Below are positions 1-64,000 of a stretch of DNA of 64,000 nt, one piece after another (the stretch's first letter is position 1; each line of letters starts with the position of its first letter). A program made the position numbers and the translations under genes. The notes beneath the pieces are model-generated. The model was given only the letters and a program-made list of their open reading frames with translations, searched no databases and was not told where the DNA came from. Origin of the DNA: Brevibacillus brevis NBRC 100599. GTDB lineage: Bacteria > Bacillota > Bacilli > Brevibacillales > Brevibacillaceae. The stretch is from the NCBI RefSeq assembly GCF_000010165.1, contig NC_012491.1, forward strand, positions 265,001-329,000, given 5' to 3'.

Positions 1-450
<450 letters not shown>

Positions 451-502
451 ACACTCTTAGCAATCATGCGTATTCAGTTTTGAAGGAATAAACCTTCAAC
501 GT

Positions 503-578
503 TCCTCGGTAGCTCAGTTGGTAGAGCAATCGGCTGTTAACCGATCGGTCGGCGGTTCGAGTCCGTCCCGAGGAGCCA
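503..578 (+). tRNA. tRNA-Asn (GTT)
   Basis: Cloverleaf with acceptor TCCTCGG/CCGAGGA, anticodon loop CTGTTAA (anticodon GTT) and an encoded CCA. It is the first of ten tRNAs following the 23S gene, probably co-transcribed with the rRNA operon. Confidence 0.96.
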
Positions 579-584
579 TATTAT

Positions 585-660
585 GCTCCTGTAGCTCAGT
601 CGGTAGAGCGTTTCCATGGTAAGGAAGAGGTCGCAGGTTCGATTCCTGTCGGGAGCACCA
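585..660 (+). tRNA. tRNA-Thr (GGT)
   Basis: Acceptor GCTCCTG/CGGGAGC, anticodon loop ATGGTAA (anticodon GGT) and encoded CCA. It starts 6 bp after tRNA-Asn. Confidence 0.94.
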
Positions 661-679
661 GAAGTATTCTTATGATCTT

Positions 680-753
680 GGCCCGTTGGTGAAGCGGTTT
701 AACACAGCAGCCTTTCACGCTGTCATTCAGGGGTTCGAATCCCCTACGGGTCA
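680..753 (+). tRNA. tRNA-Glu (TTC)
   Basis: Acceptor GGCCCGT/ACGGGTC, anticodon loop CTTTCAC (anticodon TTC), T-loop ggttcgaatcc. The CCA is not encoded (the sequence continues CTT), unlike the other nine tRNAs of the cluster. Confidence 0.94.
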
Positions 754-839
754 CTTAAAAACACCTTAACAGTGGTTAAGGTACCTGCAAAGTTCTCAGA
801 GTATGCTTCTTAGCATACTCGTCACTTTGTCAGGGATTT

Positions 840-915
840 GGAGGCTTAGCTCAGCTGGGAGAGCATCTGCCTTACAAGCAGAGGGTCGGCGGTTCGATCC
901 CGTCAGCCTCCACCA
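840..915 (+). tRNA. tRNA-Val (TAC)
   Basis: Acceptor GGAGGCT/AGCCTCC, anticodon loop CTTACAA (anticodon TAC), encoded CCA. The 86-bp gap from tRNA-Glu is the longest in the cluster; it holds an imperfect hairpin around gagtatgc/gcatactc (800-820). Confidence 0.96.
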
Positions 916-923
916 TAAAAAAT

Positions 924-1008
924 GGGGAGATAGTGAAGTGGCTAAACACGGCAGACTGTAAATCTGCTCCCTCCGGGTTCGGCGGTTCGAATCCGTCTCT
1001 CCCCACCA
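924..1008 (+). tRNA. tRNA-Tyr (GTA)
   Basis: Class II tRNA with a long variable arm. Acceptor GGGGAGA/TCTCCCC, anticodon loop CTGTAAA (anticodon GTA), encoded CCA. Confidence 0.96.
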
Positions 1009-1028
1009 TTTTTTATTTTGCGAGTTGT

Positions 1029-1103
1029 TGGGGTATAGCCAAGCGGTAAGGCAACGGACTTTGACTCCGTCATTCCTAGGTTCAAATCCTAGTACCCCAG
1101 CCA
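1029..1103 (+). tRNA. tRNA-Gln (TTG)
   Basis: Acceptor TGGGGTA/TACCCCA, anticodon loop CTTTGAC (anticodon TTG), encoded CCA. Confidence 0.96.
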
Positions 1104-1109
1104 TTTTGC

Positions 1110-1185
1110 GAGCCATTAGCTCAGTTGGTAGAGCATCTGACTTTTAATCAGAGGGTCGAAGGTTCGAGTCCTTCATGGCTCACCA
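1110..1185 (+). tRNA. tRNA-Lys (TTT)
   Basis: Acceptor GAGCCAT/ATGGCTC, anticodon loop CTTTTAA (anticodon TTT), encoded CCA. Confidence 0.96.
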
Positions 1186-1205
1186 GTTTTTTAAAATTAG
1201 AATAG

Positions 1206-1282
1206 GTGCCCTTAGCTCAGCTGGATAGAGCGTTTGACTACGAATCAAAAGGTCGGGAGTTCGAATCTCTCAGGGCACGCCA
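1206..1282 (+). tRNA. tRNA-Arg (ACG)
   Basis: Acceptor GTGCCCT/AGGGCAC, anticodon loop CTACGAA (anticodon ACG, whose A34 would be deaminated to inosine), encoded CCA. Confidence 0.96.
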
Positions 1283-1287
1283 CTTAT

Positions 1288-1364
1288 CGGGAAGTAGCTC
1301 AGCTTGGTAGAGTACTTGGCTTGGGACCAAGGGGTCGCAGGTTCGAATCCTGTCTTCCCGACCA
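1288..1364 (+). tRNA. tRNA-Pro (TGG)
   Basis: Acceptor CGGGAAG/CTTCCCG, anticodon loop CTTGGGA (anticodon TGG), encoded CCA. Separated by 5 bp from tRNA-Arg. Confidence 0.96.
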
Positions 1365-1375
1365 TTTTTTTATAT

Positions 1376-1449
1376 GCGGGTGTAGTTCAATGGTAGAACT
1401 CCAGCCTTCCAAGCTGGTCGCGTGGGTTCGATTCCCATCACCCGCTCCA
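1376..1449 (+). tRNA. tRNA-Gly (TCC)
   Basis: Acceptor GCGGGTG/CACCCGC, anticodon loop CTTCCAA (anticodon TCC), encoded CCA. Last tRNA of the cluster. Confidence 0.96.
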
Positions 1450-1463
1450 TATGTTTACGAGAA

Positions 1464-1494
1464 ACGAGAAACCGAAATGGTTGCTCGTTTTTTT
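1464..1494 (+). terminator. Rho-independent terminator of the rRNA-tRNA operon
   Basis: Stem acgagaaacc/ggttgctcgt around a gaaat loop, followed by seven T. It lies 15 bp after tRNA-Gly and ends the cluster. Confidence 0.85.
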
Positions 1495-1546
1495 GTGTTT
1501 TTGACAAAGCTTGTCCGACAGGTTATTTATGCAAAATCATGTCGAG

Positions 1547-1576
1547 TTGAGTCATTTTGCTTTCCGGGGCTACAAT
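1547..1576 (+). promoter_or_regulatory. Likely sigma-A promoter of rocF
   Basis: TTGAGT (1547-1552), an 18-bp spacer and TACAAT (1571-1576), about 45 bp before the rocF start. A second possible -35 (TTGACA at 1501) has only a poor -10 at about 1523, so the TACAAT promoter is preferred. Confidence 0.6.
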
Positions 1577-1621
1577 ATAGGAGTAGAGAATGAAATGAAC
1601 GAAGGAAAGGGTGGCACTTTT

Positions 1622-2518
1622 ATGAACAAAAACATGAGCATTGTTGGTGTACCGATGGATCTAGGTGCAGACCGCCGCGGAGTCGATATGGGGCCTAGCG
1701 CAATCCGTTATGCAGGTGTTGTAGCACGCCTGGAAAAGATGGGCTTCAATATTGAAGACCGCGGAGATATTTTTGTAACGCGCCCTCATCACTTCACCGA
1801 GACGGAAAACCATAAATACCTGGATGAAGTCGTGGAAGCTAATGAAAAGCTTGCCAATGTTGTAAGCGATATCATGACTGCTGGTCGATTCCCGCTCGTA
1901 TTGGGTGGAGATCACAGTATTGCCCTTGGAACCATTGCGGGTGTCGCTAAGCACGTAAAAAACCTGGGTGTCATTTGGTTTGACGCTCATGGTGATTTGA
2001 ATACGGGTGCCACTTCTCCATCGGGAAATATTCACGGTATGCCTTTGGCAGCGAGCTTGGGGTATGGGCATGAGCGTCTGACGAACATTGGGGGATATAC
2101 ACCAAAGGTAAAGGCAGAAAACGTGGTCATCATCGGTGCGCGTGATCTGGATCAAGGCGAGCGTGAATTGATCAAGCGTATCGGGATGAAGGTTTTCACC
2201 ATGCACGAAATTGATAAGTTGGGTATGGCTCGAGTCATGGATGAAGCAATCGCGCATGTGTCCAAAAACACAGATGGCGTGCATTTGAGCCTCGACTTGG
2301 ATGGACTTGATCCACACGATGCTCCGGGAGTAGGGACGCCAGTAATAGGTGGTATCTCCTATCGTGAAGGGCATGTCTCATTGGAAATGCTGGCAGATGC
2401 AGATATTCTTTGCTCGGCAGAATTCGTAGAGGTCAACCCGATTCTTGACCGAGAAAACATGACAGCTCGCGTTGCAGTCGCTTTGATGAGTTCCGTTTTT
2501 GGTGATAAATTACTATAA
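1622..2518 (+). CDS. rocF: Arginase RocF
   Basis: A 298-residue ureohydrolase that hydrolyses L-arginine to L-ornithine and urea in the cytoplasm, the first step of the arginine degradation pathway. The manganese-binding motifs of the family are visible: GGDHS, DAHGD and SLDLDGLDP, followed by a conserved SAEFVEVNP segment. The length matches Bacillus RocF (about 296). The start at 1622 ([13 protein letters not shown]) is chosen over upstream in-frame codons because gaaggaaagggtgg lies just before it and the protein then begins at the usual family N-terminus. It is a single gene between its own promoter and terminator. Confidence 0.95.
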
Positions 2519-2539
2519 AATAAATGAAGAAGATCATGA

Positions 2540-2570
2540 AAAAAGAGAGGCTTTTGGCCCTCTTTTTTTG
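2540..2570 (+). terminator. Rho-independent terminator of rocF
   Basis: A-rich stem aaagagagg pairs with cctcttttt around loop cttttggc and runs into seven T, 22 bp after the rocF stop codon. Confidence 0.85.
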
Positions 2571-2611
2571 TTTTACCGCATCTTTACTTTGATGAGGGAA
2601 AGCTGTACATT

Positions 2612-2761
2612 CTAAGGATGGAGACGCAGTTTATTTAATAGCTGATCCAGTTGTACACTTAGTGTAATTAATTCTGGAGTAATGCAGGCTTGTTTTTTGT
2701 ATTGATCGTTGAGTTCTTTTCGCAGCATTTCAATCTCGAGGAGAACGTTTTTTTTTGACAA
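2612..2761 (-). CDS. Small Spo0E-like aspartyl-phosphate phosphatase
   Basis: A 49-codon gene reading MSKKNVLLEIEMLRKEL..., with a predicted helix, a short loop and a second helix carrying TLSVQLDQLLNKL. The S-x-x-L-D signature of Spo0E-family phosphatases, which dephosphorylate Spo0A-P and hold back sporulation, is present (SVQLD, residues 35-39). The start is TTG at 2761, because aaaggag lies about 10 bases before it; the GTG three codons upstream is too close to that ribosome site. It lies divergent from sigW. The family is known from Bacillus; its role here is inferred. Confidence 0.82.
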   Translation of the reverse strand: MSKKNVLLEIEMLRKELNDQYKKQACITPELITLSVQLDQLLNKLRLHP

Positions 2762-2883
2762 TCGTTGCACTCTCCTTTCCACCCGTGAGATAAATGAGCT
2801 ATCATTACTTATATATAGAAGAAAGCAATACGCTTATTCCTCTATTTCCCAACAAATTATCCGCACAAACACAAGATTAAAAA

Positions 2884-2909
2884 TGAAACCATATGCAGTA
2901 TCATCCGTA
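2884..2909 (+). promoter_or_regulatory. Sigma-W autoregulatory promoter
   Basis: TGAAAC (2884-2889), a 16-bp spacer and CGTA (2906-2909) match the sigma-W consensus of Bacillus, with the start of sigW 31 bp further on. ECF sigma factors of this group transcribe their own operon; the motif indicates the same here. Confidence 0.85.
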
Positions 2910-2940
2910 TATAGGATTACGGTATTGTGGGGAGGATCGC

Positions 2941-3499
2941 ATGGATTTTGTAGAGAAACGGTTGACTCAGCGGGCTAAACGCGGAGACCGTGAAGCTTTT
3001 GCGGAGTTAATCGAGATTTATAAAGATAAGATATTTCAGCTCGCATATCGTATGGTGGGAAACCGTCAGGATGCAGAGGACATCGCGCAAGAAACATTTT
3101 TGCGTGTCTATGCCAATTTGCATTCATACGATGACAGCTATAAGTTCTCCACGTGGATCTACAGGATCGCGACCAATCTATGTATCGACCGTGGCCGGAA
3201 AAAACGACCTGACTTTTCATTGGATGAAGAAACCGAACCAGGGCCTGGACTGGTATTCACGCCTGTCTTCTAACGAGCGAACACCGGAGGACAAAGTCGT
3301 AACGCAGGAGCTGCAAGAGACTGTGCAAGATGCTTTGTCTCACTTACAGCCCAAATATCGCTCGATTATGATCTTGCGTTATATCGAGGATTTGTCGTTG
3401 CAGGAGATCAGCGATATCGTAAAGCTTCCCATAACGACAATCAAGACGCGTATTCACCGAGGAAGGGAAGCATTACGCAGCAAGTTGCGATTGATGTGA
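2941..3499 (+). pseudogene. sigW: ECF sigma factor SigW, frameshifted
   Basis: Extracytoplasmic-function sigma factor that in Bacillus switches on cell-envelope stress and antibiotic-resistance genes. Frame 1 from the ATG at 2941 (RBS ggggagg) encodes region 2: DAEDIAQETFLRVY and FSTWIYRIATNL, the -10 recognition part. It then meets a stop at 3273. Region 4 (the -35 helix-turn-helix, ending TTIKTRIHRGREALRSKL) continues in the next frame to 3499. Removing one G from the GGG at 3241-3243 restores an unbroken protein through EPGLDWYSRL of about 185 residues, the normal SigW length. It is either a real inactivating mutation or a homopolymer sequencing error; the intact rsiW downstream favours error. 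Confidence 0.9.
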
Positions 3500-3515
3500 G
3501 AAAGGAGAAATCACG

Positions 3516-4139
3516 ATGGAATGCCGGGATATGATTTGCCTCATCCACGAATATCTAGATGGGGACACTGATGAATTAGCCAATCTGCAATTGCAAGCAC
3601 ACATAAAGACTTGTGTGAGTTGTCGTCAGCATATGCATGAGTTGCAGAGAGCCATCGCTTTTGTTCAAAGCGCTTCACATATTCATGTCTCTTCTGATTT
3701 TACAGCTCGTGTACTTGCGCAATTGCCTGCGCCGACGAAAGCGAATCTGTTATCAGGATGGCTTCGTAATCATCCGTTTTTGACAGCTGCAGCGGTATTT
3801 CTCTTTTTGATGACCGGCAGCGTACTCAACAGTTGGTTTGATCAGGATGACACTCTACAGGTATCCTCTGCTAATTTGGATAAATTAAAAATAGATCGTG
3901 AACGCAATGTCGTAGTTGTACCAGCAGGAACCAATATTGATGGAGACTTGGTTGTCCGCAACGGAAACGTAGATGTTCAAGGCCATGTAACAGGAAATGT
4001 TGTGGCTATTGAAGGAAAAGTGTTCGTGGCATCTACTGCCCAAGTCGTGGGAAATACCGAATCGATCGAAGCGATCGTAGATTGGATCTGGTATGAGGTG
4101 AAAAATATTGGAAATGACTTGCTTCCGATCTTGCCATAA
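3516..4139 (+). CDS. rsiW: Anti-sigma-W factor RsiW with bactofilin-like tail
   Basis: A 207-residue membrane anti-sigma factor that holds SigW inactive until intramembrane proteolysis. The cytoplasmic N-terminus has the zinc anti-sigma motif H29-x3-C33-x2-C36 (HIKTCVSC), followed by a helix linker and one membrane segment at about residues 87-107. The extracytoplasmic part (about 130-185) is a beta-rich stretch with DGDLVVRNGNVDVQGHV, resembling bactofilin/polymer-forming repeats. The gene begins 17 bp after sigW with a strong aaaggag site, so the two are co-transcribed. The RsiW assignment rests on the motif, topology and gene order. Confidence 0.9.
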   Translation: MECRDMICLIHEYLDGDTDELANLQLQAHIKTCVSCRQHMHELQRAIAFVQSASHIHVSSDFTARVLAQLPAPTKANLLSGWLRNHPFLTAAAVFLFLMTGSVLNSWFDQDDTLQVSSANLDKLKIDRERNVVVVPAGTNIDGDLVVRNGNVDVQGHVTGNVVAIEGKVFVASTAQVVGNTESIEAIVDWIWYEVKNIGNDLLPILP

Positions 4140-4165
4140 GAGAAAATAGAGAGTACAGCTATCAG

Positions 4166-4191
4166 AGCACGGCAGTGGAGCCGTGCTTTTT
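4166..4191 (+). terminator. Terminator between rsiW and cdaA
   Basis: Perfect 8-bp stem agcacggc/gccgtgct with a 6-base loop, then five T. It may act as a partial terminator separating sigW-rsiW from the cdaA operon; no clear promoter is seen in the 50 bp before cdaA. Confidence 0.8.
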
Positions 4192-4244
4192 CCGCAGGAG
4201 ATAGACTGACTTCATTAGATGGAGCGAGATATGGGGGCTTCGTT

Positions 4245-5069
4245 ATGATATCAATATCCATGGATTATGGGGATTTGCTACGGTATGCAACGGATATTTT
4301 ACTCGTTACATACGTGTTCTATAAAATCATTATGCTTATTCGCGGGACGCGCGCTGTACAATTGCTGAAGGGGATTATGGTCATCGTCATCACATGGTTC
4401 CTCAGCAAATACTTCCAGCTCACGGCACTACACGCGCTGATGAATCAGGCATTTACATTCGGGGTTTTGGCCGTCGTCATCATCTTCCAGCCGGAGTTGC
4501 GTCGAGCACTGGAGCAGCTTGGTCGAGGTAAGCTTTTTTCCCGTTCAAGCAGTACGCAGGATGAAGAGGTAGTTGGCCGTTTGGTTCAAGAGGTGGGCAA
4601 ATCGGTTACGTACATGGCCAAGCGTCGCATTGGTGCATTGATCGTCATTGAGAGAGAGACGGGTCTGAATGATTACGTAGAAACGGGTATTGGCATTAAC
4701 GGGCGAGTCAGCTCGGAGCTGCTGATTAATATTTTCATTCCAAATACACCGCTGCATGACGGTGCAGTCATTATGCGAAAAGACATGATTATGGCTGCTG
4801 CCTGTTATCTTCCACTGTCTGAAAACAATTCCATCTCCAAAGAGTTGGGGACGCGCCATCGAGCGGCAATAGGGCTAAGTGAGGTTTCCGATGGCATTGC
4901 GATCATCGTATCTGAAGAGACTGGACAGGTATCCTTTGCAGCGCATGGAGCAATGAATCGCAATCTGACGGAGGCGCAACTGGCAGAGATGCTGACAGAA
5001 CAGCTACAGCCTCTGTCCAAAGGCAAATCCATGGGAAGTCGTTGGCAATGGAGGCGAAAACATGGATAA
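4245..5069 (+). CDS. cdaA: Diadenylate cyclase CdaA
   Basis: A 274-residue membrane enzyme that condenses two ATP into cyclic di-AMP, an essential second messenger for potassium, osmotic and cell-wall homeostasis. Three membrane helices occupy about residues 10-90, followed by a DAC (DisA_N) catalytic domain with the signature DGA (172-174, LHDGAVIM) and RHR (204-206, GTRHRAAIG). The gene overlaps cdaR by 8 bp and precedes glmM, the cdaA-cdaR-glmM order conserved in Firmicutes, where CdaR and GlmM modulate the cyclase. An ATG at 4260 is an alternative start. Confidence 0.95.
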   Translation: MISISMDYGDLLRYATDILLVTYVFYKIIMLIRGTRAVQLLKGIMVIVITWFLSKYFQLTALHALMNQAFTFGVLAVVIIFQPELRRALEQLGRGKLFSRSSSTQDEEVVGRLVQEVGKSVTYMAKRRIGALIVIERETGLNDYVETGIGINGRVSSELLINIFIPNTPLHDGAVIMRKDMIMAAACYLPLSENNSISKELGTRHRAAIGLSEVSDGIAIIVSEETGQVSFAAHGAMNRNLTEAQLAEMLTEQLQPLSKGKSMGSRWQWRRKHG

Positions 5070-6309
5070 ATGGTTAAACAGTCACTGGTTTGCACGTGCT
5101 GTTGCGTTGCTTTTGGCTATCATGACGTGGATGATTGTCAATCTGGAAGCCGAACAAACGACGACTCCTGAGGCAAGTCAGCCCACTTTTATTGATAGTG
5201 TCAATTTGCATGTGAAATACGATACCGATCGTTACCAGGTGGTCAAGCAGCAACGAACGGTAAAGGTTGCCTTGGAAAGTAATAATCCTTTTTATCGACA
5301 CAATTTCTTCCCAGAGGAATCGTGGGAAGTGTATGTCGATGCGACGAACCTGGGCAAAGGAACACATCGTGTACCTGTCCAGTACAAGGGATTCCCGGAT
5401 GAAGTCAAGGTAGGGATCATCCCGAATATCGTGGAAATTACCTTGGAAGAGAAGAAGACCGTTGAGCGTGAAGTTTCTGTGGAGAAATTGGGACAGGTCG
5501 CCCCTGGTTACACGGCTGGAGAACCTATTGTAAAGCCGTTTAGAGCACTTGTAAGGGTACCTGAAAGCCAAGTGAATAAGGTAGCTGCAGTTAAGGCATC
5601 GGTTGACCTGGAAGGGGCTACTTCCGCAATCAAAACAACGGTTCCGCTCAAAGTCGTGGACAAGTCTGGCAACGTGATTCAAGGTGCCGATGTAGTGCCA
5701 CTTACGGTAGAAGTGAACATTCCCGTAACGAGTCCGTTTGCCAAAGTGCCAATCAAATTAAACTTGACGAATGAATTGCCGAATGGCTATAGTTTGGCTA
5801 GTATGGGTATGAATGTGGATGAGGTCACAGTCTATGGACCGAAGGAAGTCATTGATGGCATCAAATCCAACACTTATCCAGGGCCGGAAATCGATCTCAG
5901 CAACATTACATCAGATCGCGATATAGAGCTAAAGATACCGTTAATGGATAATATTGTGAAGGTAGAACCGGAGTATTTGACCGTATCGCTGAAAGTCGTT
6001 CCATCAACGACCAAGCGTTTGGATAAGATTCCGATTCGCATTAGCGGGCTATCAGAAAGCATGGAAGCAAAGGTACTATCCACCGATGGCCAGGAGATGT
6101 CTACAATCGACTTCGACGTAATCGGCGCTCCAGTAGTGCTGAATCAGTTGAGGCATGAAGACTTGCAGGTCGTAGCAGATGTCAGCAATATGCCGGCGGG
6201 TGTGTACGAAGTACCATTGAATTATATTTTCAATCAGTCGGAGTATATCAAGACTTCTGCGGGCGCACCGAAAAAGGTCACAATTCAAATCACGAACAAG
6301 CAAAGGTAG
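5062..6309 (+). CDS. cdaR: YbbR-domain regulator CdaR
   Basis: A 415-residue protein with one N-terminal membrane anchor (about residues 8-26, ARAVALLLAIMTWMIVNL) and an extracytoplasmic chain of about four YbbR repeats. The repeats share patterns such as a YTVGEP-like turn (YTAGEPIV) and VTVYGPKEVIDGI. In Bacillus and Staphylococcus this protein binds CdaA and tunes cyclic-di-AMP synthesis. It overlaps the cdaA stop by 8 bp, implying translational coupling. The length agrees with family members carrying four repeats. Confidence 0.92.
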   Translation: MDKWLNSHWFARAVALLLAIMTWMIVNLEAEQTTTPEASQPTFIDSVNLHVKYDTDRYQVVKQQRTVKVALESNNPFYRHNFFPEESWEVYVDATNLGKGTHRVPVQYKGFPDEVKVGIIPNIVEITLEEKKTVEREVSVEKLGQVAPGYTAGEPIVKPFRALVRVPESQVNKVAAVKASVDLEGATSAIKTTVPLKVVDKSGNVIQGADVVPLTVEVNIPVTSPFAKVPIKLNLTNELPNGYSLASMGMNVDEVTVYGPKEVIDGIKSNTYPGPEIDLSNITSDRDIELKIPLMDNIVKVEPEYLTVSLKVVPSTTKRLDKIPIRISGLSESMEAKVLSTDGQEMSTIDFDVIGAPVVLNQLRHEDLQVVADVSNMPAGVYEVPLNYIFNQSEYIKTSAGAPKKVTIQITNKQR

Positions 6310-6352
6310 ACATAAGCTGTTGTGTGCACAAGGAAGGAAATGAGGGACAATC

Positions 6353-7699
6353 ATGGGGAAGTATTTCGGAACAGACGGTGTACGCGGTGTAGCAAATACA
6401 CAACTGACACCCGAACTGGCATTTAAAATCGGACGCGTTGGCGGTTACGTTCTCACCAGACACAAGCAGGAAGGGAAACCAAAAGTGGTGATTGGGCGCG
6501 ATACGCGCATTTCCGGTCAAATGCTGGAAAACGCGCTTTTGGCTGGACTGTTATCGGTTGGAGCAGAAGTGGTCAGATTGGGTGTTATCTCCACCTCGGG
6601 GGTAGCGTATCTCACACGTGCACTTGGTGCAGATGCTGGAGTTATGATCTCCGCCTCTCACAATCCGTTTCCGGATAACGGAATCAAGTTCTTCGGCAGC
6701 AACGGTTTTAAACTGTCCGACGAAGTGGAAGCTGAAGTAGAACAGTATTTGGACGCGGCAGAGGATACGATGCCTCGACCAACAGGCGAACAAATCGGGA
6801 CGGTTCTGGAATTCCTGGAGGGTGGACAAAAGTACCTCTCTCACTTGAAGAGCACTGTATCCGAGCGATTTGACGGTCTGAAGGTAGTTCTGGACTGTGC
6901 AAATGGTGCTGTCTCATCATTGGCAGCTCGACTGTTTGCGGATGTGGACGCTGAAGTCATCACGATTGGTGCGAATCCGAATGGAATAAACATCAATGAC
7001 CAGTGCGGTTCAACGCATCCTGAACGCTTAGTAGAAGAAGTTTTGAAGCATAAAGCTGACTTGGGTCTATCCTTTGATGGGGACGCAGATCGCTGCATTG
7101 CAGTGGATAATAATGGTGAAATCATCGACGGCGACTATATTATGGCGATCTGTGCTCGAGCGCTCAAGGCTAAAGGAAAGCTCAACAACAATACAGTTGT
7201 CACGACCGTAATGGCCAACATGGGCTTCTTCAAAGGGATGGAAGAGTGCTCCATCAATACAACGAAGACTGCTGTTGGGGATCGCTATGTAGTAGAAGAG
7301 ATGCTGCGCGGCGGCTATAATCTCGGTGGCGAACAGTCCGGTCATATCGTCTTCCTGGACTACAATACGACAGGAGACGGTCTGTTAACGGGTCTGCAGC
7401 TCTTGAACATCATCAAGGAGTCTGGCAAGCCGTTGTCCGAGCTCAAACAAGTGATGGTCAAGTATCCGCAGCTTTTGATCAATGTCCGTGTAGAGGACAA
7501 GTCAAAGCTGAATGGTAATGAAGCTATTGCGCAGGCTATTCGTGAAGTAGAAGAAGATTTGGCCGGCAATGGTCGCGTTCTGGTTCGTCCGTCTGGAACA
7601 GAGCCAATCGTACGTGTCATGGCAGAAGGTCCAGATGCGGCACAATTGGAAGGGCTCGTGAATCGGATCGTTGACGTGGTCAAACAACAATTAGTGTAA
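6353..7699 (+). CDS. glmM: Phosphoglucosamine mutase GlmM
   Basis: A 448-residue enzyme that converts glucosamine-6-phosphate to glucosamine-1-phosphate for UDP-GlcNAc and peptidoglycan synthesis. Alpha-D-phosphohexomutase signatures are complete: the start [12 protein letters not shown], the phosphoserine loop ISASHNP with S102 as the residue phosphorylated, the metal-binding DGDADR, the sugar loop GGEQSGH, and the C-terminal phosphate loop RPSGTEP. The ATG at 6353 has aaggaaatgaggg upstream. It is the third gene of the cdaA unit and ends in a strong terminator, so glmS has separate control. Confidence 0.97.
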
Positions 7700-7719
7700 A
7701 AGTAGTGTAAAAAGTTGCA

Positions 7720-7747
7720 GGGAGCGGTTTCGATGCCGCTCCCTTTT
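7720..7747 (+). terminator. Rho-independent terminator of the cdaA-cdaR-glmM operon
   Basis: Perfect GC-rich stem gggagcgg/ccgctccc followed by TTTT, 21 bp after the glmM stop. Confidence 0.9.
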
Positions 7748-7776
7748 GCATACAACTACAATACGACGACGAAATG

Positions 7777-7805
7777 TTGTCGCTCTTCACAATCTGTGGT
7801 ACAGT
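7777..7805 (+). promoter_or_regulatory. Likely promoter of glmS
   Basis: TTGTCG (7777-7782), 17-bp spacer, TACAGT (7800-7805), about 90 bp upstream of the glmS ribozyme cleavage site. The match is moderate. Confidence 0.55.
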
Positions 7806-7887
7806 GTTCATGTGCGCTAGCACCAAGAAAGAAAAACTTGGGAGGGGTTGTGCAAAAAAGAATAAGCACGTAAACCAAATGCATACC

Positions 7888-8062
7888 ATTGGAAAGCGCC
7901 AGCACTGAGGCTGCCCGACATGGAGCCCAGTGGACGAGGTGGAGGTTTATCGAAGCATTCGGCGGATACCTCCCGGCAGCAGTATCACTGCCGCAGAGCG
8001 CAGGGACAAAACATCAGGGTGATCTGATGGACAAAACCTTGTGTGTGATACGTTTTTTGCCA
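7888..8062 (+). ncRNA. glmS ribozyme (glucosamine-6-phosphate riboswitch)
   Basis: The leader of glmS contains the conserved core of the self-cleaving glmS ribozyme: agcgcc at the cleavage site, the gtggacgagg and ggtttatcgaa strands, and ttcggcgga followed by cctcccgg (about 7896-7977). The downstream P3-P4 region runs through gacaaaacatcaggg. By analogy cleavage falls between A7895 and G7896. With glucosamine-6-phosphate as cofactor the transcript cleaves itself and glmS mRNA is degraded, closing the feedback loop. The 3' boundary is approximate. Confidence 0.95.
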
Positions 8063-8108
8063 TTGCCGAAATAGATGAAACAGTATGATCATAGAAAAAA
8101 CATGGAAT

Positions 8109-8156
8109 GGCGGGGGACTCACCCCCGTACCATTGTTCGGGTGGAAGTCCCTCGCC
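8109..8156 (+). other. Long stable hairpin between the ribozyme and glmS
   Basis: ggcgggggact (8109-8119) pairs with agtccctcgcc (8146-8156) with one G-U pair, and inside it caccc pairs with gggtg. No T run follows, so it is not a standard terminator. It begins about 45 nt after the ribozyme and ends 24 nt before the glmS ATG; it could stabilise the cleaved 3' product or affect translation (inference). Confidence 0.6.
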
Positions 8157-8180
8157 AAATTGGAAGGGGACCATACACTT

Positions 8181-10013
8181 ATGTGCGGAATCGTTGGATA
8201 TATTGGAAATAAACAAGCGCAAGACATCGTTATCGGAGGACTTCGCAAGCTGGAGTATCGCGGCTATGATTCAGCAGGGGTTGCTGTCGTGAATGAAAAC
8301 GGCTTGGATTACTCAAAAGCACAAGGCCGTCTGGCTGTTCTGGAAAGTCGTTTGGAGTCGAAGCCATTGACTGGTTCTATGGGAATCGGGCATACACGTT
8401 GGGCGACACACGGAAAACCGTCTGACGAGAACTCCCACCCACATACAGACGAGAAAGCGGCTTTTGCAGTCGTTCACAACGGGATTATCGAAAACTTCCT
8501 GCCATTGAAAGAAGAGCTGCTGGCAAAAGGCTACAAGTTTACCTCTGAGACAGATACCGAGGTTATCGCTCACTTGCTCGCTGACATGTACGATGGCGAT
8601 ATCGTTTCTACAGCGCGTCGTGCTGTACAACGTATGCGTGGTGCCTATGCATTGGGAATCATGACGGAGCACGAGCCAGATAAGCTGGTAGCGATTCGTT
8701 TGGCTAGTCCGTTGGTAGTTGGTGTGGGTCAAGGCGAGAGCTTTATCGGCTCGGATATCCCAGCTATTTTGGAGCATACACGTGACGTGTACATTTTGAA
8801 CGAAGGCGAAATGGCTGTGTTGACTCGCGATGGTGTGGAACTGATGAACGCAGAGACCGGTGAGAAAATCGAGCGGGAACTGTTCCATGTCGAGTGGGAT
8901 CTGGTACAAGCGGAAAAAGGCGGATATGATTCCTTCATGCTCAAGGAAATGCACGAGCAGCCTCAAGCTGTTCGCGATACCATGGGTGCCCGCATTGACG
9001 AGGAAAACAAGCGAGTGATTTTGCCTGAGCTGAAAATGAGCGATGCGGAACTGGCGACATATGATCGCATCTACATCGTGGCATGCGGTACTTCCATGCA
9101 CGCGGGTCTCGTCGGTAAGGATGTTATCGAAAAATGGACACGCGTACCTGTAGAGGTAGCAGTCGCTTCCGAGTTCCGTTACCGTGATCCGATCTACACA
9201 GACAAGACACTGATGATCGTTATCAGCCAATCCGGTGAGACAGCAGACACACTGGCTGCGCTGCGTGAGGCGAAAAAGAGCAACGTGAAGGTGTTGGCTA
9301 TCACCAACGTGGTAGGCAGCTCCGTAGCTCGTGAAGCTGACGAAGTGATCTTTACGTGGGCTGGTCCAGAGGTTGCGGTAGCATCTACGAAAGCATACAC
9401 CTCCCAAGTTGTTGCCCTGTACTTGTTCAGCCTGTATTTGGCTCAAGTAAAAGGCACCATGGCGGCTGCTGAGGTTGCTGAAGTGGTTGAGCACCTGAGC
9501 GAGATCCCTGGCAAAATCGCTTCCATGCTGAATAACGATGATCAAATTCGTCGCTTTGCAGAGGGCACGAAAGAGGTAAGCAGCCTGTTCTTCATCGGCC
9601 GCAGCCTCGACTATGCGGTATCGCTGGAAGGCTCTCTGAAGCTGAAAGAAATCTCTTACATTCACTCCGAGGCGTATCCAGCTGGTGAGCTGAAGCACGG
9701 TACTCTTGCGCTGATTGAAGATAATGTTCCAGTTGTAGCTTTGGCTACGCAACCAGACATCTACGAAAAAACGGTAAGCAACATCGTGGAAGTAAAAGCT
9801 CGCGGCGCTCATGTACTGGGCTTTGCGACTGAAGGCAACCACGACCTGGCGAAGAGTGTGGATGAGGTCATTTACATGCCAGCCACTCTGCCAATGCTCA
9901 CACCGATTCTGACCGTCATTCCATTGCAATTGCTTGCTTACTACGCTTCTGTCGCTCGCGGCCTCGATGTGGATAAACCACGGAACTTGGCGAAGAGTGT
10001 GACGGTTGAGTAG
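8181..10013 (+). CDS. glmS: Glutamine-fructose-6-phosphate aminotransferase GlmS
   Basis: A 610-residue cytoplasmic enzyme making glucosamine-6-phosphate from fructose-6-phosphate and glutamine. The N-terminal class II glutaminase starts MCGIVGYIG, with Cys as residue 2 becoming the N-terminal nucleophile after Met removal. Two SIS isomerase domains follow (for example CGTSMHAG and SQSGETADT), and the C-terminus ends in the conserved KPRNLAKSVTVE. The start at 8181 is fixed by the MCG motif. The last codons are the recognition sequence used by Tn7-type elements, and a Tn7-like island begins about 25 bp after the stop. Upstream control is by the ribozyme. Confidence 0.97.
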   Translation: MCGIVGYIGNKQAQDIVIGGLRKLEYRGYDSAGVAVVNENGLDYSKAQGRLAVLESRLESKPLTGSMGIGHTRWATHGKPSDENSHPHTDEKAAFAVVHNGIIENFLPLKEELLAKGYKFTSETDTEVIAHLLADMYDGDIVSTARRAVQRMRGAYALGIMTEHEPDKLVAIRLASPLVVGVGQGESFIGSDIPAILEHTRDVYILNEGEMAVLTRDGVELMNAETGEKIERELFHVEWDLVQAEKGGYDSFMLKEMHEQPQAVRDTMGARIDEENKRVILPELKMSDAELATYDRIYIVACGTSMHAGLVGKDVIEKWTRVPVEVAVASEFRYRDPIYTDKTLMIVISQSGETADTLAALREAKKSNVKVLAITNVVGSSVAREADEVIFTWAGPEVAVASTKAYTSQVVALYLFSLYLAQVKGTMAAAEVAEVVEHLSEIPGKIASMLNNDDQIRRFAEGTKEVSSLFFIGRSLDYAVSLEGSLKLKEISYIHSEAYPAGELKHGTLALIEDNVPVVALATQPDIYEKTVSNIVEVKARGAHVLGFATEGNHDLAKSVDEVIYMPATLPMLTPILTVIPLQLLAYYASVARGLDVDKPRNLAKSVTVE

Positions 10014-10033
10014 GGGTTGAAGGGTTAATAAGT

Positions 10034-10115
10034 CGAGTGATTCATTACAATAAAGTATTGTTCTGATCAATAAACTATTGTTCCAAGATGATTTCTAACA
10101 ATAAAGTTATGTTTT
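10034..10115 (+). repeat. attTn7 position with a degenerate Tn7-like right end
   Basis: CGAGT at 10034-10038 lies 21-25 bp after the glmS stop, where Tn7 inserts in other bacteria. The same pentamer follows the distal transposon end at 18212-18216. The next bases (TGATTCATTACAATAAAG) align without gaps to the proper element ends downstream, and AATAAAGTATTGTT-like units recur at about 10049, 10069 and 10100. This looks like an eroded right end with an altered core (TGTTCT instead of TAGACT). A single T lost between duplication and end would explain the overlap. Confidence 0.55.
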
Positions 10116-10183
10116 TTAGAAAATCACTGCTTATATTTAATTTTACCACCTGATTATAAGTAAAAGTGAAAATTGACGCCTGA

Positions 10184-10222
10184 AACCTGTTATGACAAAT
10201 CGTTGTCATAACAGGTTTTTTT
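10184..10222 (+). terminator. Strong terminator inside the left part of the island
   Basis: Perfect 15-bp stem aacctgttatgacaa/ttgtcataacaggtt with loop atcg and about seven T. It now probably ends glmS transcription, since the presumed native glmS terminator lies beyond the island at 18218. Confidence 0.92.
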
Positions 10223-10236
10223 GAACTTATTTATAT

Positions 10237-10326
10237 TGTTTACTGAAAGTAATGTATTAGACTCGAAAAATAAAGTGCTAGACTGAGAAAATATAGTTAT
10301 AGACTAAGCAAATAAAGATTTAGACT
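10237..10326 (+). repeat. R-type transposon end, four 21-bp TnsB-like sites
   Basis: After TGTTTACTGAAAG, the core TAGACT begins at 10258, 10279, 10300 and 10321, exactly 21 bp apart, each preceded by a gaaaaataaag-like tract. Overlapping sites with this spacing are the hallmark of a Tn7 right end. The first core starts 21 bp from the terminus, as in the nested element. Confidence 0.85.
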
Positions 10327-10443
10327 TAATGCCGATCATTAGGCTAACTGGTAGTTTAGTTTTAATCGTTCTCTACAGGTCATTGCTTTTTTCATTTTGT
10401 TATTATTATAAACAGAACATTACAAAAAAGGGTGTCTCTCTGA

Positions 10444-10572
10444 ATGGCCAGAACACTAAATGATAGTTTAATAGAGGCAGACATCGTTTCGTTGCAGTTG
10501 GCGATGGAATCAGGCGAGTTATCGTCAGCGGCTTGCGTTAGCTGGTATTTGGAGCGGATCGAACGACTCTAA
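10444..10572 (+). pseudogene. N-terminal fragment of an amidase
   Basis: 42 codons (MARTLNDSLIEADIVSLQLA...) matching the start of amidase-signature enzymes, with the usual pattern of a short helix, LQ-x-AM-x-SGELSS and a Y-L-x-RIERL helix. It stops at 10572, before any catalytic residue, directly abutting the Crp-type fragment. It is a deletion junction rather than a small gene; no good ribosome site is present. Confidence 0.6.
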
Positions 10573-10776
10573 TTGTTGCTACGGAAAACGAATACCAATT
10601 CAGAAGCCCCTTTGTATGCTACTCATGAGGTATTGTCTTTGGAATTAGGTACGGCAAGAGAAGTGGTAAGCAGGATACTGAAGGAATTTGAAAGGCTTGG
10701 ATGGATTAAATTGGGGCGAGGAAAAATTTATTTACTACAGCGCTCTGAGCTTGAACAGTTGGCTCAAGTAAAGTGA
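10573..10776 (+). pseudogene. C-terminal fragment of a Crp/Fnr-family regulator
   Basis: 67 codons from a TTG, carrying the winged helix-turn-helix of Crp/Fnr proteins: the recognition helix region LGTAREVVSRILKEFERLGW, then a wing GRGKIYLL. The cyclic-nucleotide-type sensor domain of about 150 residues is missing. It begins exactly at the amidase fragment's stop codon, so it marks the other side of the same deletion junction. Loss of the sensor makes it non-functional in the usual sense. Confidence 0.75.
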
Positions 10777-10835
10777 TTATGTCACAGAAGCGGATCGTTT
10801 TCATCCCTTATAATGACCACAGGAGGGATGAAAAC

Positions 10836-11030
10836 ATGAAAAACGTCGGATATTTGGATCGTACTATACGATTCATAATTGGAATTGTTCTATTATCGAT
10901 GCTTGTATTGGTCGAAGGAACATGGAAATACGCAGGACTAATAGGCATTCCATTAATACTGACTGGTCTGCTAGGTACCTGCATCGTCTATCGGATTCTT
11001 GGTGTCCGCACATGCTCTACCAAACCGTGA
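10836..11030 (+). CDS. DUF2892 inner-membrane protein
   Basis: A 64-residue protein, MKNVGYLDRTIRFIIGIVLL..., with two membrane segments and the conserved opening MKxNVGxxDRxxR of the DUF2892 (YgaP-like) family, often found next to rhodaneses and thiol-redox genes. The start at 10836 follows a strong aggaggg; an in-frame reading from 10773 lacks a ribosome site. It ends 19 bp before the AhpD-like gene, so the two probably form a unit. The precise function of this family is unknown. Confidence 0.8.
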   Translation: MKNVGYLDRTIRFIIGIVLLSMLVLVEGTWKYAGLIGIPLILTGLLGTCIVYRILGVRTCSTKP

Positions 11031-11049
11031 TAAGAAGGAGATGAATGAT

Positions 11050-11430
11050 ATGAAAACCTATCTTTCCCCAGCTAATCTACAACGGATTCCGGAATTAATA
11101 AAATTAAGTCCCGAAGCGGCTGCTTCTTATTTGGATTTCGAGCACCAAGTTTATCAAACAGCAAATACATTACCGCAGAAGACAAAAGAATTACTTGCCG
11201 TAACAGTTGCTCACGTAACGGGATGTCCCTATTGCATCGACGTTCATGTGAAAAAATATAAGGCTTTAGGAGGTACCATGGAAGAGATAATGGAAGCCCT
11301 TCTTGTTGCGGCATCAACCCGAGCTGGAGCCATTCTCAGCCACGGAGTTAACGCTCTGATATCCTACGAAGAAGGGGAGGAAAATGCGCCTCAAAAGGGA
11401 TCTAATGAAGGAATTAAGTGCTTTTGCTAA
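11050..11430 (+). CDS. AhpD-like carboxymuconolactone decarboxylase-family protein
   Basis: A 126-residue protein with the CMD/AhpD core: KTKELLAVTVAHVTGCPYCIDVH contains the redox pair C-x2-C followed by the proton-relay histidine, and the helix TMEEIMEALLVAASTRAGA follows. Such proteins act as thiol-dependent peroxidase partners or protect against reactive electrophiles. The C-terminus adds a Cys pair (KCFC). ATG at 11050 is preferred because agaaggag ends 9 bases before it; the ATG at 11041 touches that site. Confidence 0.82.
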   Translation: MKTYLSPANLQRIPELIKLSPEAAASYLDFEHQVYQTANTLPQKTKELLAVTVAHVTGCPYCIDVHVKKYKALGGTMEEIMEALLVAASTRAGAILSHGVNALISYEEGEENAPQKGSNEGIKCFC

Positions 11431-11577
11431 GAGTATAGTATCCATCTTAGTAGAAGGGACCTTGGTCAAGGATCTTAGTAGTTTTTAAGAGTAGAACCAC
11501 AAGGTCTTTCAAAGAAAAGGACGACCGAACACAGGAACAAACGGAACTCATGGCGCTGTGTAAGGAAAATTAACGAT
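11431..11577. other. Non-coding or decayed stretch before the IS3 remnant
   Basis: No intact reading frame and no convincing terminator. A possible decayed upstream part of an IS3-type element lies around 11500-11570 (aaggacgaccgaacacagg), but I cannot assign it. Confidence 0.4.
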
Positions 11578-11811
11578 TGATGACGTCATCCGTATATTTA
11601 AAATCAAACGTTCGCTGAGCATGAAAGGCTACCCTTACGACAATGCAGTCGCAGAAGCGACTTTTAAGCTGATCAAAACGGAGTTTGTAAAGAATCGAAG
11701 GTTTGAGTCACCAACATAGTTGAAACAAGAATTAGGGGCATACGTAAAATGGTTTAACGGTAAGCGCAAATTAGCCCCGCTAAGAAAAAATGGTGAGGGC
11801 TATTTCTTCTA
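11578..11811 (+). pseudogene. IS3-family transposase (orfB) C-terminal remnant
   Basis: The forward frame reads RIFKIKRSLSMKGYPYDNAV then AEATFKLIKTEFV, a stop after ESPT, then LKQELGAYVKWFNGKRKLA. This is the last third of the DDE integrase of IS3/IS150-type elements, including the conserved YDNA-x-AE block with the catalytic Glu and the final Y-x-x-x-x-N-x-x-R/K-L region. The internal stop and missing N-terminus show it is dead. It abuts the IS66 gene end. Confidence 0.8.
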
Positions 11812-12487
11812 GGACTAGGATTTCGTGATGTGACAAACATCTGGTAATGACGTCGACCATGGAAGGAAACGGTCCAACTCTTCTCCGTTCTTCACATCAG
11901 ATAATTGGGGTATTTGTTCAAACAGATAGTTCAGATATTGGAAGGGATTTAGTTGGTTCTCTTTCGCTGTCTCAAGTAAGCTATAGATGATTGCACTGGC
12001 TTTTGCACCGCGAGGTGAATTTGCAAACAACCAGTTTTTTCTTCCAATGACAAAGGGTTTTATGGACCTTTCACTTCGGTTGTTATCCATCTCCAGACGT
12101 CCGTCTTCTAGAAAGGAAGTCAGTTTCTCCCACTGATTTAAGCTGTAGGCAATGGCTTGACCAACTGCGCTTTTAGGTAGGGTACGGGCTCTTTGCTGGC
12201 AAAGCCATACCAAATAAGCATCCAAAATGGGCTTGCTCCGCTCTTTTCGGATGGCATACCGCTCTTCCGTTGAAGGTAGGACTTTTAGTGCTTCGTCAAA
12301 CTTTCGGCGAGCATGTGCCCAACACCCAACAAGTGTCGTATTGGCTACCTTGTGGTATCCCACATAGCCATCCACGTGGAGATACCCATGAAAGCCTTGT
12401 AGATAATCACGGGGATGCTCACCGCCACGAGTCCGTTTATAGTCAAATAAGACAATGGGTGGACCCATTCGTCCCGTTCGATACAGC

Positions 12488-12576
12488 TGTTAAAAGAAAA
12501 TAAACCATTAGACTGAAAAATAAAGTGTTAGACTAGGAAAATAAAGTTGTAGACTGAGAAAATATAGTATTAGACC
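12488..12576 (+). repeat. R-type end of the mini-element
   Basis: TAGACT or TAGACC cores at 12509, 12529, 12550 and 12571, each preceded by gaaaataaag-like sequence; the first core is 21 bp from the terminus, as in the end at 10237. Confidence 0.88.
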
Positions 12577-12675
12577 GGGAACGGAATTAAGCTAACGGGC
12601 AGAAGAGCTGAATAAATATGTTAAAATTGGATTGTGGAAAGCTTATTTCGCCTATTCAAAGGGAGATAGTAGAAA

Positions 12676-13089
12676 ATGCAAAGTGCCCAACAGGTGCTAA
12701 CAAGTTATTTTCAAGCATTAGGAAGCAAACAGATCGATAAAGTGATCGAATTGATTCATGATGAAGCAAAATTTATTATTCTTAAAAAAGAGCCCTCTAA
12801 TAAAATTCCTTTATACGGCACATTTCATGGAAAAGAAGGGGTTAGAAATTATTTAAACTTATTAGAAAAGTCAGAACAAATAGAGGGGTTTGTCCTCCAC
12901 AAACTCATCGGTAATGAGGAAGCTGCGTGTGCATGGGGGAATTTCCGCATCAAGGTTAATGTAACCGGGAAAGTATTCGAGAGTGATTGGGCAATTATTT
13001 GCGAAGTAGAACAGGAGAAGATAAGGTTTTTTCAAATCTTCGAAGATACGGCTGCACTAGAAGAAGCATTCGATTTAAGAGACCGTTGA
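12676..13089 (+). CDS. SnoaL-like (NTF2-fold) protein carried by the mini-element
   Basis: A 137-residue protein starting MQSAQQVLTSYFQALGSKQI, with the N-terminal helix, FHGKEGVRNYL segment and curved-sheet pattern (ACAWGNFRIKV, DWAIICEVEQEKIRFFQIFED) of SnoaL-like proteins. This fold covers small-molecule isomerases, hydrolases and binding proteins, so no reaction can be named. aaagggag lies about 10 bases before the ATG. It is AT-rich and is the only gene between the transposon ends, so it is true cargo. Possible roles include detoxification; this is inference only. Confidence 0.8.
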   Translation: MQSAQQVLTSYFQALGSKQIDKVIELIHDEAKFIILKKEPSNKIPLYGTFHGKEGVRNYLNLLEKSEQIEGFVLHKLIGNEEAACAWGNFRIKVNVTGKVFESDWAIICEVEQEKIRFFQIFEDTAALEEAFDLRDR

Positions 13090-13212
13090 AAGTTAGTGCG
13101 CCTGTACAGCACTATGCTGAGCAATCATACGAAAACATAGGTTATTGGCCGGCAACATAGTTAAGTAATGCGTTCAACTAACTGGGAACGTTAGTTGAAC
13201 GACACCAGCGGA

Positions 13213-13362
13213 AGTCTAAGACTTTATTTTTCAAGTCTTGGTCCGCCGCTGTTTCTTTTAATGGATCAGTCTAAAACTCATTTTTCAAAAGCTGACGATT
13301 TTTCAATTCAAAAATAGCGTCAAATCAACGATTCCAGTCTAATTCTTTATTTTCATCGAACA
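13213..13362 (-). repeat. L-type end of the mini-element
   Basis: Inverted cores AGTCTA at 13213, 13268 and 13336, spaced 55 and 68 bp, with the outer core ending 21 bp from the terminus. The distances are identical in the island's end at 18062-18211. Confidence 0.88.
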
Positions 13363-13835
13363 ACAGCCACATATAGGACTGTGTTTGTGGAGCTTTCCCC
13401 TGGTTCACGAAGGACTTGTAGCGTGGTTTCATCCGCATAAAGGACATCCTGACGTAACAGGTGTACACGCATCCTCTCTACAAGGTGAGACAGCCACTTT
13501 TCAGCTCCATAGATCATCCAATCGGCAAGAGTCTGTCGTGAGAGAGGAAGACCTAAGCGAGCAAACTGCTGCTCCTGCCGATACAAGGGCTGACTCTCTA
13601 CGTACTTTTGGCACATAACATGTGCCAAAATAGAGGGAGAAGCGAAGCTACCCGGATAGACAGGTCGGGGCATCGGTGCTGTTACAACAGGCGTATGAAC
13701 ATCTTCACGTTCGCAATGACGACAGGCATAGACTTGACGCACATGACGCACAACTTTCACTTGTGCGGGGATAATCTCTATTTCACTTCGTGTCTCCGTA
13801 CTCATTTCATGTAGTGCGCCACCACAGCTTGAGGC

Positions 13836-13932
13836 GATCTTGGAGCAATCGCAGGGTTTCGCAGATTCCCAAGTGCAAACGGCCCAGGACAGCGAAAAAA
13901 AGGCGTGGCGCGTCGCCGGCGCTTTCGGCGGT
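13836..13932 (+). pseudogene. VirB8-like N-terminal fragment
   Basis: About 30 codons read LEQSQGFADSQ then VQTAQDSEKKAWRVAGA and FGGIALL. A short acidic N-terminus ending in S-E-K-x-AW and a membrane helix is typical of VirB8/TrbF proteins, the periplasmic assembly factor of type IV secretion. It lacks both ends and joins head-on to the VirB11 fragment. Confidence 0.5.
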
Positions 13933-13938
13933 ATCGCC

Positions 13939-14148
13939 CTACTCCTGACCAAGACACCATTCCTGCGTGATCGCTGGTATCTGGTGCGTCGTCCAGCCGT
14001 CCGGTCCCTCGGTAAGCACTTCGCCAGGACCGTTGATAACGAACTCCGTCAACGTCTTATCGTCCAAGAACGGCCGCAACGGCGCCAGTTGTAAATCGAT
14101 CGTGGAAGGCGATGTTTTCAATTCCACCGCCTCAGAACGAGCATTCAT
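13939..14148 (-). pseudogene. VirB11-like ATPase, N-terminal fragment
   Basis: From ATG at 14148 the frame reads MNARSEAVELK and then LAPLRPFLDDKTLTEFVING and PGEVLTEGPDGW, the conserved N-terminal domain of VirB11/TrbB traffic ATPases. No Walker motifs follow; the frame ends after QEWCLGQE. Its start overlaps the stop of the VirB10 fragment (TGATG), the natural virB10-virB11 arrangement in conjugative plasmids. Confidence 0.8.
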
Positions 14149-15022
14149 CAAAGTTTCTCCTTGAGTCCGTACACACCCCGGAAATCGAGATCGCGGGCGA
14201 CGTAGATGTTGACCGTAGCGCCCTGGTGTTTCCGCAAAGTCGGCGGGGGGATATCGGCCGTGAGCTTGAGCACGTCGCCCATGACCGATTGCGTGCCTTG
14301 GATCGTGTTCGGGAAGGCAAGGACGGTGTTGTTGCCCGAACCACTTCCCTTGGTCTGACTTGCGGCGAGCGCCGAACCAACGTCATCGATCAAGCTGAGC
14401 ATGATTGCACTACCGAATCGCTCCCAAAAATGCGTGTCGACCTGGCCGCTAATCCCCGATCGGCCCAGCTCGTCAGCAGCCGGCGATGCCAGGTTGATGA
14501 CGACACCGTTTGGCGTCTTGGCGCGGGTCCACAGCAAGAACGCACGGCTTTGGCCGTTCACCAGAGCACGCTGCATTTCACCTGTGTACACCGTACCTTT
14601 TTCCAATAGGACGACGGCGCCGTTGTCGCTGTACGCGTCTTGCGCCTGCAGGCACGACACCATGCCCGGCAACGTCGTGTCGATTGCTTCCGGCATCGTG
14701 CATTCGACGTGCGCAGCTTGCGCGATCAGGTAATTTCGATCGGTAAGCAACGCAGCCCGCGCACCGGGCAGATAAGATCCCTGCAGCCGTTCAGACAGTC
14801 TATCACCCGATCGAGCCGCACCATCGCCGGAGCTTCAAGGCGCCGATTAAAGACTTTCTCTGCAGGCGTAAGCGGCCGTGGTTGCTGCGCACCAGGTGGA
14901 GGCGGCGCCGGCGGCGCACCGTCAGCACCGACCGAAGTCGTTGCCACTGTCTGGCCCGCTGGCGTCGACGGAGGTGGTTGCGGAGGTGGAGGCGGCACGG
15001 TCAACGGCGGTAATACGCTAAC
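14148..15022 (-). pseudogene. VirB10-like type IV secretion protein, truncated and frameshifted
   Basis: The C-terminal domain (LLTDRNYLIAQ, VLLEKGTVYTGEMQRALVNG, SPAADELGRSGISG, HFWERFGSAIMLSLIDD) is diagnostic of VirB10/TrbI, the core protein spanning both membranes in conjugation systems. The proline-rich linker (PPLTVPPPPPQPPPSTP, about 14960-15020) lies upstream in a different frame; the two join only through a shift near 14800. The cytoplasmic start and anchor are missing. The inverted copy at 16119-16383 has the same shift, so that mutation preceded the duplication. Confidence 0.85.
14662..14926 (+). repeat. 265-bp inverted repeat, left copy (VirB10 segment)
   Basis: The reverse complement of 16119-16383 with one difference seen (tctatcaccc against tccatcaccc). 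The two copies flank the KorA fragment and the small membrane protein. Confidence 0.92.
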
Positions 15023-15270
15023 CATTTTGGGAGTTCGCGACGATCCGCCCCTACTTGAAGCGCCTGAAAGAACGAAATATTCAGGTGATTTACGAACACC
15101 TGGTCGACGGTCGACAACAAACTGAACTTGCCGACGAACTAGGCATCACGAAGAAGGCGGTAAGCCAGATGGTCAGCAAGGTATGGGCGCTGCACATCGA
15201 GCACGGCGAACGGCCGGACGGTTGGACAAGTATTAGCGTCACTCTGGGCGCTGCGCACACTACGCCTTAG
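15023..15270 (+). pseudogene. KorA/TrfB-type plasmid repressor fragment
   Basis: The frame reads RPYLKRLKERNIQVIYEHLV, DGRQQTELADELGITKKAVS and QMVSKVWALHIE, then PDGWTSISVTL. The helix-turn-helix with AVSQ-x-V-x-x-VW, followed by a P-x-GW and beta strand, matches the TrfB/KorA repressors of IncP-type plasmids, which shut off transfer and replication operons. The N-terminus is not defined (first possible start TTG at 15055) and the gene may be fused to foreign sequence at about 15023. Confidence 0.7.
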
Positions 15271-15597
15271 AACGACTAACAAAACCCCTAGTTGCTCTGC
15301 AGGCAACAGCCGAGTACACTGAGCCGTGCCGACCGTCCGCAATCGGCCAGAAGCGGCCCTTCGCCCGACCGAATTTTTGACAGCTGACAGGGACTGGAGT
15401 GATATGAAGACTGCGTTTGTAATATTTTTACTTTCGGTCCAGTCGAGCGACTCCAGCAACACTGAGGCCTCTGCTACACCGATATCATTCGACACCGCTC
15501 AGTTCTATTACGGTTGCGCCGACAGATGCGATTAGAAATAATAATAGAAAACTTGCCTTTTGCTTCTCTAATTGATGGAGCAAGAAAGGAGCACTCA
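15271..15597. other. Foreign intergenic sequence
   Basis: 327 bp between the KorA fragment and the small membrane gene. Short frames exist but none has a recognisable domain or a good ribosome site. I see no assignable feature. Confidence 0.4.
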
Positions 15598-15978
15598 GTG
15601 GGATACGTGGTTTCTGCAATGCTGGTGGTAGCCGGAGTCATTCATCTATTGCCATTGTCTGGGGTTCTTGGAAGTGAGCGCCTTGCTTCCCTATATGGCT
15701 TGCCCTTCAACGAGCCAAATCTTGCAATCCTTATGCGTCATCGCGCGGTTCTTTTCGGGCTTATTGGGAGCTTCTTGCTGTTTTCTGCCTTCCAACCCGC
15801 ACTTCAATCAATTGCCATTGTTGGAGGGATCATTAGCGTTGTTTCGTTCCTCTATCTTGCCTGGGCAGTAGGAAGCTACAACCCACAAATTGGTCGGGTC
15901 TTCCTCGTAGATGTTATAGTCCTGATTTGCCTTGTTGTCGGCGCAATCGCTCATGTTTATATGCTGCGTAAAAGCTGA
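15598..15978 (+). CDS. Small four-helix membrane protein of unknown function
   Basis: 126 residues from GTG at 15598 (aaaggag 6 bases upstream), starting MGYVVSAMLVVAGVIHLLP, with four hydrophobic helices and conserved-looking polar stretches (GLPFNEPNLAILMRHRAVLF, VGSYNPQIGRVFLVD). It resembles a family of small proteobacterial membrane proteins that public annotations sometimes mislabel as phosphopantetheine adenylyltransferase; no enzyme motif is present. Base composition is closer to gammaproteobacteria than to the host. It lies between the inverted VirB10 copies. Confidence 0.65.
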   Translation: MGYVVSAMLVVAGVIHLLPLSGVLGSERLASLYGLPFNEPNLAILMRHRAVLFGLIGSFLLFSAFQPALQSIAIVGGIISVVSFLYLAWAVGSYNPQIGRVFLVDVIVLICLVVGAIAHVYMLRKS

Positions 15979-16118
15979 CTGCAGCGTGTGAAATGGTGAG
16001 GAATAACTCTCAGCTCAACACTTCGACACTGCGTTTCAACATAGGCGGTTGACAGCAATCCGTTTGGGTATCGAACGTCTGCTTCGGGTCGACAGCGGAC
16101 GTACACAGCCGTGCTTTG

Positions 16119-16383
16119 GCTGACGGTGCGCCGCCGGCGCCGCCTCCACCTGGTGCGCAGCAACCACGGCCGCTTACGCCTGCAGAGAAAGTCTTTAATC
16201 GGCGCCTTGAAGCTCCGGCGATGGTGCGGCTCGATCGGGTGATGGACTGTCTGAACGGCTGCAGGGATCTTATCTGCCCGGTGCGCGGGCTGCGTTGCTT
16301 ACCGATCGAAATTACCTGATCGCGCAAGCTGCGCACGTCGAATGCACGATGCCGGAAGCAATCGACACGACGTTGCCGGGCAT
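16119..16383 (+). repeat. 265-bp inverted repeat, right copy (VirB10 segment)
   Basis: Inverted copy of 14662-14926. In the forward frame it encodes PPAPPPPGAQQPRPLTPAEK and FNRRLEAPAMVRLD, part of the VirB10 linker. Confidence 0.92.
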
Positions 16384-16472
16384 AGTTTTTCTAACCATGC
16401 CCTTTTTCCTGTCCCGAATCAAGTTCTTTAAGTGGTGCGGCTTGAAATAGTCCCGTCTCAGGAGGTTAATTT

Positions 16473-16673
16473 ATGGTTTTCCCGTATCAATCGGAATTTC
16501 ATGCTGGACAAGATGTGCTGGCCTTTTTTCGCAAGCAAGAAAGTTCGCCGACGATATGTGTCTCTGGGCCAACAGGTGCTGCGAAATCTAGAGTTTTTAC
16601 CACAAAAAGGAGCACTCTATACACGCGAGATAAGCATGATCATAGAGTGCTCTTCAACATTTTTTATAAATGA
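16473..16673 (+). pseudogene. Truncated P-loop ATPase fragment
   Basis: Begins at ATG 16473 behind a perfect aggagg, reads MVFPYQSEFHAGQDVLAFFR and then ICVSGPTGAAKSRV, a Walker A-like loop (GPTGAAKS) near residue 35. After about 40 codons it runs out of family-like sequence and into the hairpin at 16603, so it is an N-terminal stump. A phage terminase, helicase or transposon AAA protein are all possible; the fragment is too short to decide. Confidence 0.5.
16603..16658 (-). terminator. Bidirectional terminator, downstream of the TIR gene
   Basis: gagcactctat (16610-16620) and atagagtgctc (16642-16652) form an 11-bp stem. On the minus strand the stem runs into CCTTTTTG, terminating the TIR transcript; on the plus strand a T run follows after tcaaca. 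Confidence 0.8.
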
Positions 16674-16770
16674 GATTAATAATACGATCAAAAATAATAT
16701 TTCTTTCATTAAAGACATATCATGATGCACAGTTAGAAAATTTATAAAATCCACTGATAATAATCTGCAA

Positions 16771-17817
16771 TTAATTAGAATGTACGATGTCTTGACCTAG
16801 AACCTCTTCCCAAAAAGGCGAATATTTTAGTCCAAACATCACATCTTCATATTCATCCTCAAATCGATCTTGAATTATTGCTGGATCCTCATCAATGACA
16901 GCTTGTAATGCGTCTATTGCATTATCGGCTCTTCGAACAGCTGGGTGTGTATAAACAGGTTTCCATCCATCGTCCCATTCAATGTACCCCTTACTGTCTA
17001 ACTGCTGAAGGTCGGCAAAATCCATTTGGTCTCCAACAAAGCCATCATATGAAGACTTCCTCATATGGTACAAAACACTTGTTACAAGCTTTGGTAGTTT
17101 ATCCAACTCATTTTTGGCAATAGTAACAGCATCCAAAAATGATTGCCACTCATCCATTTTGGCATGGTCAAGTGCCTTTACTGCTTCAGCGTCTTTTAAA
17201 CTACGCAGAGCATCATTTTCAGCTTTTAGCTTTTTTACTTCTTCTTCAGCTTCATTATAGGCCTCTATTAATGAGTGATTTTCTGTTCTCAACTCTTTTA
17301 GGACAGCAGGGGTGAGGATCTCTCTACTCTTCATTTCTTCGACAAATTGTGATAAGACCTCATTATAGAATTGTTCTGCTCGATTATTAAAACGAACACT
17401 ATTAAAGGTACCAACCTTTTTATCTTTCATGGATTCAGCTAAACGCATTATGTCCTCTTTGGAGTTAAATGTGATTGATTGAGCCCATGAGCGATAAGGA
17501 GTACTACCCAGAGCAGAATGTTTTAGTGGCGGGATAATGATAGGGATTAGTGCTTGTTCATTTACCCAAGCTGCTCCTAGCTCACACATGCAAAAATGAC
17601 TCTCGAAGTACCTTGGAGTAATTATAGGCATAATAAGAGTCGCATCCTGCATTCCTTGTCTTATTTGTTCAATCCAGTTGCCTCCAACTTTCAATTCTTC
17701 ATCTGAAGTATAGAAAAAATTCTCTCTTTGTAAATTAAATTGAGTCTGCAGTAAATCCATGAGTTTAGTTACCATTGTTGCATCATCAGTAGCATGGCTT
17801 ATGAAAATTTTGACCAC
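16771..17817 (-). CDS. TIR-domain protein, probable anti-phage effector
   Basis: 348 residues from GTG at 17817, behind caggagg. Residues 1-140 form a TIR domain: MVKIFISHATDD strand, a surface segment around FFYTSDEELKVGGNW, and CMCELGAAW with the conserved Glu79 expected to catalyse NAD+ cleavage. A coiled coil covers about 175-215 (EAEEEVKKLKAENDALRSL). The C-terminal 130 residues are helical, acidic and unassigned, possibly a sensor or oligomerisation domain. The first strand lacks an obvious partner gene. It sits next to the distal transposon end, a typical position for defence cargo. The NADase role is a family inference. Confidence 0.85.
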   Translation of the reverse strand: MVKIFISHATDDATMVTKLMDLLQTQFNLQRENFFYTSDEELKVGGNWIEQIRQGMQDATLIMPIITPRYFESHFCMCELGAAWVNEQALIPIIIPPLKHSALGSTPYRSWAQSITFNSKEDIMRLAESMKDKKVGTFNSVRFNNRAEQFYNEVLSQFVEEMKSREILTPAVLKELRTENHSLIEAYNEAEEEVKKLKAENDALRSLKDAEAVKALDHAKMDEWQSFLDAVTIAKNELDKLPKLVTSVLYHMRKSSYDGFVGDQMDFADLQQLDSKGYIEWDDGWKPVYTHPAVRRADNAIDALQAVIDEDPAIIQDRFEDEYEDVMFGLKYSPFWEEVLGQDIVHSN

Positions 17818-18061
17818 AACGATAATCCTCCTGAACTAGAAAAATGTTGATGTCCAACGCTAAGTGCCTATTATAGCCATAATTGGAACCAATAATCTGA
17901 ATGTAATTATACCATTTTTACTTATTCAGAGAATTAATGAATTTATCTTTAGCAATCTATAAATGATTAGACTGGCTAGTTAGCCACATAAGGGTATGAA
18001 CTCCTGGTTTTCAAAGAAAAGCTGGCTGATGGAGATCTTCAGGGCCGACTGCTCTTCTGTC
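17818..18061. other. TIR-gene upstream region
   Basis: AT-rich. A TATAAT on the minus strand near 17872 (gctataataggc) is a plausible -10 for the TIR gene, about 50 bp before its start, without a good -35. A lone ttagactgg at about 17969 resembles a transposon core in the opposite orientation. Confidence 0.4.
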
Positions 18062-18211
18062 AGTCTACAACTATATTTTTCAATTCAACCCTATTACTCC
18101 CGATTCAAATCCCTTCAGTCTACAACTTATTTTTCAGAGGTAGTTGATATTATGGGCTGGAAACAGTGTAATATCAACAACTCCAGTCTAAAACATTATT
18201 TTCAGCGAACA
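18062..18211 (-). repeat. L-type end of the large Tn7-like island
   Basis: Inverted cores AGTCTA at 18062, 18117 and 18185, spaced 55 and 68 bp and ending 21 bp before the terminus, identical to the mini-element. An internal inverted repeat gttgatatta/taatatcaac lies at about 18140-18180. The next five bases are CGAGT. Confidence 0.88.
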
Positions 18212-18217
18212 CGAGTG

Positions 18218-18243
18218 AAAAACAGGTATGCACATCTGTTTTT
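18218..18243 (+). terminator. Probable native glmS terminator, displaced by the island
   Basis: aaaaacaggt/atctgttttt around loop atgcac, seven bases past the transposon end. In bacteria carrying Tn7 at attTn7 the insertion falls in the glmS terminator region, so this hairpin is what would be expected of the original glmS 3' end, now 8.2 kb away. Confidence 0.75.
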
Positions 18244-18332
18244 CCTCGGCTTATTTTTATTTTCAAGACATATATTTATTGAAACAAAGTGTTAGATGAA
18301 TGTTTGTTAGTAATTTGCACTCTACAATTGCG

Positions 18333-18372
18333 AAACCCCGCCACAAGCTCTATCAGAGTCGAGGCGGGGTTT
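18333..18372 (-). terminator. Terminator downstream of the 18398 gene
   Basis: aaaccccgcc/ggcggggttt, 10-bp stem, with an A/T run on either side, so it can stop transcription in both directions. Confidence 0.85.
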
Positions 18373-18397
18373 AACGGTATAACGTACTTTTTAACTT

Positions 18398-18853
18398 CTA
18401 TGGCTCCTCATTTGCAAACATCTCCAACGTAGCCATTAGAATGTCTTTCTTTTTAGTATAGTAGTCTAAATATGGAGTACCTATTAGCGCCGCACCTTCA
18501 ATCATTGAACAAAAATCATAAACAGGTATAGGGCGTCCGATTCCTAGGGCAGCACCTACTGTCGATAGTAATGCCAGTAAACGAACCGGGTTCCATTCCC
18601 ATTCCAAGAGTTGAAGAAGTTGAATGGCACTAGAAGCTCTTTTCGTTTGCTCGATCGTATATACTTCGGGGAATCGCCCATCCGTCTTGTAGGCATGGAA
18701 AAACTCGTTGTAGTAAGCTTCTGCTGCGACATCGATATCGCGGTACATTTCTCTAAAATCCGTGTAAGGTTGACTTTTATTCTTCATTACTGCCACACCA
18801 ACCTTTCTTACTAGATAGATGCGTTTAGCATGACCTTCTCCCGAGTGGTCCAT
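18398..18853 (-). CDS. Conserved-looking hypothetical protein
   Basis: 151 residues from ATG at 18853; ATG at 18787 (MKNKSQPYTDFREMY, 129 residues) is an equally possible start and gives a more protein-like N-terminus. The sequence has an acidic helix-rich N-terminal half (DIDVAAEAYYNEFFHAYK) and a hydrophobic middle (LLALLSTVGAALGIGRPIP). I recognise no family. It lies alone between a displaced glmS terminator and glpQ, and ends in its own terminator. Confidence 0.6.
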   Translation of the reverse strand: MDHSGEGHAKRIYLVRKVGVAVMKNKSQPYTDFREMYRDIDVAAEAYYNEFFHAYKTDGRFPEVYTIEQTKRASSAIQLLQLLEWEWNPVRLLALLSTVGAALGIGRPIPVYDFCSMIEGAALIGTPYLDYYTKKKDILMATLEMFANEEP

Positions 18854-19002
18854 AAAACGCTGATAGCACCTTTAAATATCGATGACAACGATACTTATTT
18901 GATGCCGATGAATTTCCCTCCATTAGAATGATGTATAAGAATCACCTGAAAACTCCTAATTTCGTATCTCTGCTATGCCCCAAAAAGAATCCCACAATTA
19001 GT
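18854..19002. other. Intergenic region, no assigned feature
   Basis: About 150 bp of ordinary AT-rich sequence carrying the upstream region of the hypothetical gene; no clear promoter. Confidence 0.4.
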
Positions 19003-19040
19003 AAAGCCGGTAATCCTTAGCGTACAAGATACCGGCGTTT
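19003..19040 (-). terminator. Rho-independent terminator of glpQ
   Basis: Stem gccggta/taccggc (19006-19012, 19030-19036) with T-rich flank on the minus strand (ggctttac), about 50 bp after the glpQ stop. Confidence 0.75.
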
Positions 19041-19089
19041 TAGTGTTACTGATGTGTTTTCATGTTTTCAAGTTACTTTGCGGTCTGTG

Positions 19090-20196
19090 TCAGCTACGCT
19101 GGTTTTTGGACATTTTACTTTGGTACTCCGCTCTTCGTAAAAAATCAACGGCACGGTCAGGGAAGTCCGTAAACACCCCGTCAACTCCTGCTGTGAAGTA
19201 GAACTGATCGAGCAGCTCCTCGAAGCTTGCTGCATAGGCAGGGATTTGTCCTTTATCCGCGCGGAAGGTGTATGGATGCACGTCCAGGTCAGCTTCATGA
19301 GCCTCTTTGACAAGATTGGTAATGATCAGGTGGTCTCTCGTCGACTCTTCTTTGATGATCATCGGTTTCCATGGCCCTACGCCGTCTGCGTATTTCGCAA
19401 TTTCTTTCATCGCCCCTTTTTCAAACATCCAATCGTAGTTGTAGGGAACGGCCTTACCGTTTTCATAGTTCATGGTTTCGTTCCAGCCCGTTTCCGCCAT
19501 GAGCTGTACAAGCTTCACGTTCATATTCAATTGTGGATAGAGTTCCGTGCGAATCCGTTTTGCTTCATTGGGGTCGAAAGTCTGTATGTACGCTTTGTCA
19601 TTCTTGGACACATAGCCGTACTTTTTCAGCACCTGCAGCACTGCGAGGCTGATGTCCTTTCCTTCGTGTCTGTGGAACCAAGGAGCCTTGATCTCCGTAT
19701 AAATCCCTACGTTACGACCCGTGCTTTTGTTCATACCCTGGATCAGTTCAATCTCTTCTTCCAAGGTGTGAACACTGAAGTTGGATTTCCAGAGTGGGAA
19801 GCGATCCGGATAATCTTGTACCTGTTTGCCGTTTTCCACTGTGAAGACCTCTGTTGTCTTCAGTTTCTTGATCTCGTCAAGAGTGAAATCAATAACGTAG
19901 TACCTGCCGTCTTTTCGTTTTCGATCAGGGTAGACCTCCGCTACATTGGTTACACTGTCCAGATAATGGTCGTGCATGATGAGCAGTTTGTTGTCCTTTG
20001 TCATGACCACGTCTTGTTCGATGTAGTCGACTCCCATCGCGTAAGCCATCGCTTTTGCGGGCAGCGTATGTTCTGGTAAGTATGCGCTCGCTCCGCGGTG
20101 GGCGATGACAATCTTATCCGCTTCGGCAAAGGATACGCTTCCAAAGCTTGTTGTAATAGCGAGAGCGGCTGCCAGGGATGTAACTAGTTTTTTCAT
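19090..20196 (-). CDS. glpQ: Secreted glycerophosphodiester phosphodiesterase GlpQ
   Basis: A 368-residue extracytoplasmic enzyme that hydrolyses glycerophosphodiesters to glycerol-3-phosphate plus an alcohol. The start ATG at 20196 follows ggaggagg, and a signal peptide is clear (MKKLVTSLAAALAITTSFGS, cleavage near SFAEA). Catalytic GDPD motifs are visible: HRGASAYLPEHT, EQDVVMTKDN and the H-D pair in MHDHYLDSVTNV, then EIKAPWFH. It is transcribed alone; the glycerol-3-phosphate transporter glpT lies 6 kb away but shares the same promoter and leader design, so the two should be induced together. Confidence 0.95.
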   Translation of the reverse strand: MKKLVTSLAAALAITTSFGSVSFAEADKIVIAHRGASAYLPEHTLPAKAMAYAMGVDYIEQDVVMTKDNKLLIMHDHYLDSVTNVAEVYPDRKRKDGRYYVIDFTLDEIKKLKTTEVFTVENGKQVQDYPDRFPLWKSNFSVHTLEEEIELIQGMNKSTGRNVGIYTEIKAPWFHRHEGKDISLAVLQVLKKYGYVSKNDKAYIQTFDPNEAKRIRTELYPQLNMNVKLVQLMAETGWNETMNYENGKAVPYNYDWMFEKGAMKEIAKYADGVGPWKPMIIKEESTRDHLIITNLVKEAHEADLDVHPYTFRADKGQIPAYAASFEELLDQFYFTAGVDGVFTDFPDRAVDFLRRAEYQSKMSKNQRS

Positions 20197-20219
20197 GTTC
20201 TGCCTCCTCCATTTGGATG

Positions 20220-20296
20220 AAAAAAAGATCCACAAATTCCACTGGTAGGTTAAACCATACCAAATGAAATATTGTGAATCTCCTGATCTCCATCAC
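20220..20296 (-). promoter_or_regulatory. Leader terminator/antiterminator of glpQ (GlpP type)
   Basis: On the minus strand the leader reads gatggagatcaggagattca and then folds into a long hairpin (gattcacaa pairs with ttgtggatc; inner ggta-ggtt/aacc-tacc) followed by seven T, 25 bp before glpQ. The 21-base segment gaatctcctgatctccatca (plus strand, 20276-20295) recurs in the glpT leader. In Bacillus such leaders are read through by GlpP with glycerol-3-phosphate; that role is inferred. Confidence 0.75.
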
Positions 20297-20317
20297 AAAA
20301 ATATTATATTGGTTACT

Positions 20318-20346
20318 AATGTAAGGGATAATGAAAGCGCTGTCAA
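20318..20346 (-). promoter_or_regulatory. glpQ promoter with overlapping cre site
   Basis: Minus strand TTGACA (20346-20341), 17-bp spacer, TACATT (20323-20318). TGAAAGCGCTGTCA at 20332-20345 matches the CcpA catabolite-response consensus perfectly and covers the -35, predicting repression by good carbon sources. Confidence 0.85.
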
Positions 20347-20388
20347 CAAATAGTTTCATTGCTATTACCCGTTTCATGTGCTGCTGGA

Positions 20389-20433
20389 CAAAAAACAGCA
20401 AGGCTGATCGCAGGACCAACCTCACTGTTTTTC
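20389..20433 (-). terminator. Terminator of the MarR operon
   Basis: Stem aaaacag.../...ctgtttt with inner agg-tg/ca-cct pairs and T runs on both sides, 20 bp after the monooxygenase stop; it also separates the operon from glpQ. Confidence 0.8.
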
Positions 20434-20452
20434 CGTACGTCAGAATGACAAA

Positions 20453-20749
20453 TTACAACTTCACAGGCTCTCCTGCGAATACTTCCAATTCCATAGCTGC
20501 TGCAAAAAAGGAGGGAGCTTGCTTCACAAAAGCCTGAAAATGAGCGCTTGCATTGTGGGCTGCTACTGCGGCAGCGTCCTTCCACTTTTCTACCATGGTG
20601 TAGTGATATTCTTGCTCTGTGCTTTTCATAAGGGTGTATCCTACATTTCCTTCTTCCGCTTGGCTTGCAGCAACCAAGGCTTTGGCCGCTTGAAGGAAAG
20701 CTTCTTCCTGTGCGGGTATCACTTGCAGATGGGCATGTATAATAAGCAT
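20453..20749 (-). CDS. Antibiotic-biosynthesis-monooxygenase (ABM) domain protein
   Basis: 98 residues from ATG at 20749, behind aaagggag. The protein has the ABM dimeric alpha-beta barrel pattern: MLIIHAHLQVIPAQEEAFLQ, then EEGNVGYTLMKSTEQEYHYT, WKDAAAVAAHNASAHFQAF. Members include heme- or quinone-modifying YgiN-type monooxygenases. It is the last gene of a marR-nitroreductase-ABM operon, so it likely acts in detoxifying quinone-like or nitro compounds; the substrate is not shown. Confidence 0.85.
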   Translation of the reverse strand: MLIIHAHLQVIPAQEEAFLQAAKALVAASQAEEGNVGYTLMKSTEQEYHYTMVEKWKDAAAVAAHNASAHFQAFVKQAPSFFAAAMELEVFAGEPVKL

Positions 20750-20780
20750 GGTTTTCTCCCTTTCTTCCAACGAATTCGAA

Positions 20781-21422
20781 TTATTTCCAGGTTGTCACTG
20801 TCTCAACAGGGAGACGGTAAGAGGGGTATCCTTCCTTGGCTGCTTTCCCGATACTGATCAGCATGATCGGTTGATAACGATCCTTGTCCAAATCCAACGC
20901 TTCTGCTATTTGATCCTTTTCATAGCCGCCGATCGGGTTCGTGTCATAGCCGAATGAACGGGCAACCAGCATCAATTGCATGGATACGAGCCCGGCATCG
21001 ATAAAATTAACATCGCGCAGGTCAGAAGCTGGTAGATTGGCATAGTAAGGCTTTACGGCTTTCAGCTGCATGTCCTTCACGTCCTGCGGCATGTATCCGA
21101 GCTCGACAGCTTTTCCAAATATCTCGTCCATATATTCCGCATTATTCATATCGACGAATACGGCAATGACGGCGGAAGAGGTGAGTATCTGCGTTTTGTT
21201 GAAGCGTGCCAGCTCTGCAAGCTTTTCTTTCCCTTCTTGACTTTCGATCACCACAAAGCGCCAAGGCTGCATGTTGACTGAAGATGGAGCACGTGTGGCT
21301 CCCGCTAAAATTTCAATCATTTCCTCGCGACTGATTTTTATTTCAGGATCATAAAGTTTGACAGAACGACGACCGAACGTGATTTCACGAAAATCATTTG
21401 TTCTTTGTACGGTGTTTTTCAT
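20781..21422 (-). CDS. Nitroreductase-family NAD(P)H:FMN oxidoreductase
   Basis: 213 residues with the nitroreductase fold: FGRRSVKLYDPE (FMN phosphate contact), ATRAPSSVNMQPWRFVVI, DAGLVSMQLMLVARSFGYDT and PIGGYEKDQI. It resembles the YodC/MhqN-type enzymes that reduce quinones and nitro compounds with FMN. It lies 31 bp upstream of the ABM gene and 25 bp downstream of marR in one minus-strand operon. Control by the linked MarR protein through the palindrome at 21903 is likely. Confidence 0.9.
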   Translation of the reverse strand: MKNTVQRTNDFREITFGRRSVKLYDPEIKISREEMIEILAGATRAPSSVNMQPWRFVVIESQEGKEKLAELARFNKTQILTSSAVIAVFVDMNNAEYMDEIFGKAVELGYMPQDVKDMQLKAVKPYYANLPASDLRDVNFIDAGLVSMQLMLVARSFGYDTNPIGGYEKDQIAEALDLDKDRYQPIMLISIGKAAKEGYPSYRLPVETVTTWK

Positions 21423-21447
21423 GTAAAAAGACTCCTTTCTGGAACAA

Positions 21448-21867
21448 TCAAATGTTGTTTTGCATCCGTTTGAGAAAATCAGTTAAGACCTGAGTTTCAT
21501 CCTCGCTGAAGCCTTCCAGAATCTGCTGGATAAAATTTCGTTTCTCGCTTTTGTACCCTTCAATCCGATGATGGCCTTCTTCGGATAGACGAACGAAGGT
21601 TTCGCGGTTATCATTTGGATTTTTGTGTCGGGTCACCATGCCATCCACTTCCAGTTGCTTCAGGTGGCGTGTAATGGCAGCACTGTCGATATTGATGTGC
21701 TTTTGTAGCTGGGACTGATTGATTTCGTTGCATTCGCAAAGGATTTGCAAGATTGCGAGACGAGTAGAGCTGATTCCGGTACAGCGTTCGAACTTGGGAC
21801 TTATTTTATTGGTTAATCCGATGAGCAGATTCAGTATTTGCTCCTCTTCAAATTCCTTGCGTGTCAT
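21448..21867 (-). CDS. MarR-family transcriptional regulator
   Basis: 139 residues with a winged helix-turn-helix: SSTRLAILQILCECNEINQS leads into INIDSAAITRHLKQLEVDG (recognition helix) and the wing HKNPNDNRETFVRLSEEG. First gene of the operon. A 31-bp palindrome 36 bp upstream is its probable operator, implying autorepression relieved by a ligand such as a phenolic or quinone. Confidence 0.92.
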   Translation of the reverse strand: MTRKEFEEEQILNLLIGLTNKISPKFERCTGISSTRLAILQILCECNEINQSQLQKHINIDSAAITRHLKQLEVDGMVTRHKNPNDNRETFVRLSEEGHHRIEGYKSEKRNFIQQILEGFSEDETQVLTDFLKRMQNNI

Positions 21868-21902
21868 GAAAAATGCCTCCCGGGGGCAATATGAATAGGA
21901 AT

Positions 21903-21933
21903 AATTGACGCATCAATGATTGATACGTCAATT
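21903..21933. promoter_or_regulatory. Palindromic operator of the marR operon
   Basis: Near-perfect palindrome with arms aattgacg and cgtcaatt around atcaatgattgat. Its size and position fit a MarR dimer site over the promoter. Confidence 0.75.
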
Positions 21934-22099
21934 AATATAACACCTTATTTCAGCGTTTGCAACATATGGTCTGTAAAAGTCGCTGGACGGTATGGTCATA
22001 GCAGAAGTTAAGTGATTCATACGAAGAGGGAATGGAGTAAGGGGAGAGGGGGCATCTTACTCCAATCGCAATTAATGGATAACAGAACGAAAGGAAGCT
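21934..22099. other. Region between marR and the ger operon
   Basis: Contains a hairpin tggagtaag/cttactcca (22033-22064) downstream of gerC, without a T run; it may be a weak terminator for the germination operon. Confidence 0.4.
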
Positions 22100-23314
22100 T
22101 CACTTGCTAGGCCCTGATGCGCCGAAATCAGTAGTGGTAAGCTTTACGAAGTAAGTGATGGGTACGGTGCTGAATGTTTGGTCCCAATCTTTTTTTACTT
22201 TCTCCCACGTTTTTGGATACTCGATTCGCAAACGTTCTCCGAATCCGGCAACATCCGCATGGAAATGGTTTTGCATTTTTGCTGTGACATTCTTGACCAG
22301 TTTCCGTACTTCCAATTCAGCCGCTTTTTCCACCCTTTTTAGGAATTCATTTTCAAAAGGATTTGCGTTCAACACCCAATTTTCAGACAAGCGTCCCTTC
22401 GAATTGATATGCACATCAAAGGAAATCTTGTTTCCGTCAACATGGGGAGTGATTTTGCTCTCCATGGTTTCGATCTCATAGATGATCAGTTGACCTGTCT
22501 CCTTGTCAAGGCTTCTCACTAGCCCTCCTTTACCTTTTCCGGTTATCCACGTTATGCCCTCCAAATCCATTTCGTTTAAAAATCCCGCCCATTTTTTTGT
22601 CTTTCCATTGATCACGGCTGCCCCCTCAAACTTCACTTCCTTGTTAGAAGCGGCAACATTTTGCAAGAGAAAGCTTGACTCGGAATTCAACTTGGCCGTT
22701 AATTTGGCGAGTGACACAGGAGGTAAAATTTTGGCTGTTCGGTTTCGGTTATCTACGATTCCAAGCAAATTGAGTGCTGGCAATTCTCCCGGTTTTTTGG
22801 TTTCCAAGACATCGCGGGCATTCCCGTTACTAACCAATAACAAGCAGCTTGGACGTATTTCATTATCTCGCAGAAATAGATCCAGCAAAGATTCCAAACG
22901 ATGTGTGTGTAACAGAGCCTCGCTAATCACAATTACTTTTAAGTGTGGGCTGAACAAGGGGGTATCATGGCTTAATGAAAATTCACGGATGATTGGAAGG
23001 ATAGATTCACCAGTTTGGGACGCATTCAAATATGCTTTTTGTTGTGGTCCTGCCGAACTGCTTTCTTTGCTTGTTGCTTTTGGGTTAATAAATTGATAGG
23101 TCATGGTGATTGTGTCAACGTGAGGGGGGCTCTTTCCCTGCTTTTCCAGCTTTTTTTCAACATTTGATTTGTTGCTGGCATCCAATGCCAAACCGATGCC
23201 CATACCCATCTTGTCGATATCGTTGCTGCTCCAGCATCCGGTCAGTAAGAAGAGCAGGAAAACAGATAACGATGTCAAGAGGAGGAGCCTCTCACGATGA
23301 TGACTTTGCTTCAT
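22100..23314 (-). CDS. Spore germinant receptor subunit C (GerC type lipoprotein)
   Basis: A 404-residue lipoprotein: signal sequence then lipobox LLTGCW (Cys about 27), followed by the GerAC-family domains (DIDKMGMGIGLALD, ISEALLHTHRLESLLDLFLR, DNEIRPSCLLLVS). In spores the C subunit is anchored to the inner membrane and joins A and B in the germinant receptor. Its first 23 bp overlap the end of the B gene, so translation is coupled. The ligand of this receptor cannot be told from sequence. Confidence 0.93.
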   Translation of the reverse strand: MKQSHHRERLLLLTSLSVFLLFLLTGCWSSNDIDKMGMGIGLALDASNKSNVEKKLEKQGKSPPHVDTITMTYQFINPKATSKESSSAGPQQKAYLNASQTGESILPIIREFSLSHDTPLFSPHLKVIVISEALLHTHRLESLLDLFLRDNEIRPSCLLLVSNGNARDVLETKKPGELPALNLLGIVDNRNRTAKILPPVSLAKLTAKLNSESSFLLQNVAASNKEVKFEGAAVINGKTKKWAGFLNEMDLEGITWITGKGKGGLVRSLDKETGQLIIYEIETMESKITPHVDGNKISFDVHINSKGRLSENWVLNANPFENEFLKRVEKAAELEVRKLVKNVTAKMQNHFHADVAGFGERLRIEYPKTWEKVKKDWDQTFSTVPITYFVKLTTTDFGASGPSK

Positions 23315-24413
23315 GCTTACCCACCTTCCAGCCAGAAATAATAAGAAGGAGAAGGGGCATTACACCAAATAAGAAAAAGGCTGCATCGCCCACAAAATCT
23401 CCAAGTGCAAATACACTATTGATTTCTTTTGGAGTCATCGTAATGATGTAGATAACAGGCAGCAATCCGAATAGAAACGGCTCCATATTTTTCTTGAAGA
23501 GCTGGGCGAGGCCTAGAGCGGCTGAGTAGTAAGCCAACGTGAAAGTAGAAAAGATTTGCATAATCCATAATACGAGCAGCAACGATTCAAACCGTTCAAA
23601 GAGTAAACCGGTAATTTCAAAGCTTCGTATGAGATCAATGGTCGGCCATGTCCTTGTGACGACTCCATCGATTGAAAACGCCCCAATGACCATCACGACT
23701 GTCATCAGGTAAAAGATCAACGAGGCGCTAATTCCCACCACAACGGCTTTCACACCTTTGTTTGGCTGTCTCATGTATACCACTATAATCATCATTATTT
23801 CAAAACCGGTATAGGCGAGCGCAGTTGGTTTAATCCCATCGAACACCGGTTTCCACCCCAGCCCCAATACGGGACGAAGATGATCGATTTCAAAAATTTT
23901 TATGCTCATCAAGGAAACCACCAAAAAAAAGAGGACAGTAATTGGCAAGATAATCTCAAGCATACGGGCGAGACAATTGATGCCACCTATGACAAGATAA
24001 AGAGCAACCCACAAAAATACCATAACAATGGCCCACATTGGGGTTTTCTCCAGCAAGTAAAAGGTTGTTACTTCAGCCATAGATCGGACTTGAAGAGATG
24101 AGGTCATACAAAAATAACAGATGATCAGAAGGCTGAGCATCCTTCCAACCCATTCCCCTGCAATTTCCTGGCTGTATTCAAAAAACGTTTTCTCAGGGAA
24201 GCGCTGGCTTAATTTTACAATGATTATTCCAGCGAGCATCGCGAGTAAACCGCCAATGATGACACTTATCCAAACATCCGGTGTCTTTGCTTTTTCCACT
24301 GAGATTCTAGGCAGGGTAAGGATTCCCGCTCCCAATATAAAGTTGATGATGATCACTGCTGTTTGCGAGGTGGTGATCCGATCATTTCGGGTGGGTAACA
24401 TTTTGGGCTTCAC
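23292..24413 (-). CDS. Spore germinant receptor subunit B (GerB type permease)
   Basis: 373 residues with about ten membrane helices of the APC-like spore germination permease family: start TTSQTAVIIINFILGAGILT, RTWPTIDLIRSFEITG and GLAQLFKKNMEPFLF. GerAB proteins of this type bind the germinant amino acid or nucleoside. The gene begins 16 bp after the A gene and overlaps the C gene. Confidence 0.93.
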   Translation of the reverse strand: MKPKMLPTRNDRITTSQTAVIIINFILGAGILTLPRISVEKAKTPDVWISVIIGGLLAMLAGIIIVKLSQRFPEKTFFEYSQEIAGEWVGRMLSLLIICYFCMTSSLQVRSMAEVTTFYLLEKTPMWAIVMVFLWVALYLVIGGINCLARMLEIILPITVLFFLVVSLMSIKIFEIDHLRPVLGLGWKPVFDGIKPTALAYTGFEIMMIIVVYMRQPNKGVKAVVVGISASLIFYLMTVVMVIGAFSIDGVVTRTWPTIDLIRSFEITGLLFERFESLLLVLWIMQIFSTFTLAYYSAALGLAQLFKKNMEPFLFGLLPVIYIITMTPKEINSVFALGDFVGDAAFFLFGVMPLLLLIISGWKVGKHEAKSSS

Positions 24414-24429
24414 CTACTATACTGAGTGG

Positions 24430-25923
24430 CTATCCTTTGCGAGTCGGCTCTTTCGTATGCAGCATTTTTGGACGGCGTTTCATCATCATGAGTGGCATGC
24501 GCACCATAAAATCTTTCCAATCCCTTAACCGATAGGGGACAGCAGGAGTAACATAAGGTACACCAAAACTTTTTAGTTTTACCAAATGACTCGTAAGCAA
24601 GAGAAAAAACAAAATCACCCCGTACAATCCAAACATGGCTGCTGAGAACATGACCAAAAACCGAATGAGACGTAAGGAAATACCTAGGTTGTATGACGGA
24701 ATGGCAAAGGAGGAAATAGCAGTGACAGCCACGACGATTACCATAATTGGGCTGACAATACCTGCTTGTACTGCAGCTTGACCAATAATCAGTCCACCGA
24801 CAATCCCGATGGCAGGGCCGATTGGTTTCGGCAATCGAAGACCGGCTTCTCTCATAATCTCGATAGAAACTTCCATGATCAGTGCCTCCAACAGAGCGGG
24901 AAATGGAACTCCTTGTCGAGTGCTGATGATGGAAATAGCCAATTCGGTAGGAATTAACCCTTGGTGAAAAGAGATAAAGGAAATATAGAGGGCCGGTATA
25001 AGTAAGGAAGAAAAGGCAGTGAAAAAGCGCAACAAGCGAATGAATGTGCTTGGAATCCAGCGCTCATAATAGTCTTCAGGCGATTGCAGGAGCATGCTGA
25101 ACGTCACTGGAACGATTAAGGCAAAAGGAGTACCATCCAGCAAGATGGCCACTCGTCCTTCCATTAATGCACTGATGACGCGGTCAGGCCGTTCTGTGCT
25201 CTGCGCCTGCGGGAATGGGCTGAGATAATTATCTTCAATAAGTTGCTCCACATAGCCGGATTCCGGCACATGGTCAATTTTAATTTTCGTAATTCGATTT
25301 TTTACTTCTTCAACCAACGCGGGATTCGCAATCTCTTTCATATAGGCGATAATCAGCTCTTTTTTTGCACGCTCTCCCACCTGAAATTTTAGGAAGAGAA
25401 GATCTCCATTTTCACCGTGTCTCCGCAAGAGGGCGGTATTTTCGCTTAACGTTTCCGTGAAGCCTACTCTAGGGCCTCTAACCAAAGATTCTGAGACAGG
25501 TTCATCTATATTTCTTGTTTTTACTTTTACGGTATTAAGAAGGAGAGCATTTGCGGTCCCTTCAATCAACAGTGCCGTAAAGCCAGTCAATACTTTTGTC
25601 CTCAGATCGTATACATCCCGGCATTCCAGTATTTCATGGATGGAAAGCACATGATTGATGAAAAAATCTTTGGATACAGAAACGTCCCCCGAAGAATTCT
25701 CCTGTACCATCACTGCCACAGAATCTTTCATGAGCGTTTTCAGAATAGTATTATCGATGAGATCGCGATCGGATAACCCATCTACAAAAACAATGGAAGC
25801 ACGACTGGCAGTCTGTCCGAAAGAAAATTCGCGGATATGCACATCTGCGTTTTGGGCGATTTCCTGACGGATAAGATTTAAATTCGATAGGTAATCGTCT
25901 GTAAATGGAGCGATACTTTCCAT
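24430..25923 (-). CDS. Spore germinant receptor subunit A (GerA type)
   Basis: 497 residues. The cytoplasmic N-terminal domain (to about 240) is followed by five or so membrane helices of the GerA family with typical segments [60 protein letters not shown]. It is the A subunit of the same receptor. The start is 5 bases after the stop of a 41-codon membrane-protein gene, giving the order small protein-A-B-C on the minus strand. Confidence 0.95.
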
Positions 25924-25928
25924 CTATA

Positions 25929-26054
25929 TCACTCTTCCTCCGTTGTACGAATCCAATGAAATAATCTTGAAATCGCATAAGGAACAAGAAAAACGACTGC
26001 GGCTTGAATAAAAACTGGCCAGGCAGGAAGATTTGAAACAATTGTTTTCCACAT
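25929..26054 (-). CDS. 41-residue membrane protein opening the germination operon
   Basis: ATG at 26054 sits behind a perfect aaaggagg. The peptide runs MWKTIVSNLPAWPVFIQ, then AAVVFLVPYAISRLFHW and IRTTEEE: a tryptophan-rich start, one hydrophobic helix and a charged tail. It ends 5 bp before gerA. Some ger operons encode a small fourth (D) subunit of about 70 residues with two helices; this one is shorter, so it may be a variant or a distinct accessory protein. Function unproven. Confidence 0.7.
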   Translation of the reverse strand: MWKTIVSNLPAWPVFIQAAVVFLVPYAISRLFHWIRTTEEE

Positions 26055-26205
26055 GGTTTTCCTCCTTTGCAGCTTCATTACAGTCGTAAAAAGAACTTGT
26101 CCTATTTTGTTCTAGCATGACAATTCTTATTCCAATCAGCTGGGAAATGTGGTATTCAATGTTCAGGTTAGGCCATGCTAAAACCACGCAGGTTATTCAT
26201 TCCAT

Positions 26206-26249
26206 AAAAAAGAAGGATAAAAATCATAACGATTTTCATCCTTCTTTTT
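26206..26249 (-). terminator. Rho-independent terminator of glpT
   Basis: aaaaagaaggat/atccttcttttt with additional aaaatc/gatttt pairing. It lies just after the glpT stop and also blocks read-through into the ger operon upstream region. Confidence 0.88.
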
Positions 26250-26255
26250 GCTATT

Positions 26256-27620
26256 TTAATGATTTTTAACGACTTCCTGCCCACGTACATTCCACGTAAA
26301 GGCAAAAACAAGAGCAGCCAATGCGCACGAAGCTGTCAGCAACATAAATCCTGCATCCCAGCCGGAGGCATCAACGATAACCCCCATCAATGCATTCGCT
26401 GTTACTGTACCTCCCAGGTAACCAAACAGACCAGTCAGTCCTGCAGCGGTTCCGGCAGCTTTTTTCGGAACAAAATCAAGGGCTTGCAAACCAATCAGCA
26501 TGACTGGACCGTAAATCAGGAAACCGATAGCGATCAGGCAAATCATATCGACTACGGAATTTCCAGGTGGGTTGAACCAGTAGACCAGAACAGCGATCAA
26601 TACGCCGAGCATAAAGACAAACCCTGCGGGTCCACGGCGGCCCTTGAACAATTTATCGGACAGCCAGCCGCACAGGAGCGTTCCCGGGATACCTGCCCAT
26701 TCGTACAGGAAGTAAGCAACGCTCGACTTGTTCATATCAAAGCCTTTTTCCTCACTCAAATAGGTCGGCGCCCAGTCCAGAACGCCGTAACGGACGAAGT
26801 AGACGAAGATGTTAGCAATCGCGATTGCCCAAACCCATTTGTTGTTCAACACATATTTGAAAAGGATTTCTTTTGTGGAGAATTCTGTTTCAAACGTTTT
26901 CTTCTCTTTGTTTGGATAGTCATTGCGATATTCTTCAATAGGCGGCAGGCCAGCTGACTGCGGAGTATCGCGAATTAAGAAATACGTAATGAATCCAAAG
27001 ACAATGGCAACCAGAGCAGGCAGGATAAATACGCCTTCATACCCGGAAGCGGCACTACCCGAAAACGTGGTGAACATGGCTGCACCTGCAACTGCGATAG
27101 GGGCCATCAAGCCTCCGCCAACGTTATGGGCTACATTCCAAATGGCTGTTTTGTTTCCTCTTTCACTTACACTAAACCAGTGTACGAGCACACGCCCGGA
27201 TGGAGGCCAGCCCATTCCCTGGAACCAACCGTTCAGGAACAACATCACAAACATGATCGTGACGGATGAGGTGAAGTAAGGAACAACACCCATCAATAAA
27301 CTAATAAGTGCAGAAAGAATCAAACCGGCAGGCAAGAACATTCGCGGGTTGCTTCGGTCTGAAAAAATAGCCATTACAAACTTGCTGATCCCGTAGGAAA
27401 TTGAAATGGCGGATAACGCAAAACCGAGCTCTGATTTTGTAAATCCTTCTTCAATCAAATAAGGCATGGCGAGCGAAAAGTTTTTGCGGATGAGATAGTA
27501 CGCCGCATAACCGATGAAGATTCCGAGAAACACTTGAAGCCTGAGCTTTTTATACTCAGAATCAATTTGTTCGTCAGGCAATCTGTCAATCGGCGGTGCA
27601 GGCTTAAACAGTTTGAGCAT
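26256..27620 (-). CDS. glpT: Glycerol-3-phosphate transporter GlpT
   Basis: About 454 residues, twelve membrane helices, organophosphate:Pi antiporter branch of the [23 protein letters not shown] near the N-terminus, [20 protein letters not shown] (family signature), and the central loop to [20 protein letters not shown] sequence ([12 protein letters not shown]). It imports glycerol-3-phosphate in exchange for phosphate. ATG codons at 27623 and 27620 both follow gggggagg; the second has the better spacing. Its cre site and leader mirror glpQ. Confidence 0.95.
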
Positions 27621-27666
27621 CATATTCCTCCCCCTTGATGATTTCTAACAAAGACGGAGATGCACG

Positions 27667-27741
27667 TAAAAAAACCCATACTTTAATGGCGCTTTCAAAA
27701 ATGAAAGTGCCAAAAAGTATGAGTCTCCGAATCTCCATCAT
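27667..27741 (-). promoter_or_regulatory. Leader terminator/antiterminator of glpT (GlpP type)
   Basis: Minus-strand leader: gatggagattcggagactca followed by a hairpin (ctcatacttt/aaagtatggg, inner ggcactttc/gaaagcgcc) and seven T, about 40 bp before glpT. The segment gagtctccgaatctccatca (plus strand 27721-27740) matches the glpQ leader at 17 of 20 positions and overlaps the hairpin's foot, as expected of an antiterminator-protein site. Confidence 0.78.
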
Positions 27742-27761
27742 AGTTAACTTGTCGTAAGTGT

Positions 27762-27790
27762 ATTCTATTATTCTGTGAAAACGTTGTCAA
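27762..27790 (-). promoter_or_regulatory. glpT promoter with overlapping cre site
   Basis: Minus strand TTGACA (27790-27785), 17-bp spacer, TAGAAT (27767-27762). TGAAAACGTTGTCA at 27776-27789 is a perfect cre match lying over the -35, as in glpQ. Confidence 0.87.
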
Positions 27791-27925
27791 TGCCGATAGA
27801 GATTTTCTTGATGGATATGTTATTCAAAAAAATACATTTTTTCCAAATATAAGTATATCTTTATATTAGCTCATTTGTATGAGGCATCTTTTTTGCACAA
27901 GTAAAAATGAAGGAGGCTTTGTTTG

Positions 27926-29449
27926 ATGTATTTTTTGATGAGAAAAGCAGGAGTTTTGGTAGTACTATCGCTTCTCTTAATTTTTTCGCTATTCCCGCAT
28001 TCTTCTCACGCCATGACACCGTGGACTCCCAACACCGTATACAAGGTAGGAGACATGGTTACGTATCAAGAGCAAGATTACAAATGTACATTTGCTCATA
28101 CATCGCTTGTCGGGTGGGAACCGCCTAACGTACCGACACTGTGGCAGCCGCAAGGTCCCTCTGCTCCCGATACCATTCCACCTACGTCTCCCACAAATCT
28201 TAGTGAAGTAGGGAAAACGAGTAGTTCAGTTAGCTTGTCTTGGTCAGCTTCTACGGATGATAGAGCTGTTAAGGAGTATCTCGTCTACAACGGAGATACA
28301 CTCGCTGGTATATCGAGTACACCATCCTATACCGTGACAGGGCTTCTAGCGAATACGACATATTCATTCACGATCCAGGCAAAAGATGCCGCAGGTAATG
28401 TATCCCCACCCAGCGCCTCGATAACGGTAACCACTTTATCTACATCCCCGAATGAACCGGTGTCCAAACGAGTTTTGATTGGCTACTGGCATAATTTTGA
28501 CAATGGTTCAACAGTACTCAAGCTAAGAGATGTCTCAGATAAATACGATGTAATCAATGTTGCGTTCGCTGAACCAGTCGGTGGCGATCATGCGACAATG
28601 GGATTTGTGCCGTTCAATGCATCCGTTGAGGAATTTAAGTCGGATATCGCCTTGTTACAGTCAAAGGGGAAGAAGGTCCTCATCTCGATTGGCGGAGCGA
28701 ATGGTACAGTCGAGCTGACGACGGAAGCAGCCAAACAAAGTTTTATTACCTCGATGACCTCGATTATTCAAACGTACGGGTTTGATGGTATGGATATTGA
28801 TCTGGAAGGAAGCTCCTTGTCGCTAAATGCGGGGGACACTGATTTTAGAAATCCGACAACGCCCAAAATTATAAACTTGATCGCAGCGACTCAGACGATC
28901 ACGAATACATTTGGCCCATCTTTCATTTTGACAATGGCGCCAGAAACGGCTTATGTCCAAGGAGGTTACGCTGCCTATGGTGGGCCGTGGGGCGCTTATC
29001 TGCCTGTGATTCATGCCCTTCGCGACCGGATGAATTATATCCACGTTCAGCACTATAATTCTGGAGCGCTAGAAGCATTGGATGGCCGTACGTATCAACA
29101 AGGAACGGCTGATTTTCAAGTAGCGATGGCAGAAATGCTATTGAAAGGATTCCCTATCGGGCGGAATCCAAACAACATGTTTCCAGCCTTGAGGGAAAAC
29201 CAAGTCGCGATCGGGCTGCCTTCTGCTTCAAGTGCTGCCGGGGGAGGCTATACGTCTCCTGCCGATATCCAGAAAGCCCTTCACTATTTGGTAAAGGGTA
29301 CGTCTTTTGGGGGAACCTACAAACTCCAAAATCTAGCTGGTTATCCTCAGTTCCAAGGAGTTATGACCTGGTCTATCAACTGGGATGCTAGAAATAACTA
29401 TTCGTTTGCCAATCATGTTCGCACTTCGCTTGATTCGTTGAGCCAGTAA
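27926..29449 (+). CDS. Secreted GH18 chitinase with CBM5/12 and fibronectin type III domains
   Basis: 507 residues from ATG at 27926 (aggagg about 10 bases upstream). Signal peptide ending near SSHA; chitin-binding module at about 32-75 (WTPNTVYKVGDMVTYQEQDY, PPNVPTLWQ); fibronectin type III domain about 85-175 (PTSPTNLSEVG, LLANTTYSFTIQAKDAAGNV); then a GH18 barrel starting VLIGYWHNFDNG with the catalytic DGMDIDLEG, where Glu is the acid. Secreted to degrade chitin of fungi or insects. A monocistronic gene. Confidence 0.96.
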   Translation: MYFLMRKAGVLVVLSLLLIFSLFPHSSHAMTPWTPNTVYKVGDMVTYQEQDYKCTFAHTSLVGWEPPNVPTLWQPQGPSAPDTIPPTSPTNLSEVGKTSSSVSLSWSASTDDRAVKEYLVYNGDTLAGISSTPSYTVTGLLANTTYSFTIQAKDAAGNVSPPSASITVTTLSTSPNEPVSKRVLIGYWHNFDNGSTVLKLRDVSDKYDVINVAFAEPVGGDHATMGFVPFNASVEEFKSDIALLQSKGKKVLISIGGANGTVELTTEAAKQSFITSMTSIIQTYGFDGMDIDLEGSSLSLNAGDTDFRNPTTPKIINLIAATQTITNTFGPSFILTMAPETAYVQGGYAAYGGPWGAYLPVIHALRDRMNYIHVQHYNSGALEALDGRTYQQGTADFQVAMAEMLLKGFPIGRNPNNMFPALRENQVAIGLPSASSAAGGGYTSPADIQKALHYLVKGTSFGGTYKLQNLAGYPQFQGVMTWSINWDARNNYSFANHVRTSLDSLSQ

Positions 29450-29468
29450 TGACGGAATCTTTGAAAAA

Positions 29469-29492
29469 ACCCACCCGCTCTCACGGGTGGGT
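29469..29492 (+). terminator. Hairpin terminator after the chitinase gene
   Basis: acccacccg/cgggtgggt, 9-bp GC-rich stem, preceded by six A and followed only by gtcatt, so better placed for the strand opposite or as a weak terminator. Confidence 0.6.
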
Positions 29493-29527
29493 GTCATTGC
29501 TATTAGGCAAGTTTAATCTGAGCACGA

Positions 29528-30223
29528 CTATCCTTTATAAGTAAGGATATAAAAGTCTGATGTAGCGGTTGTAATGACCCAACCTGGTGGTATTGGGGTA
29601 GTTTTTGCGGTCTGCACTGTCGTTCCATAGCTTGCCCCTCCTACGTACATCCATACAAAGAAATCGGAAGTGGCTTGGGTGATCACCCAATTTTCCGGAA
29701 TTCGAGTGATCTTTGCGGTCTGTACTCTCTGCCCAAAACTTGCCCCTCCTACATACATCAGTTGATAAAAATCCGATGTTGCCAGAGTGATCACCCAGTT
29801 TTCTGGAACTTGGGTTATTTTTGCGGTCTGAACTTTATATCCGAAACTAGCACCTCCCACATACTTCCATACAAAGAAATCGCTTGTTGCAACAGTGATC
29901 ACCCAGTCCTTTGGAATGGGGGTCGTTCTAACAGTTTGTACTGTTTGACCCAAACTTGCTCCACCTACATATTGGATGACGTAGTAGTCACTCATTACTG
30001 TTGTAATGACCCAATCTGGGGGAATCGGAGTCGATTTTGAAATCTGCTTTGTAGCTCCAAAACTAACACTAGTTATTCCTGATACTTTACGAGAGTCGGT
30101 AGATTTATTTCGAAGTAGCGTTTCCTGAGAAGGTGTTGTGAGTTCAGCAGCCTGGGTAGGAATGGATAGAGACATTGTTGCTACTAATAGACCCAAAGCA
30201 GAAACCATACTTTTTTTGAGCAT
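29528..30223 (-). CDS. Secreted protein of five tandem 37-residue repeats
   Basis: 231 residues from ATG at 30223 (aagggag about 10 bases upstream). Signal peptide MLKKSMVSALGLLVATMSLS ending near TQAAE, a short linker, then five repeats with consensus T-P-I-P-x-x-WVIT-x-ATSDF-x-x-x-x-YVGGASFG-x-x-VQTAK, filling the rest of the protein. Such tight repeats suggest a beta-type blade or solenoid built on the cell surface or in the medium. I do not recognise the family. Monocistronic, between the chitinase and an ArsR gene. Confidence 0.82.
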   Translation of the reverse strand: MLKKSMVSALGLLVATMSLSIPTQAAELTTPSQETLLRNKSTDSRKVSGITSVSFGATKQISKSTPIPPDWVITTVMSDYYVIQYVGGASLGQTVQTVRTTPIPKDWVITVATSDFFVWKYVGGASFGYKVQTAKITQVPENWVITLATSDFYQLMYVGGASFGQRVQTAKITRIPENWVITQATSDFFVWMYVGGASYGTTVQTAKTTPIPPGWVITTATSDFYILTYKG

Positions 30224-30355
30224 GAACAAAACACTCCCTTGTGGAAAAAAATGTATGTATGAATTCGCTTTTGTCTCAATGAACTCCTTCAACCATAATG
30301 GCGGGATTTGGTGTCACAAGGTCGAACATCGCTTCTCTCATTCGAATCAGAGTTG

Positions 30356-30383
30356 TTGACATATCGACAATTCCCGATATAAT
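30356..30383 (+). promoter_or_regulatory. Consensus promoter of the ArsR gene
   Basis: TTGACA (30356-30361), 16-bp spacer, TATAAT (30378-30383). The expected transcription start falls on or beside the ATG at 30391, so the mRNA would be leaderless. Confidence 0.8.
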
Positions 30384-30390
30384 AATGCGT

Positions 30391-30693
30391 ATGGATCCAA
30401 TTGAAATTTTTAAAGCGCTGTCCAACGAGTCTAGACTCCAAATTCTACATTGGTTAAAAGAGCCTGAAAAACATTTTATACCCCATGAAGGAGTGGATAT
30501 GAGAACGATCGGGGTATGCGTCAGTCAAATAACTGAGAAATTGAATATGACTCAGTCAACTGCGTCCCAATATTTGTCCATTCTCCAACGCGCTGGGCTA
30601 ATCAAGACGGAGCGTATTGGGAAATATACGTACTATACCAGGGACGAGGAAAAAATACGTGAAATAGGCGCTTTTTTTAGCAGTCAAATATGA
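30391..30693 (+). CDS. ArsR-family transcriptional regulator
   Basis: 100 residues starting MDPIEIFKALSNESRLQILH, with a winged helix-turn-helix (VSQITEKLNMTQSTASQYLS recognition region, then LQRAGLIKTERIGKYTYY). No metal-binding cysteine motif is seen, so it probably senses a small molecule or redox state rather than a metal. ATG at 30391 is preferred to 30385 because it coincides with the predicted transcription start. It precedes an MFS pump gene by about 95 bp. Confidence 0.88.
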   Translation: MDPIEIFKALSNESRLQILHWLKEPEKHFIPHEGVDMRTIGVCVSQITEKLNMTQSTASQYLSILQRAGLIKTERIGKYTYYTRDEEKIREIGAFFSSQI

Positions 30694-30788
30694 TCGAATA
30701 AGACTGGATGCTTCATGGAGTATTCAGTTTTATTCCGAGTTTTATATCGACACATCTTAATATGTCTAAATTTCGAGGGGTGCAATTC

Positions 30789-31994
30789 ATGTCGAATACG
30801 TGGAAGGTTTACCTTTTGTCATTGGTCAGTTTTTTAGTGGGTACTTCAGAGTATGTAATCTCCGGCATTCTGGATAAGATCTCGGATACGATGGGTATCT
30901 CCATTACAGCGGCAGGACAGCTGGTTACTATATTTTCATTTGTTTATGCCATTTTAACTCCTGTGATGATGGCCATAACGGCGAAAATGGATAGGCGGAG
31001 GCTTCTTGTTAGTGCACTAGGAATTTTCGTAGTTGCCAATATACTGTCGTTCGCTCTTCAGGGGTTTGAATTCTTTATTATGGCCCGTGTGATCATGGCT
31101 ATAGGTGCTGGAATGGTGGTTGTGACTGCATTAGATATCGCGGCAAAGATCTCTCCTGAAGGCAAGCAGGCAAGTTCGATCGCAACTGTCATTATGGGAT
31201 TTACAGCATCTTTAATTATCGGTGTTCCCCTTGGGCGAGTGGCGGCAGCCGCATTTGAATGGCAATCTGTATTCGGGTTTATTGCAATTGCAGGTCTTTT
31301 GGCGATGGTTGTCCTGTCCCGCACGATCCCACAAGTAAAAGGAGATGTACCCGTACCTCTTTCGAAGCAATTAGCACTGTTGAAAAACCCGAAAGTCGGG
31401 CTTGGTTTATCGGTTACGTTCTTTTGGCTGGGTGGGTATTCCATTGCCTATACTTATATATCTCCTTATCTTCTCGAAGCCGCTGATATAAGTGAAAATT
31501 TGTTGAGTAGCGCTTTATTGGCGTTCGGTTTAGCTAGTCTGATCGGTTCCAAATTCGGTGGTTACAGTACGGACAAATGGGGAGTATCTCCTACATTACT
31601 TGGTGGAATGCTTCTGCATGTTGCAGCTCTCATTTTGCTCTCCATTACCGTATCTATCTCACATGAACCGTTTACGGTGATCGCGATCTTGGTATTATGG
31701 TCCTTCGCCGCTTGGTCTTCGGGACCAACGCAACAGTTTAATTTAGTTCGGATTGCACCGAATAATTCAGGGGTAATGCTTGGTCTTAACCAATCTATGA
31801 TGCAGCTCGCGATGGCGGCAGGGGCTGGAATTGGAGGCATCGCTGTTGATCAAGTATCCTTATCGTCAATTACGTGGCTAGGTATGAGTGGCGTGGCGAT
31901 CGCTATCGTTGCTGCACTGATTTTACAAGTGATGTTAAAAGAAAGAGTTAGACATAAACCAGGTGCATACGAAACACGCTCCAGCAATCGCTGA
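30789..31994 (+). CDS. MFS efflux transporter (AraJ/YdeA-like)
   Basis: 401 residues, twelve predicted membrane helices. Start MSNTWKVYLLSLVSFLVGTS with gagggg before ATG 30789. Signature-type loops: ITAKMDRRRLLVSALGIFVV (MFS loop 2-3), ALDIAAKISPEGKQASSIAT and helix-4 MGFTASLIIGVPLGR. It belongs to the drug:H+ antiporter group related to AraJ and chloramphenicol/purine efflux pumps. It is probably regulated by the ArsR protein upstream; substrate unknown. Confidence 0.88.
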   Translation: MSNTWKVYLLSLVSFLVGTSEYVISGILDKISDTMGISITAAGQLVTIFSFVYAILTPVMMAITAKMDRRRLLVSALGIFVVANILSFALQGFEFFIMARVIMAIGAGMVVVTALDIAAKISPEGKQASSIATVIMGFTASLIIGVPLGRVAAAAFEWQSVFGFIAIAGLLAMVVLSRTIPQVKGDVPVPLSKQLALLKNPKVGLGLSVTFFWLGGYSIAYTYISPYLLEAADISENLLSSALLAFGLASLIGSKFGGYSTDKWGVSPTLLGGMLLHVAALILLSITVSISHEPFTVIAILVLWSFAAWSSGPTQQFNLVRIAPNNSGVMLGLNQSMMQLAMAAGAGIGGIAVDQVSLSSITWLGMSGVAIAIVAALILQVMLKERVRHKPGAYETRSSNR

Positions 31995-32055
31995 TCGCCA
32001 GTCACAGGGACACAGGCTCGAAGGAACAATTCCGACGGTGACGCGATGTTAGCAG

Positions 32056-32083
32056 AAGGCCATCCTTTGAGGGTGGCCTTTTT
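32056..32083 (+). terminator. Rho-independent terminator of the MFS gene
   Basis: aaggccatcc/gggtggcctt then TTT; 60 bp after the stop. Confidence 0.85.
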
Positions 32084-32164
32084 GTCGTTTTAAACAACTG
32101 TTTAACAGCCAATTTGATAGCCATTCGCCCGGGTTTCCCGGTATTTTCCTCTGAAAACAAACTG

Positions 32165-32206
32165 AAAAAACCTCCAGAGCTATCAATGTGTAGCAGCAGG
32201 AGGTTT
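32165..32206 (-). terminator. Terminator of the 32219 gene
   Basis: aaacctcc/ggaggttt stem with a partly paired loop, followed by T on the minus strand, 12 bp after the stop codon. Confidence 0.8.
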
Positions 32207-32218
32207 CTCGCTTACAAG

Positions 32219-33010
32219 TTATGCAATCCAATCGATGGTAGATCCAGACACTTGTTGGTTTTCCATTCGCTTTTGCAGATAAGGGTTTTTCTTTTGCTCA
32301 TCTGCTTGCTTGTCGTTAGAAGAATGCTCTGCCTGATTAGCATCTTGAGATTTTTCAAGCCTTTTGTCGATCTCGTCAGCCATCTTCAGCAGTTTGCCGT
32401 CCAAGCCTTCTGCCTTCCGCTTCAGTTCTTCTGACTTCGTAAAATCTCCGTCCTTTGACGCGGGTTCCCACGCCTTCGCCTCTAATTCCAAGGTAATCTG
32501 AGCCCGTTTTACACTGTGCATATTCTTGAGATGGTGGGTTGCCGTTAAAACAGCATGGAGGGTAGAGGAGGATTGTAGGGATTCATCTTGTTTGGGGGCG
32601 ATATCGGAAGCTTTCTGTTCCTTGCTCTGCTCTTCATCCGTGCCTCTCGCCTTGCGTTGTTCTTCCAACTGAATTAGTTTCATCTGCGTATCGATTTCCT
32701 CGATCTGTTTGTCCATCTCATCCAGTCGTTCTTTCATGACTTTTGGGTCTGTCAGTTTTTCAACCGCATCCGCATAGTAGTTGTTCCGTCTCTCTAGCAT
32801 CGCTTGCTTTTGTTCCATGAGGCTTTGCAGCATCTTATTCTTATTGGGAGAGTTGTTCCCACTGCTTAGCTGTAGGCCTTGCTGGCTAATCGTTAGATGA
32901 TCCTGCTTTTTGTTACTGTCGTGCTCTAGTGCTTTCGTCTGTGGGTGAATTCCCGGGCTTCTATACTGGACAGACGAGCTTACGGCGTATCTAGGTGTAA
33001 CAGACAACAT
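32219..33010 (-). CDS. Charged coiled-coil protein of unknown function
   Basis: 263 residues from ATG at 33010 behind aaaggagg. A polar N-terminal tail (to about 60) is followed by long charged helices (MLQSLMEQKQAMLERRNNYY, RLDEMDKQIEEIDTQMKLIQ, about 60-130), a linker rich in Ser, Gln and Glu, a second helical segment (HHLKNMHSVKRAQITLELEA) and an acidic tail. No signal peptide. The pattern recalls putative flagellar or surface-associated helper proteins, but no family is recognised. It stands alone, head-to-head with the chemoreceptor gene. Confidence 0.7.
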   Translation of the reverse strand: MLSVTPRYAVSSSVQYRSPGIHPQTKALEHDSNKKQDHLTISQQGLQLSSGNNSPNKNKMLQSLMEQKQAMLERRNNYYADAVEKLTDPKVMKERLDEMDKQIEEIDTQMKLIQLEEQRKARGTDEEQSKEQKASDIAPKQDESLQSSSTLHAVLTATHHLKNMHSVKRAQITLELEAKAWEPASKDGDFTKSEELKRKAEGLDGKLLKMADEIDKRLEKSQDANQAEHSSNDKQADEQKKNPYLQKRMENQQVSGSTIDWIA

Positions 33011-33314
33011 AAATGATGATACCTCCTTTCATGAATCGAGTCGTTGGCCAAAACGGCAGCCAATCCAGAATGCGGATCACTGGTTTTTGGTTATTATTTG
33101 TATCGGAAAGAAGTTTTCCAAATTTTACTTGTTTGATGCCCTGAAGTTTCAAATAAGTACTAACAGGGAAAATATACTTTGCAGAAATGTTCATGTAGAA
33201 AAGATGGGCATAGGTATGAATCTGGCCTGATAGGAACGCGCCTTCTAACGACCGGTGAGGCGTTGTTTGCGTTGCAACTCGTTATTCTACTTCACTAGAG
33301 AGGAGTCATCATAG
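33011..33314. other. Divergent intergenic region
   Basis: 304 bp between two divergent genes. It carries the strong ribosome site of the minus gene (33017-33024) and the aggag of the chemoreceptor gene. A minus-strand frame at 33194-32991 (67 codons) has protein-like composition but no ribosome site and overlaps the next gene, so it is not called. No clear promoter for either gene. Confidence 0.45.
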
Positions 33315-35291
33315 ATGATAAAGAAAATGATTACTGGTTATAAAGCATCGCTATCTAAGCAGATCCTGTTTTTGCTCGTCTTGCTTATTGTTGTTCCCTC
33401 TGTTGTTCTGAGCCTGACCTTGACACAACTGGCGCGCAACCAGTTAGAGCACGAATTGTTGTCCCAGGTCGAATCGGTTACCACGATGATTACACAAGTG
33501 CTCAATAATTCATACGAGGATTATTCTGCTACGATCGATAGCTTTGCGGATGTTCAAGTTCCGCCGGGGCAAAGTGCGGATACGTATATCTATGATCGCA
33601 TTCGCAACATAGAGAAAGACATCGATAATGTTTTGGCTGCGTTCATGTACTACGACAATCGATATTATAATTCGGCGAAAAAGGAAATTGATCCGACTAC
33701 CCGTGAATGGTACAAGGAAGCGATGCAGCATAAAGGGCAGGTCGTTGTGACGCCACCTTATATCGACGCGATAAGCGGAGGTTACGTGATTACGTTTGCC
33801 AAGACGCTCTCCGATGGTAAAGGGGTAGCGGGAATCGACGTTTCTATCGATCACTTAAACGAGCTGGTAAAGACGTACAAGATCGGAGAAAAGGGATATG
33901 TCAGCTTGTTCGATCAGAACAATGTGACAATGTCGCATCCACGATTCCCGCAGGGCAAGCCGCTTGAAGACATTCGCTTCCAAGTGATGCGTGATGGAGC
34001 GGAGGGTTCTTTCGAAGTGGATGATGACGAGCTTCGTGAATATTATCATTTCAACAAGCAAAATTCGCTCGGATTGAACGTCGTTTCCGTGATAGATTGG
34101 AATGAAATCAATCAAAAAACGGGGCCACTGTTGCGGACCTCATTTTTGTTCATCGTACTGTTGCTTGCCCTCATTGCCCTGTTCGTTTGGATATTCATGA
34201 AACGCACGGTGCGACCCATTCTGCAATTGAAGCAACTGACCGACTTAATCGCTCAGGGGGATTTGACGGTCCGGTCTATCGAGAGTGGAAGAACGGATGA
34301 GATTGGGCAGCTGCAATCCAACTTCAATACGATGTCGCAATCGTTGTCAGATGTCCTGCGTCAAATTACCGATCATTCCGAGCAAATCTCTGCTTCCTCC
34401 CACCATTTGTCTGCGAATTCGGAGGAGAACGTGCAAACGATTGAACAAGTCGCTACCTCCATGCAAGAAATAGCGTCCATGTCTTCCGATATGAATCAGA
34501 GTATAGATACCGTGAAGCAATCGGCAACGCAAGCGCAACAGGAGCTGGATGATGCCATCCGCATCCTGCGTGAGAGCACGGAAATGTCGCAGCTCATTAC
34601 AGGTCTGGCTAATACCGGAGAGGAGTCCCTTGGAGCGGCAAGACAACAGGTGAATATGATCGTGGAACATTCTGCCCGTTCTAAGCAAGAGATGGAGGAA
34701 TTAAAACAGGTTGCTGAAGAAATTAGTGGGGTGACGAATTTCATCCAGGATATCGCCTCTCAGACGAATTTGCTTGCGTTGAATGCTGCTATTGAAGCGG
34801 CGCGCGCCGGGCAAGAAGGTCGCGGGTTCGCTGTCGTCGCTGATGAGGTACGCAAGCTGGCTGATCAGACAGGCTCTGCTGCTGAAAGGATCGACAGTTT
34901 GATCGGCGAGGTTCAGAATCGCGTCCTTCACATGGTTAGACGAACGGAGGAAGGCGTGGATTCTGCTACAGCGGGAAGTGATTTGACACAATCTGTTGAG
35001 CAGCGTTTTACGGAGATGTATGAGGCCATTAACCGCATTGACGCGCACCTCGCGCAAGTAGCCCGCGTCAGCGAACGGTTAATGCAATCAAATACGGCGA
35101 TGCTTGTAGCCTTTGGTGAATCGAGCGCCATGAGCCAAGCCACTGCACAAGAGGTCGACCAAGTCGCAGCAGCCAGTGAAGAACAGAATGCTTCGATGGA
35201 GGAAGTGGCAGCATCGGCAGTGCATCTTGCCAACATTGCGGAAGAGTTGCAGTTATTGGTGCAGCGTTTTAAATTGGAGCGTACACAGTAG
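33315..35291 (+). CDS. Methyl-accepting chemotaxis protein (dCache sensor)
   Basis: 658 residues. Membrane helix 1 (about 12-35), a periplasmic double-Cache sensor ([39 protein letters not shown]), helix 2 (about 275-297), a HAMP domain ([20 protein letters not shown]) and the signalling helix hairpin whose tip is [40 protein letters not shown]. The [11 protein letters not shown] motif is typical of receptors for amino acids or related ligands. It relays ligand binding to CheA/CheW. No che genes lie nearby. Confidence 0.95.
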
Positions 35292-35315
35292 TTGTAGTGA
35301 TAGATTGAAAGACCA

Positions 35316-35343
35316 AAGACCAACAGATGTTGGTCTTTTTTTG
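35316..35343 (+). terminator. Rho-independent terminator of the chemoreceptor gene
   Basis: agaccaaca/tgttggtct stem, two-base loop, followed by seven T. Confidence 0.88.
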
Positions 35344-35363
35344 TCCAAGCAAGGTCCTGATAC

Positions 35364-35945
35364 TTACCTAAGTAACGTAAGCGTAACCTCTATCGAATTA
35401 TCAACAAATGATCGATTGGGACGAGATTTCAAGATTACGGTCAGTCCAATTAACGATACGATAAGCGCTTGGGCGGTAGCTTTTGCGTCTATACTCGAAT
35501 CGAGTTCACCTGATTGGATACCTCGCTCAATCGTTTCTTGAAAAATGACAGAGAGGTACATTTGGTGTTCCCTTGTCAAAATCTCAAATTTCTCATCATG
35601 AGGGGCTAGCTCGACCATGGTATTAATGCAAAAGCATCCTCGGCTGAGACCTTCCGTATATTCCTCGTCGGCCACCTCTTTAAAAAAATGGCGAAATGCC
35701 TCTTTTACGGATGGCGTGTTTTGAAGCTTCGTTCGTATCTCCAAAGCACGAGACATCGTGTATCTGCGTAGTGCGGCTTCGAACAATTCTTTTTTGTCTC
35801 CAAAGGTTGAGTAAATACTGGGGCGCTGGATACCCATTCGGGAAGTTAAATCACTTAATGAGGTAGCTTCATACCCCTTCTCCCAAAAAAGCTGCATAGC
35901 TGCATCAAGTACTTTTTCTTCGTCAAATTCGCGTGTTCTTGCCAT
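35364..35945 (-). CDS. TetR-family transcriptional repressor
   Basis: 193 residues. N-terminal HTH: DEEKVLDAAMQLFWEKGYEA, TSLSDLTSRMGIQRPSIYST and FGDKKELFEAALRRY, the standard TetR DNA-binding unit. The remainder is the helical ligand domain, with CFCINTMVELAP, typical of the AcrR/YxaF-like branch. It is divergent from an MFS gene with a 28-bp palindrome in between, so it probably represses that transporter operon. Confidence 0.92.
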   Translation of the reverse strand: MARTREFDEEKVLDAAMQLFWEKGYEATSLSDLTSRMGIQRPSIYSTFGDKKELFEAALRRYTMSRALEIRTKLQNTPSVKEAFRHFFKEVADEEYTEGLSRGCFCINTMVELAPHDEKFEILTREHQMYLSVIFQETIERGIQSGELDSSIDAKATAQALIVSLIGLTVILKSRPNRSFVDNSIEVTLTLLR

Positions 35946-36088
35946 AAAGAGTTCCTTTCATTACTTATGTATTCGAATCTATGTAACGGCCAACAAACCT
36001 TTTTGTACTGAATGGTATTTTATATTTTATTGTTTTTTATCTCCTTTGTCAATTTCAGGTTGGTTTATTCGAGTTTGAAAAGAATGTG

Positions 36089-36155
36089 TTGACAGAAAAA
36101 GAAATGTCGGGATATATTTACTGGGCACAATAACGTACTGATCGGTATGTTATTG
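36089..36155 (+). promoter_or_regulatory. Promoter and TetR operator of the MFS-LLM-esterase operon
   Basis: TTGACA (36089-36094), 18-bp spacer, TATATT (36113-36118), then a 28-bp palindrome with arms caataac and gttattg around gtactgatcggtat (36128-36155), placed where a bound dimer would block initiation. Confidence 0.8.
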
Positions 36156-36195
36156 TTGATTAAACCAAAAATGAAAGGAGGTAAGGTGAAGTCAG

Positions 36196-37404
36196 ATGGA
36201 GGAAGTTATTGAAAAAGTAACGGCCAATTCGCCCATGCCTCGCTATGTAACACTATTGTTTGCCGTTGCTTGCGGGATGTCAGTTGCGAATATTTACTTC
36301 GCGCAGCCACTACTTGATCATTTGTCGAGTGAGTTCAGAATTGACTATTCCATCATTGGGATTCTGATCACCCTTACTCAAATCTTTTATGCGGTAGGAC
36401 TGTTGTTGCTTGTCCCGCTTGGCGATTTATTGAACCAGCGTCACTTGATTATCGGTCAGATGTTTTTATCTGTGGTAGCGCTGATTATCGTAGGGACTGC
36501 CTCCACAAGCACGGTACTATTCGCAGGTATAGCAGCGGTCGGATTGCTTGCCGTTGTGACGCAGACGATTGTTGCATTCGCGGCGACCATGGCTGCTCCT
36601 GCTGAGCGAGGACGAGTGGTTGGAGTAGTTACAAGTGGAATCGTCATTGGCATTCTTCTAGCGCGAACCATTGCGGGAGTTTTAACAGATCTTGCGGGGT
36701 GGCGTTCCGTATATCTGGTCTCTGCTGCATTTCTATTGTTACTGGTTTGCGTGTTATTTCGGGTATTGCCAAATAGGGGACGGGAGGTAAAGCCGCTATC
36801 CTATCTCAAGTTGCTTGGATCGGTACTGATGTTGTTCGCCCAAGAACGGCTATTACGTATTCGCTCTGTTCTGGCGATGCTGATTTTTGCTGCGTTTAGC
36901 ATTTTGTGGACGCCATTGGTACTGCCTCTGAGTGCGCCGCCATTATCTTTGTCGCATACGGCAATCGGGGCGTTTGGTCTCGTGGGAGTTGCCGGAGCGC
37001 TAGCGGCAGCAAGGGCAGGGAAGCTTGCAGATCGGGGTTACGGACAGAGAACGACGGGCTTTGCTTTGAGCCTATTGCTACTATCGTGGCTGTTAATCAG
37101 CTATATAGAACAGTCGTTATTTGCCTTGGCGATCGGTATCGTTTTGCTTGATTTGGCGGTACAGGCGGTGCATGTTACGAATCAAAGCATGATCTTCACC
37201 TTGGGGGCAGAGGCGCGGAGTCGGCTCACGGCGGGGTATATGGTTTTCTATTCAATCGGCTCTTCTGCTGGCTCCATTGCCTCGACCTATACATATGCGC
37301 ATTTTGGTTGGGAGGGAGTATGCTTGCTCGGAGCCTCCGTTAGTGGGTTGGCTCTGGTGTATTGGGCAGTGACCAGACGCGTTTCGGCTATCTCAGGGAA
37401 ATAG
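36196..37404 (+). CDS. MFS transporter (YnfM-like)
   Basis: 402 residues, twelve predicted helices. N-terminal segment ACGMSVANIYFAQPLLDHLS is typical of a group of MFS exporters close to YnfM/Bcr; loop 2-3 reads LVPLGDLLNQRHLIIGQMF. Preceded by aaaggagg (about 13 bases from the ATG) and controlled by the adjacent TetR repressor. First gene of a probable operon with an LLM oxidoreductase and an esterase. Substrate unknown. Confidence 0.88.
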   Translation: MEEVIEKVTANSPMPRYVTLLFAVACGMSVANIYFAQPLLDHLSSEFRIDYSIIGILITLTQIFYAVGLLLLVPLGDLLNQRHLIIGQMFLSVVALIIVGTASTSTVLFAGIAAVGLLAVVTQTIVAFAATMAAPAERGRVVGVVTSGIVIGILLARTIAGVLTDLAGWRSVYLVSAAFLLLLVCVLFRVLPNRGREVKPLSYLKLLGSVLMLFAQERLLRIRSVLAMLIFAAFSILWTPLVLPLSAPPLSLSHTAIGAFGLVGVAGALAAARAGKLADRGYGQRTTGFALSLLLLSWLLISYIEQSLFALAIGIVLLDLAVQAVHVTNQSMIFTLGAEARSRLTAGYMVFYSIGSSAGSIASTYTYAHFGWEGVCLLGASVSGLALVYWAVTRRVSAISGK

Positions 37405-37502
37405 AGCTACTGAAATATTTCAAAATGAAGATATATCAAATGGAACTATTCTGCTTCCAGAGCTGTTGACTGATACAAGTTTTGCAAAAGGAGAGATGGT
37501 CT

Positions 37503-38555
37503 GTGGAGATTGGTATTACTTCGTTTGTGGAAACGACGCCGGATGTTCAGACTGGTGAAGTGATGAGCCATGCACAGCGATTACGTGAGGTTGTCGAGGA
37601 AATCGTCCTCGCTGATCAGGTTGGGCTTGATGTATTTGGCATAGGTGAACATCATCGTAAGGATTATGCTGCTTCTTCTCCAGCCATGGTGCTGGCTGCG
37701 GCTGCACCACTGACAAAAAGGATTCGGCTGACCAGTGCAGTGACAGTGCTTTCTTCGGCTGATCCAGTGCGTGTTTTTCAAGATTTTGCTACACTCGATG
37801 GCATTTCGAATGGAAGGGCAGAGATTATGGCGGGACGCGGTTCCTTTATCGAATCTTTTCCCCTGTTCGGTTATGACTTGAATGACTATGATGAGCTGTT
37901 TGAAGAACATTTGGAACTGCTCCTGAAAATACAGGCGTCCGAAAAAGTAACCTGGAGGGGCGGTCATCGGCCAGCTATTCAGAATTTGGGCGTGTATCCA
38001 CGGCCCGTTCAGAATCCTTTACCCATATGGATTGGTAGCGGAGGCAATCAGGAATCTGTTGTTCGTGCGGGTCTGCTGGGATTGCCACTGATGCTGGCGA
38101 TCATTGGTGGAAGTCCGCGACAGTTTGAACCACTTGTGCAGCTTTATAAGAAGGTGGCTATGCACGCTGGCCATGACGTCTCGCGATTAACGGTTGGGTC
38201 CCATTCACTCGGATTTGTTGCAGAGGAAACGGAACTGGCGGCAGATACATTCTTTCCTTCTACCCAAGCAGGAATGAATAAAATCGGAAGGGAGCGGGGC
38301 TGGGCCCATTATAACCGTGCTAGCTTCGATGCCGCACGCAGCTTGGAGGGGGCATTGTATGTGGGTGATCCGGAGACGGTTGCTCAAAAGATCATCCACC
38401 TTCGCAAACAGGTAGGCATGACGCGCTTTATGATGTATGTGCCGATATCTACGATGCCGCATGAACAAGTAATGAGAGCCATTGAGCTGCTAGGGACGGA
38501 GGTAGCGCCTCGGGTGCGAGAGGAAATAACCAAGTGGGAAGCAGAGACAGAGTAA
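37503..38555 (+). CDS. LLM-class (luciferase-like) flavin-dependent oxidoreductase
   Basis: 350 residues with the bacterial luciferase-like TIM barrel: LADQVGLDVFGIGEHHRKDY near the start, SAVTVLSSADPVRVFQDFAT, GRAEIMAGRGSF (flavin-binding), PIWIGSGGNQESVV, and a C-terminal GDPETVAQKIIHL. Enzymes of this class use FMNH2/F420 to oxygenate or reduce small molecules. GTG at 37503 is chosen because aaggaga lies 8 bases before it; the TTG at 37482 has no ribosome site. Second gene of the operon. Confidence 0.9.
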   Translation: MEIGITSFVETTPDVQTGEVMSHAQRLREVVEEIVLADQVGLDVFGIGEHHRKDYAASSPAMVLAAAAPLTKRIRLTSAVTVLSSADPVRVFQDFATLDGISNGRAEIMAGRGSFIESFPLFGYDLNDYDELFEEHLELLLKIQASEKVTWRGGHRPAIQNLGVYPRPVQNPLPIWIGSGGNQESVVRAGLLGLPLMLAIIGGSPRQFEPLVQLYKKVAMHAGHDVSRLTVGSHSLGFVAEETELAADTFFPSTQAGMNKIGRERGWAHYNRASFDAARSLEGALYVGDPETVAQKIIHLRKQVGMTRFMMYVPISTMPHEQVMRAIELLGTEVAPRVREEITKWEAETE

Positions 38556-38586
38556 GAATCAACATTTGCTTAATGGAGGGATTCAC

Positions 38587-39528
38587 GTGGATTTTCATCG
38601 TCGAGTACTACCGGAATTAAGGCAAACATTAGCACAATTCCCGGGTTTTCAACTGGAAGAAAATTTGGAGTCGAGCAGGGCCATGCTGAAAAATCCGCCT
38701 ATTGTGAAGTCAGAGCATGTACGTACTACAAGTCGAATGATTCCGGGCGCAGCAGGAGAGATGCTAGCGAAAATATACGAGCCCGTCCAGCGAACAGGCA
38801 GTAAGCTTCCGGCTATGCTGTGGATTCACGGAGGAGGCTATGTGATGGGGCACCCTGATATGGATGACGCTCTATGCGAACGGTTTGTACAAGCAGCTAA
38901 TTGTATTGTCGTATCGGTAGATTATCGTCTGGCCCCTGAGCACCCTTATCCTGCTGCTCTCTATGACTGTTACGCTGGTTTAACGTGGATGACAGACGAA
39001 GCTGAGTCACTCGGGATCGATTTGAATCGGGTTGCGATTGCTGGTGCAAGCGGGGGAGGAGGGCTGACCGCAGCACTTGCTTTAATGGCTCGCGACAAAG
39101 GGGGACCAGCCCTTATCTTCCAGATGCCATTGTATCCAATGATCGATAACCGTAATCGTACAGCGTCGAGCTATGAAATCGAGGCTGAGAATGCAACTTG
39201 GAACCGGAAGAATAATTTGGCTGCGTGGCGCATGTACCTGGGCGAAGGTGCCGACGACAGTCAGGTATCCGCATATGCGGTGCCGTCGAGAGCAGAAAGC
39301 TTGGCGGGGCTACCGCCGACGTATACGTGCGTAGGACAGCTTGATCTGTTCCGAGATGAGACGATCGAATATGTGACGCGCCTTGCACAAGCGGGCGTAG
39401 ACGTAGAATTTCATCTGTATCCCGGATGCTATCACTGCTTTGAAGTATTTGTCCCCGAAGCGGAAGTGAGCCAGAGAGCCAGCCAAAGCTATATAGATGC
39501 GATGGCAAGAGCGCTTCATCCTAAATAA
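38587..39528 (+). CDS. Alpha/beta-hydrolase of the hormone-sensitive-lipase family
   Basis: 313 residues. The HGGG oxyanion motif (IHGGGYVMGHPD) and the nucleophile elbow GASGGGG in VAIAGASGGG mark the HSL carboxylesterase family; the acid and base are likely in QLDLFRDE and YPGCYHCFE. DYRLAPEHPYPAAL is the typical family segment. GTG at 38587 with ggaggg in front is the likely start. It follows the LLM gene by 31 bp and ends in a strong terminator, so it is the last gene of the TetR-controlled operon. Confidence 0.93.
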   Translation: MDFHRRVLPELRQTLAQFPGFQLEENLESSRAMLKNPPIVKSEHVRTTSRMIPGAAGEMLAKIYEPVQRTGSKLPAMLWIHGGGYVMGHPDMDDALCERFVQAANCIVVSVDYRLAPEHPYPAALYDCYAGLTWMTDEAESLGIDLNRVAIAGASGGGGLTAALALMARDKGGPALIFQMPLYPMIDNRNRTASSYEIEAENATWNRKNNLAAWRMYLGEGADDSQVSAYAVPSRAESLAGLPPTYTCVGQLDLFRDETIEYVTRLAQAGVDVEFHLYPGCYHCFEVFVPEAEVSQRASQSYIDAMARALHPK

Positions 39529-39538
39529 TCGAGGAGGC

Positions 39539-39588
39539 AAAAAGCACAACAATCGTTCGAGGGAGATCTCGACGATTGTTGTGCTTTT
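39539..39588 (+). terminator. Strong bidirectional terminator
   Basis: aaaagcacaacaatcgt/acgattgttgtgctttt, 17-bp stem with an inner tcga/tcga pairing; it separates the esterase gene from the convergent CMD gene. Confidence 0.92.
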
Positions 39589-39623
39589 GTAAACGCAGTG
39601 GTACAGGAATTTTCGGCATCGTC

Positions 39624-39968
39624 TCATTGAATCGTTCCCTGTTTTTCCTCCATCACATCATTGATTAATATGACGCCATGCGAAAGGGTAGTTCCGCCGC
39701 CGAATGCTCCAGCTACTGCTACTGTTTCAGCAATTTCTTTTTGGGAAACTCCGTCGTTGAGAGCTGCTTCCAAATGATAGACAATGCAGTGCTCATTTCC
39801 GGAGTAAAGGGAGATAGCCAGTGCCTGCAAGTGCTTATGCTTGGATGACAATTCACCGGACGAAAAGCATTGGCTGGTGAATTCATTATATGCTCGCAAG
39901 GCCTCTGGCATCAGCTGTCCAAAAGCTTGCAGCCCTTCTCGATACTGTTCGGCCAAATAGTGCTCCAT
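39624..39968 (-). CDS. AhpD/carboxymuconolactone decarboxylase-like protein
   Basis: 114 residues from ATG 39968 with aggagg upstream. CMD core: SSKHKHLQALAISLYSGNEH, CIVYHLEAALNDGVSQKEIA, VAGAFGGGTTLSHGV. Only one Cys stands at the usual redox position (HCIVYH), so a C-x2-C disulfide is absent; it may be a non-redox member. A separate transcript from the esterase. The upstream frame to 40103 lacks a ribosome site. Confidence 0.85.
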   Translation of the reverse strand: MEHYLAEQYREGLQAFGQLMPEALRAYNEFTSQCFSSGELSSKHKHLQALAISLYSGNEHCIVYHLEAALNDGVSQKEIAETVAVAGAFGGGTTLSHGVILINDVMEEKQGTIQ

Positions 39969-40349
39969 GTTCCATTTCCTCCTATTTTGAAATTGCTGAT
40001 AGTATTTCTTTGCTGGGGAATTTTCATACTGCTTCCTTATATAAGTAGAATCACATTCAGAATTAATTGATTTGTCACGTATTTTTCTCCTGGTTGAATG
40101 CAATTATATTTGATTATCAAGTATTTTCCTTGTAAATATAATTGTAGATATTATAAAAACATATTAAAATATATGAAGTAATCTACCAATATAGTGTAAG
40201 GCAAGAGAGGTGAATAATCTTACTAACTAGTAGGAATGCTTGATAAGAAGTGAAGAGATATGTAAGGGGCCGTTTTTCAATCAATAAAACGAGAATGACT
40301 AGAAGCTATCCGAAATACCGCCAACAGCAGAGAGGAAGAGGAAGCTTAC
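39969..40349. other. AT-rich intergenic region before the permease
   Basis: 381 bp, very A/T-rich between 40080 and 40240. No T-box, riboswitch or other known leader is recognisable. A likely permease ribosome site gaggaagagg lies at 40331-40341. Confidence 0.45.
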
Positions 40350-41729
40350 GTGGGAAACAAGGAACTGAAGAGAGGCTTGGAAGCCCGTCATATTCAGATG
40401 ATTGCTTTGGGCGGTACGATTGGTGTTGGGTTATTTATGGGGTCTGCCAGCACGATCAAATGGACAGGACCATCTGTCATGCTAGCTTATGCAATTGTAG
40501 GAATTTTTATTTTTTTCATCATGCGTGCAATGGGTGAAATGCTGTATTTGGAACCAAGTACTGGTTCATTCGCAACCTTTGGGCATAAGTATATTCATCC
40601 GTTAGCAGGTTATATAACGGCTTGGAGTAACTGGTTCCAGTGGGTCGTTGTCGGGATGGCAGAGATCATTGCTGTCGGGACGTATATGAAGTACTGGTTC
40701 CCAGATTTGCCGGCTTGGGTACCTGGTATTATTGCCATGGTGATACTCGGTATAGCGAACCTGGTTTCTGTGAAGTCATTTGGTGAATTTGAGTTTTGGT
40801 TCGCCATGATCAAAATTGTAACGATCGTTTTGATGATTTTTGCAGGGTTTGGTTTGATTTTCTTTGGTATTGGAAACGGTGGAAACGCAATCGGCTTATC
40901 GAATCTGTGGGAAAATGGCGGGTTCTTTACGGGCGGTTGGACAGGCTTTTTCTTTGCCCTCTCCTTGGTGATTGGGGCGTATCAAGGTGTCGAGCTCATC
41001 GGGATTACAGCAGGGGAAGCAAAAGACCCGAAAAAAACATTAAGAAGTGCGATTCAAAATATCATTTGGCGCATTTTGATTTTCTATATTGGTGCGATTT
41101 TTGTTATTGTAACCGTTTACCCTTGGGATCAATTGCAGGCAATCGGTAGTCCGTTCGTTGCTACCTTTGCGAAAATTGGTATTACCGCAGCGGCAGGTCT
41201 CATTAACTTTGTCGTGATCACTGCTGCCATGTCTGGCTGTAATAGCGGGATTTATAGTGCAGGGCGTATGCTGTATACCTTAGGTGTAAATGGCCAAGCG
41301 CCGAAAGTTTTTACCAAACTATCTTCGAATGGTGTGCCGCTGTTAGGTACGATTGGTGTTCTGATCGGCCTCGGTATTGGGGTTATCTTAAGCTATATCG
41401 CCCCAGAAAATCTCTTCGTGTATGTGTACAGTGCGAGTGTGCTACCTGGTATGGTTCCGTGGTTTGTCATTCTGATCAGTCAAATCAGATTTCGAAAAGC
41501 AAAGGGTGCTGAAATGGACAACCATCCATTCAAAATGCCTTTTGCCCCAGTGTCCAACTATTTGACCATTGCTTTTCTCATCATGGTACTCATCGGGATG
41601 TGGATCAATGATGAGACACGCGTCTCCCTGATTGCCGGGATTGTCTTCTTAGCGATTGTGGTTATTAGCTTCTTTACACTCGGAATAAATAAGGCAGTAC
41701 CGCTGGACGAGCAATCAAACAAGAAATAA
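40350..41729 (+). CDS. Amino-acid permease of the AAT (APC) family
   Basis: 459 residues from GTG 40350. Twelve predicted helices with the family signature [20 protein letters not shown] and the loop [16 protein letters not shown], then [20 protein letters not shown] and the G-E-A-K-D-P-x-K motif ([15 protein letters not shown]). It imports an amino acid by proton symport; closest in pattern to the GabP/RocE/YbgF group, but the substrate cannot be fixed. Monocistronic with its own terminator. Confidence 0.93.
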
Positions 41730-41731
41730 CG

Positions 41732-41764
41732 AAAGGGGGCCAACATTTGTTGGTCCTCTTTTTT
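41732..41764 (+). terminator. Rho-independent terminator of the permease gene
   Basis: aagggggccaaca/tgttggtcctctt stem with a short loop and a T run. Confidence 0.85.
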
Positions 41765-41918
41765 GTTCATCAAATCGCCTTTGTACGGCATACCTACTTC
41801 GTTTATCATTAGGATGACTGGACTGGTTAACCGTTTGCGGCAGCCAATGTCCGGGCTCGTCAATGGGTAGACTAAAGCGGGATACTCATTCATGATCTGA
41901 GAAAAAAGGAGCATAAGA

Positions 41919-42443
41919 ATGAAACAACGCAACTATACACCGATTATCGTTATTCTCACCATAGCGATTAACACGCTTGTCGCCATCTTGTACTTCATGC
42001 CGAAAAACAATGATTTCAGCCATCTCGACCTGACGTTTCTGCCGTTTTTTAATGCGGTCATGAACAGTTTTACCTTTATATTTTTGATTGCCGCGCTTGT
42101 TTCCATCGTGAAGTTCAAAAACATAAAGATGCATCGGGGATATATTTTTGCAGCCTTCTCTACAACAGCTCTCTTCTTGGTTTCGTATGTGATCTACCAC
42201 GGAATGGCACCTAGTACTTCCTACGGGGGAGAGGGAATTCTGCGTCCGATTTATTACTTCATCTTGATTACACATATTCTGTTGTCGGTAATCATCGTTC
42301 CATTTGCGCTGATTACGACTGCACGTGGACTCAACATGAAGGTGGAAAAGCATAAAAAAATCGCCCGCTGGACGATGCCGATGTGGCTGTATGTCAGTGC
42401 GACGGGTGTCATTGTTTACCTCATGATTTCTCCGTACTATTAA
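41919..42443 (+). CDS. DUF420 membrane protein
   Basis: 174 residues with four or five membrane helices. DUF420 signatures: TFLPFFNAVMNSFTFIFLIA, KMHRGYIFAAFSTTALFLVS and HILLSVIIVPFALITTARGL, with His residues in helices. DUF420 proteins (CtaM-like) are linked to heme-copper oxidase assembly in Gram-positive bacteria; no oxidase genes lie nearby. Preceded by aaaggag and ends in a strong terminator. Confidence 0.9.
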   Translation: MKQRNYTPIIVILTIAINTLVAILYFMPKNNDFSHLDLTFLPFFNAVMNSFTFIFLIAALVSIVKFKNIKMHRGYIFAAFSTTALFLVSYVIYHGMAPSTSYGGEGILRPIYYFILITHILLSVIIVPFALITTARGLNMKVEKHKKIARWTMPMWLYVSATGVIVYLMISPYY

Positions 42444-42445
42444 GC

Positions 42446-42486
42446 AAAAAAAGAGCATTAGCTGCTGAAGCTAACGCTCTTTTTTT
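42446..42486. terminator. Bidirectional terminator between convergent genes
   Basis: aaaaagagcattagc/gctaacgctcttttt, 15 pairs with one mismatch; serves the DUF420 gene and the convergent secreted-protein gene. Confidence 0.9.
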
Positions 42487-42513
42487 ATGGTCGAAGCCTT
42501 GTTACGGTTCCAC

Positions 42514-42831
42514 TTACCAATCCCAGTGGCTTTGTTTGATTCCGAGATTTACGGCGAGTACGGAAGCAATCGGTTGCTTGATGGGTGCAAGTGAATTTGC
42601 CGTGCAGCTGGATTCTGGCTGATAATTCAATTCCTGCGCTTTTCGAATATCGGCTTCGGCTAGATTGTTCGTTTTGTTGGCTTGCTCATAACAGGGCGGT
42701 GAAATATACCTCTTGTTCGTGTGCTCCAATATGACCCGTGTATCAGGTGAGGGTTCTGCCTCAACAGGAATGGAAAGCACGCCTGCAACAACGACTACAG
42801 CACTAATGCCAATAAGAAGTCCGCGTTTCAT
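42514..42831 (-). CDS. Small secreted protein of unknown function
   Basis: 105 residues from ATG 42831 (ggag 8 bases upstream; GTG at 42840 is the alternative). Signal peptide MKRGLLIGISAVVVVAGVLS with cleavage near VEAEP. The mature part has two Cys (PPCYEQ and SSCTAN) that could form a disulfide, and ends KQSHWDW. I recognise no family. Confidence 0.68.
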   Translation of the reverse strand: MKRGLLIGISAVVVVAGVLSIPVEAEPSPDTRVILEHTNKRYISPPCYEQANKTNNLAEADIRKAQELNYQPESSCTANSLAPIKQPIASVLAVNLGIKQSHWDW

Positions 42832-42972
42832 CCTATTCACTCCATCTATTTAGTAAAGGATTGTCCAAATGAGCCGATTCATTGTAACACCTTACTTCCA
42901 AGTGGGAAATGGCTCCATGTAGCTATTTGCATAAAAAACACCGCCTCCAATATGGGACGGTGGTTGGTTTAT

Positions 42973-43899
42973 CTAGGAAGTGATCTCTATGCCGTTTTCG
43001 TCGACACCCAGAGCTTGTCGTGCCATGATCTTGAACTCTTCCAGCCCTGATTTCAATGCGAAGGTGGCAAGAGTGACGGGGTACGCAGCCGTCATTTCGA
43101 CGATATGCTCATGCATACGTGACCATACACGGCCTCCTGCTTTCTCATACCGTTGGATGAAATCGGCCAAGCCAGTATCCCCGAACAACAGGTAAACGAC
43201 CGTGAAATCAATAGCAGGGTCAGAGACTTCTGCCTCCGTCCAATCCAGGAGCCCTGTTACCTTGCCGTTTTCAGCAATCAGGATATGCCCCGGATGGAGG
43301 TCACCATGCACAAGTGCAGAGTGAGCAGGCCAGAATGTTTCATCTGCAAGCCATTTTTGCCATCGATCCCATAGCGCCCCAGAAACGCCAAAGACGCGTT
43401 TGATTTCATTCATCTTTTCTCGAAGGCTTGCTCGTGCATAGCTAGGCTGCTTGACGCGGATACCAGCATCTCGAGCGAGATCATGATGAATACCGTGTAA
43501 TTCCACCAATGCTTCCGCCCACGTTTGGATGCACAGTTCGGGTAGGGATTCGGGATTCAAATACCAGTCATAATTTTTGGTTTCCATATTGATCGTCGCC
43601 ATCGGTGTGCCACCCAGAATCGGATAAGCGATGAATTCAGAGGTGTGAACCTGCCAATCCGGTACGTCGACACGCAGATGTTTTGTAACGAGATCTAGCA
43701 CCCTTTTCTCATAACGGGCTGTCTCCACAACATCGTCCCGGCGCGGTTGCCGCAATACCCATGGAACACCATCTATCGTACTTGCAAAAATCGCAAGAAA
43801 ATCCAAGCCGGATTCATTCACTTTCACGGTAGTGGGGTCTACTAGGATTCCGTTATTTTTCGCGAGTGCAAGCATGTGCTCTACATTGTTTTTTGACAT
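42973..43899 (-). CDS. Macrolide 2'-phosphotransferase (Mph family)
   Basis: 308 residues of the aminoglycoside/macrolide phosphotransferase fold: an N-lobe with GVPWVLRQPRRDDVVE (the Lys/Arg-containing nucleotide loop), then the catalytic HGDLHPGHILI and the metal-binding LLDWTEAEVSDPAIDF. The close spacing and the conserved LRQPRR segment fit Mph enzymes, which inactivate erythromycin-type macrolides by phosphorylating the desosamine 2'-OH with GTP. Chromosomal relatives occur in soil Bacillales. A leader ORF with an MRLR end lies upstream and suggests macrolide-inducible expression. Confidence 0.9.
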   Translation of the reverse strand: MSKNNVEHMLALAKNNGILVDPTTVKVNESGLDFLAIFASTIDGVPWVLRQPRRDDVVETARYEKRVLDLVTKHLRVDVPDWQVHTSEFIAYPILGGTPMATINMETKNYDWYLNPESLPELCIQTWAEALVELHGIHHDLARDAGIRVKQPSYARASLREKMNEIKRVFGVSGALWDRWQKWLADETFWPAHSALVHGDLHPGHILIAENGKVTGLLDWTEAEVSDPAIDFTVVYLLFGDTGLADFIQRYEKAGGRVWSRMHEHIVEMTAAYPVTLATFALKSGLEEFKIMARQALGVDENGIEITS

Positions 43900-44004
43900 A
43901 ACAAAAACACCTCATTCATGAATAGTTAAAATCAATCAAACAAAAATAAACTCATACCATTCCGTTTTTCAAAATGGCTGAGCCTACATGGGGGCTTGTC
44001 GATT

Positions 44005-44049
44005 TTAACGAAGTCTCATGAATGCGATGCCTATTGCAATGTCCATCAT
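44005..44049 (-). CDS. 14-codon leader peptide of the macrolide phosphotransferase
   Basis: Minus strand ATG at 44049 behind a perfect aggagg (5-8 bases) encodes MMDIAIGIAFMRLR and stops. MRLR is the macrolide-dependent arrest motif known from the ErmDL leader peptide (R/K-x-R/K class). The ORF lies 105 bp before the phosphotransferase start, with small hairpins between (cattttg/cggaatg; attcatgaat next to the gene's ribosome site). Stalling of a macrolide-bound ribosome would open the resistance gene's start; this is inference from the motif and position. Confidence 0.8.
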   Translation of the reverse strand: MMDIAIGIAFMRLR

Positions 44050-44121
44050 CGTAACCTCCTATAATTGAAAACAAAGATAGTGTACCATGGAAACTAACGA
44101 ATAGCGACGAGGAGATTAGCG

Positions 44122-44886
44122 ATGATGAAATTGATTTCTTGGAATGTAAATGGACTTCGCGCATGCGTGAACAAGGGTTTTTACGAGTACTTCAAGGAAG
44201 CGAATGCTGATATATTTTGCTTGCAGGAAACGAAGCTGCAAGAAGGTCAAATCGAGATGGAGATCGGCGAGGCGTATCATCAATATTGGAACTACGCAGA
44301 GAAAAAGGGTTATTCCGGAACGGCTGTTTTCACAAAAATGGAACCATTATCTGTCCGTTACGGCTTGGAAGAAGATCATGAGCCTGAGGGACGAGTCATT
44401 ACGTTGGAGTTCCAAGATTTCTACTTGGTCACCGTATATACCCCGAATGCGAAGCGTGATTTGTCGAGATTGGATTATCGGCTGGAATGGGAGGATCGGT
44501 TTCGGAACTACTTATTGCAGCTGGATGGGAAGAAGCCCGTGGTGGTTTGTGGGGATCTGAATGTTGCGCATCAAGAGATTGATTTGAAAAATGCGAAGTC
44601 CAATCGCGGTAATTCCGGGTTTACTCCTGAAGAGCGTGAGAAGATGACAAGCTTGCTGGCAGCTGGGTTTGTGGATACCTATCGATATTTTTATCCGGAT
44701 CAAACAGATGCCTATACATGGTGGTCTTTCATGCCGAAAGTGAGAGAACGGAATATCGGGTGGCGTATTGATTATTTTCTCGCGTCTGAGAGATTGGCTC
44801 CGGCGTTGCTCAGGGCGGGAATTGACTCACAGGTGATGGGAAGCGATCATTGTCCGGTCGTGTTGGAGCTGGGGACCATCGAGTGA
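44122..44886 (+). CDS. exoA: Exodeoxyribonuclease III / AP endonuclease ExoA
   Basis: 254 residues of the exonuclease III family, which nicks DNA 5' of abasic sites in base-excision repair. Catalytic motifs: SWNVNGLRA (Asn), CLQETKL (metal-binding Glu), TVYTPNA, CGDLNVAHQEIDL (Asp-Asn), WRIDYFL and the final GSDHCPV (Asp-His pair). ATG ATG at 44122; gaggag upstream. Divergent from the macrolide leader, monocistronic. Confidence 0.95.
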   Translation: MMKLISWNVNGLRACVNKGFYEYFKEANADIFCLQETKLQEGQIEMEIGEAYHQYWNYAEKKGYSGTAVFTKMEPLSVRYGLEEDHEPEGRVITLEFQDFYLVTVYTPNAKRDLSRLDYRLEWEDRFRNYLLQLDGKKPVVVCGDLNVAHQEIDLKNAKSNRGNSGFTPEEREKMTSLLAAGFVDTYRYFYPDQTDAYTWWSFMPKVRERNIGWRIDYFLASERLAPALLRAGIDSQVMGSDHCPVVLELGTIE

Positions 44887-45015
44887 GTATGTTATACCAG
44901 TAGTTAGTAATTGTGAGGGTGAGAGACCTGAAATAGCAAAACTGCCTATAATCAAACAATGAAGACGAAATTGGATATAAGCGAACATTGATATGAAAGG
45001 GAGGAGTTTCGTACA

Positions 45016-45027
45016 ATGAAAGCCTGA
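45016..45027 (+). other. Three-codon ORF in the leader of the CNNM-type gene
   Basis: ATG AAA GCC TGA behind gggaggag (9 bases), 27 bp before the next gene's start. Minimal ORFs occur in some translational leaders, but here it may be chance. No M-box or other magnesium riboswitch is recognisable in 44887-45054. Confidence 0.35.
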
Positions 45028-45054
45028 GACTTCTAATGAAGAGGGGATAGGCTA

Positions 45055-46374
45055 TTGCTAACCATGAATTTGTTACTAATTGCTTTTCTGATTGTTGCTA
45101 CTGCTTTTTTTGTGGCAACTGAATTCGCGATTGTAAAGCTTCGCCCAAGCCGTGTAGACCAACTGGTCATGGAAGGGAGAAAGAATGCTCTTGCTGTTCA
45201 GAAAGTAGTTAGTAACCTGGATGGATATTTGTCAGCGTGTCAGTTGGGAATCACGTTGACAGCCATTGGCTTGGGGGTTTTGGGGAAACCGACGATTGAG
45301 AGTATCATTAGCCCATTTCTTACGCCGTATTTACCCGAACAAGTCGTTGCAGTTCTGTCGTTTGTGATTGCTTACTCTCTCGTTACGTTTCTTCATGTGG
45401 TTGTCGGGGAACTGGCACCGAAAACAGTGGCGATCCAAAAGGCAGAAGCGGTTAGCTTACTTTGTGCGAAACCCATTATTTGGTTCTATAAATTGATGTA
45501 CCCTGCGATCTGGGTGCTGAATGGCTCGGCTGCTCTACTTGTGCGTTCATTTGGTATGAAACCGACCAAGGGGCACGAAGAAAGTCACTCAGAAGAAGAG
45601 CTGCGAATCATTCTGACGGAAAGCTATGAGAGCGGAAAAATTAATCAGTCTGAGTATGGATACGTTAGCAATATCTTTGCTTTTGACGAGATGCTGGCTC
45701 GGGAGATTATGGTCCCGCGAACAGATATGAGCTGCTTGCACAAGGAATATACCCTTGAGCAAAACCTGCGAATCATGAAAGAAGAGCAATATACCCGTTT
45801 CCCGGTTATATCGCAAAACAAAGATCATATTATCGGGATGATTAACACGAAAGAGTTCTTTCTGAATTATGCCGATGATCCAAATTTGGATTTTTCCAAG
45901 CTCATCCGACCGTTTTTGATGGTTTCAGAGGCGACTCCTGTAAAAGACCTTTTGAAAAAAATGCAAAAACAAAGAACACATATCGCTATCCTGATTGACG
46001 AGTATGGCGGTACCTCCGGAATGGTGACGATCGAAGATATTTTGGAGGAGATTGTAGGGGAGATCCGTGATGAGTTCGACGCGGAGGAAAAAGCCGAGAT
46101 CGAAATCGTGGAAAAGAATAGCCATGTGATCGTGGACGGAAAGGTACTTCTCTCCGAGGTTAACGACTTGCTTAACGCGAATATTAATGAAGAAGAACTC
46201 GATACCATCGGGGGCTGGCTATACAGTCAAAATCCGACGCTCAAAGAAGGTATCCAATGGCAATACGATGATCTCGTCTTTACAATCAGAAAGAAAGACA
46301 AGCATCGCATACGGAAAATTGAAATTCAAAAAGCAGCAGAAGTTCCAGCTCGTGAGCTGCAGGATGTAACGTAA
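45055..46374 (+). CDS. CNNM/CorC-family transporter-like membrane protein (HlyC/TlyC)
   Basis: 439 residues. DUF21 (CNNM) membrane domain to about 190 with AFFVATEFAIVKLRPSRVDQ and GYLSACQLGITLTAIGLGVL, a CBS-domain pair at about 200-340 (FPVISQNKDHIIGMINTKEF, RTHIAILIDEYGGTSGMVTI), then the CorC_HlyC domain at the C-terminus. Homologues in bacteria export or sense Mg2+/Co2+. The start is TTG 45055 (gagggg 8 bases upstream); ATG 45064 is an alternative further from the site. Confidence 0.9.
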   Translation: MLTMNLLLIAFLIVATAFFVATEFAIVKLRPSRVDQLVMEGRKNALAVQKVVSNLDGYLSACQLGITLTAIGLGVLGKPTIESIISPFLTPYLPEQVVAVLSFVIAYSLVTFLHVVVGELAPKTVAIQKAEAVSLLCAKPIIWFYKLMYPAIWVLNGSAALLVRSFGMKPTKGHEESHSEEELRIILTESYESGKINQSEYGYVSNIFAFDEMLAREIMVPRTDMSCLHKEYTLEQNLRIMKEEQYTRFPVISQNKDHIIGMINTKEFFLNYADDPNLDFSKLIRPFLMVSEATPVKDLLKKMQKQRTHIAILIDEYGGTSGMVTIEDILEEIVGEIRDEFDAEEKAEIEIVEKNSHVIVDGKVLLSEVNDLLNANINEEELDTIGGWLYSQNPTLKEGIQWQYDDLVFTIRKKDKHRIRKIEIQKAAEVPARELQDVT

Positions 46375-46376
46375 TG

Positions 46377-46404
46377 AAAAGATGGGGAATTCTCCATCTT
46401 TTTT
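46377..46404 (+). terminator. Rho-independent terminator of the CNNM gene
   Basis: aaaagatgg/ccatctttt stem around ggaattct with T run, directly after the stop. Confidence 0.85.
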
Positions 46405-46542
46405 CTTTTGTCTTGAGTGGTGAGATATACGACATACAACGAATGAGCATAACATGAATAGTTTATAAAATCGCAAACTAGGCGATCACAAATGTACAAG
46501 GTGCAAACATGGTCTGAAAAAGGATGATGATCCTTACGATAA

Positions 46543-49620
<3,078 letters not shown>

Positions 49621-49667
49621 CACTGATAACGGAGGTACCGAAGAATATTAGCTTGTTAATTTCAAAA

Positions 49668-49704
49668 AAGAAACGGGGCCGATTGATGAGGTCCCGTTTC
49701 TCTT
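49668..49704. terminator. Bidirectional terminator between collagen-like gene and 49720 gene
   Basis: agaaacggg/cccgtttct stem with A and T runs on the two sides. Confidence 0.85.
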
Positions 49705-49719
49705 ATTAATTTTGCGAAA

Positions 49720-50271
49720 TTATAGATAAACAATGTTGTAAGTAGGCTTCGTAACGCCGTTCGCGTACTGTTTCATGTCCACTAACTCGAGTTTGAGACG
49801 TGGCTTCGCACTTCCAAATAGCGGGACACCTTCACCGACCATCACCGGATTCACTTTCAGCACTAATTGATCAATCAGTTGATGTGCCAGTAACGCTCCC
49901 GCCAATTCACCGCCCCCACATAGCCATAGCTTGCCGTTTTCTTGCTGTTTGAGATTCTTGATAAATTCGATGGCATCGCCTTTGACCAGCTCGACTTCTG
50001 CATTGGATTCAAACTGCATGGAGTTTGAGAAAATATAATGCTTGATTCCCTTATAGCCTGGTTCGCCTGGCTTGGCACCAAATTTGAACCCAAACTCGTA
50101 GGTCTTGGCGCCCATCAGCACAGCGTCATATTCCTGAATTTCAGATAAAAAGTCGGGTACATGTTCTCCCTCAAATAAAAAGAGTGTGCTGTCGATATTT
50201 CCGTCCATCATGGCTTGATCGGCAATGAAATTGTCTAACGATACGGCAACATGATAAATTAATGAGGCCAT
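49720..50271 (-). CDS. Dihydrofolate-reductase-like (RibD C-terminal) protein
   Basis: 183 residues: MASLIYHVAVSLDNFIAD, DAVLMGAKTYEFGFKFG, LWLCGGGELAGALLAHQLID and LKVNPVMVGEGVPLFG are typical of the RibD_C / YyaP-YwjB branch of the DHFR superfamily. These small proteins bind NADPH but their substrates are mostly unknown. Preceded by aggaggg; a single gene convergent with the collagen-like gene. Confidence 0.92.
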   Translation of the reverse strand: MASLIYHVAVSLDNFIADQAMMDGNIDSTLFLFEGEHVPDFLSEIQEYDAVLMGAKTYEFGFKFGAKPGEPGYKGIKHYIFSNSMQFESNAEVELVKGDAIEFIKNLKQQENGKLWLCGGGELAGALLAHQLIDQLVLKVNPVMVGEGVPLFGSAKPRLKLELVDMKQYANGVTKPTYNIVYL

Positions 50272-50391
50272 TTGGAAATCCCTCCTTTTTTCTCCACTTC
50301 ATTTTATGTGAAACGATTTAGGGCTTGCACGCATTTTATTTGAGCACTTATTTGATACAGTCTGATTCATTAGATAAAGAGGAGGATCGAC

Positions 50392-51993
50392 ATGAAACAA
50401 TTGACGCCGAAAGAACAAGGGCTTCTTGAGGAATTGTATAGATCGGACGAAAGAAAAGGAGAAATTCTCCACTCCTTGGGCAAGATGGGCAGCATGATCA
50501 CTCTGACCTTTCTATTACCATTTGCCTTGGAAAAAGGAGAAGAAGTACGAAAAGCAGCGCTTGCGGCTGTCCATCAAATAACCTCGCGCCTGCGTACACA
50601 AGATTTCATTGGCTTGGATCAATACATACGGAGATTGACCCCCTATTCAAATAGAAACCAGTTGGAAGCGTGGCATGAATTGTTGCCGGAGGATATCCGG
50701 AACTTTTCAATAAACGATGAGGCAGACCTTAGCTTCATCGGAATTTGCAGCTTTCATCGAAATGGATATGTAAGGGAAGCAGCAATTGAAGTGTTGTTAA
50801 AACAGGTTACGGGTGCGGAGATTCCCTTTTTGTTAATCCGCTTGAATGATTGGCAGCCCAAAATTCGTTATCTGGCGTTCAAGGCGTGCAAGGTGAGATT
50901 CCGTCCCAATTATGTGAAACACTTTCTCGAATCAATTTTTTTGTTGAAGCATTTGTCCGCCTACTATAACCGTGAAAAGTTCTCCGATTTCCTAGAGGAG
51001 ATCGACGCAATGTTTCGTCATCCAGATAATCGGGACGTGTTACGCAGTGGCTTTCGCTCAAAGGACCCGGTTGTTCGGCGATTTTGCTTTGATTTGGCAC
51101 TCAACCTACATGATATCGATCCAGATGAAGTCATTGCAGCTGCTTTGATTCAGAAGGATGCCATGATCAGGCTCCAGACGGTTAGGTATCTGTGCAGGCA
51201 GGACGACAATGAGCGTCTGCGAAAATGGCTCGATCGAATTCGACGTGACGTTTTTCCTTCGATTCGCCAACTAGCCCTACAAGCTTATGTGGATCGCTTA
51301 CCTGAAGAATCGACGGATGCGTTGCTTGCTGCTCTGCTTGATGGACATAAATCCATCCGCGAAATGACCCGATTTTATTTGAGGGACAAGAAGATCGATC
51401 TCGTTGCCTTCTATCGGGAAAAATTGAGAGATGCCGAGGAGCAGGTGATACCAATAGCGATTGTGGGAGTAGGAGAAACGGGTGTGAAAGCAGATGATCA
51501 ATCAATTCTCCCTTTTTTGCTCCATGAAAATGAACGAATACAAAGAGCAGCCATGAAGGCACTCGCTATGCTGAATCCAGATGATCATATCGAAGTTTTT
51601 ATCCGCGCGCTACAAACCAATAAACGAAGCGCATCCCGTGAAGCAAGACAAATACTAGCGGATCGAGTAGAGCTTCGTCATACGGATATGCTCTGGGAGA
51701 TGCTTGAAAAAGATGTGGGTCTTCATGTGAAGAAAAACATTCTCTTCTTATTTTCGAAGATGAACAAGGCAGACAGTATTTCATTATTATTACGGGCATG
51801 TGTTGTGCAGGAAAAAGAAATACGCGATGATGCAATCCTGCATGTCGAGTATTGGCTGAATGGATATAATAAAAGGTTCTATTTGCGATTAAAGGATGAA
51901 CAGTGTGAAAAAATTAGCCATACTCTTGAAGCAGTTCGAAAGTTTCTGCCGGAAGATATAGCTGAATCCGTCGAGTCACTCCTGGCAAAATGA
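50392..51993 (+). CDS. HEAT-repeat protein of unknown function
   Basis: 533 residues of alpha-helical repeats (for example KAALAAVHQITSRL, NGYVREAAIEVLLKQV, ERIQRAAMKALAMLNPDDHI, KRSASREARQILADRV) with the helix-turn-helix spacing of HEAT/PBS-lyase repeats. Cytoplasmic; no signal peptide or enzyme motif. Such proteins usually serve as protein- or nucleic-acid-binding scaffolds (some act as DNA glycosylases such as AlkD, but the AlkD pattern is not evident). Strong gaggagg before the ATG. Monocistronic. Confidence 0.8.
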   Translation: MKQLTPKEQGLLEELYRSDERKGEILHSLGKMGSMITLTFLLPFALEKGEEVRKAALAAVHQITSRLRTQDFIGLDQYIRRLTPYSNRNQLEAWHELLPEDIRNFSINDEADLSFIGICSFHRNGYVREAAIEVLLKQVTGAEIPFLLIRLNDWQPKIRYLAFKACKVRFRPNYVKHFLESIFLLKHLSAYYNREKFSDFLEEIDAMFRHPDNRDVLRSGFRSKDPVVRRFCFDLALNLHDIDPDEVIAAALIQKDAMIRLQTVRYLCRQDDNERLRKWLDRIRRDVFPSIRQLALQAYVDRLPEESTDALLAALLDGHKSIREMTRFYLRDKKIDLVAFYREKLRDAEEQVIPIAIVGVGETGVKADDQSILPFLLHENERIQRAAMKALAMLNPDDHIEVFIRALQTNKRSASREARQILADRVELRHTDMLWEMLEKDVGLHVKKNILFLFSKMNKADSISLLLRACVVQEKEIRDDAILHVEYWLNGYNKRFYLRLKDEQCEKISHTLEAVRKFLPEDIAESVESLLAK

Positions 51994-52036
51994 TAAGGAA
52001 GGGGCACCATTATAGGTGTCCCTCTACTTCGTATTT

Positions 52037-53047
52037 TCAGTTCCTTCCCAACAGTTCTTTTAACGTGTTATCAATAAAAGCGGTATCGACTGGATTAAGT
52101 CCAAACCCAGCCAAGTGTCCCCAGATTGATTCAATCGGCTTAAAGGTAGCGTTGGGGATGTGCTTCGTCTCATATTCACTGTCCTCTGGCGTGAAATACA
52201 AATCAGTCCGTACGGGCATCACAACCGTTCGTGCCTGGATGCTTCGTAACGCTGTCTCAAAGTCTCCCTTGTACCTATCATTTTGGCTAATGTCGGCATG
52301 CTGCCACGTCCACATCATCGCCAGCAAGTCATTTGCATCCGAAGGAACAAAGCTCTCCTCCCAAAATCCCGAGATAAATTCCGAAAGTGTCTCATAGCCC
52401 AAAGCTTTATAGCATTCCTCTCGGTAAAATGGCTGTGAAAACCCCCAACTCGCATAAACGCGGCCCAAGGTACGTAAGCCCACCTCGGGAGGCGCTGTAT
52501 ACTGCCCGTTATTCCAAGCTACATCGGCTTGCAATGCTGCTCGGATGCCTTCGATCAAGACGATGTTATGCGGCCATGTTTTTGCGGTTCCGGCAAAAGG
52601 AGCCAATCTTTCGACCATATCTGGGTAGCTCGCCGCCCAATGAAAAGCCTGGATGGCTCCCATCGACCAGCCAGTTGCCAGCGCAATTTTTTTGATGCCA
52701 AACCTCTCCGTAATGAGTCGATGCTGAACTGCGACATTATCGTAGATCGTAACATGTGGAAAATGGGACTGATCATACGGGCTTGCCGTGTTGCTCGGGG
52801 AGGACGATAGCCCGTTGCCGAGCATGTTGGGAATGATGATAAAATATTGATTCGGGTTCAAAGCCTTATCTTCCCCGATAAGCCATTCGTTTTGGTAATG
52901 CTGGTCTCCAAACGATGTAGGAAATATAATGACGTTATCCTTGGCTGCGTTGAGCGTGCCGTACGTTTTGTAAGCAATAAATGCATGCGGTAGTGTCACT
53001 CCTGACTGCAAGCGAACATCTCCCAAGTGAAAAATGTCGTAATCCAT
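52037..53047 (-). CDS. Alpha/beta-hydrolase of the MetX (homoserine acyltransferase-like) family
   Basis: 336 residues: HAFIAYKTYGTLNAAKDNVI, the nucleophile elbow TGWSMGAIQAFHW (G-W-S-M-G), RTDLYFTPEDSEYE with the acid, and SIWGHLAGFG with the base. The overall layout is that of homoserine O-acetyltransferases, but the oxyanion and substrate segments are shortened, so it may be an esterase-like paralogue. Transcribed from a MerR-type promoter shared with the divergent regulator; it is the regulator's probable target. Confidence 0.87.
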   Translation of the reverse strand: MDYDIFHLGDVRLQSGVTLPHAFIAYKTYGTLNAAKDNVIIFPTSFGDQHYQNEWLIGEDKALNPNQYFIIIPNMLGNGLSSSPSNTASPYDQSHFPHVTIYDNVAVQHRLITERFGIKKIALATGWSMGAIQAFHWAASYPDMVERLAPFAGTAKTWPHNIVLIEGIRAALQADVAWNNGQYTAPPEVGLRTLGRVYASWGFSQPFYREECYKALGYETLSEFISGFWEESFVPSDANDLLAMMWTWQHADISQNDRYKGDFETALRSIQARTVVMPVRTDLYFTPEDSEYETKHIPNATFKPIESIWGHLAGFGLNPVDTAFIDNTLKELLGRN

Positions 53048-53083
53048 TTCGCATTGCTCCTTTTCTAAGCATGATTGTTTTCA

Positions 53084-53115
53084 ATTATAAACGTTCCCGT
53101 ACAGGGGAAAGTCAA
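53084..53115 (-). promoter_or_regulatory. MerR-type promoter of the hydrolase gene
   Basis: Minus strand TTGACT (53115-53110) and TATAAT (53089-53084) are separated by 20 bp, longer than normal, and the spacer is a dyad (ttcccctgtacgggaac). Overlong spacers with a central palindrome are the hallmark of promoters that MerR proteins untwist on activation. Confidence 0.85.
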
Positions 53116-53140
53116 GGGGACGATAGAGTGGGGTTTTTCC

Positions 53141-53945
53141 ATGTTTAAGATCAGTGAATTTTCCCGATTGAGCAGAGTGTCCCTAAAAACGCTTCGTTTT
53201 TATGACCAAATTGGCATTTTAAAGCCAGCGGATATCGACAAAGAGACTGGCTATCGGTTTTATGCAGCAGAGCAATTGGTTACGCTCAATCGAATCCTCA
53301 TGTACAAGGACTTGGGATTTACGTTGCAACAAATTCAGCAATTGCTGCATGAAGAAATGTCCATAGACCAACTACAAGGCATATTCAGGCAAAAAGAAAG
53401 GGAGGTGGAACGGCTACTTGAGGAGGAGCAAGCACGATTGAATCGAATCAAGGAGCGTCTGCTATCGATTGAGCAAGAGGGGTACATAGAACAAGAGGTT
53501 GTCTTTAAACAAGTCGAAGCTCAAAAAGTTGTTTCATTTCGTTCAGAAGGGACGGTGGAAGAGATTCCGATGCTTTTTTGATCAGCTGGCTCATTATGCA
53601 GGCAAGCAGCAGAGAGGGATGCTTTCCTCCATCGTTTTGTGGAAGGAGTCGGAGAGAGACGAGACGGCATTCGAATTAGAGATCGGCTATGTACTCAAAC
53701 AGGACATTGCCTTGCCATCCGACAAGCTGGAAATACGTATGCTGCCAGAGGAGCCGATGATGGCCACCCTGGTCCAACGCGTAGAGCCATTCGTTCCTTC
53801 TACGGCCTGTATTGACTTGGCAAAATGGATAGAGCGCAATCAATACCGGATCAAAAAAGATCAGCCAGGCAGAGAAAACTATCTGCAATCCCCACATGGG
53901 GGCGATACGTATGTAGAAGTACAAATTCCCATAGAATCCCCATGA
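53141..53945 (+). pseudogene. MerR-family regulator with effector domain, frameshifted
   Basis: Start ATG 53141 (MFKISEFSRLSRVSLKTLRF). N-terminal winged helix and dimerisation helix follow the MerR pattern (YDQIGILKPADIDKETGYRF, QKEREVERLLEEEQARL). At gcttttttgatc (53571-53582) the frame runs into a stop after PMLF; one T fewer continues as PMLFDQLAHYAGK into a GyrI-like effector domain ending at 53945 (TACIDLAKWIERNQYRIKKD). The complete protein would be about 267 residues, like BmrR-type regulators. A homopolymer error is as likely as a real mutation. Confidence 0.88.
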
Positions 53946-53948
53946 AGA

Positions 53949-53987
53949 AGGCCAGTACCTGTATAGACGATGAGGTACTGGCTTTTT
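53949..53987 (+). terminator. Rho-independent terminator of the merR gene
   Basis: gccagtacct/aggtactggc with TTTTT, 4 bp after the stop. Confidence 0.9.
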
Positions 53988-54082
53988 GCTTGTGTTCATT
54001 TGACGATGGTGGAAGGCAGGTAGTACAGTAGGGTTGATTGAAAATACAGAAAACTCAAAGGGAGAAAGAAGGGAATCCTGCT

Positions 54083-54862
54083 ATGAATAGAAAAGCACGT
54101 CGGTTCATTGATCTGAGTGTGCCTCTTGATCGTCTGGCAAAAGAACCGTTCCCACCTGAGATTCAATACAATAGTCATGAAGAAGGGGCTGTCCAAGCCG
54201 CGCAGTATTTCGGATTGCAACCAACGGATTTTCCCGAACAGAAGGCTTGGGCGAGTGAAACGGTGACACTCACGACACATACAGGGACACATGTCGATGC
54301 ACCATGGCATTACTGGCCTACTTCAGAGGGAGAGCCAGCGAAAACGATTGATCAGTTGCCATTGGAGTGGTTCTACGGAGATGGTGTCCTGCTTGACTTT
54401 AGTGAAAAGCCGTCTGGCTATGAAATTACGGTGAAGGATGTGAAACAGAAGCTCGCCCAAATCGAATACGAACTGAAACCGTTCGATATTGTCCTGATCA
54501 GGACGGACGCGGATAAACGATATTATGAAGCTCACTATTTTCAATCACATGCGGGAGTATCCGCCGAAGCGACACATTGGTTGATCGATCAAGAAATCAA
54601 GGTCATGGGAACCGATGGGTGGGGATGGGATATCCCGTTTTCCGTTCAAGCCGCTGATTATAAACAAAATCCGCGCGATGGCGTTTTATGGGCGGCTCAC
54701 TATGTGGGTAAAGAGAAGGAGTATTGCCAAATTGAAAAGCTGGCGAATTTGGAGCAATTGCCGAGGCCCTACGGGTTTACCGTTTCTGTGTTCCCTGTAA
54801 AAGTAAAGGGAGCAAGTGCGGGATGGGCGCGTCCTGTTGCGATTTTTGAAGAAGAGGAGTAG
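54083..54862 (+). CDS. Cyclase-family (kynurenine formamidase-like) metal hydrolase
   Basis: 259 residues from ATG 54083. The cyclase signature HTGTHVDAPWHYWP carries the metal-binding His-x-Gly-x-His-x-Asp pattern; FIDLSVPLD, DIVLIRTDADKRYY and GTDGWGWDIP are other conserved blocks. The family includes kynurenine formamidase and isatin hydrolase; no tryptophan-catabolic genes lie nearby, so the substrate is open. It precedes a small membrane-protein gene by 4 bp. Confidence 0.88.
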   Translation: MNRKARRFIDLSVPLDRLAKEPFPPEIQYNSHEEGAVQAAQYFGLQPTDFPEQKAWASETVTLTTHTGTHVDAPWHYWPTSEGEPAKTIDQLPLEWFYGDGVLLDFSEKPSGYEITVKDVKQKLAQIEYELKPFDIVLIRTDADKRYYEAHYFQSHAGVSAEATHWLIDQEIKVMGTDGWGWDIPFSVQAADYKQNPRDGVLWAAHYVGKEKEYCQIEKLANLEQLPRPYGFTVSVFPVKVKGASAGWARPVAIFEEEE

Positions 54863-54866
54863 TTGC

Positions 54867-55262
54867 ATGGGCATGAACAAGCGAGCGAAAGTTCTGTTCC
54901 TCCTATTTTTCTTGGGTTTTTGTTTCATCATGATCGCATATGTTTCTCTGATCTGGCATCCTGCACTACCATTCGATTCCAAGTCCAAAAGAGAAGTGAC
55001 GGAGCTGTTGGGCGAAAACACGGGAACCATCGTCAAATTGACAACGGAGGAAAACGTCGATTGGTATGGGTATGGGCCACAAGCAAATCAAGCTACAGCG
55101 GCAGAAGCGATGAAGCGAGCGGTGACAGAAAAAGGCTGGACCTTTATCCAACAAGATGGGGCCGGATACTTTTTTGAACGGGGGAAAGAGAAGCTAATCA
55201 TTACCTCACAAATGTGGACGGGCAACTATGTACTCTTTCGAATCCCCGCAGGTGTTCTATAA
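54867..55262 (+). CDS. Small membrane-anchored protein of unknown function
   Basis: 131 residues from ATG 54867 (gaggag upstream), with one N-terminal hydrophobic helix (VLFLLFFLGFCFIMIAYVSL) and a mixed alpha-beta outside domain (IVKLTTEENVDWYGYG, AAEAMKRAVTEKGWTFIQQD, YFFERGKEKLIITSQMWTGN). I recognise no family. It probably shares a transcript with the cyclase-family gene. Confidence 0.75.
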   Translation: MGMNKRAKVLFLLFFLGFCFIMIAYVSLIWHPALPFDSKSKREVTELLGENTGTIVKLTTEENVDWYGYGPQANQATAAEAMKRAVTEKGWTFIQQDGAGYFFERGKEKLIITSQMWTGNYVLFRIPAGVL

Positions 55263-55264
55263 CC

Positions 55265-55564
55265 TTAAAGGGGAAGGGCTTTCCACAACAAATATTTCTC
55301 CCGTAAACAAGCAGCGCAAGGCCGATACCCCGCAGCAATAGCAGTGGCTTCATCCGCAAAAAATACGCGATGACGGACATAACCGCCTCGCGTAATAGCT
55401 CTGATGGCAGAGGGGCAATCCAGTCGGCCGTATATTTTGCGTGGTCGATAGCCCCCCAATGTACCCGGAGTATCACTTTGATAAAAGGAACGATCAGCTC
55501 CGAGCAGGGTGTATGTTTTGGCAGAGTCAGCATCTTGAGGTGCTGGCTTTTTCGGTGTAGGCAT
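55265..55564 (-). CDS. Stand-alone Ada metal-binding-domain protein
   Basis: 99 residues with the Ada_Zn_binding pattern: KIYGRLDCPSA (C50), HRVFFADEATAIAAGYRPCA (C83) and CLRE (C86). Only three of the four usual zinc cysteines are seen; a fourth ligand would have to be another residue (for example a His). No AraC or methyltransferase domain follows. Two bases separate its stop from the convergent gene. It sits beside nfo and alkA, suggesting a role in the alkylation response; function unproven. Confidence 0.83.
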   Translation of the reverse strand: MPTPKKPAPQDADSAKTYTLLGADRSFYQSDTPGTLGGYRPRKIYGRLDCPSAIRAITRGGYVRHRVFFADEATAIAAGYRPCAACLREKYLLWKALPL

Positions 55565-55646
55565 ATGGCTCCCCCTCTATTGGTAATGTGTCGTTTTCAC
55601 TCCAAAAGGAGGAAGCCACGGTCAGCCTACAAGTAGTGTTCTTACC

Positions 55647-56765
55647 TTACGAGTATTTCGGAATCGCGAAGTAGGCAGTCAAGCGGTGGTTGATCTGTTC
55701 TTCGGTGAGCTCTGGGAACAATCTCGCTTCCTTCACCATATCGTACAGACGCTCCATCGGCTCACGACCATCGGCTTTCTTTGCCTTCGCGTCGTTTTTG
55801 AGCAGCTCCCAAATCCCAACTACATACTCGCGTCTGGTGACATCTTGTTTGCGGAAAAAGAAATCGAGGCGCTCCACATGATCCATGAATTCGTTGCCGA
55901 AGCGCTTGTCCACTTCCCCGCGTAGGAGGGCGATTTCTGCCTCGTACATCGGACGCTCGTTGCCTTTTTCCTTGCTGATCCAAGGTGTCTCCAGTACAAG
56001 CGGAAGGTGACGGATTTTCTCGTGGTTCACGATGTAATTCATCGCATCAAAGCCGATGAGTCCCGCACCGATTGGCGCATGGCGGTCTTTGCCTGCCCCG
56101 CGGAAGTTTTTGCTGTCATTCAAGTGAACAACGGCGAGACGGTCCAAGCCGATTGTCCGGTCAAACTGTTCCAGGACGCCATCGAAGTCGTTGACGATAT
56201 CGTAGCCAGCGTCGTGAATGTGGCAAGTATCCATGCAGACGGTCAGTCTGCTATTGTCTTCTACTTTCTCGATGATGGCCGCGATTTCCTCAAAGCTGCG
56301 ACCGATTTCCGTCCCTTTGCCCGCCATAGTCTCCAACGCAATTTTTACGTCGGTGTCTTTAATGCCTGTCAAAACCTCATTCAAGCCTTCCGCGATCCGG
56401 GCGATGCCGTACTCCGCATCTTTGTCGGTGTAAGCACCAGGGTGCAGCACGATATTTTTGACACCAATGTAGTCGGTCCGGCGAATCTCTTCTTGCAGAA
56501 AGCGGACAGCGAGCTCATAGGTATCGTCCTTGTAAGAGCCCAGGTTAATAATGTAAGGGGCATGTACCACAATTTCATCCACGCCCTGCTTCGCCATTAC
56601 CTCTTTGCCTTCCGTAATGTACTGATCCTCGATCGGCTTGCGGCGGGTGTTTTGCGGCGCACCCGTGTAGATCATAAAGGTACTCGAGCCGTAGGTGGCT
56701 GCTTCTTGGGCGGCATTCAGCAGTCCTTTACCGGAGAATGATACGTGCGAACCTATTTTTAGCAT
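55647..56765 (-). CDS. nfo: Endonuclease IV (Nfo) with C-terminal extension
   Basis: 372 residues of an AP endonuclease IV TIM barrel: [91 protein letters not shown] and LVLETPWIS supply the zinc-site residues. It cuts DNA at abasic sites. A typical Nfo has 280-300 residues; here about 75 more follow the barrel (from [18 protein letters not shown] on). Downstream of alkA (19-bp gap), so the two are probably co-transcribed. Confidence 0.95.
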
Positions 56766-56784
56766 AGGATAGAACCTCCTTAGA

Positions 56785-57717
56785 TTAATAAAGAAAACGC
56801 CATAAATAAAAAGTAGCGTACGACTCCCAATTCGTCCAAGTCTTGGACAGCTCTCGTATTTCTGCTTTTGTCGGCTTTTTTTCTTTGCCTAGTAAAAATT
56901 TGATCGCATTGTGCAGGCCGACATCATCAATGGGAAAAGCAGAGGGCATTCGCAGACAGCGCATGAGCACATAATTGGCCGTCCACGGTCCAATCCCGCG
57001 GATACTGGTCAATCGTTTCTCCGCGGTTTGATAATCTCCTCCGTCCCATAATAGCTCTTTCGATAGTTTCCCTTCAACGATGAGTTGTGCGACGTCAATT
57101 AAATACTCGCATTTCTTGGTCGTCATGCGCAATCCATCCAGATCAGTGACGGATAATCCGGCGATTTTTTCTGCTGTGGGAAAAAGCCAATACGTCTCTC
57201 CTTCGAATTCTACCCGTCTTCCGAATGCCTCTACCAACCGTCGTTTAAGCGTGTACGCGTAGGTCAGGTTAATTTGTTGTCCAATGATTCCCCAACTGAG
57301 CGCTTCAAATAGGTCGGGAATACCCATGGTCCGCAGCCCGTAAAACTTTTCAACGGCCTGCTTTAGAAGAGCATCCCCTGCAGCAAGCTCATAAAACGGA
57401 ACGAGATCCCTGTCCAGATCAAACCAGTCTCGCACATAACGTGCTACTTCTGTTCGTACTTTTTCATTGGGAAGTGAAGGGCTGAGAAAACGCACAGTCA
57501 ATCCTTGATCATTCTTTGCGTGAATTTCGACCACTTGTGAATCCTGTCCAATCGGGATGGCTTTGTAGAGGCGCCCATTTTGAATGTGAAACATGCATTC
57601 GTTGGATGCTCTGGACAAGTAGTGAAGATTTTGCGAAAAACTGAATTCCGTAGGTACGGACAAAATGATTTCATCTCTATTATCGACCCAAGCCGAGTGT
57701 GATAGACCGCTTGTCAT
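56785..57717 (-). CDS. alkA: DNA-3-methyladenine glycosylase II (AlkA type)
   Basis: 310 residues with an N-terminal TBP-like domain and the helix-hairpin-helix glycosylase core: [20 protein letters not shown], the HhH hairpin [17 protein letters not shown] and the catalytic Asp in [13 protein letters not shown]. It removes alkylated bases such as 3-methyladenine. ATG 57717 follows caggagg. First gene of an alkA-nfo unit that diverges from adaA, the alkylation-response regulator. Confidence 0.92.
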
Positions 57718-57886
57718 GTGAAAACCTCCTGTCTGACTTCCTCCTAGTTTTATACCAAGATAAGCGGGGCTGTCATTTCGTTATCTTGCTATTTTAATCT
57801 TCTAGCAGTACGGATCATGTAGTGTGGGGGTATACTGTCGGTAAGAGCAAGCGATTCGATGACAGCTACGGCAAAGGAGATGACAT

Positions 57887-58456
57887 GTGTTGGAGGAACG
57901 GGTAACCGATGAGCGATGGCAGGCTATTATTCATAACGATGTGTCTTACGATGATCAATTTTTTTATGCGGTAAAAACGACGAAGATCTTTTGTAGACCG
58001 TCATGCAAGTCGAAGCCACCGAAGAGGGAGAATGTGCGGGTTTTCCAAAATGCAAGCCAAGCCCTGCGGGAAGAATTTCGGCCATGTAAACGTTGCAAGC
58101 CCACGGGAGAGAGGTTACCTGATCGTGAGTGGGTAGCACAAATTACACAGTATATTGATTCTCATTATAACGAAAAGCTGACGTTGGAGCATTTGGCTGA
58201 TATGTGCCATGGCAGTCCGTTTCATTTGCAGCGAACGTTTAAGCGACTCATGGATATGACGCCCGTGGAGTACATCCAGAAAAAACGGATAGAAAGGGCG
58301 CGAGAGCTGCTGGCTCATTCGAACAACCAGATCGCGGATGTTGCGCAATTGGTAGGAATGCCGAATACGCCGTATTTTATCACGTTGTTTAAAAAAATGA
58401 CGGGTAAGACCCCGAGTGAATATCGCCAACTGAACGTCAAACAACAAACGACATAA
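57887..58456 (+). CDS. adaA: AdaA: methylphosphotriester-DNA methyltransferase and AraC activator
   Basis: 189 residues from GTG 57887 (aaaggag). The Ada zinc domain has C36, C40, C67 and C70 (IFCRPSC and RPCKRC); the methyl group is transferred to one of the first two. Two AraC helix-turn-helix units follow (KLTLEHLADMCHGSPFHLQR, NNQIADVAQLVGMPNTPYFI). In Bacillus AdaA senses methylation and activates adaAB and alkA. It is divergent from alkA here; no adaB follows. Confidence 0.95.
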   Translation: MLEERVTDERWQAIIHNDVSYDDQFFYAVKTTKIFCRPSCKSKPPKRENVRVFQNASQALREEFRPCKRCKPTGERLPDREWVAQITQYIDSHYNEKLTLEHLADMCHGSPFHLQRTFKRLMDMTPVEYIQKKRIERARELLAHSNNQIADVAQLVGMPNTPYFITLFKKMTGKTPSEYRQLNVKQQTT

Positions 58457-58523
58457 GCTGCTTGTGAAATGTGATATCTTTAGAAGTAGAAGCATCAGCA
58501 TCTGAGAATAACGACCACTTGAC

Positions 58524-58667
58524 GGTGGTTTCGGAACGTCAGCATACACAGATCCGCAGGAAGAAATGATTGGCATTCTCCTGACGCAGCGTCTGATGGA
58601 TTCACCACAACCACCTGGTGCTTTCCTTGATTTCTGGACCACTGCCTATCAAGCGATTGAAGATTAG
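58524..58667 (+). pseudogene. C-terminal remnant of a class-C beta-lactamase-like serine hydrolase
   Basis: 48 codons read GGFGTSAYTDPQEEMIGILL, TQRLMDSPQPPGAF and LDFWTTAYQAIED, then stop, a typical C-terminus of penicillin-binding-protein-like hydrolases (strand carrying G-x-GT, then the final helix). No frame upstream carries the serine motifs, so the rest of the gene was deleted. It ends 19 bp before the threonine-aldolase gene. Confidence 0.72.
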
Positions 58668-58686
58668 AAAAAGGAGCCCTGCCAAG

Positions 58687-59793
58687 ATGAACGATACGAA
58701 AACCTTGCGAGAAGTATTTAAAAAGACCACTTATCAAATCGCCGGGCACAGCAAGAGAGACCTCCATCAATTGCAGCAGGTCCTGTCCAGGGTGGATGGG
58801 AATGTGGAGGGCGATATGTACGGAACAGGCGAACTCATCGAGAATTTTCAGCGCAAGATGGCCGAATATTTGGGCAAAGAGTCTGCCGTGTTCTTTCCGA
58901 GCGGTACGATGGCCCAACAAATCGCGTTACGTATCTGGTGCGATGAGAAGGGAATCAAAAAGGTCGCCTATCATCCGCTCTGCCACTTGGAGATCCACGA
59001 GGAGGATGGGCTCAAGGAGCTGCATCAAATCGAGGCTGTCTTGCTGGCGGATAAAAACAGCGTGATTGAACTGGACGATGTTCTCGGCATGGACGACGAT
59101 ATCGCGTGCCTGTTGCTGGAATTGCCACAGCGTGAGATTGGCGGACAGCTGCCCGCGTATGAGAATTTGGAGGCGATCTCCCGTTATTGTCGGGAAAAAG
59201 GAATTCGCCTGCATCTGGATGGTGCCCGGCTTTTGGAAATCCTGCCGTATTACCAGAAGACAGCCGAGGAGGTATGCGCATTGTTCGATAGCGTGTACGT
59301 TTCCTTTTACAAAGGGATAGGCGGAATTGCCGGGGCGATCCTGGCTGGGGATGAAGACTTCACGAAGCAATCGAAGGTATGGAAAAGACGCCATGGCGGG
59401 GACCTGATTAGTTTGTACCCGTATATTGTCACGGCAGAATACCATTTTGAACAGAGAAAGCATAAATTCAGTCAATATTACGAGCATGCAAAAGAGCTGG
59501 CGGCACTCTACAATCAATGCCAGGGGATATCCACGAGACCGACCGTGCCTGTGTCCAACATGTTTCATGTTCACGCAGATTTGCCGAAGGAAGAGCTCGA
59601 GCGTATCATGGTCTCACTTAGTGAAGAGACAGGAATTGGCTTCACGCATTATGTCAGACAAGATGACGAATCTTCTAGCTCCTATGAGGTAAGTATTGGC
59701 GATCGGTATGCGATGATCCCGAAGGAAGAGCTGGCATTGGCGTTCGAAAAGCTGCATCAGAAAATAGGGGAGCAGAAATCAAATGCAGTGTAA
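58687..59793 (+). CDS. Threonine aldolase / beta-eliminating lyase family protein
   Basis: 368 residues of the PLP fold-type I group: NVEGDMYGTGELIENFQRKM, FFPSGTMAQQIALRIWCD, LHLDGARLLEILPYY (PLP Asp contact), and SFYKGIGGIAGAILAGDEDF with the Schiff-base Lys. These enzymes split L-threonine into glycine and acetaldehyde, or related substrates. ATG 58687 follows aaaaagga; upstream in-frame codons belong to the hydrolase remnant. Confidence 0.9.
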   Translation: MNDTKTLREVFKKTTYQIAGHSKRDLHQLQQVLSRVDGNVEGDMYGTGELIENFQRKMAEYLGKESAVFFPSGTMAQQIALRIWCDEKGIKKVAYHPLCHLEIHEEDGLKELHQIEAVLLADKNSVIELDDVLGMDDDIACLLLELPQREIGGQLPAYENLEAISRYCREKGIRLHLDGARLLEILPYYQKTAEEVCALFDSVYVSFYKGIGGIAGAILAGDEDFTKQSKVWKRRHGGDLISLYPYIVTAEYHFEQRKHKFSQYYEHAKELAALYNQCQGISTRPTVPVSNMFHVHADLPKEELERIMVSLSEETGIGFTHYVRQDDESSSSYEVSIGDRYAMIPKEELALAFEKLHQKIGEQKSNAV

Positions 59794-59807
59794 ATGAATC
59801 AATTTCG

Positions 59808-59854
59808 GGGCGGTGGCAGTCTGGTGCTTACAGATCATACCAGGCTGCCGCTAA
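59808..59854 (+). terminator. Hairpin after the aldolase gene
   Basis: ggcagtctggt/accaggctgcc, 11 pairs with one G-U, but no T run follows; weak or factor-dependent terminator. Confidence 0.5.
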
Positions 59855-59883
59855 TTTCTCCGTAAGAAGAGAAAGGAACCAAG

Positions 59884-60366
59884 ATGTTCAGTATCAGACC
59901 GTACGAAAAAAGCGACTACCCTTCAATCATGGCTTACGATTTGCCGCAAGAACAAGCGATCTACACGTCTATGCCAGTCGATGTGATCGAAGCAACTCAA
60001 AACAATCCTGGCTATAAGCCCTATGTGGTTTTCGACGCAGGCCATCTAATCGGCTTTTTTGCCTTATTCACACCACACACAGGCAATCCCTACACACCAA
60101 ATGGCGAGGCGGTTATTTTCAAATCATTTTCGATCGATTCCCGCTATCAAAAAAAGGGCTACGCCTTGCGTGTATTCCATGAGTTGGCTAACATTGCACG
60201 AGTGCATTACCCGGAGCGAGATGAAATCGTGTTGACCGTGCATCATACGAATACGCCAGCGATCCAACTGTATAAAAAAGCGGGGCTAGTCGATCAGGGA
60301 TGGAGATTTGCGGGTGAGTTTGGCGAGGAGCTGATTTTTCATCTCGATTTGACAGCATCCACATAA
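59884..60366 (+). CDS. GNAT-family N-acetyltransferase
   Basis: 160 residues with the GNAT pattern: MFSIRPYEKSDYPSIM, then the acetyl-CoA strand and loop VIFKSFSIDSRYQKKGYALR (motif A with Q-x-x-G-x-A) and IVLTVHHTNTPAIQLYKKAG (motif B). Its substrate cannot be told. Good gaaagga site before the ATG. Confidence 0.9.
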   Translation: MFSIRPYEKSDYPSIMAYDLPQEQAIYTSMPVDVIEATQNNPGYKPYVVFDAGHLIGFFALFTPHTGNPYTPNGEAVIFKSFSIDSRYQKKGYALRVFHELANIARVHYPERDEIVLTVHHTNTPAIQLYKKAGLVDQGWRFAGEFGEELIFHLDLTAST

Positions 60367-60550
60367 ATGGTTGCAAGTAGTAGATTTTATTTTCTCTCGA
60401 CTGCTGTACAGACGCTCCTGGTCGGAACAGCTTATGCGGTATAGTAGCGAAAAGCCCCTTTCTGGCATGGCAGGAAGCATCACTGACCGTATTTGTCAGG
60501 GAAGCAGGTCTATGATAGAGCTATCGACGAACCAAAGAGGGGGCTTTATC

Positions 60551-61054
60551 ATGACACACTATGCCAAAAACATGTATGACTTTCACGCATGGGCGAATCA
60601 GACGTTAATCAATCGCTTGAAGGAACTTCCGGAAGGTGTTTACGAGCAGGAGGTCCAAAGCGTTTTCCCGACCGTTGCAAAAGTGATGGAGCATATTTAT
60701 ATGGTGGACCATAGCTGGCTTCTCATATTGCAGGGGATGGATATGCAAGCTGCCATGGATGAGACATGGCGGCAAGAGAAGAAAATTACGGGAAAAAGCT
60801 TGGAGGAAGTAGAGCAGTTGTATGCCGAGCTGGTCGAGCAATTCAGAGCTTTTCTCAGCCAAGAAGAAGATTTGGAGCGGCGCATTGTCCTTGATAATCC
60901 GTACACGAGAGTACGCGATACGAGCTTGGCAGAAATCATCATGCAAGTGGTCAATCACGGTACGTATCATCGTGGAAACATAACGGCGATGCTGCGCCAA
61001 ATGGGGTATTCTTCTGTTATGACCGAGTATGCTCTTTACTGGTACGCCAACTGA
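60551..61054 (+). CDS. DinB-family protein
   Basis: 167 residues from ATG 60551 (agaggggg upstream). Four-helix DinB fold with the metal triad: HAWAN near residue 11, VMEHIYMVDHSW and VNHGTYHRGN. DinB proteins include damage-inducible proteins and thiol-dependent (bacillithiol) S-transferases. A separate transcript is likely (180-bp gap upstream). No LexA box was seen in the gap. Confidence 0.88.
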   Translation: MTHYAKNMYDFHAWANQTLINRLKELPEGVYEQEVQSVFPTVAKVMEHIYMVDHSWLLILQGMDMQAAMDETWRQEKKITGKSLEEVEQLYAELVEQFRAFLSQEEDLERRIVLDNPYTRVRDTSLAEIIMQVVNHGTYHRGNITAMLRQMGYSSVMTEYALYWYAN

Positions 61055-61101
61055 AAAAAGCCTTGGGCTGGAAGAGATTTCATTCTTCTGGCCTTAGGCT
61101 G

Positions 61102-61148
61102 TTGACAAGGGACAATTCTCGTCCTATAATTATCTTAAATTCAAGATA
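61102..61148 (+). promoter_or_regulatory. mhq promoter with first MhqR-like operator
   Basis: Perfect -35 TTGACA (61102-61107), 17-bp spacer, TATAAT (61125-61130); directly behind it lies the palindrome TATCTTAAATTCAAGATA (61131-61148). Its ATCT...AGAT arms match the MhqR box of Bacillus, placed over the transcription start. Confidence 0.87.
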
Positions 61149-61206
61149 TTTAATTTTCGTAACATCGTCATCCTACTTCCCCAAGCAGGAACATTTTTAA
61201 ATCTAT

Positions 61207-61224
61207 TATCTCTAATTTGAGATA
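61207..61224. promoter_or_regulatory. Second MhqR-like operator
   Basis: TATCTCTAATTTGAGATA, 59 bp downstream of the end of the first box and 43 bp before mhqN. Two boxes would allow cooperative repression or DNA looping (inference). Confidence 0.75.
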
Positions 61225-61266
61225 TTAAAAAATGAATGAGATAGAAAAAATCGAGGAGGAAGTCCC

Positions 61267-61905
61267 ATGAGTGAATTCACTACCCTTGTAAAAAACAGAA
61301 GATCCGCAAACAAGTTTCTAACGGATGTAACGATAACACCTGCTGAGATCGATGAAATCATGTCCCTGGTCAAATTCGCACCATCAGCATTTAATTTGCA
61401 GCATGCCCATTATGTAGTTGTCATCGATCCAGAAGCCAAAGAGCGTGTATATGAAGCAGCATATAGACAATATAAGGTAAAGACCGCTTCGGCAGTAGTG
61501 CTTGTATTTGGTGACAAGGAAGCGTATCAAAGCGTAGAGCGCATTAATGAAGGTCTTCTTCATTTAGGAGTCATGGATCAACGTGAGTACGACCACAACA
61601 ATTCTTCTGTCAGAGCAATGCACGAGGCTGGAGGAGAGCAGTTCAAGCGTGATGAAGCGATCCGCAATGCCAATTTGTCCGCAATGCTGTTCATGCTCGC
61701 TGCAAAGGATAAAGGCTGGGATACGTGCCCGATGATCGGATTCGACCCGGCAGCGGTGCAAGAGATAGCGAAGGTTCCGGACAGCTTTGTGCCAGCTTTG
61801 ATGATCACGATTGGAAAAGAAGATACATCCAGTCAGCGTGTCAGAGGGTACCGCAAGCCCGTTGGAGAGTTCGTAAGCTACAACACATTCCAAGCAACTA
61901 AATAA
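61267..61905 (+). CDS. mhqN: Nitroreductase MhqN-like
   Basis: 212 residues of the nitroreductase family: VKNRRSANKFLTDVTITPAE, KFAPSAFNLQHAHYVVV, ANLSAMLFMLAAKDKGWDTC and PMIGFDPAAVQEIAKVPDSF. In Bacillus the mhqNOD operon detoxifies quinones and related electrophiles under MhqR. The order (nitroreductase, ring-cleavage dioxygenase, esterase) and two MhqR-like operators upstream match it. gaggagg precedes the ATG. First gene of the operon. Confidence 0.9.
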   Translation: MSEFTTLVKNRRSANKFLTDVTITPAEIDEIMSLVKFAPSAFNLQHAHYVVVIDPEAKERVYEAAYRQYKVKTASAVVLVFGDKEAYQSVERINEGLLHLGVMDQREYDHNNSSVRAMHEAGGEQFKRDEAIRNANLSAMLFMLAAKDKGWDTCPMIGFDPAAVQEIAKVPDSFVPALMITIGKEDTSSQRVRGYRKPVGEFVSYNTFQATK

Positions 61906-61928
61906 TAAATTTGAGGAGGCAATTCAAA

Positions 61929-62876
61929 ATGACACAGCAAACAGCAGGAATTCACCATATCACAGCTTTTGTAACAAGCGCCCAAAATAATGTTGATTTT
62001 TATGCGGGGTTTCTCGGATTGCGCTTGGTGAAAAAAACGATCAACTTCGATGCACCAGATGTATATCATCTGTACTTCGGGAATGAGGTCGGTAGTCCAG
62101 GAACTGCGATCACCTTTTTCCCGTGGGAAACTGGTCGCCGTGGACGCGTTGGCGGTGGGCAGGTTGGCTATACGACTTTCTTGATTCCAGTGGGGGCGTT
62201 TTCCTTCTGGGAGGATCGACTGAAAAAATTCGGAATCGAGTACAGCCGCGTGGAGCGTTTTAATGAAACGTATCTGCAATTCACAGACAGAGACGGCTTA
62301 CAGCTGGAGATTGTGGAACGTGAAGGCGGTCCAGCGAGCAAATGGTCCTTTGGCGGAGTGCCAGCTGACAAGGCGATCAAAGGCTTCGGCGGAGCGATCC
62401 TGTACAGCATGGCTCCAGCCCACACCATGGATGTTCTCGAGAGACTGATGGGACTGACCAGAGTCGGCGAAGAAAACGGCCTTGTCCGTTTCAAGGCTCA
62501 CGGCGATTTGGGCAATGTCATTGACGTGAATGCCGAGCCGATACCAAGAGGAGCAGGCGGTGCAGGTACGATCCACCATATCGCATGGCGTGCCGTAGAC
62601 GATCAGGATCACCAGCTATGGCAACAGCGTGCGGCTCAATCCGGTCTCCATCCGACGGATATTATCGACCGTCAATATTTCAACGCTATCTACTTCCGCG
62701 AGCCGGGTGAGATTTTGTTTGAGATTGCAACAGATCCTCCAGGCTTTGAACGAGATGAGCCATTTGAGGCATTGGGTCAAAAACTGATGCTCCCTGAGTG
62801 GTATGAGCCACGTCGTGCCCAGATTGAGCAAGGCTTGACGCCGATTACAGTCAGAGTGTTGGAGGAAGATAAATAA
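61929..62876 (+). CDS. mhqO: Glyoxalase-fold ring-cleavage dioxygenase MhqO-like
   Basis: 315 residues with two vicinal-oxygen-chelate modules: QQTAGIHHITAFVTSAQNNV starts module 1 and GAGTIHHIAWRAVDDQDHQL module 2, with His residues (GIHHIT, TIHHIA) and Glu (EILFEIATDPPGF) as metal ligands. MhqO/MhqE proteins are thought to open hydroquinone or catechol rings with iron. ATG 61929 (gaggagg); 23 bp after mhqN. The stop shares one base with the start of mhqD. Confidence 0.9.
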   Translation: MTQQTAGIHHITAFVTSAQNNVDFYAGFLGLRLVKKTINFDAPDVYHLYFGNEVGSPGTAITFFPWETGRRGRVGGGQVGYTTFLIPVGAFSFWEDRLKKFGIEYSRVERFNETYLQFTDRDGLQLEIVEREGGPASKWSFGGVPADKAIKGFGGAILYSMAPAHTMDVLERLMGLTRVGEENGLVRFKAHGDLGNVIDVNAEPIPRGAGGAGTIHHIAWRAVDDQDHQLWQQRAAQSGLHPTDIIDRQYFNAIYFREPGEILFEIATDPPGFERDEPFEALGQKLMLPEWYEPRRAQIEQGLTPITVRVLEEDK

Positions 62877-63493
62877 TGAACTTGAAGCACATTTTTCGAA
62901 AAGGAACCGAAACAGAAGCACCAACCCTGTTGTTGCTTCATGGCACGGGCGGAGATGAGAACAATCTCTTGCCACTGGCCGATCGCATTTATCCAGGCGC
63001 TTCTGTTCTGAGCGTCCGTGGGAATGTTCTCGAAAACGGCATGCCGCGATTTTTCAAACGCTTGGCAGAGGGTGTTTTTGACGAAGAGGATTTGGTCTAC
63101 CGCACGCAGGAGCTGCATGAGTTTTTGGATCAAGCGGCGGTTACGTATCAGATCGACCGAGACAATATCGTGGCAGTCGGCTATTCGAACGGGGCGAATA
63201 TTGCAGGTAGTCTCCTGTTCCATTACCCGAATCCGCTAAAAGGAGCGATTCTTTACCACCCAATGGTTCCACGTCGTGGGATCGCTCTCCCTGATATGTC
63301 AGCCATCCCAGTGTTCATCGGAGCGGGCACGAATGATCCGATCTGTACTGCACAAGAGACGGAGGAGCTGAACCAACTACTGACTGAAGCAGGTGCTGAC
63401 GTGACTGTGCATTGGGATTCGTATGGTCATCAGCTGACGGTGAAAGAAGTAGAGGCTTCGGCCGCGTGGTTTACAGAGAAGTTTCGCAAGTAA
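62876..63493 (+). CDS. mhqD: Phospholipase/carboxylesterase-type hydrolase MhqD-like
   Basis: 205 residues of the alpha/beta-hydrolase family: LLLLHGTGGDENNLLPLADR (oxyanion loop), nucleophile elbow VGYSNGANIA, Asp in NDPICTAQETEEL and final His in SYGHQLTVKEV. MhqD completes the quinone-detoxification operon. Start overlaps the mhqO stop (ATAATG), showing coupling; a strong terminator follows. Confidence 0.92.
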   Translation: MNLKHIFRKGTETEAPTLLLLHGTGGDENNLLPLADRIYPGASVLSVRGNVLENGMPRFFKRLAEGVFDEEDLVYRTQELHEFLDQAAVTYQIDRDNIVAVGYSNGANIAGSLLFHYPNPLKGAILYHPMVPRRGIALPDMSAIPVFIGAGTNDPICTAQETEELNQLLTEAGADVTVHWDSYGHQLTVKEVEASAAWFTEKFRK

Positions 63494-63505
63494 TGGATGA
63501 GTAAC

Positions 63506-63539
63506 AAGAGCGGCGGACCTGAGTGTCTGCCGCTTTTTT
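63506..63539 (+). terminator. Rho-independent terminator of the mhqNOD operon
   Basis: agcggcggac/gtctgccgct with six T, 12 bp after mhqD. Confidence 0.88.
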
Positions 63540-63715
63540 GTGCGCGCAAACAGTTGTTTTTCCGGGAAAAGGGCATGTTTCCCGCAGATTTAATCAAATG
63601 TGTAAAAGTCTTCAAGAGCCAGCAGGATTCGTTCATCTCTTGTTCATATTGCTTCTTTACGATTGATCCGACTAGATAGGCACAAGCCAGTGACGATTTG
63701 CAGGAGGATCGACAA

Positions 63716-63784
63716 GTGAGTATCATTCAAAATAATGAGGAAGCAAGAGAACTAGAGCGCGGAGTAGCAAGGGGGCCAGCTTGA
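63716..63784 (+). CDS. 22-residue upstream ORF coupled to the response regulator
   Basis: GTG 63716 behind a perfect aggagg (8-base spacing) encodes MSIIQNNEEARELERGVARG ending PA, and its TGA overlaps the regulator's ATG by one base (TGATG). It is hydrophilic and matches no family. The layout suggests translational coupling or a leader that meters regulator synthesis; it could also be chance. Confidence 0.55.
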   Translation: MSIIQNNEEARELERGVARGPA

Positions 63785-64000
63785 TGAAACTGACGATACT
63801 GATTGCAGATGACGATCCACATGTACGTGAGCTATTGCGATTTTACTTAGCAAAAGAAGGGTACAACGTTTTGGCTTGTGTGGATGGAGAAGAGGCTTCA
63901 CAACTGTTGGAACAGGAATCCGTCCAGCTCGCCATCGTGGATGTGATGATGCCAGGCAAAAACGGTTGGGAGCTGTGCCGGGAGATCAGAGAATTTTACG
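63784..64000 (+). CDS. Response regulator, N-terminal part (runs off the window)
   Basis: At least 72 residues of a receiver domain: MKLTILIADDDPHVRELLRF has the acidic pair DD, and LAIVDVMMPGKNGWELCREI the phospho-accepting Asp (VDVMMPG). The pattern is that of OmpR/PhoB-type regulators. The rest of the gene, and probably its sensor kinase, lie beyond the right edge. Confidence 0.9.
   Translation, partial: MKLTILIADDDPHVRELLRFYLAKEGYNVLACVDGEEASQLLEQESVQLAIVDVMMPGKNGWELCREIREFY

Follow-up and report, generated by a model that had tools for sequence, protein, structure and literature searches.

A complete 875-bp Tn7-family cassette without transposition genes in Brevibacillus and its probable helper element

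Passages of a large survey of Tn7 cargo (PMC8649781) describe Tn7 as having three sites in its left end and four in its right end, and indicate that the sequences surveyed were gathered around putative tnsB homologues, so cassettes lacking tnsB would escape such a collection. Parts of the same source and of PMC10761935 report that TnsE directs Tn7 to other mobile elements and to replicating DNA. MIC231 of IS231, from the Bacillus cereus group, is presented in extracts of PMC1196294 as having no transposase of its own and as being trans-activated by a related autonomous element. The TIMEs portrayed in sections of PMC4133298 are Tn3-derived and non-autonomous, with genes in some cases and 5-bp duplications, and two of the three gene-carrying forms given there are composites of two TIMEs. 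For MITEs, an excerpt of PMC10969869 gives a size range of 50–500. Among the matches listed in the open-access literature, we found no description of trans-mobilised, tnsB-free Tn7 cargo cassettes.

The window analysed here is a stretch of 64,000 nt from Brevibacillus brevis NBRC 100599, to which all coordinates without a genome label refer. It contains a complete, non-autonomous Tn7-family cassette of 875 bp (12488–13362, plus strand), hereafter E1, recognised from its tips, sites and target duplication. E1 has TGT...ACA tips, a terminal inverted repeat of 31 bp (81% complementary) and the target duplication ACAGC on its low (12483–12487) and high (13363–13367) sides. The low end (12488–12579, plus strand) consists of a TGT tip in the sequence TGTTAAAAG, followed by four overlapping 19-bp TnsB-type sites (12497–12515, 12517–12535, 12538–12556 and 12559–12577, plus strand) in steps of 20, 21 and 21 bp. 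The high end (13203–13362, minus strand) has the sequence TGTTCGATG, followed by three minus-strand sites (13335–13353, 13267–13285 and 13212–13230) spaced by 68 and 55 bp. An earlier note on this DNA had described a complete 875-bp element with both ends, an ACAGC duplication, three sites at 55/68-bp spacing (starts at 13212, 13267 and 13335) and four overlapping TAGACT sites; all these features are present, except that the fourth overlapping site reads TAGACC. The Tn7-like layout that it proposed also holds for both arrays, but since four sites are attributed to the right end of Tn7 in the survey passages (PMC8649781), the low end of E1 is R-type, and the left and right of the earlier note should be swapped. 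Allowing two mismatches at most, the 19-bp pattern of the sites matched 39 times in the 6.3-Mb genome, as against once for a reversed control, a frequency far above chance. Apart from the end sites, the direct repeats inside E1 comprised a single pair of 12-mers. To judge from their sequence, the end arrays would be bound by TnsB.

An autonomous Tn7 element carries tnsB and tnsC, and usually tnsA, whereas the only E1 ORF of at least 70 aa is a SnoaL_2/NTF2-like gene of 137 aa, as the claim of a single SnoaL-like gene and no transposition gene had implied. Insertion at attTn7 would have placed E1 downstream of glmS, and E1 sits in an IS66 gene. We rejected a CRISPR-associated transposon, given this sole ORF and the lack of cas genes in E1, and there were no Rfam matches at the gathering score in window positions 10000–18700. 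A strict MITE (at most about 0.5 kb, with little coding capacity) was also rejected, and the label of MITE applied in the earlier note is apt for the lack of a transposase but loose for an 875-bp element with an intact, constrained gene, for which mobile insertion cassette is a closer term.

The cargo gene (12676–13089, plus strand) matched Pfam PF12680 (E=4.7e-9). In Foldseek, the AlphaFold model of its product (pLDDT 81.6), a generic NTF2-like cone, matched NTF2-like/ketosteroid-isomerase folds with E values down to 1.7e-10. The dN/dS values were 0.09–0.18 in all nine comparisons, indicating that the gene is retained for function under purifying selection. A hairpin with a U-rich tail (13206–13262, plus strand; folding energy -22.1 kcal/mol, z -6.0) was not among the calls of a simple terminator scan, and could possibly terminate transcription of the cargo from within the L end. 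As it overlaps the innermost L-end site, folding suggests that the L end may also end cargo transcription.

Solitary inner-L-end fragments without tips were observed in G000 (834405, 1594035, 3010430, 3336887, 3402625 and 3550310) and elsewhere in the genus. They span only query positions ~684–827, including the terminator-like hairpin, and may be eroded ends kept as terminators. The SnoaL cargo region was also found with no adjoining family tips in G009 (locus L130, 5624–6225) and G007 (locus L131, 5819–6308), at about 91% DNA identity; these regions are either eroded copies or the source locus.

E1 interrupts an IS66 transposase gene (11815–13952, minus strand; ORFs 11815–12468 and 13353–13952). 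When the flanks are joined without E1, the reading frame is continuous across the junction, and seven uninterrupted IS66 homologues from three congeners (four in G001, two in G016 and one in G023; 67–70% identity) all span this junction with no gap there. The description of the IS66 gene as exactly restored is therefore accurate for the junction, but at some 30 bp from there the gene is frameshifted, and in its 5' part it apparently runs into unrelated high-GC DNA. The IS66 gene is thus broken independently of the E1 insertion, and the restoration is local only. No second IS66 copy was detected in the same genome at E values up to 1e-20.

E1 lies within a larger attTn7 island with two more family ends (10237 and 18211), a setting that the earlier note missed. 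The attTn7 marker gene glmS (8085–10013, plus strand; GATase and SIS domains) is followed, at bases 21–25 after its stop codon, by CGAGT (10034–10038), which is repeated at 18212–18216 and bounds an island of 8.2 kb. The second copy directly follows the L-type end that closes the island (18061–18211, minus strand; sites at 18061, 18116 and 18184), and in the 155 bp examined from congener G022, CGAGT occurs a single time, in sequence that in the window comes after the island. An R-type end and the start of an amidase gene occupy 10237–10569 (plus strand); this stretch is what is left of a different, truncated cassette and shares 96.1% identity with the initial 333 bp of an intact amidase cassette of 1926 bp in G005. 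Besides this remnant and the IS66 gene with E1, the island contains a TrbI/VirB10-type fragment and, as cargo, a TIR-domain gene (16771–17817, minus strand; PF13676, E=1.2e-14; PADLOC spbK, E=3.7e-19). We considered a simple 8-kb element extending from 10237 to 18211 (E2) and rejected it: its end flanks differ (TATAT and CGAGT), and the region was therefore treated as a hybrid attTn7 island. Another R-type family end lies at a distance of 2.25 kb from E1. The long-range target immunity of Tn7 would disfavour insertion near family ends, and E1 may have entered IS66 elsewhere.

At 13850–15500, a fragment of high GC content carries a TrbI/VirB10 domain (E=2.9e-50), its DNA resembling Xanthomonas virB10 at only about 67%, and other seemingly scrambled type IV secretion pieces can be recognised by eye; all of this lies within a Firmicutes attTn7 island and is either foreign DNA or an assembly oddity. 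At the island start (10039–10120), AT-rich repeats of another type (AATAAAGTATTGTTC-like) are present and may represent the R end of a different Tn7-like family, and the sequence at ~10124–10232 resembles glmS-side DNA of G008, whose TnsB shows an identity of only 26%. A 1003-aa ORF at 46600–49620 lies in a block whose GC content reaches 0.62 and whose AT skew reaches 0.53, very unlike its surroundings, and probably encodes a low-complexity or repetitive protein.

The earlier note expected a TnsABC with matching binding sites in the genome, at present or in the past, and proposed a search for a TnsB-encoding element with the same end sites. Such an element was found in a congener, G014 (contig 64): it spans 20,565 bp, has an AAAAT duplication and an R tip 25 bp from the glmS stop codon, and contains TnsA, TnsB, TnsC and TnsD genes in Tn7 order. 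Another of its genes encodes a C-terminal domain of TnsE (PF18623, E=3.2e-14) and matched solved TnsE structures (E=0.003–0.006). The G014 TnsB matched Tn7 TnsB with E=3.4e-105; NCBIfam models gave no names to the Tns proteins. The cargo of this element comprises a type I restriction system, Thoeris ThsA/ThsB and another TIR gene. Its ends agree with those of E1 in 83 of 92 positions (R) and in 120 of 162 aligned positions (L), and we consider it the probable helper for E1-type cassettes.

The clearest evidence that the E1 ends would belong to the G014 TnsB clade is an association between sites and TnsB sequences. We compared the 31 TnsB places with a locus, out of 33, over about 1.5 kb of flank, a distance beyond which sites escape. 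Sites were present upstream of tnsB in all three loci with a TnsB at least 60% identical to that of G014 (four sites in G014, four in G115 and two in G051), and 27 of the 28 loci with less than 50% identity had no site of score 15 or more; the remaining one, G303 (44% identity), has two weaker sites. TnsB relatives at 76–96% identity carry the names of Brevibacillus and Paenibacillus species. Of the 26 genus genomes, only one contains a full-length TnsB from the matching clade, G004 having a 25-residue fragment (80%). The genome carrying E1 had no PF08722 (TnsA), PF09299 or TnsB match, so the expected machinery was located only in relatives. Both Pfam models recognise the G014 proteins, and PF09299 was detected in eight of the 26 genus genomes; neither model was detected in 14 control genomes.

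The earlier note also proposed looking for other copies that share these ends and have 5-bp duplications, and such copies were found. DNA matches related to E1 were found in 23 of the 26 genus genomes, including its own; the one in G007 contig 3 (7555–7594) has the same coordinates as a match in the Brevibacillus brevis plasmid NZ_CP134052.1, which points to Brevibacillus as the genus. From part of the places found, we sampled 84 loci chosen for E1-like sequence, sites or TnsB-type genes, and tips, defined as TGT or TGC plus a site, gave 95 rows, one a duplicate from overlapping loci. Identical 5-bp flanks were observed for 16 of the 32 low/high end pairs, with 0.03 expected at 1 in 1024, and none of these 16 was an R-R or L-L pair, one end being untypable in two. 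The pairs failing the duplication test include E2 (10237/18211), 360572/364103 in G019 C18 and 365820/369462 in G002. The 16 duplication-flanked elements are spread over 11 genomes, and 14 of them, including E1, are short (830–2856 bp), with different cargo genes. The two larger ones are the helper element (20.57 kb) and a 16.06-kb element of G011, located 25 bp after glmS in a genome with no TnsB match.

A Pfam scan of the 14 short cassettes, covering their main ORFs with some small ORFs left out, identified SnoaL_2, CMD plus MerR, GNAT, an ArsR-type regulator, amidase, PhzF, TetR plus aldo/keto reductase, MFS, TIR, AHSA1, AAA kinase, cupin and AccA-like cargo; the 215-aa cargo of E4 had no Pfam match. 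For E3 (G000 1353104–1355834, AAAAG duplication), the empty site was recovered in eight congeners at 88–95% identity, with small indels near the junction in some. No target consensus shared by the duplicated 5-mers was seen by eye. Some targets look like insertion sequences, the one in G016 being what we take to be an IS256-type transposase gene, and several junctions have no ORF across them. A search of a phage collection yielded no match.

Two of the loci deserve separate mention. Locus L127 (17267–18348, G019 C22) holds a complete 1008-bp cassette with a CTAGT duplication, 74 bp from another R-type tip, a further example of neighbouring family ends. Locus L138 (4097–6081; G014 C79 38097–40081) holds a cassette with a lone ThsB-type TIR gene (PADLOC, E=4e-118), flanked by direct repeats of 291 and 66 nt and near an extra R end. 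This cassette, which shares its genome with the helper element bearing both ThsA and ThsB, is possibly a plug-in Thoeris sensor.

The same cargo was found at 84–96% identity in eight Paenibacillus loci, although L118 covers residues 11–41 only, and five of them have one or more family sites next to it (L111–L114 and L118; none in L115–L117). The ends of these chromosomal copies are eroded and none has a perfect duplication, the nearest being four of five bases in L114. Matches were also obtained with 17 plasmid records, nine from Paenibacillus. Complete cassettes with perfect duplications were identified in P. polymyxa pSb31l (57368–59369, CCATT), a P. sonchi plasmid (14988–15880, TGAAG) and Paenibacillus sp. 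pHD05 (22120–23674, CCATG); the flanks of a further pSb31l copy (24028–24982) are mismatched, and the Priestia copy has no recognisable second tip. These records suggest that the cassettes spread on plasmids.

We suggest, with a probability of about 0.9, that E1 is a natural mini-Tn7 mobilised in trans by TnsA and TnsB, with TnsC, of one Brevibacillus/Paenibacillus TnsB clade. Helper TnsA and TnsB would bind the ends of E1, cut it out and join the ends to a target, TnsC and a target selector would place it, and insertion into the IS66 gene would generate the usual 5-bp duplication. This mobilisation in trans would imply that TnsABC was once present in, or transiently introduced into, the E1 host. 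The attTn7 insertions of G014 and G011 would fit TnsD, and the dispersed and plasmid insertions would fit TnsE. Our attribution of the non-att targets to the TnsE pathway is tentative, and we rate it slightly below even odds. Tn7 insertions directed by TnsE are oriented. With the origin assumed to be at coordinate 1 and the terminus at the midpoint, and with untyped tips and the ends at 275237 and 283211 left out, we found no replichore orientation bias: 13 of 25 typed elements or ends, from eight genomes of 1–4 contigs, were co-oriented (p=1). This random orientation counts against a strong TnsE signature. Twelve of the 25 lie at 0.40–0.65 of the chromosome, a band picked post hoc.

E1 could instead be the relic of a full Tn7-like element that entered IS66 and lost its tns genes in place, never having been mobile in its short form. 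The lack of TnsA/TnsB matches in the host genome and the truncated cassette remnant nearby (10237–10569) would be expected from such decay, but the same cargo lies beside the same kind of sites in Paenibacillus (L111–L114 and L118), and perfect duplications flank 14 complete short cassettes, one of them E1, that differ in cargo. It thus seems that the elements are inherited and move in their short form, and we regard decay in place as improbable. Even less credit is due to recognition of the ends by an unrelated transposase, of the Tn552/TniA type or of another TnsB family, rather than by the G014 clade. Other TnsB families do exist in the genus (G002, 39% identity; G016, 40%; G008, 26%), and the G303 locus with its weaker sites could be read in this way; however, no sites were found upstream of the G002, G016 and G008 TnsBs, and the division of the sites between the loci above 60% and those below 50% identity argues for the G014 clade.

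A rather different question is whether E1 transposed at this locus at all. It could have arrived with IS66, or by homologous recombination in the attTn7 island, and its proximity to another family end would then be uninformative about target immunity. Its location 2.25 kb from an R-type end, inside the CGAGT-bounded island, and the cargo regions of G009 and G007 without adjoining tips are consistent with such an arrival. However, with no second IS66 in the genome, no donor IS66 carrying E1 is visible, and the perfect duplication indicates that, whenever and wherever this happened, it was transposition that brought E1 into IS66. We consider this route unlikely, although a good deal less so than decay in place. 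Mobilisation in trans by the G014-type machinery is our preferred reading of E1.

More broadly, Tn7 in Brevibacillus and Paenibacillus may constitute a distributed system, in which a rare TnsABCDE helper serves a larger pool of mini-Tn7 cassettes, each with one to three genes, carried between genera on plasmids, in hosts mostly without the machinery. We put this forward as a possibility that falls a little short of an even chance. The cargo classes of such a system would be metabolic, regulatory, transport and defence, including the lone ThsB sensor in the Thoeris-carrying helper genome. Cargo surveys that begin with tnsB are blind to tnsB-free elements, and 14 of the 16 duplication-delimited elements here are shorter than 3 kb; if this pattern is wider, the Tn7 machinery moves more genes than have been counted. 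As a probable helper, ends and cassettes have been identified, mobilisation in trans, TnsD versus TnsE targeting and target immunity are directly testable, and the ends of 92 and 160 bp suggest a compact Gram-positive mini-Tn7.

E1 resembles Tn7 and Tn7-like elements in its TGT tips, its three spaced and four overlapping sites of about 20 bp and its 5-bp duplication, and its partner element has TnsABCD and a TnsE-type gene, 25 bp from glmS. E1 differs from Tn7 in having no tns gene, in its length of 875 bp and in occupying IS66 and not an att site of its own. With MITEs, it shares a short, transposase-free structure and, probably, movement in trans, but it exceeds the range cited from PMC10969869 and carries a constrained gene. 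TIMEs are likewise non-autonomous derivatives of a multi-gene transposon family, gene-carrying in some cases and with a 5-bp duplication, but they have Tn3 ends, whereas those of E1 are Tn7 ends. The proposed mini-Tn7 pool would resemble integron cassettes in being found mostly in hosts without the machinery. The anatomy of E1, cargo without a transposase, is that of MIC231, and its movement would similarly occur in trans; the difference lies in the IS231 (IS4-family) ends and transposase of the one and the Tn7 ends and multi-protein TnsABC of the other. The component parts are known, and their arrangement is like that of mobile insertion cassettes and TIMEs, here with Tn7 ends and a probable multi-protein helper. 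By analogy, E1 is best read as the Tn7 counterpart of the MIC231 of IS231.
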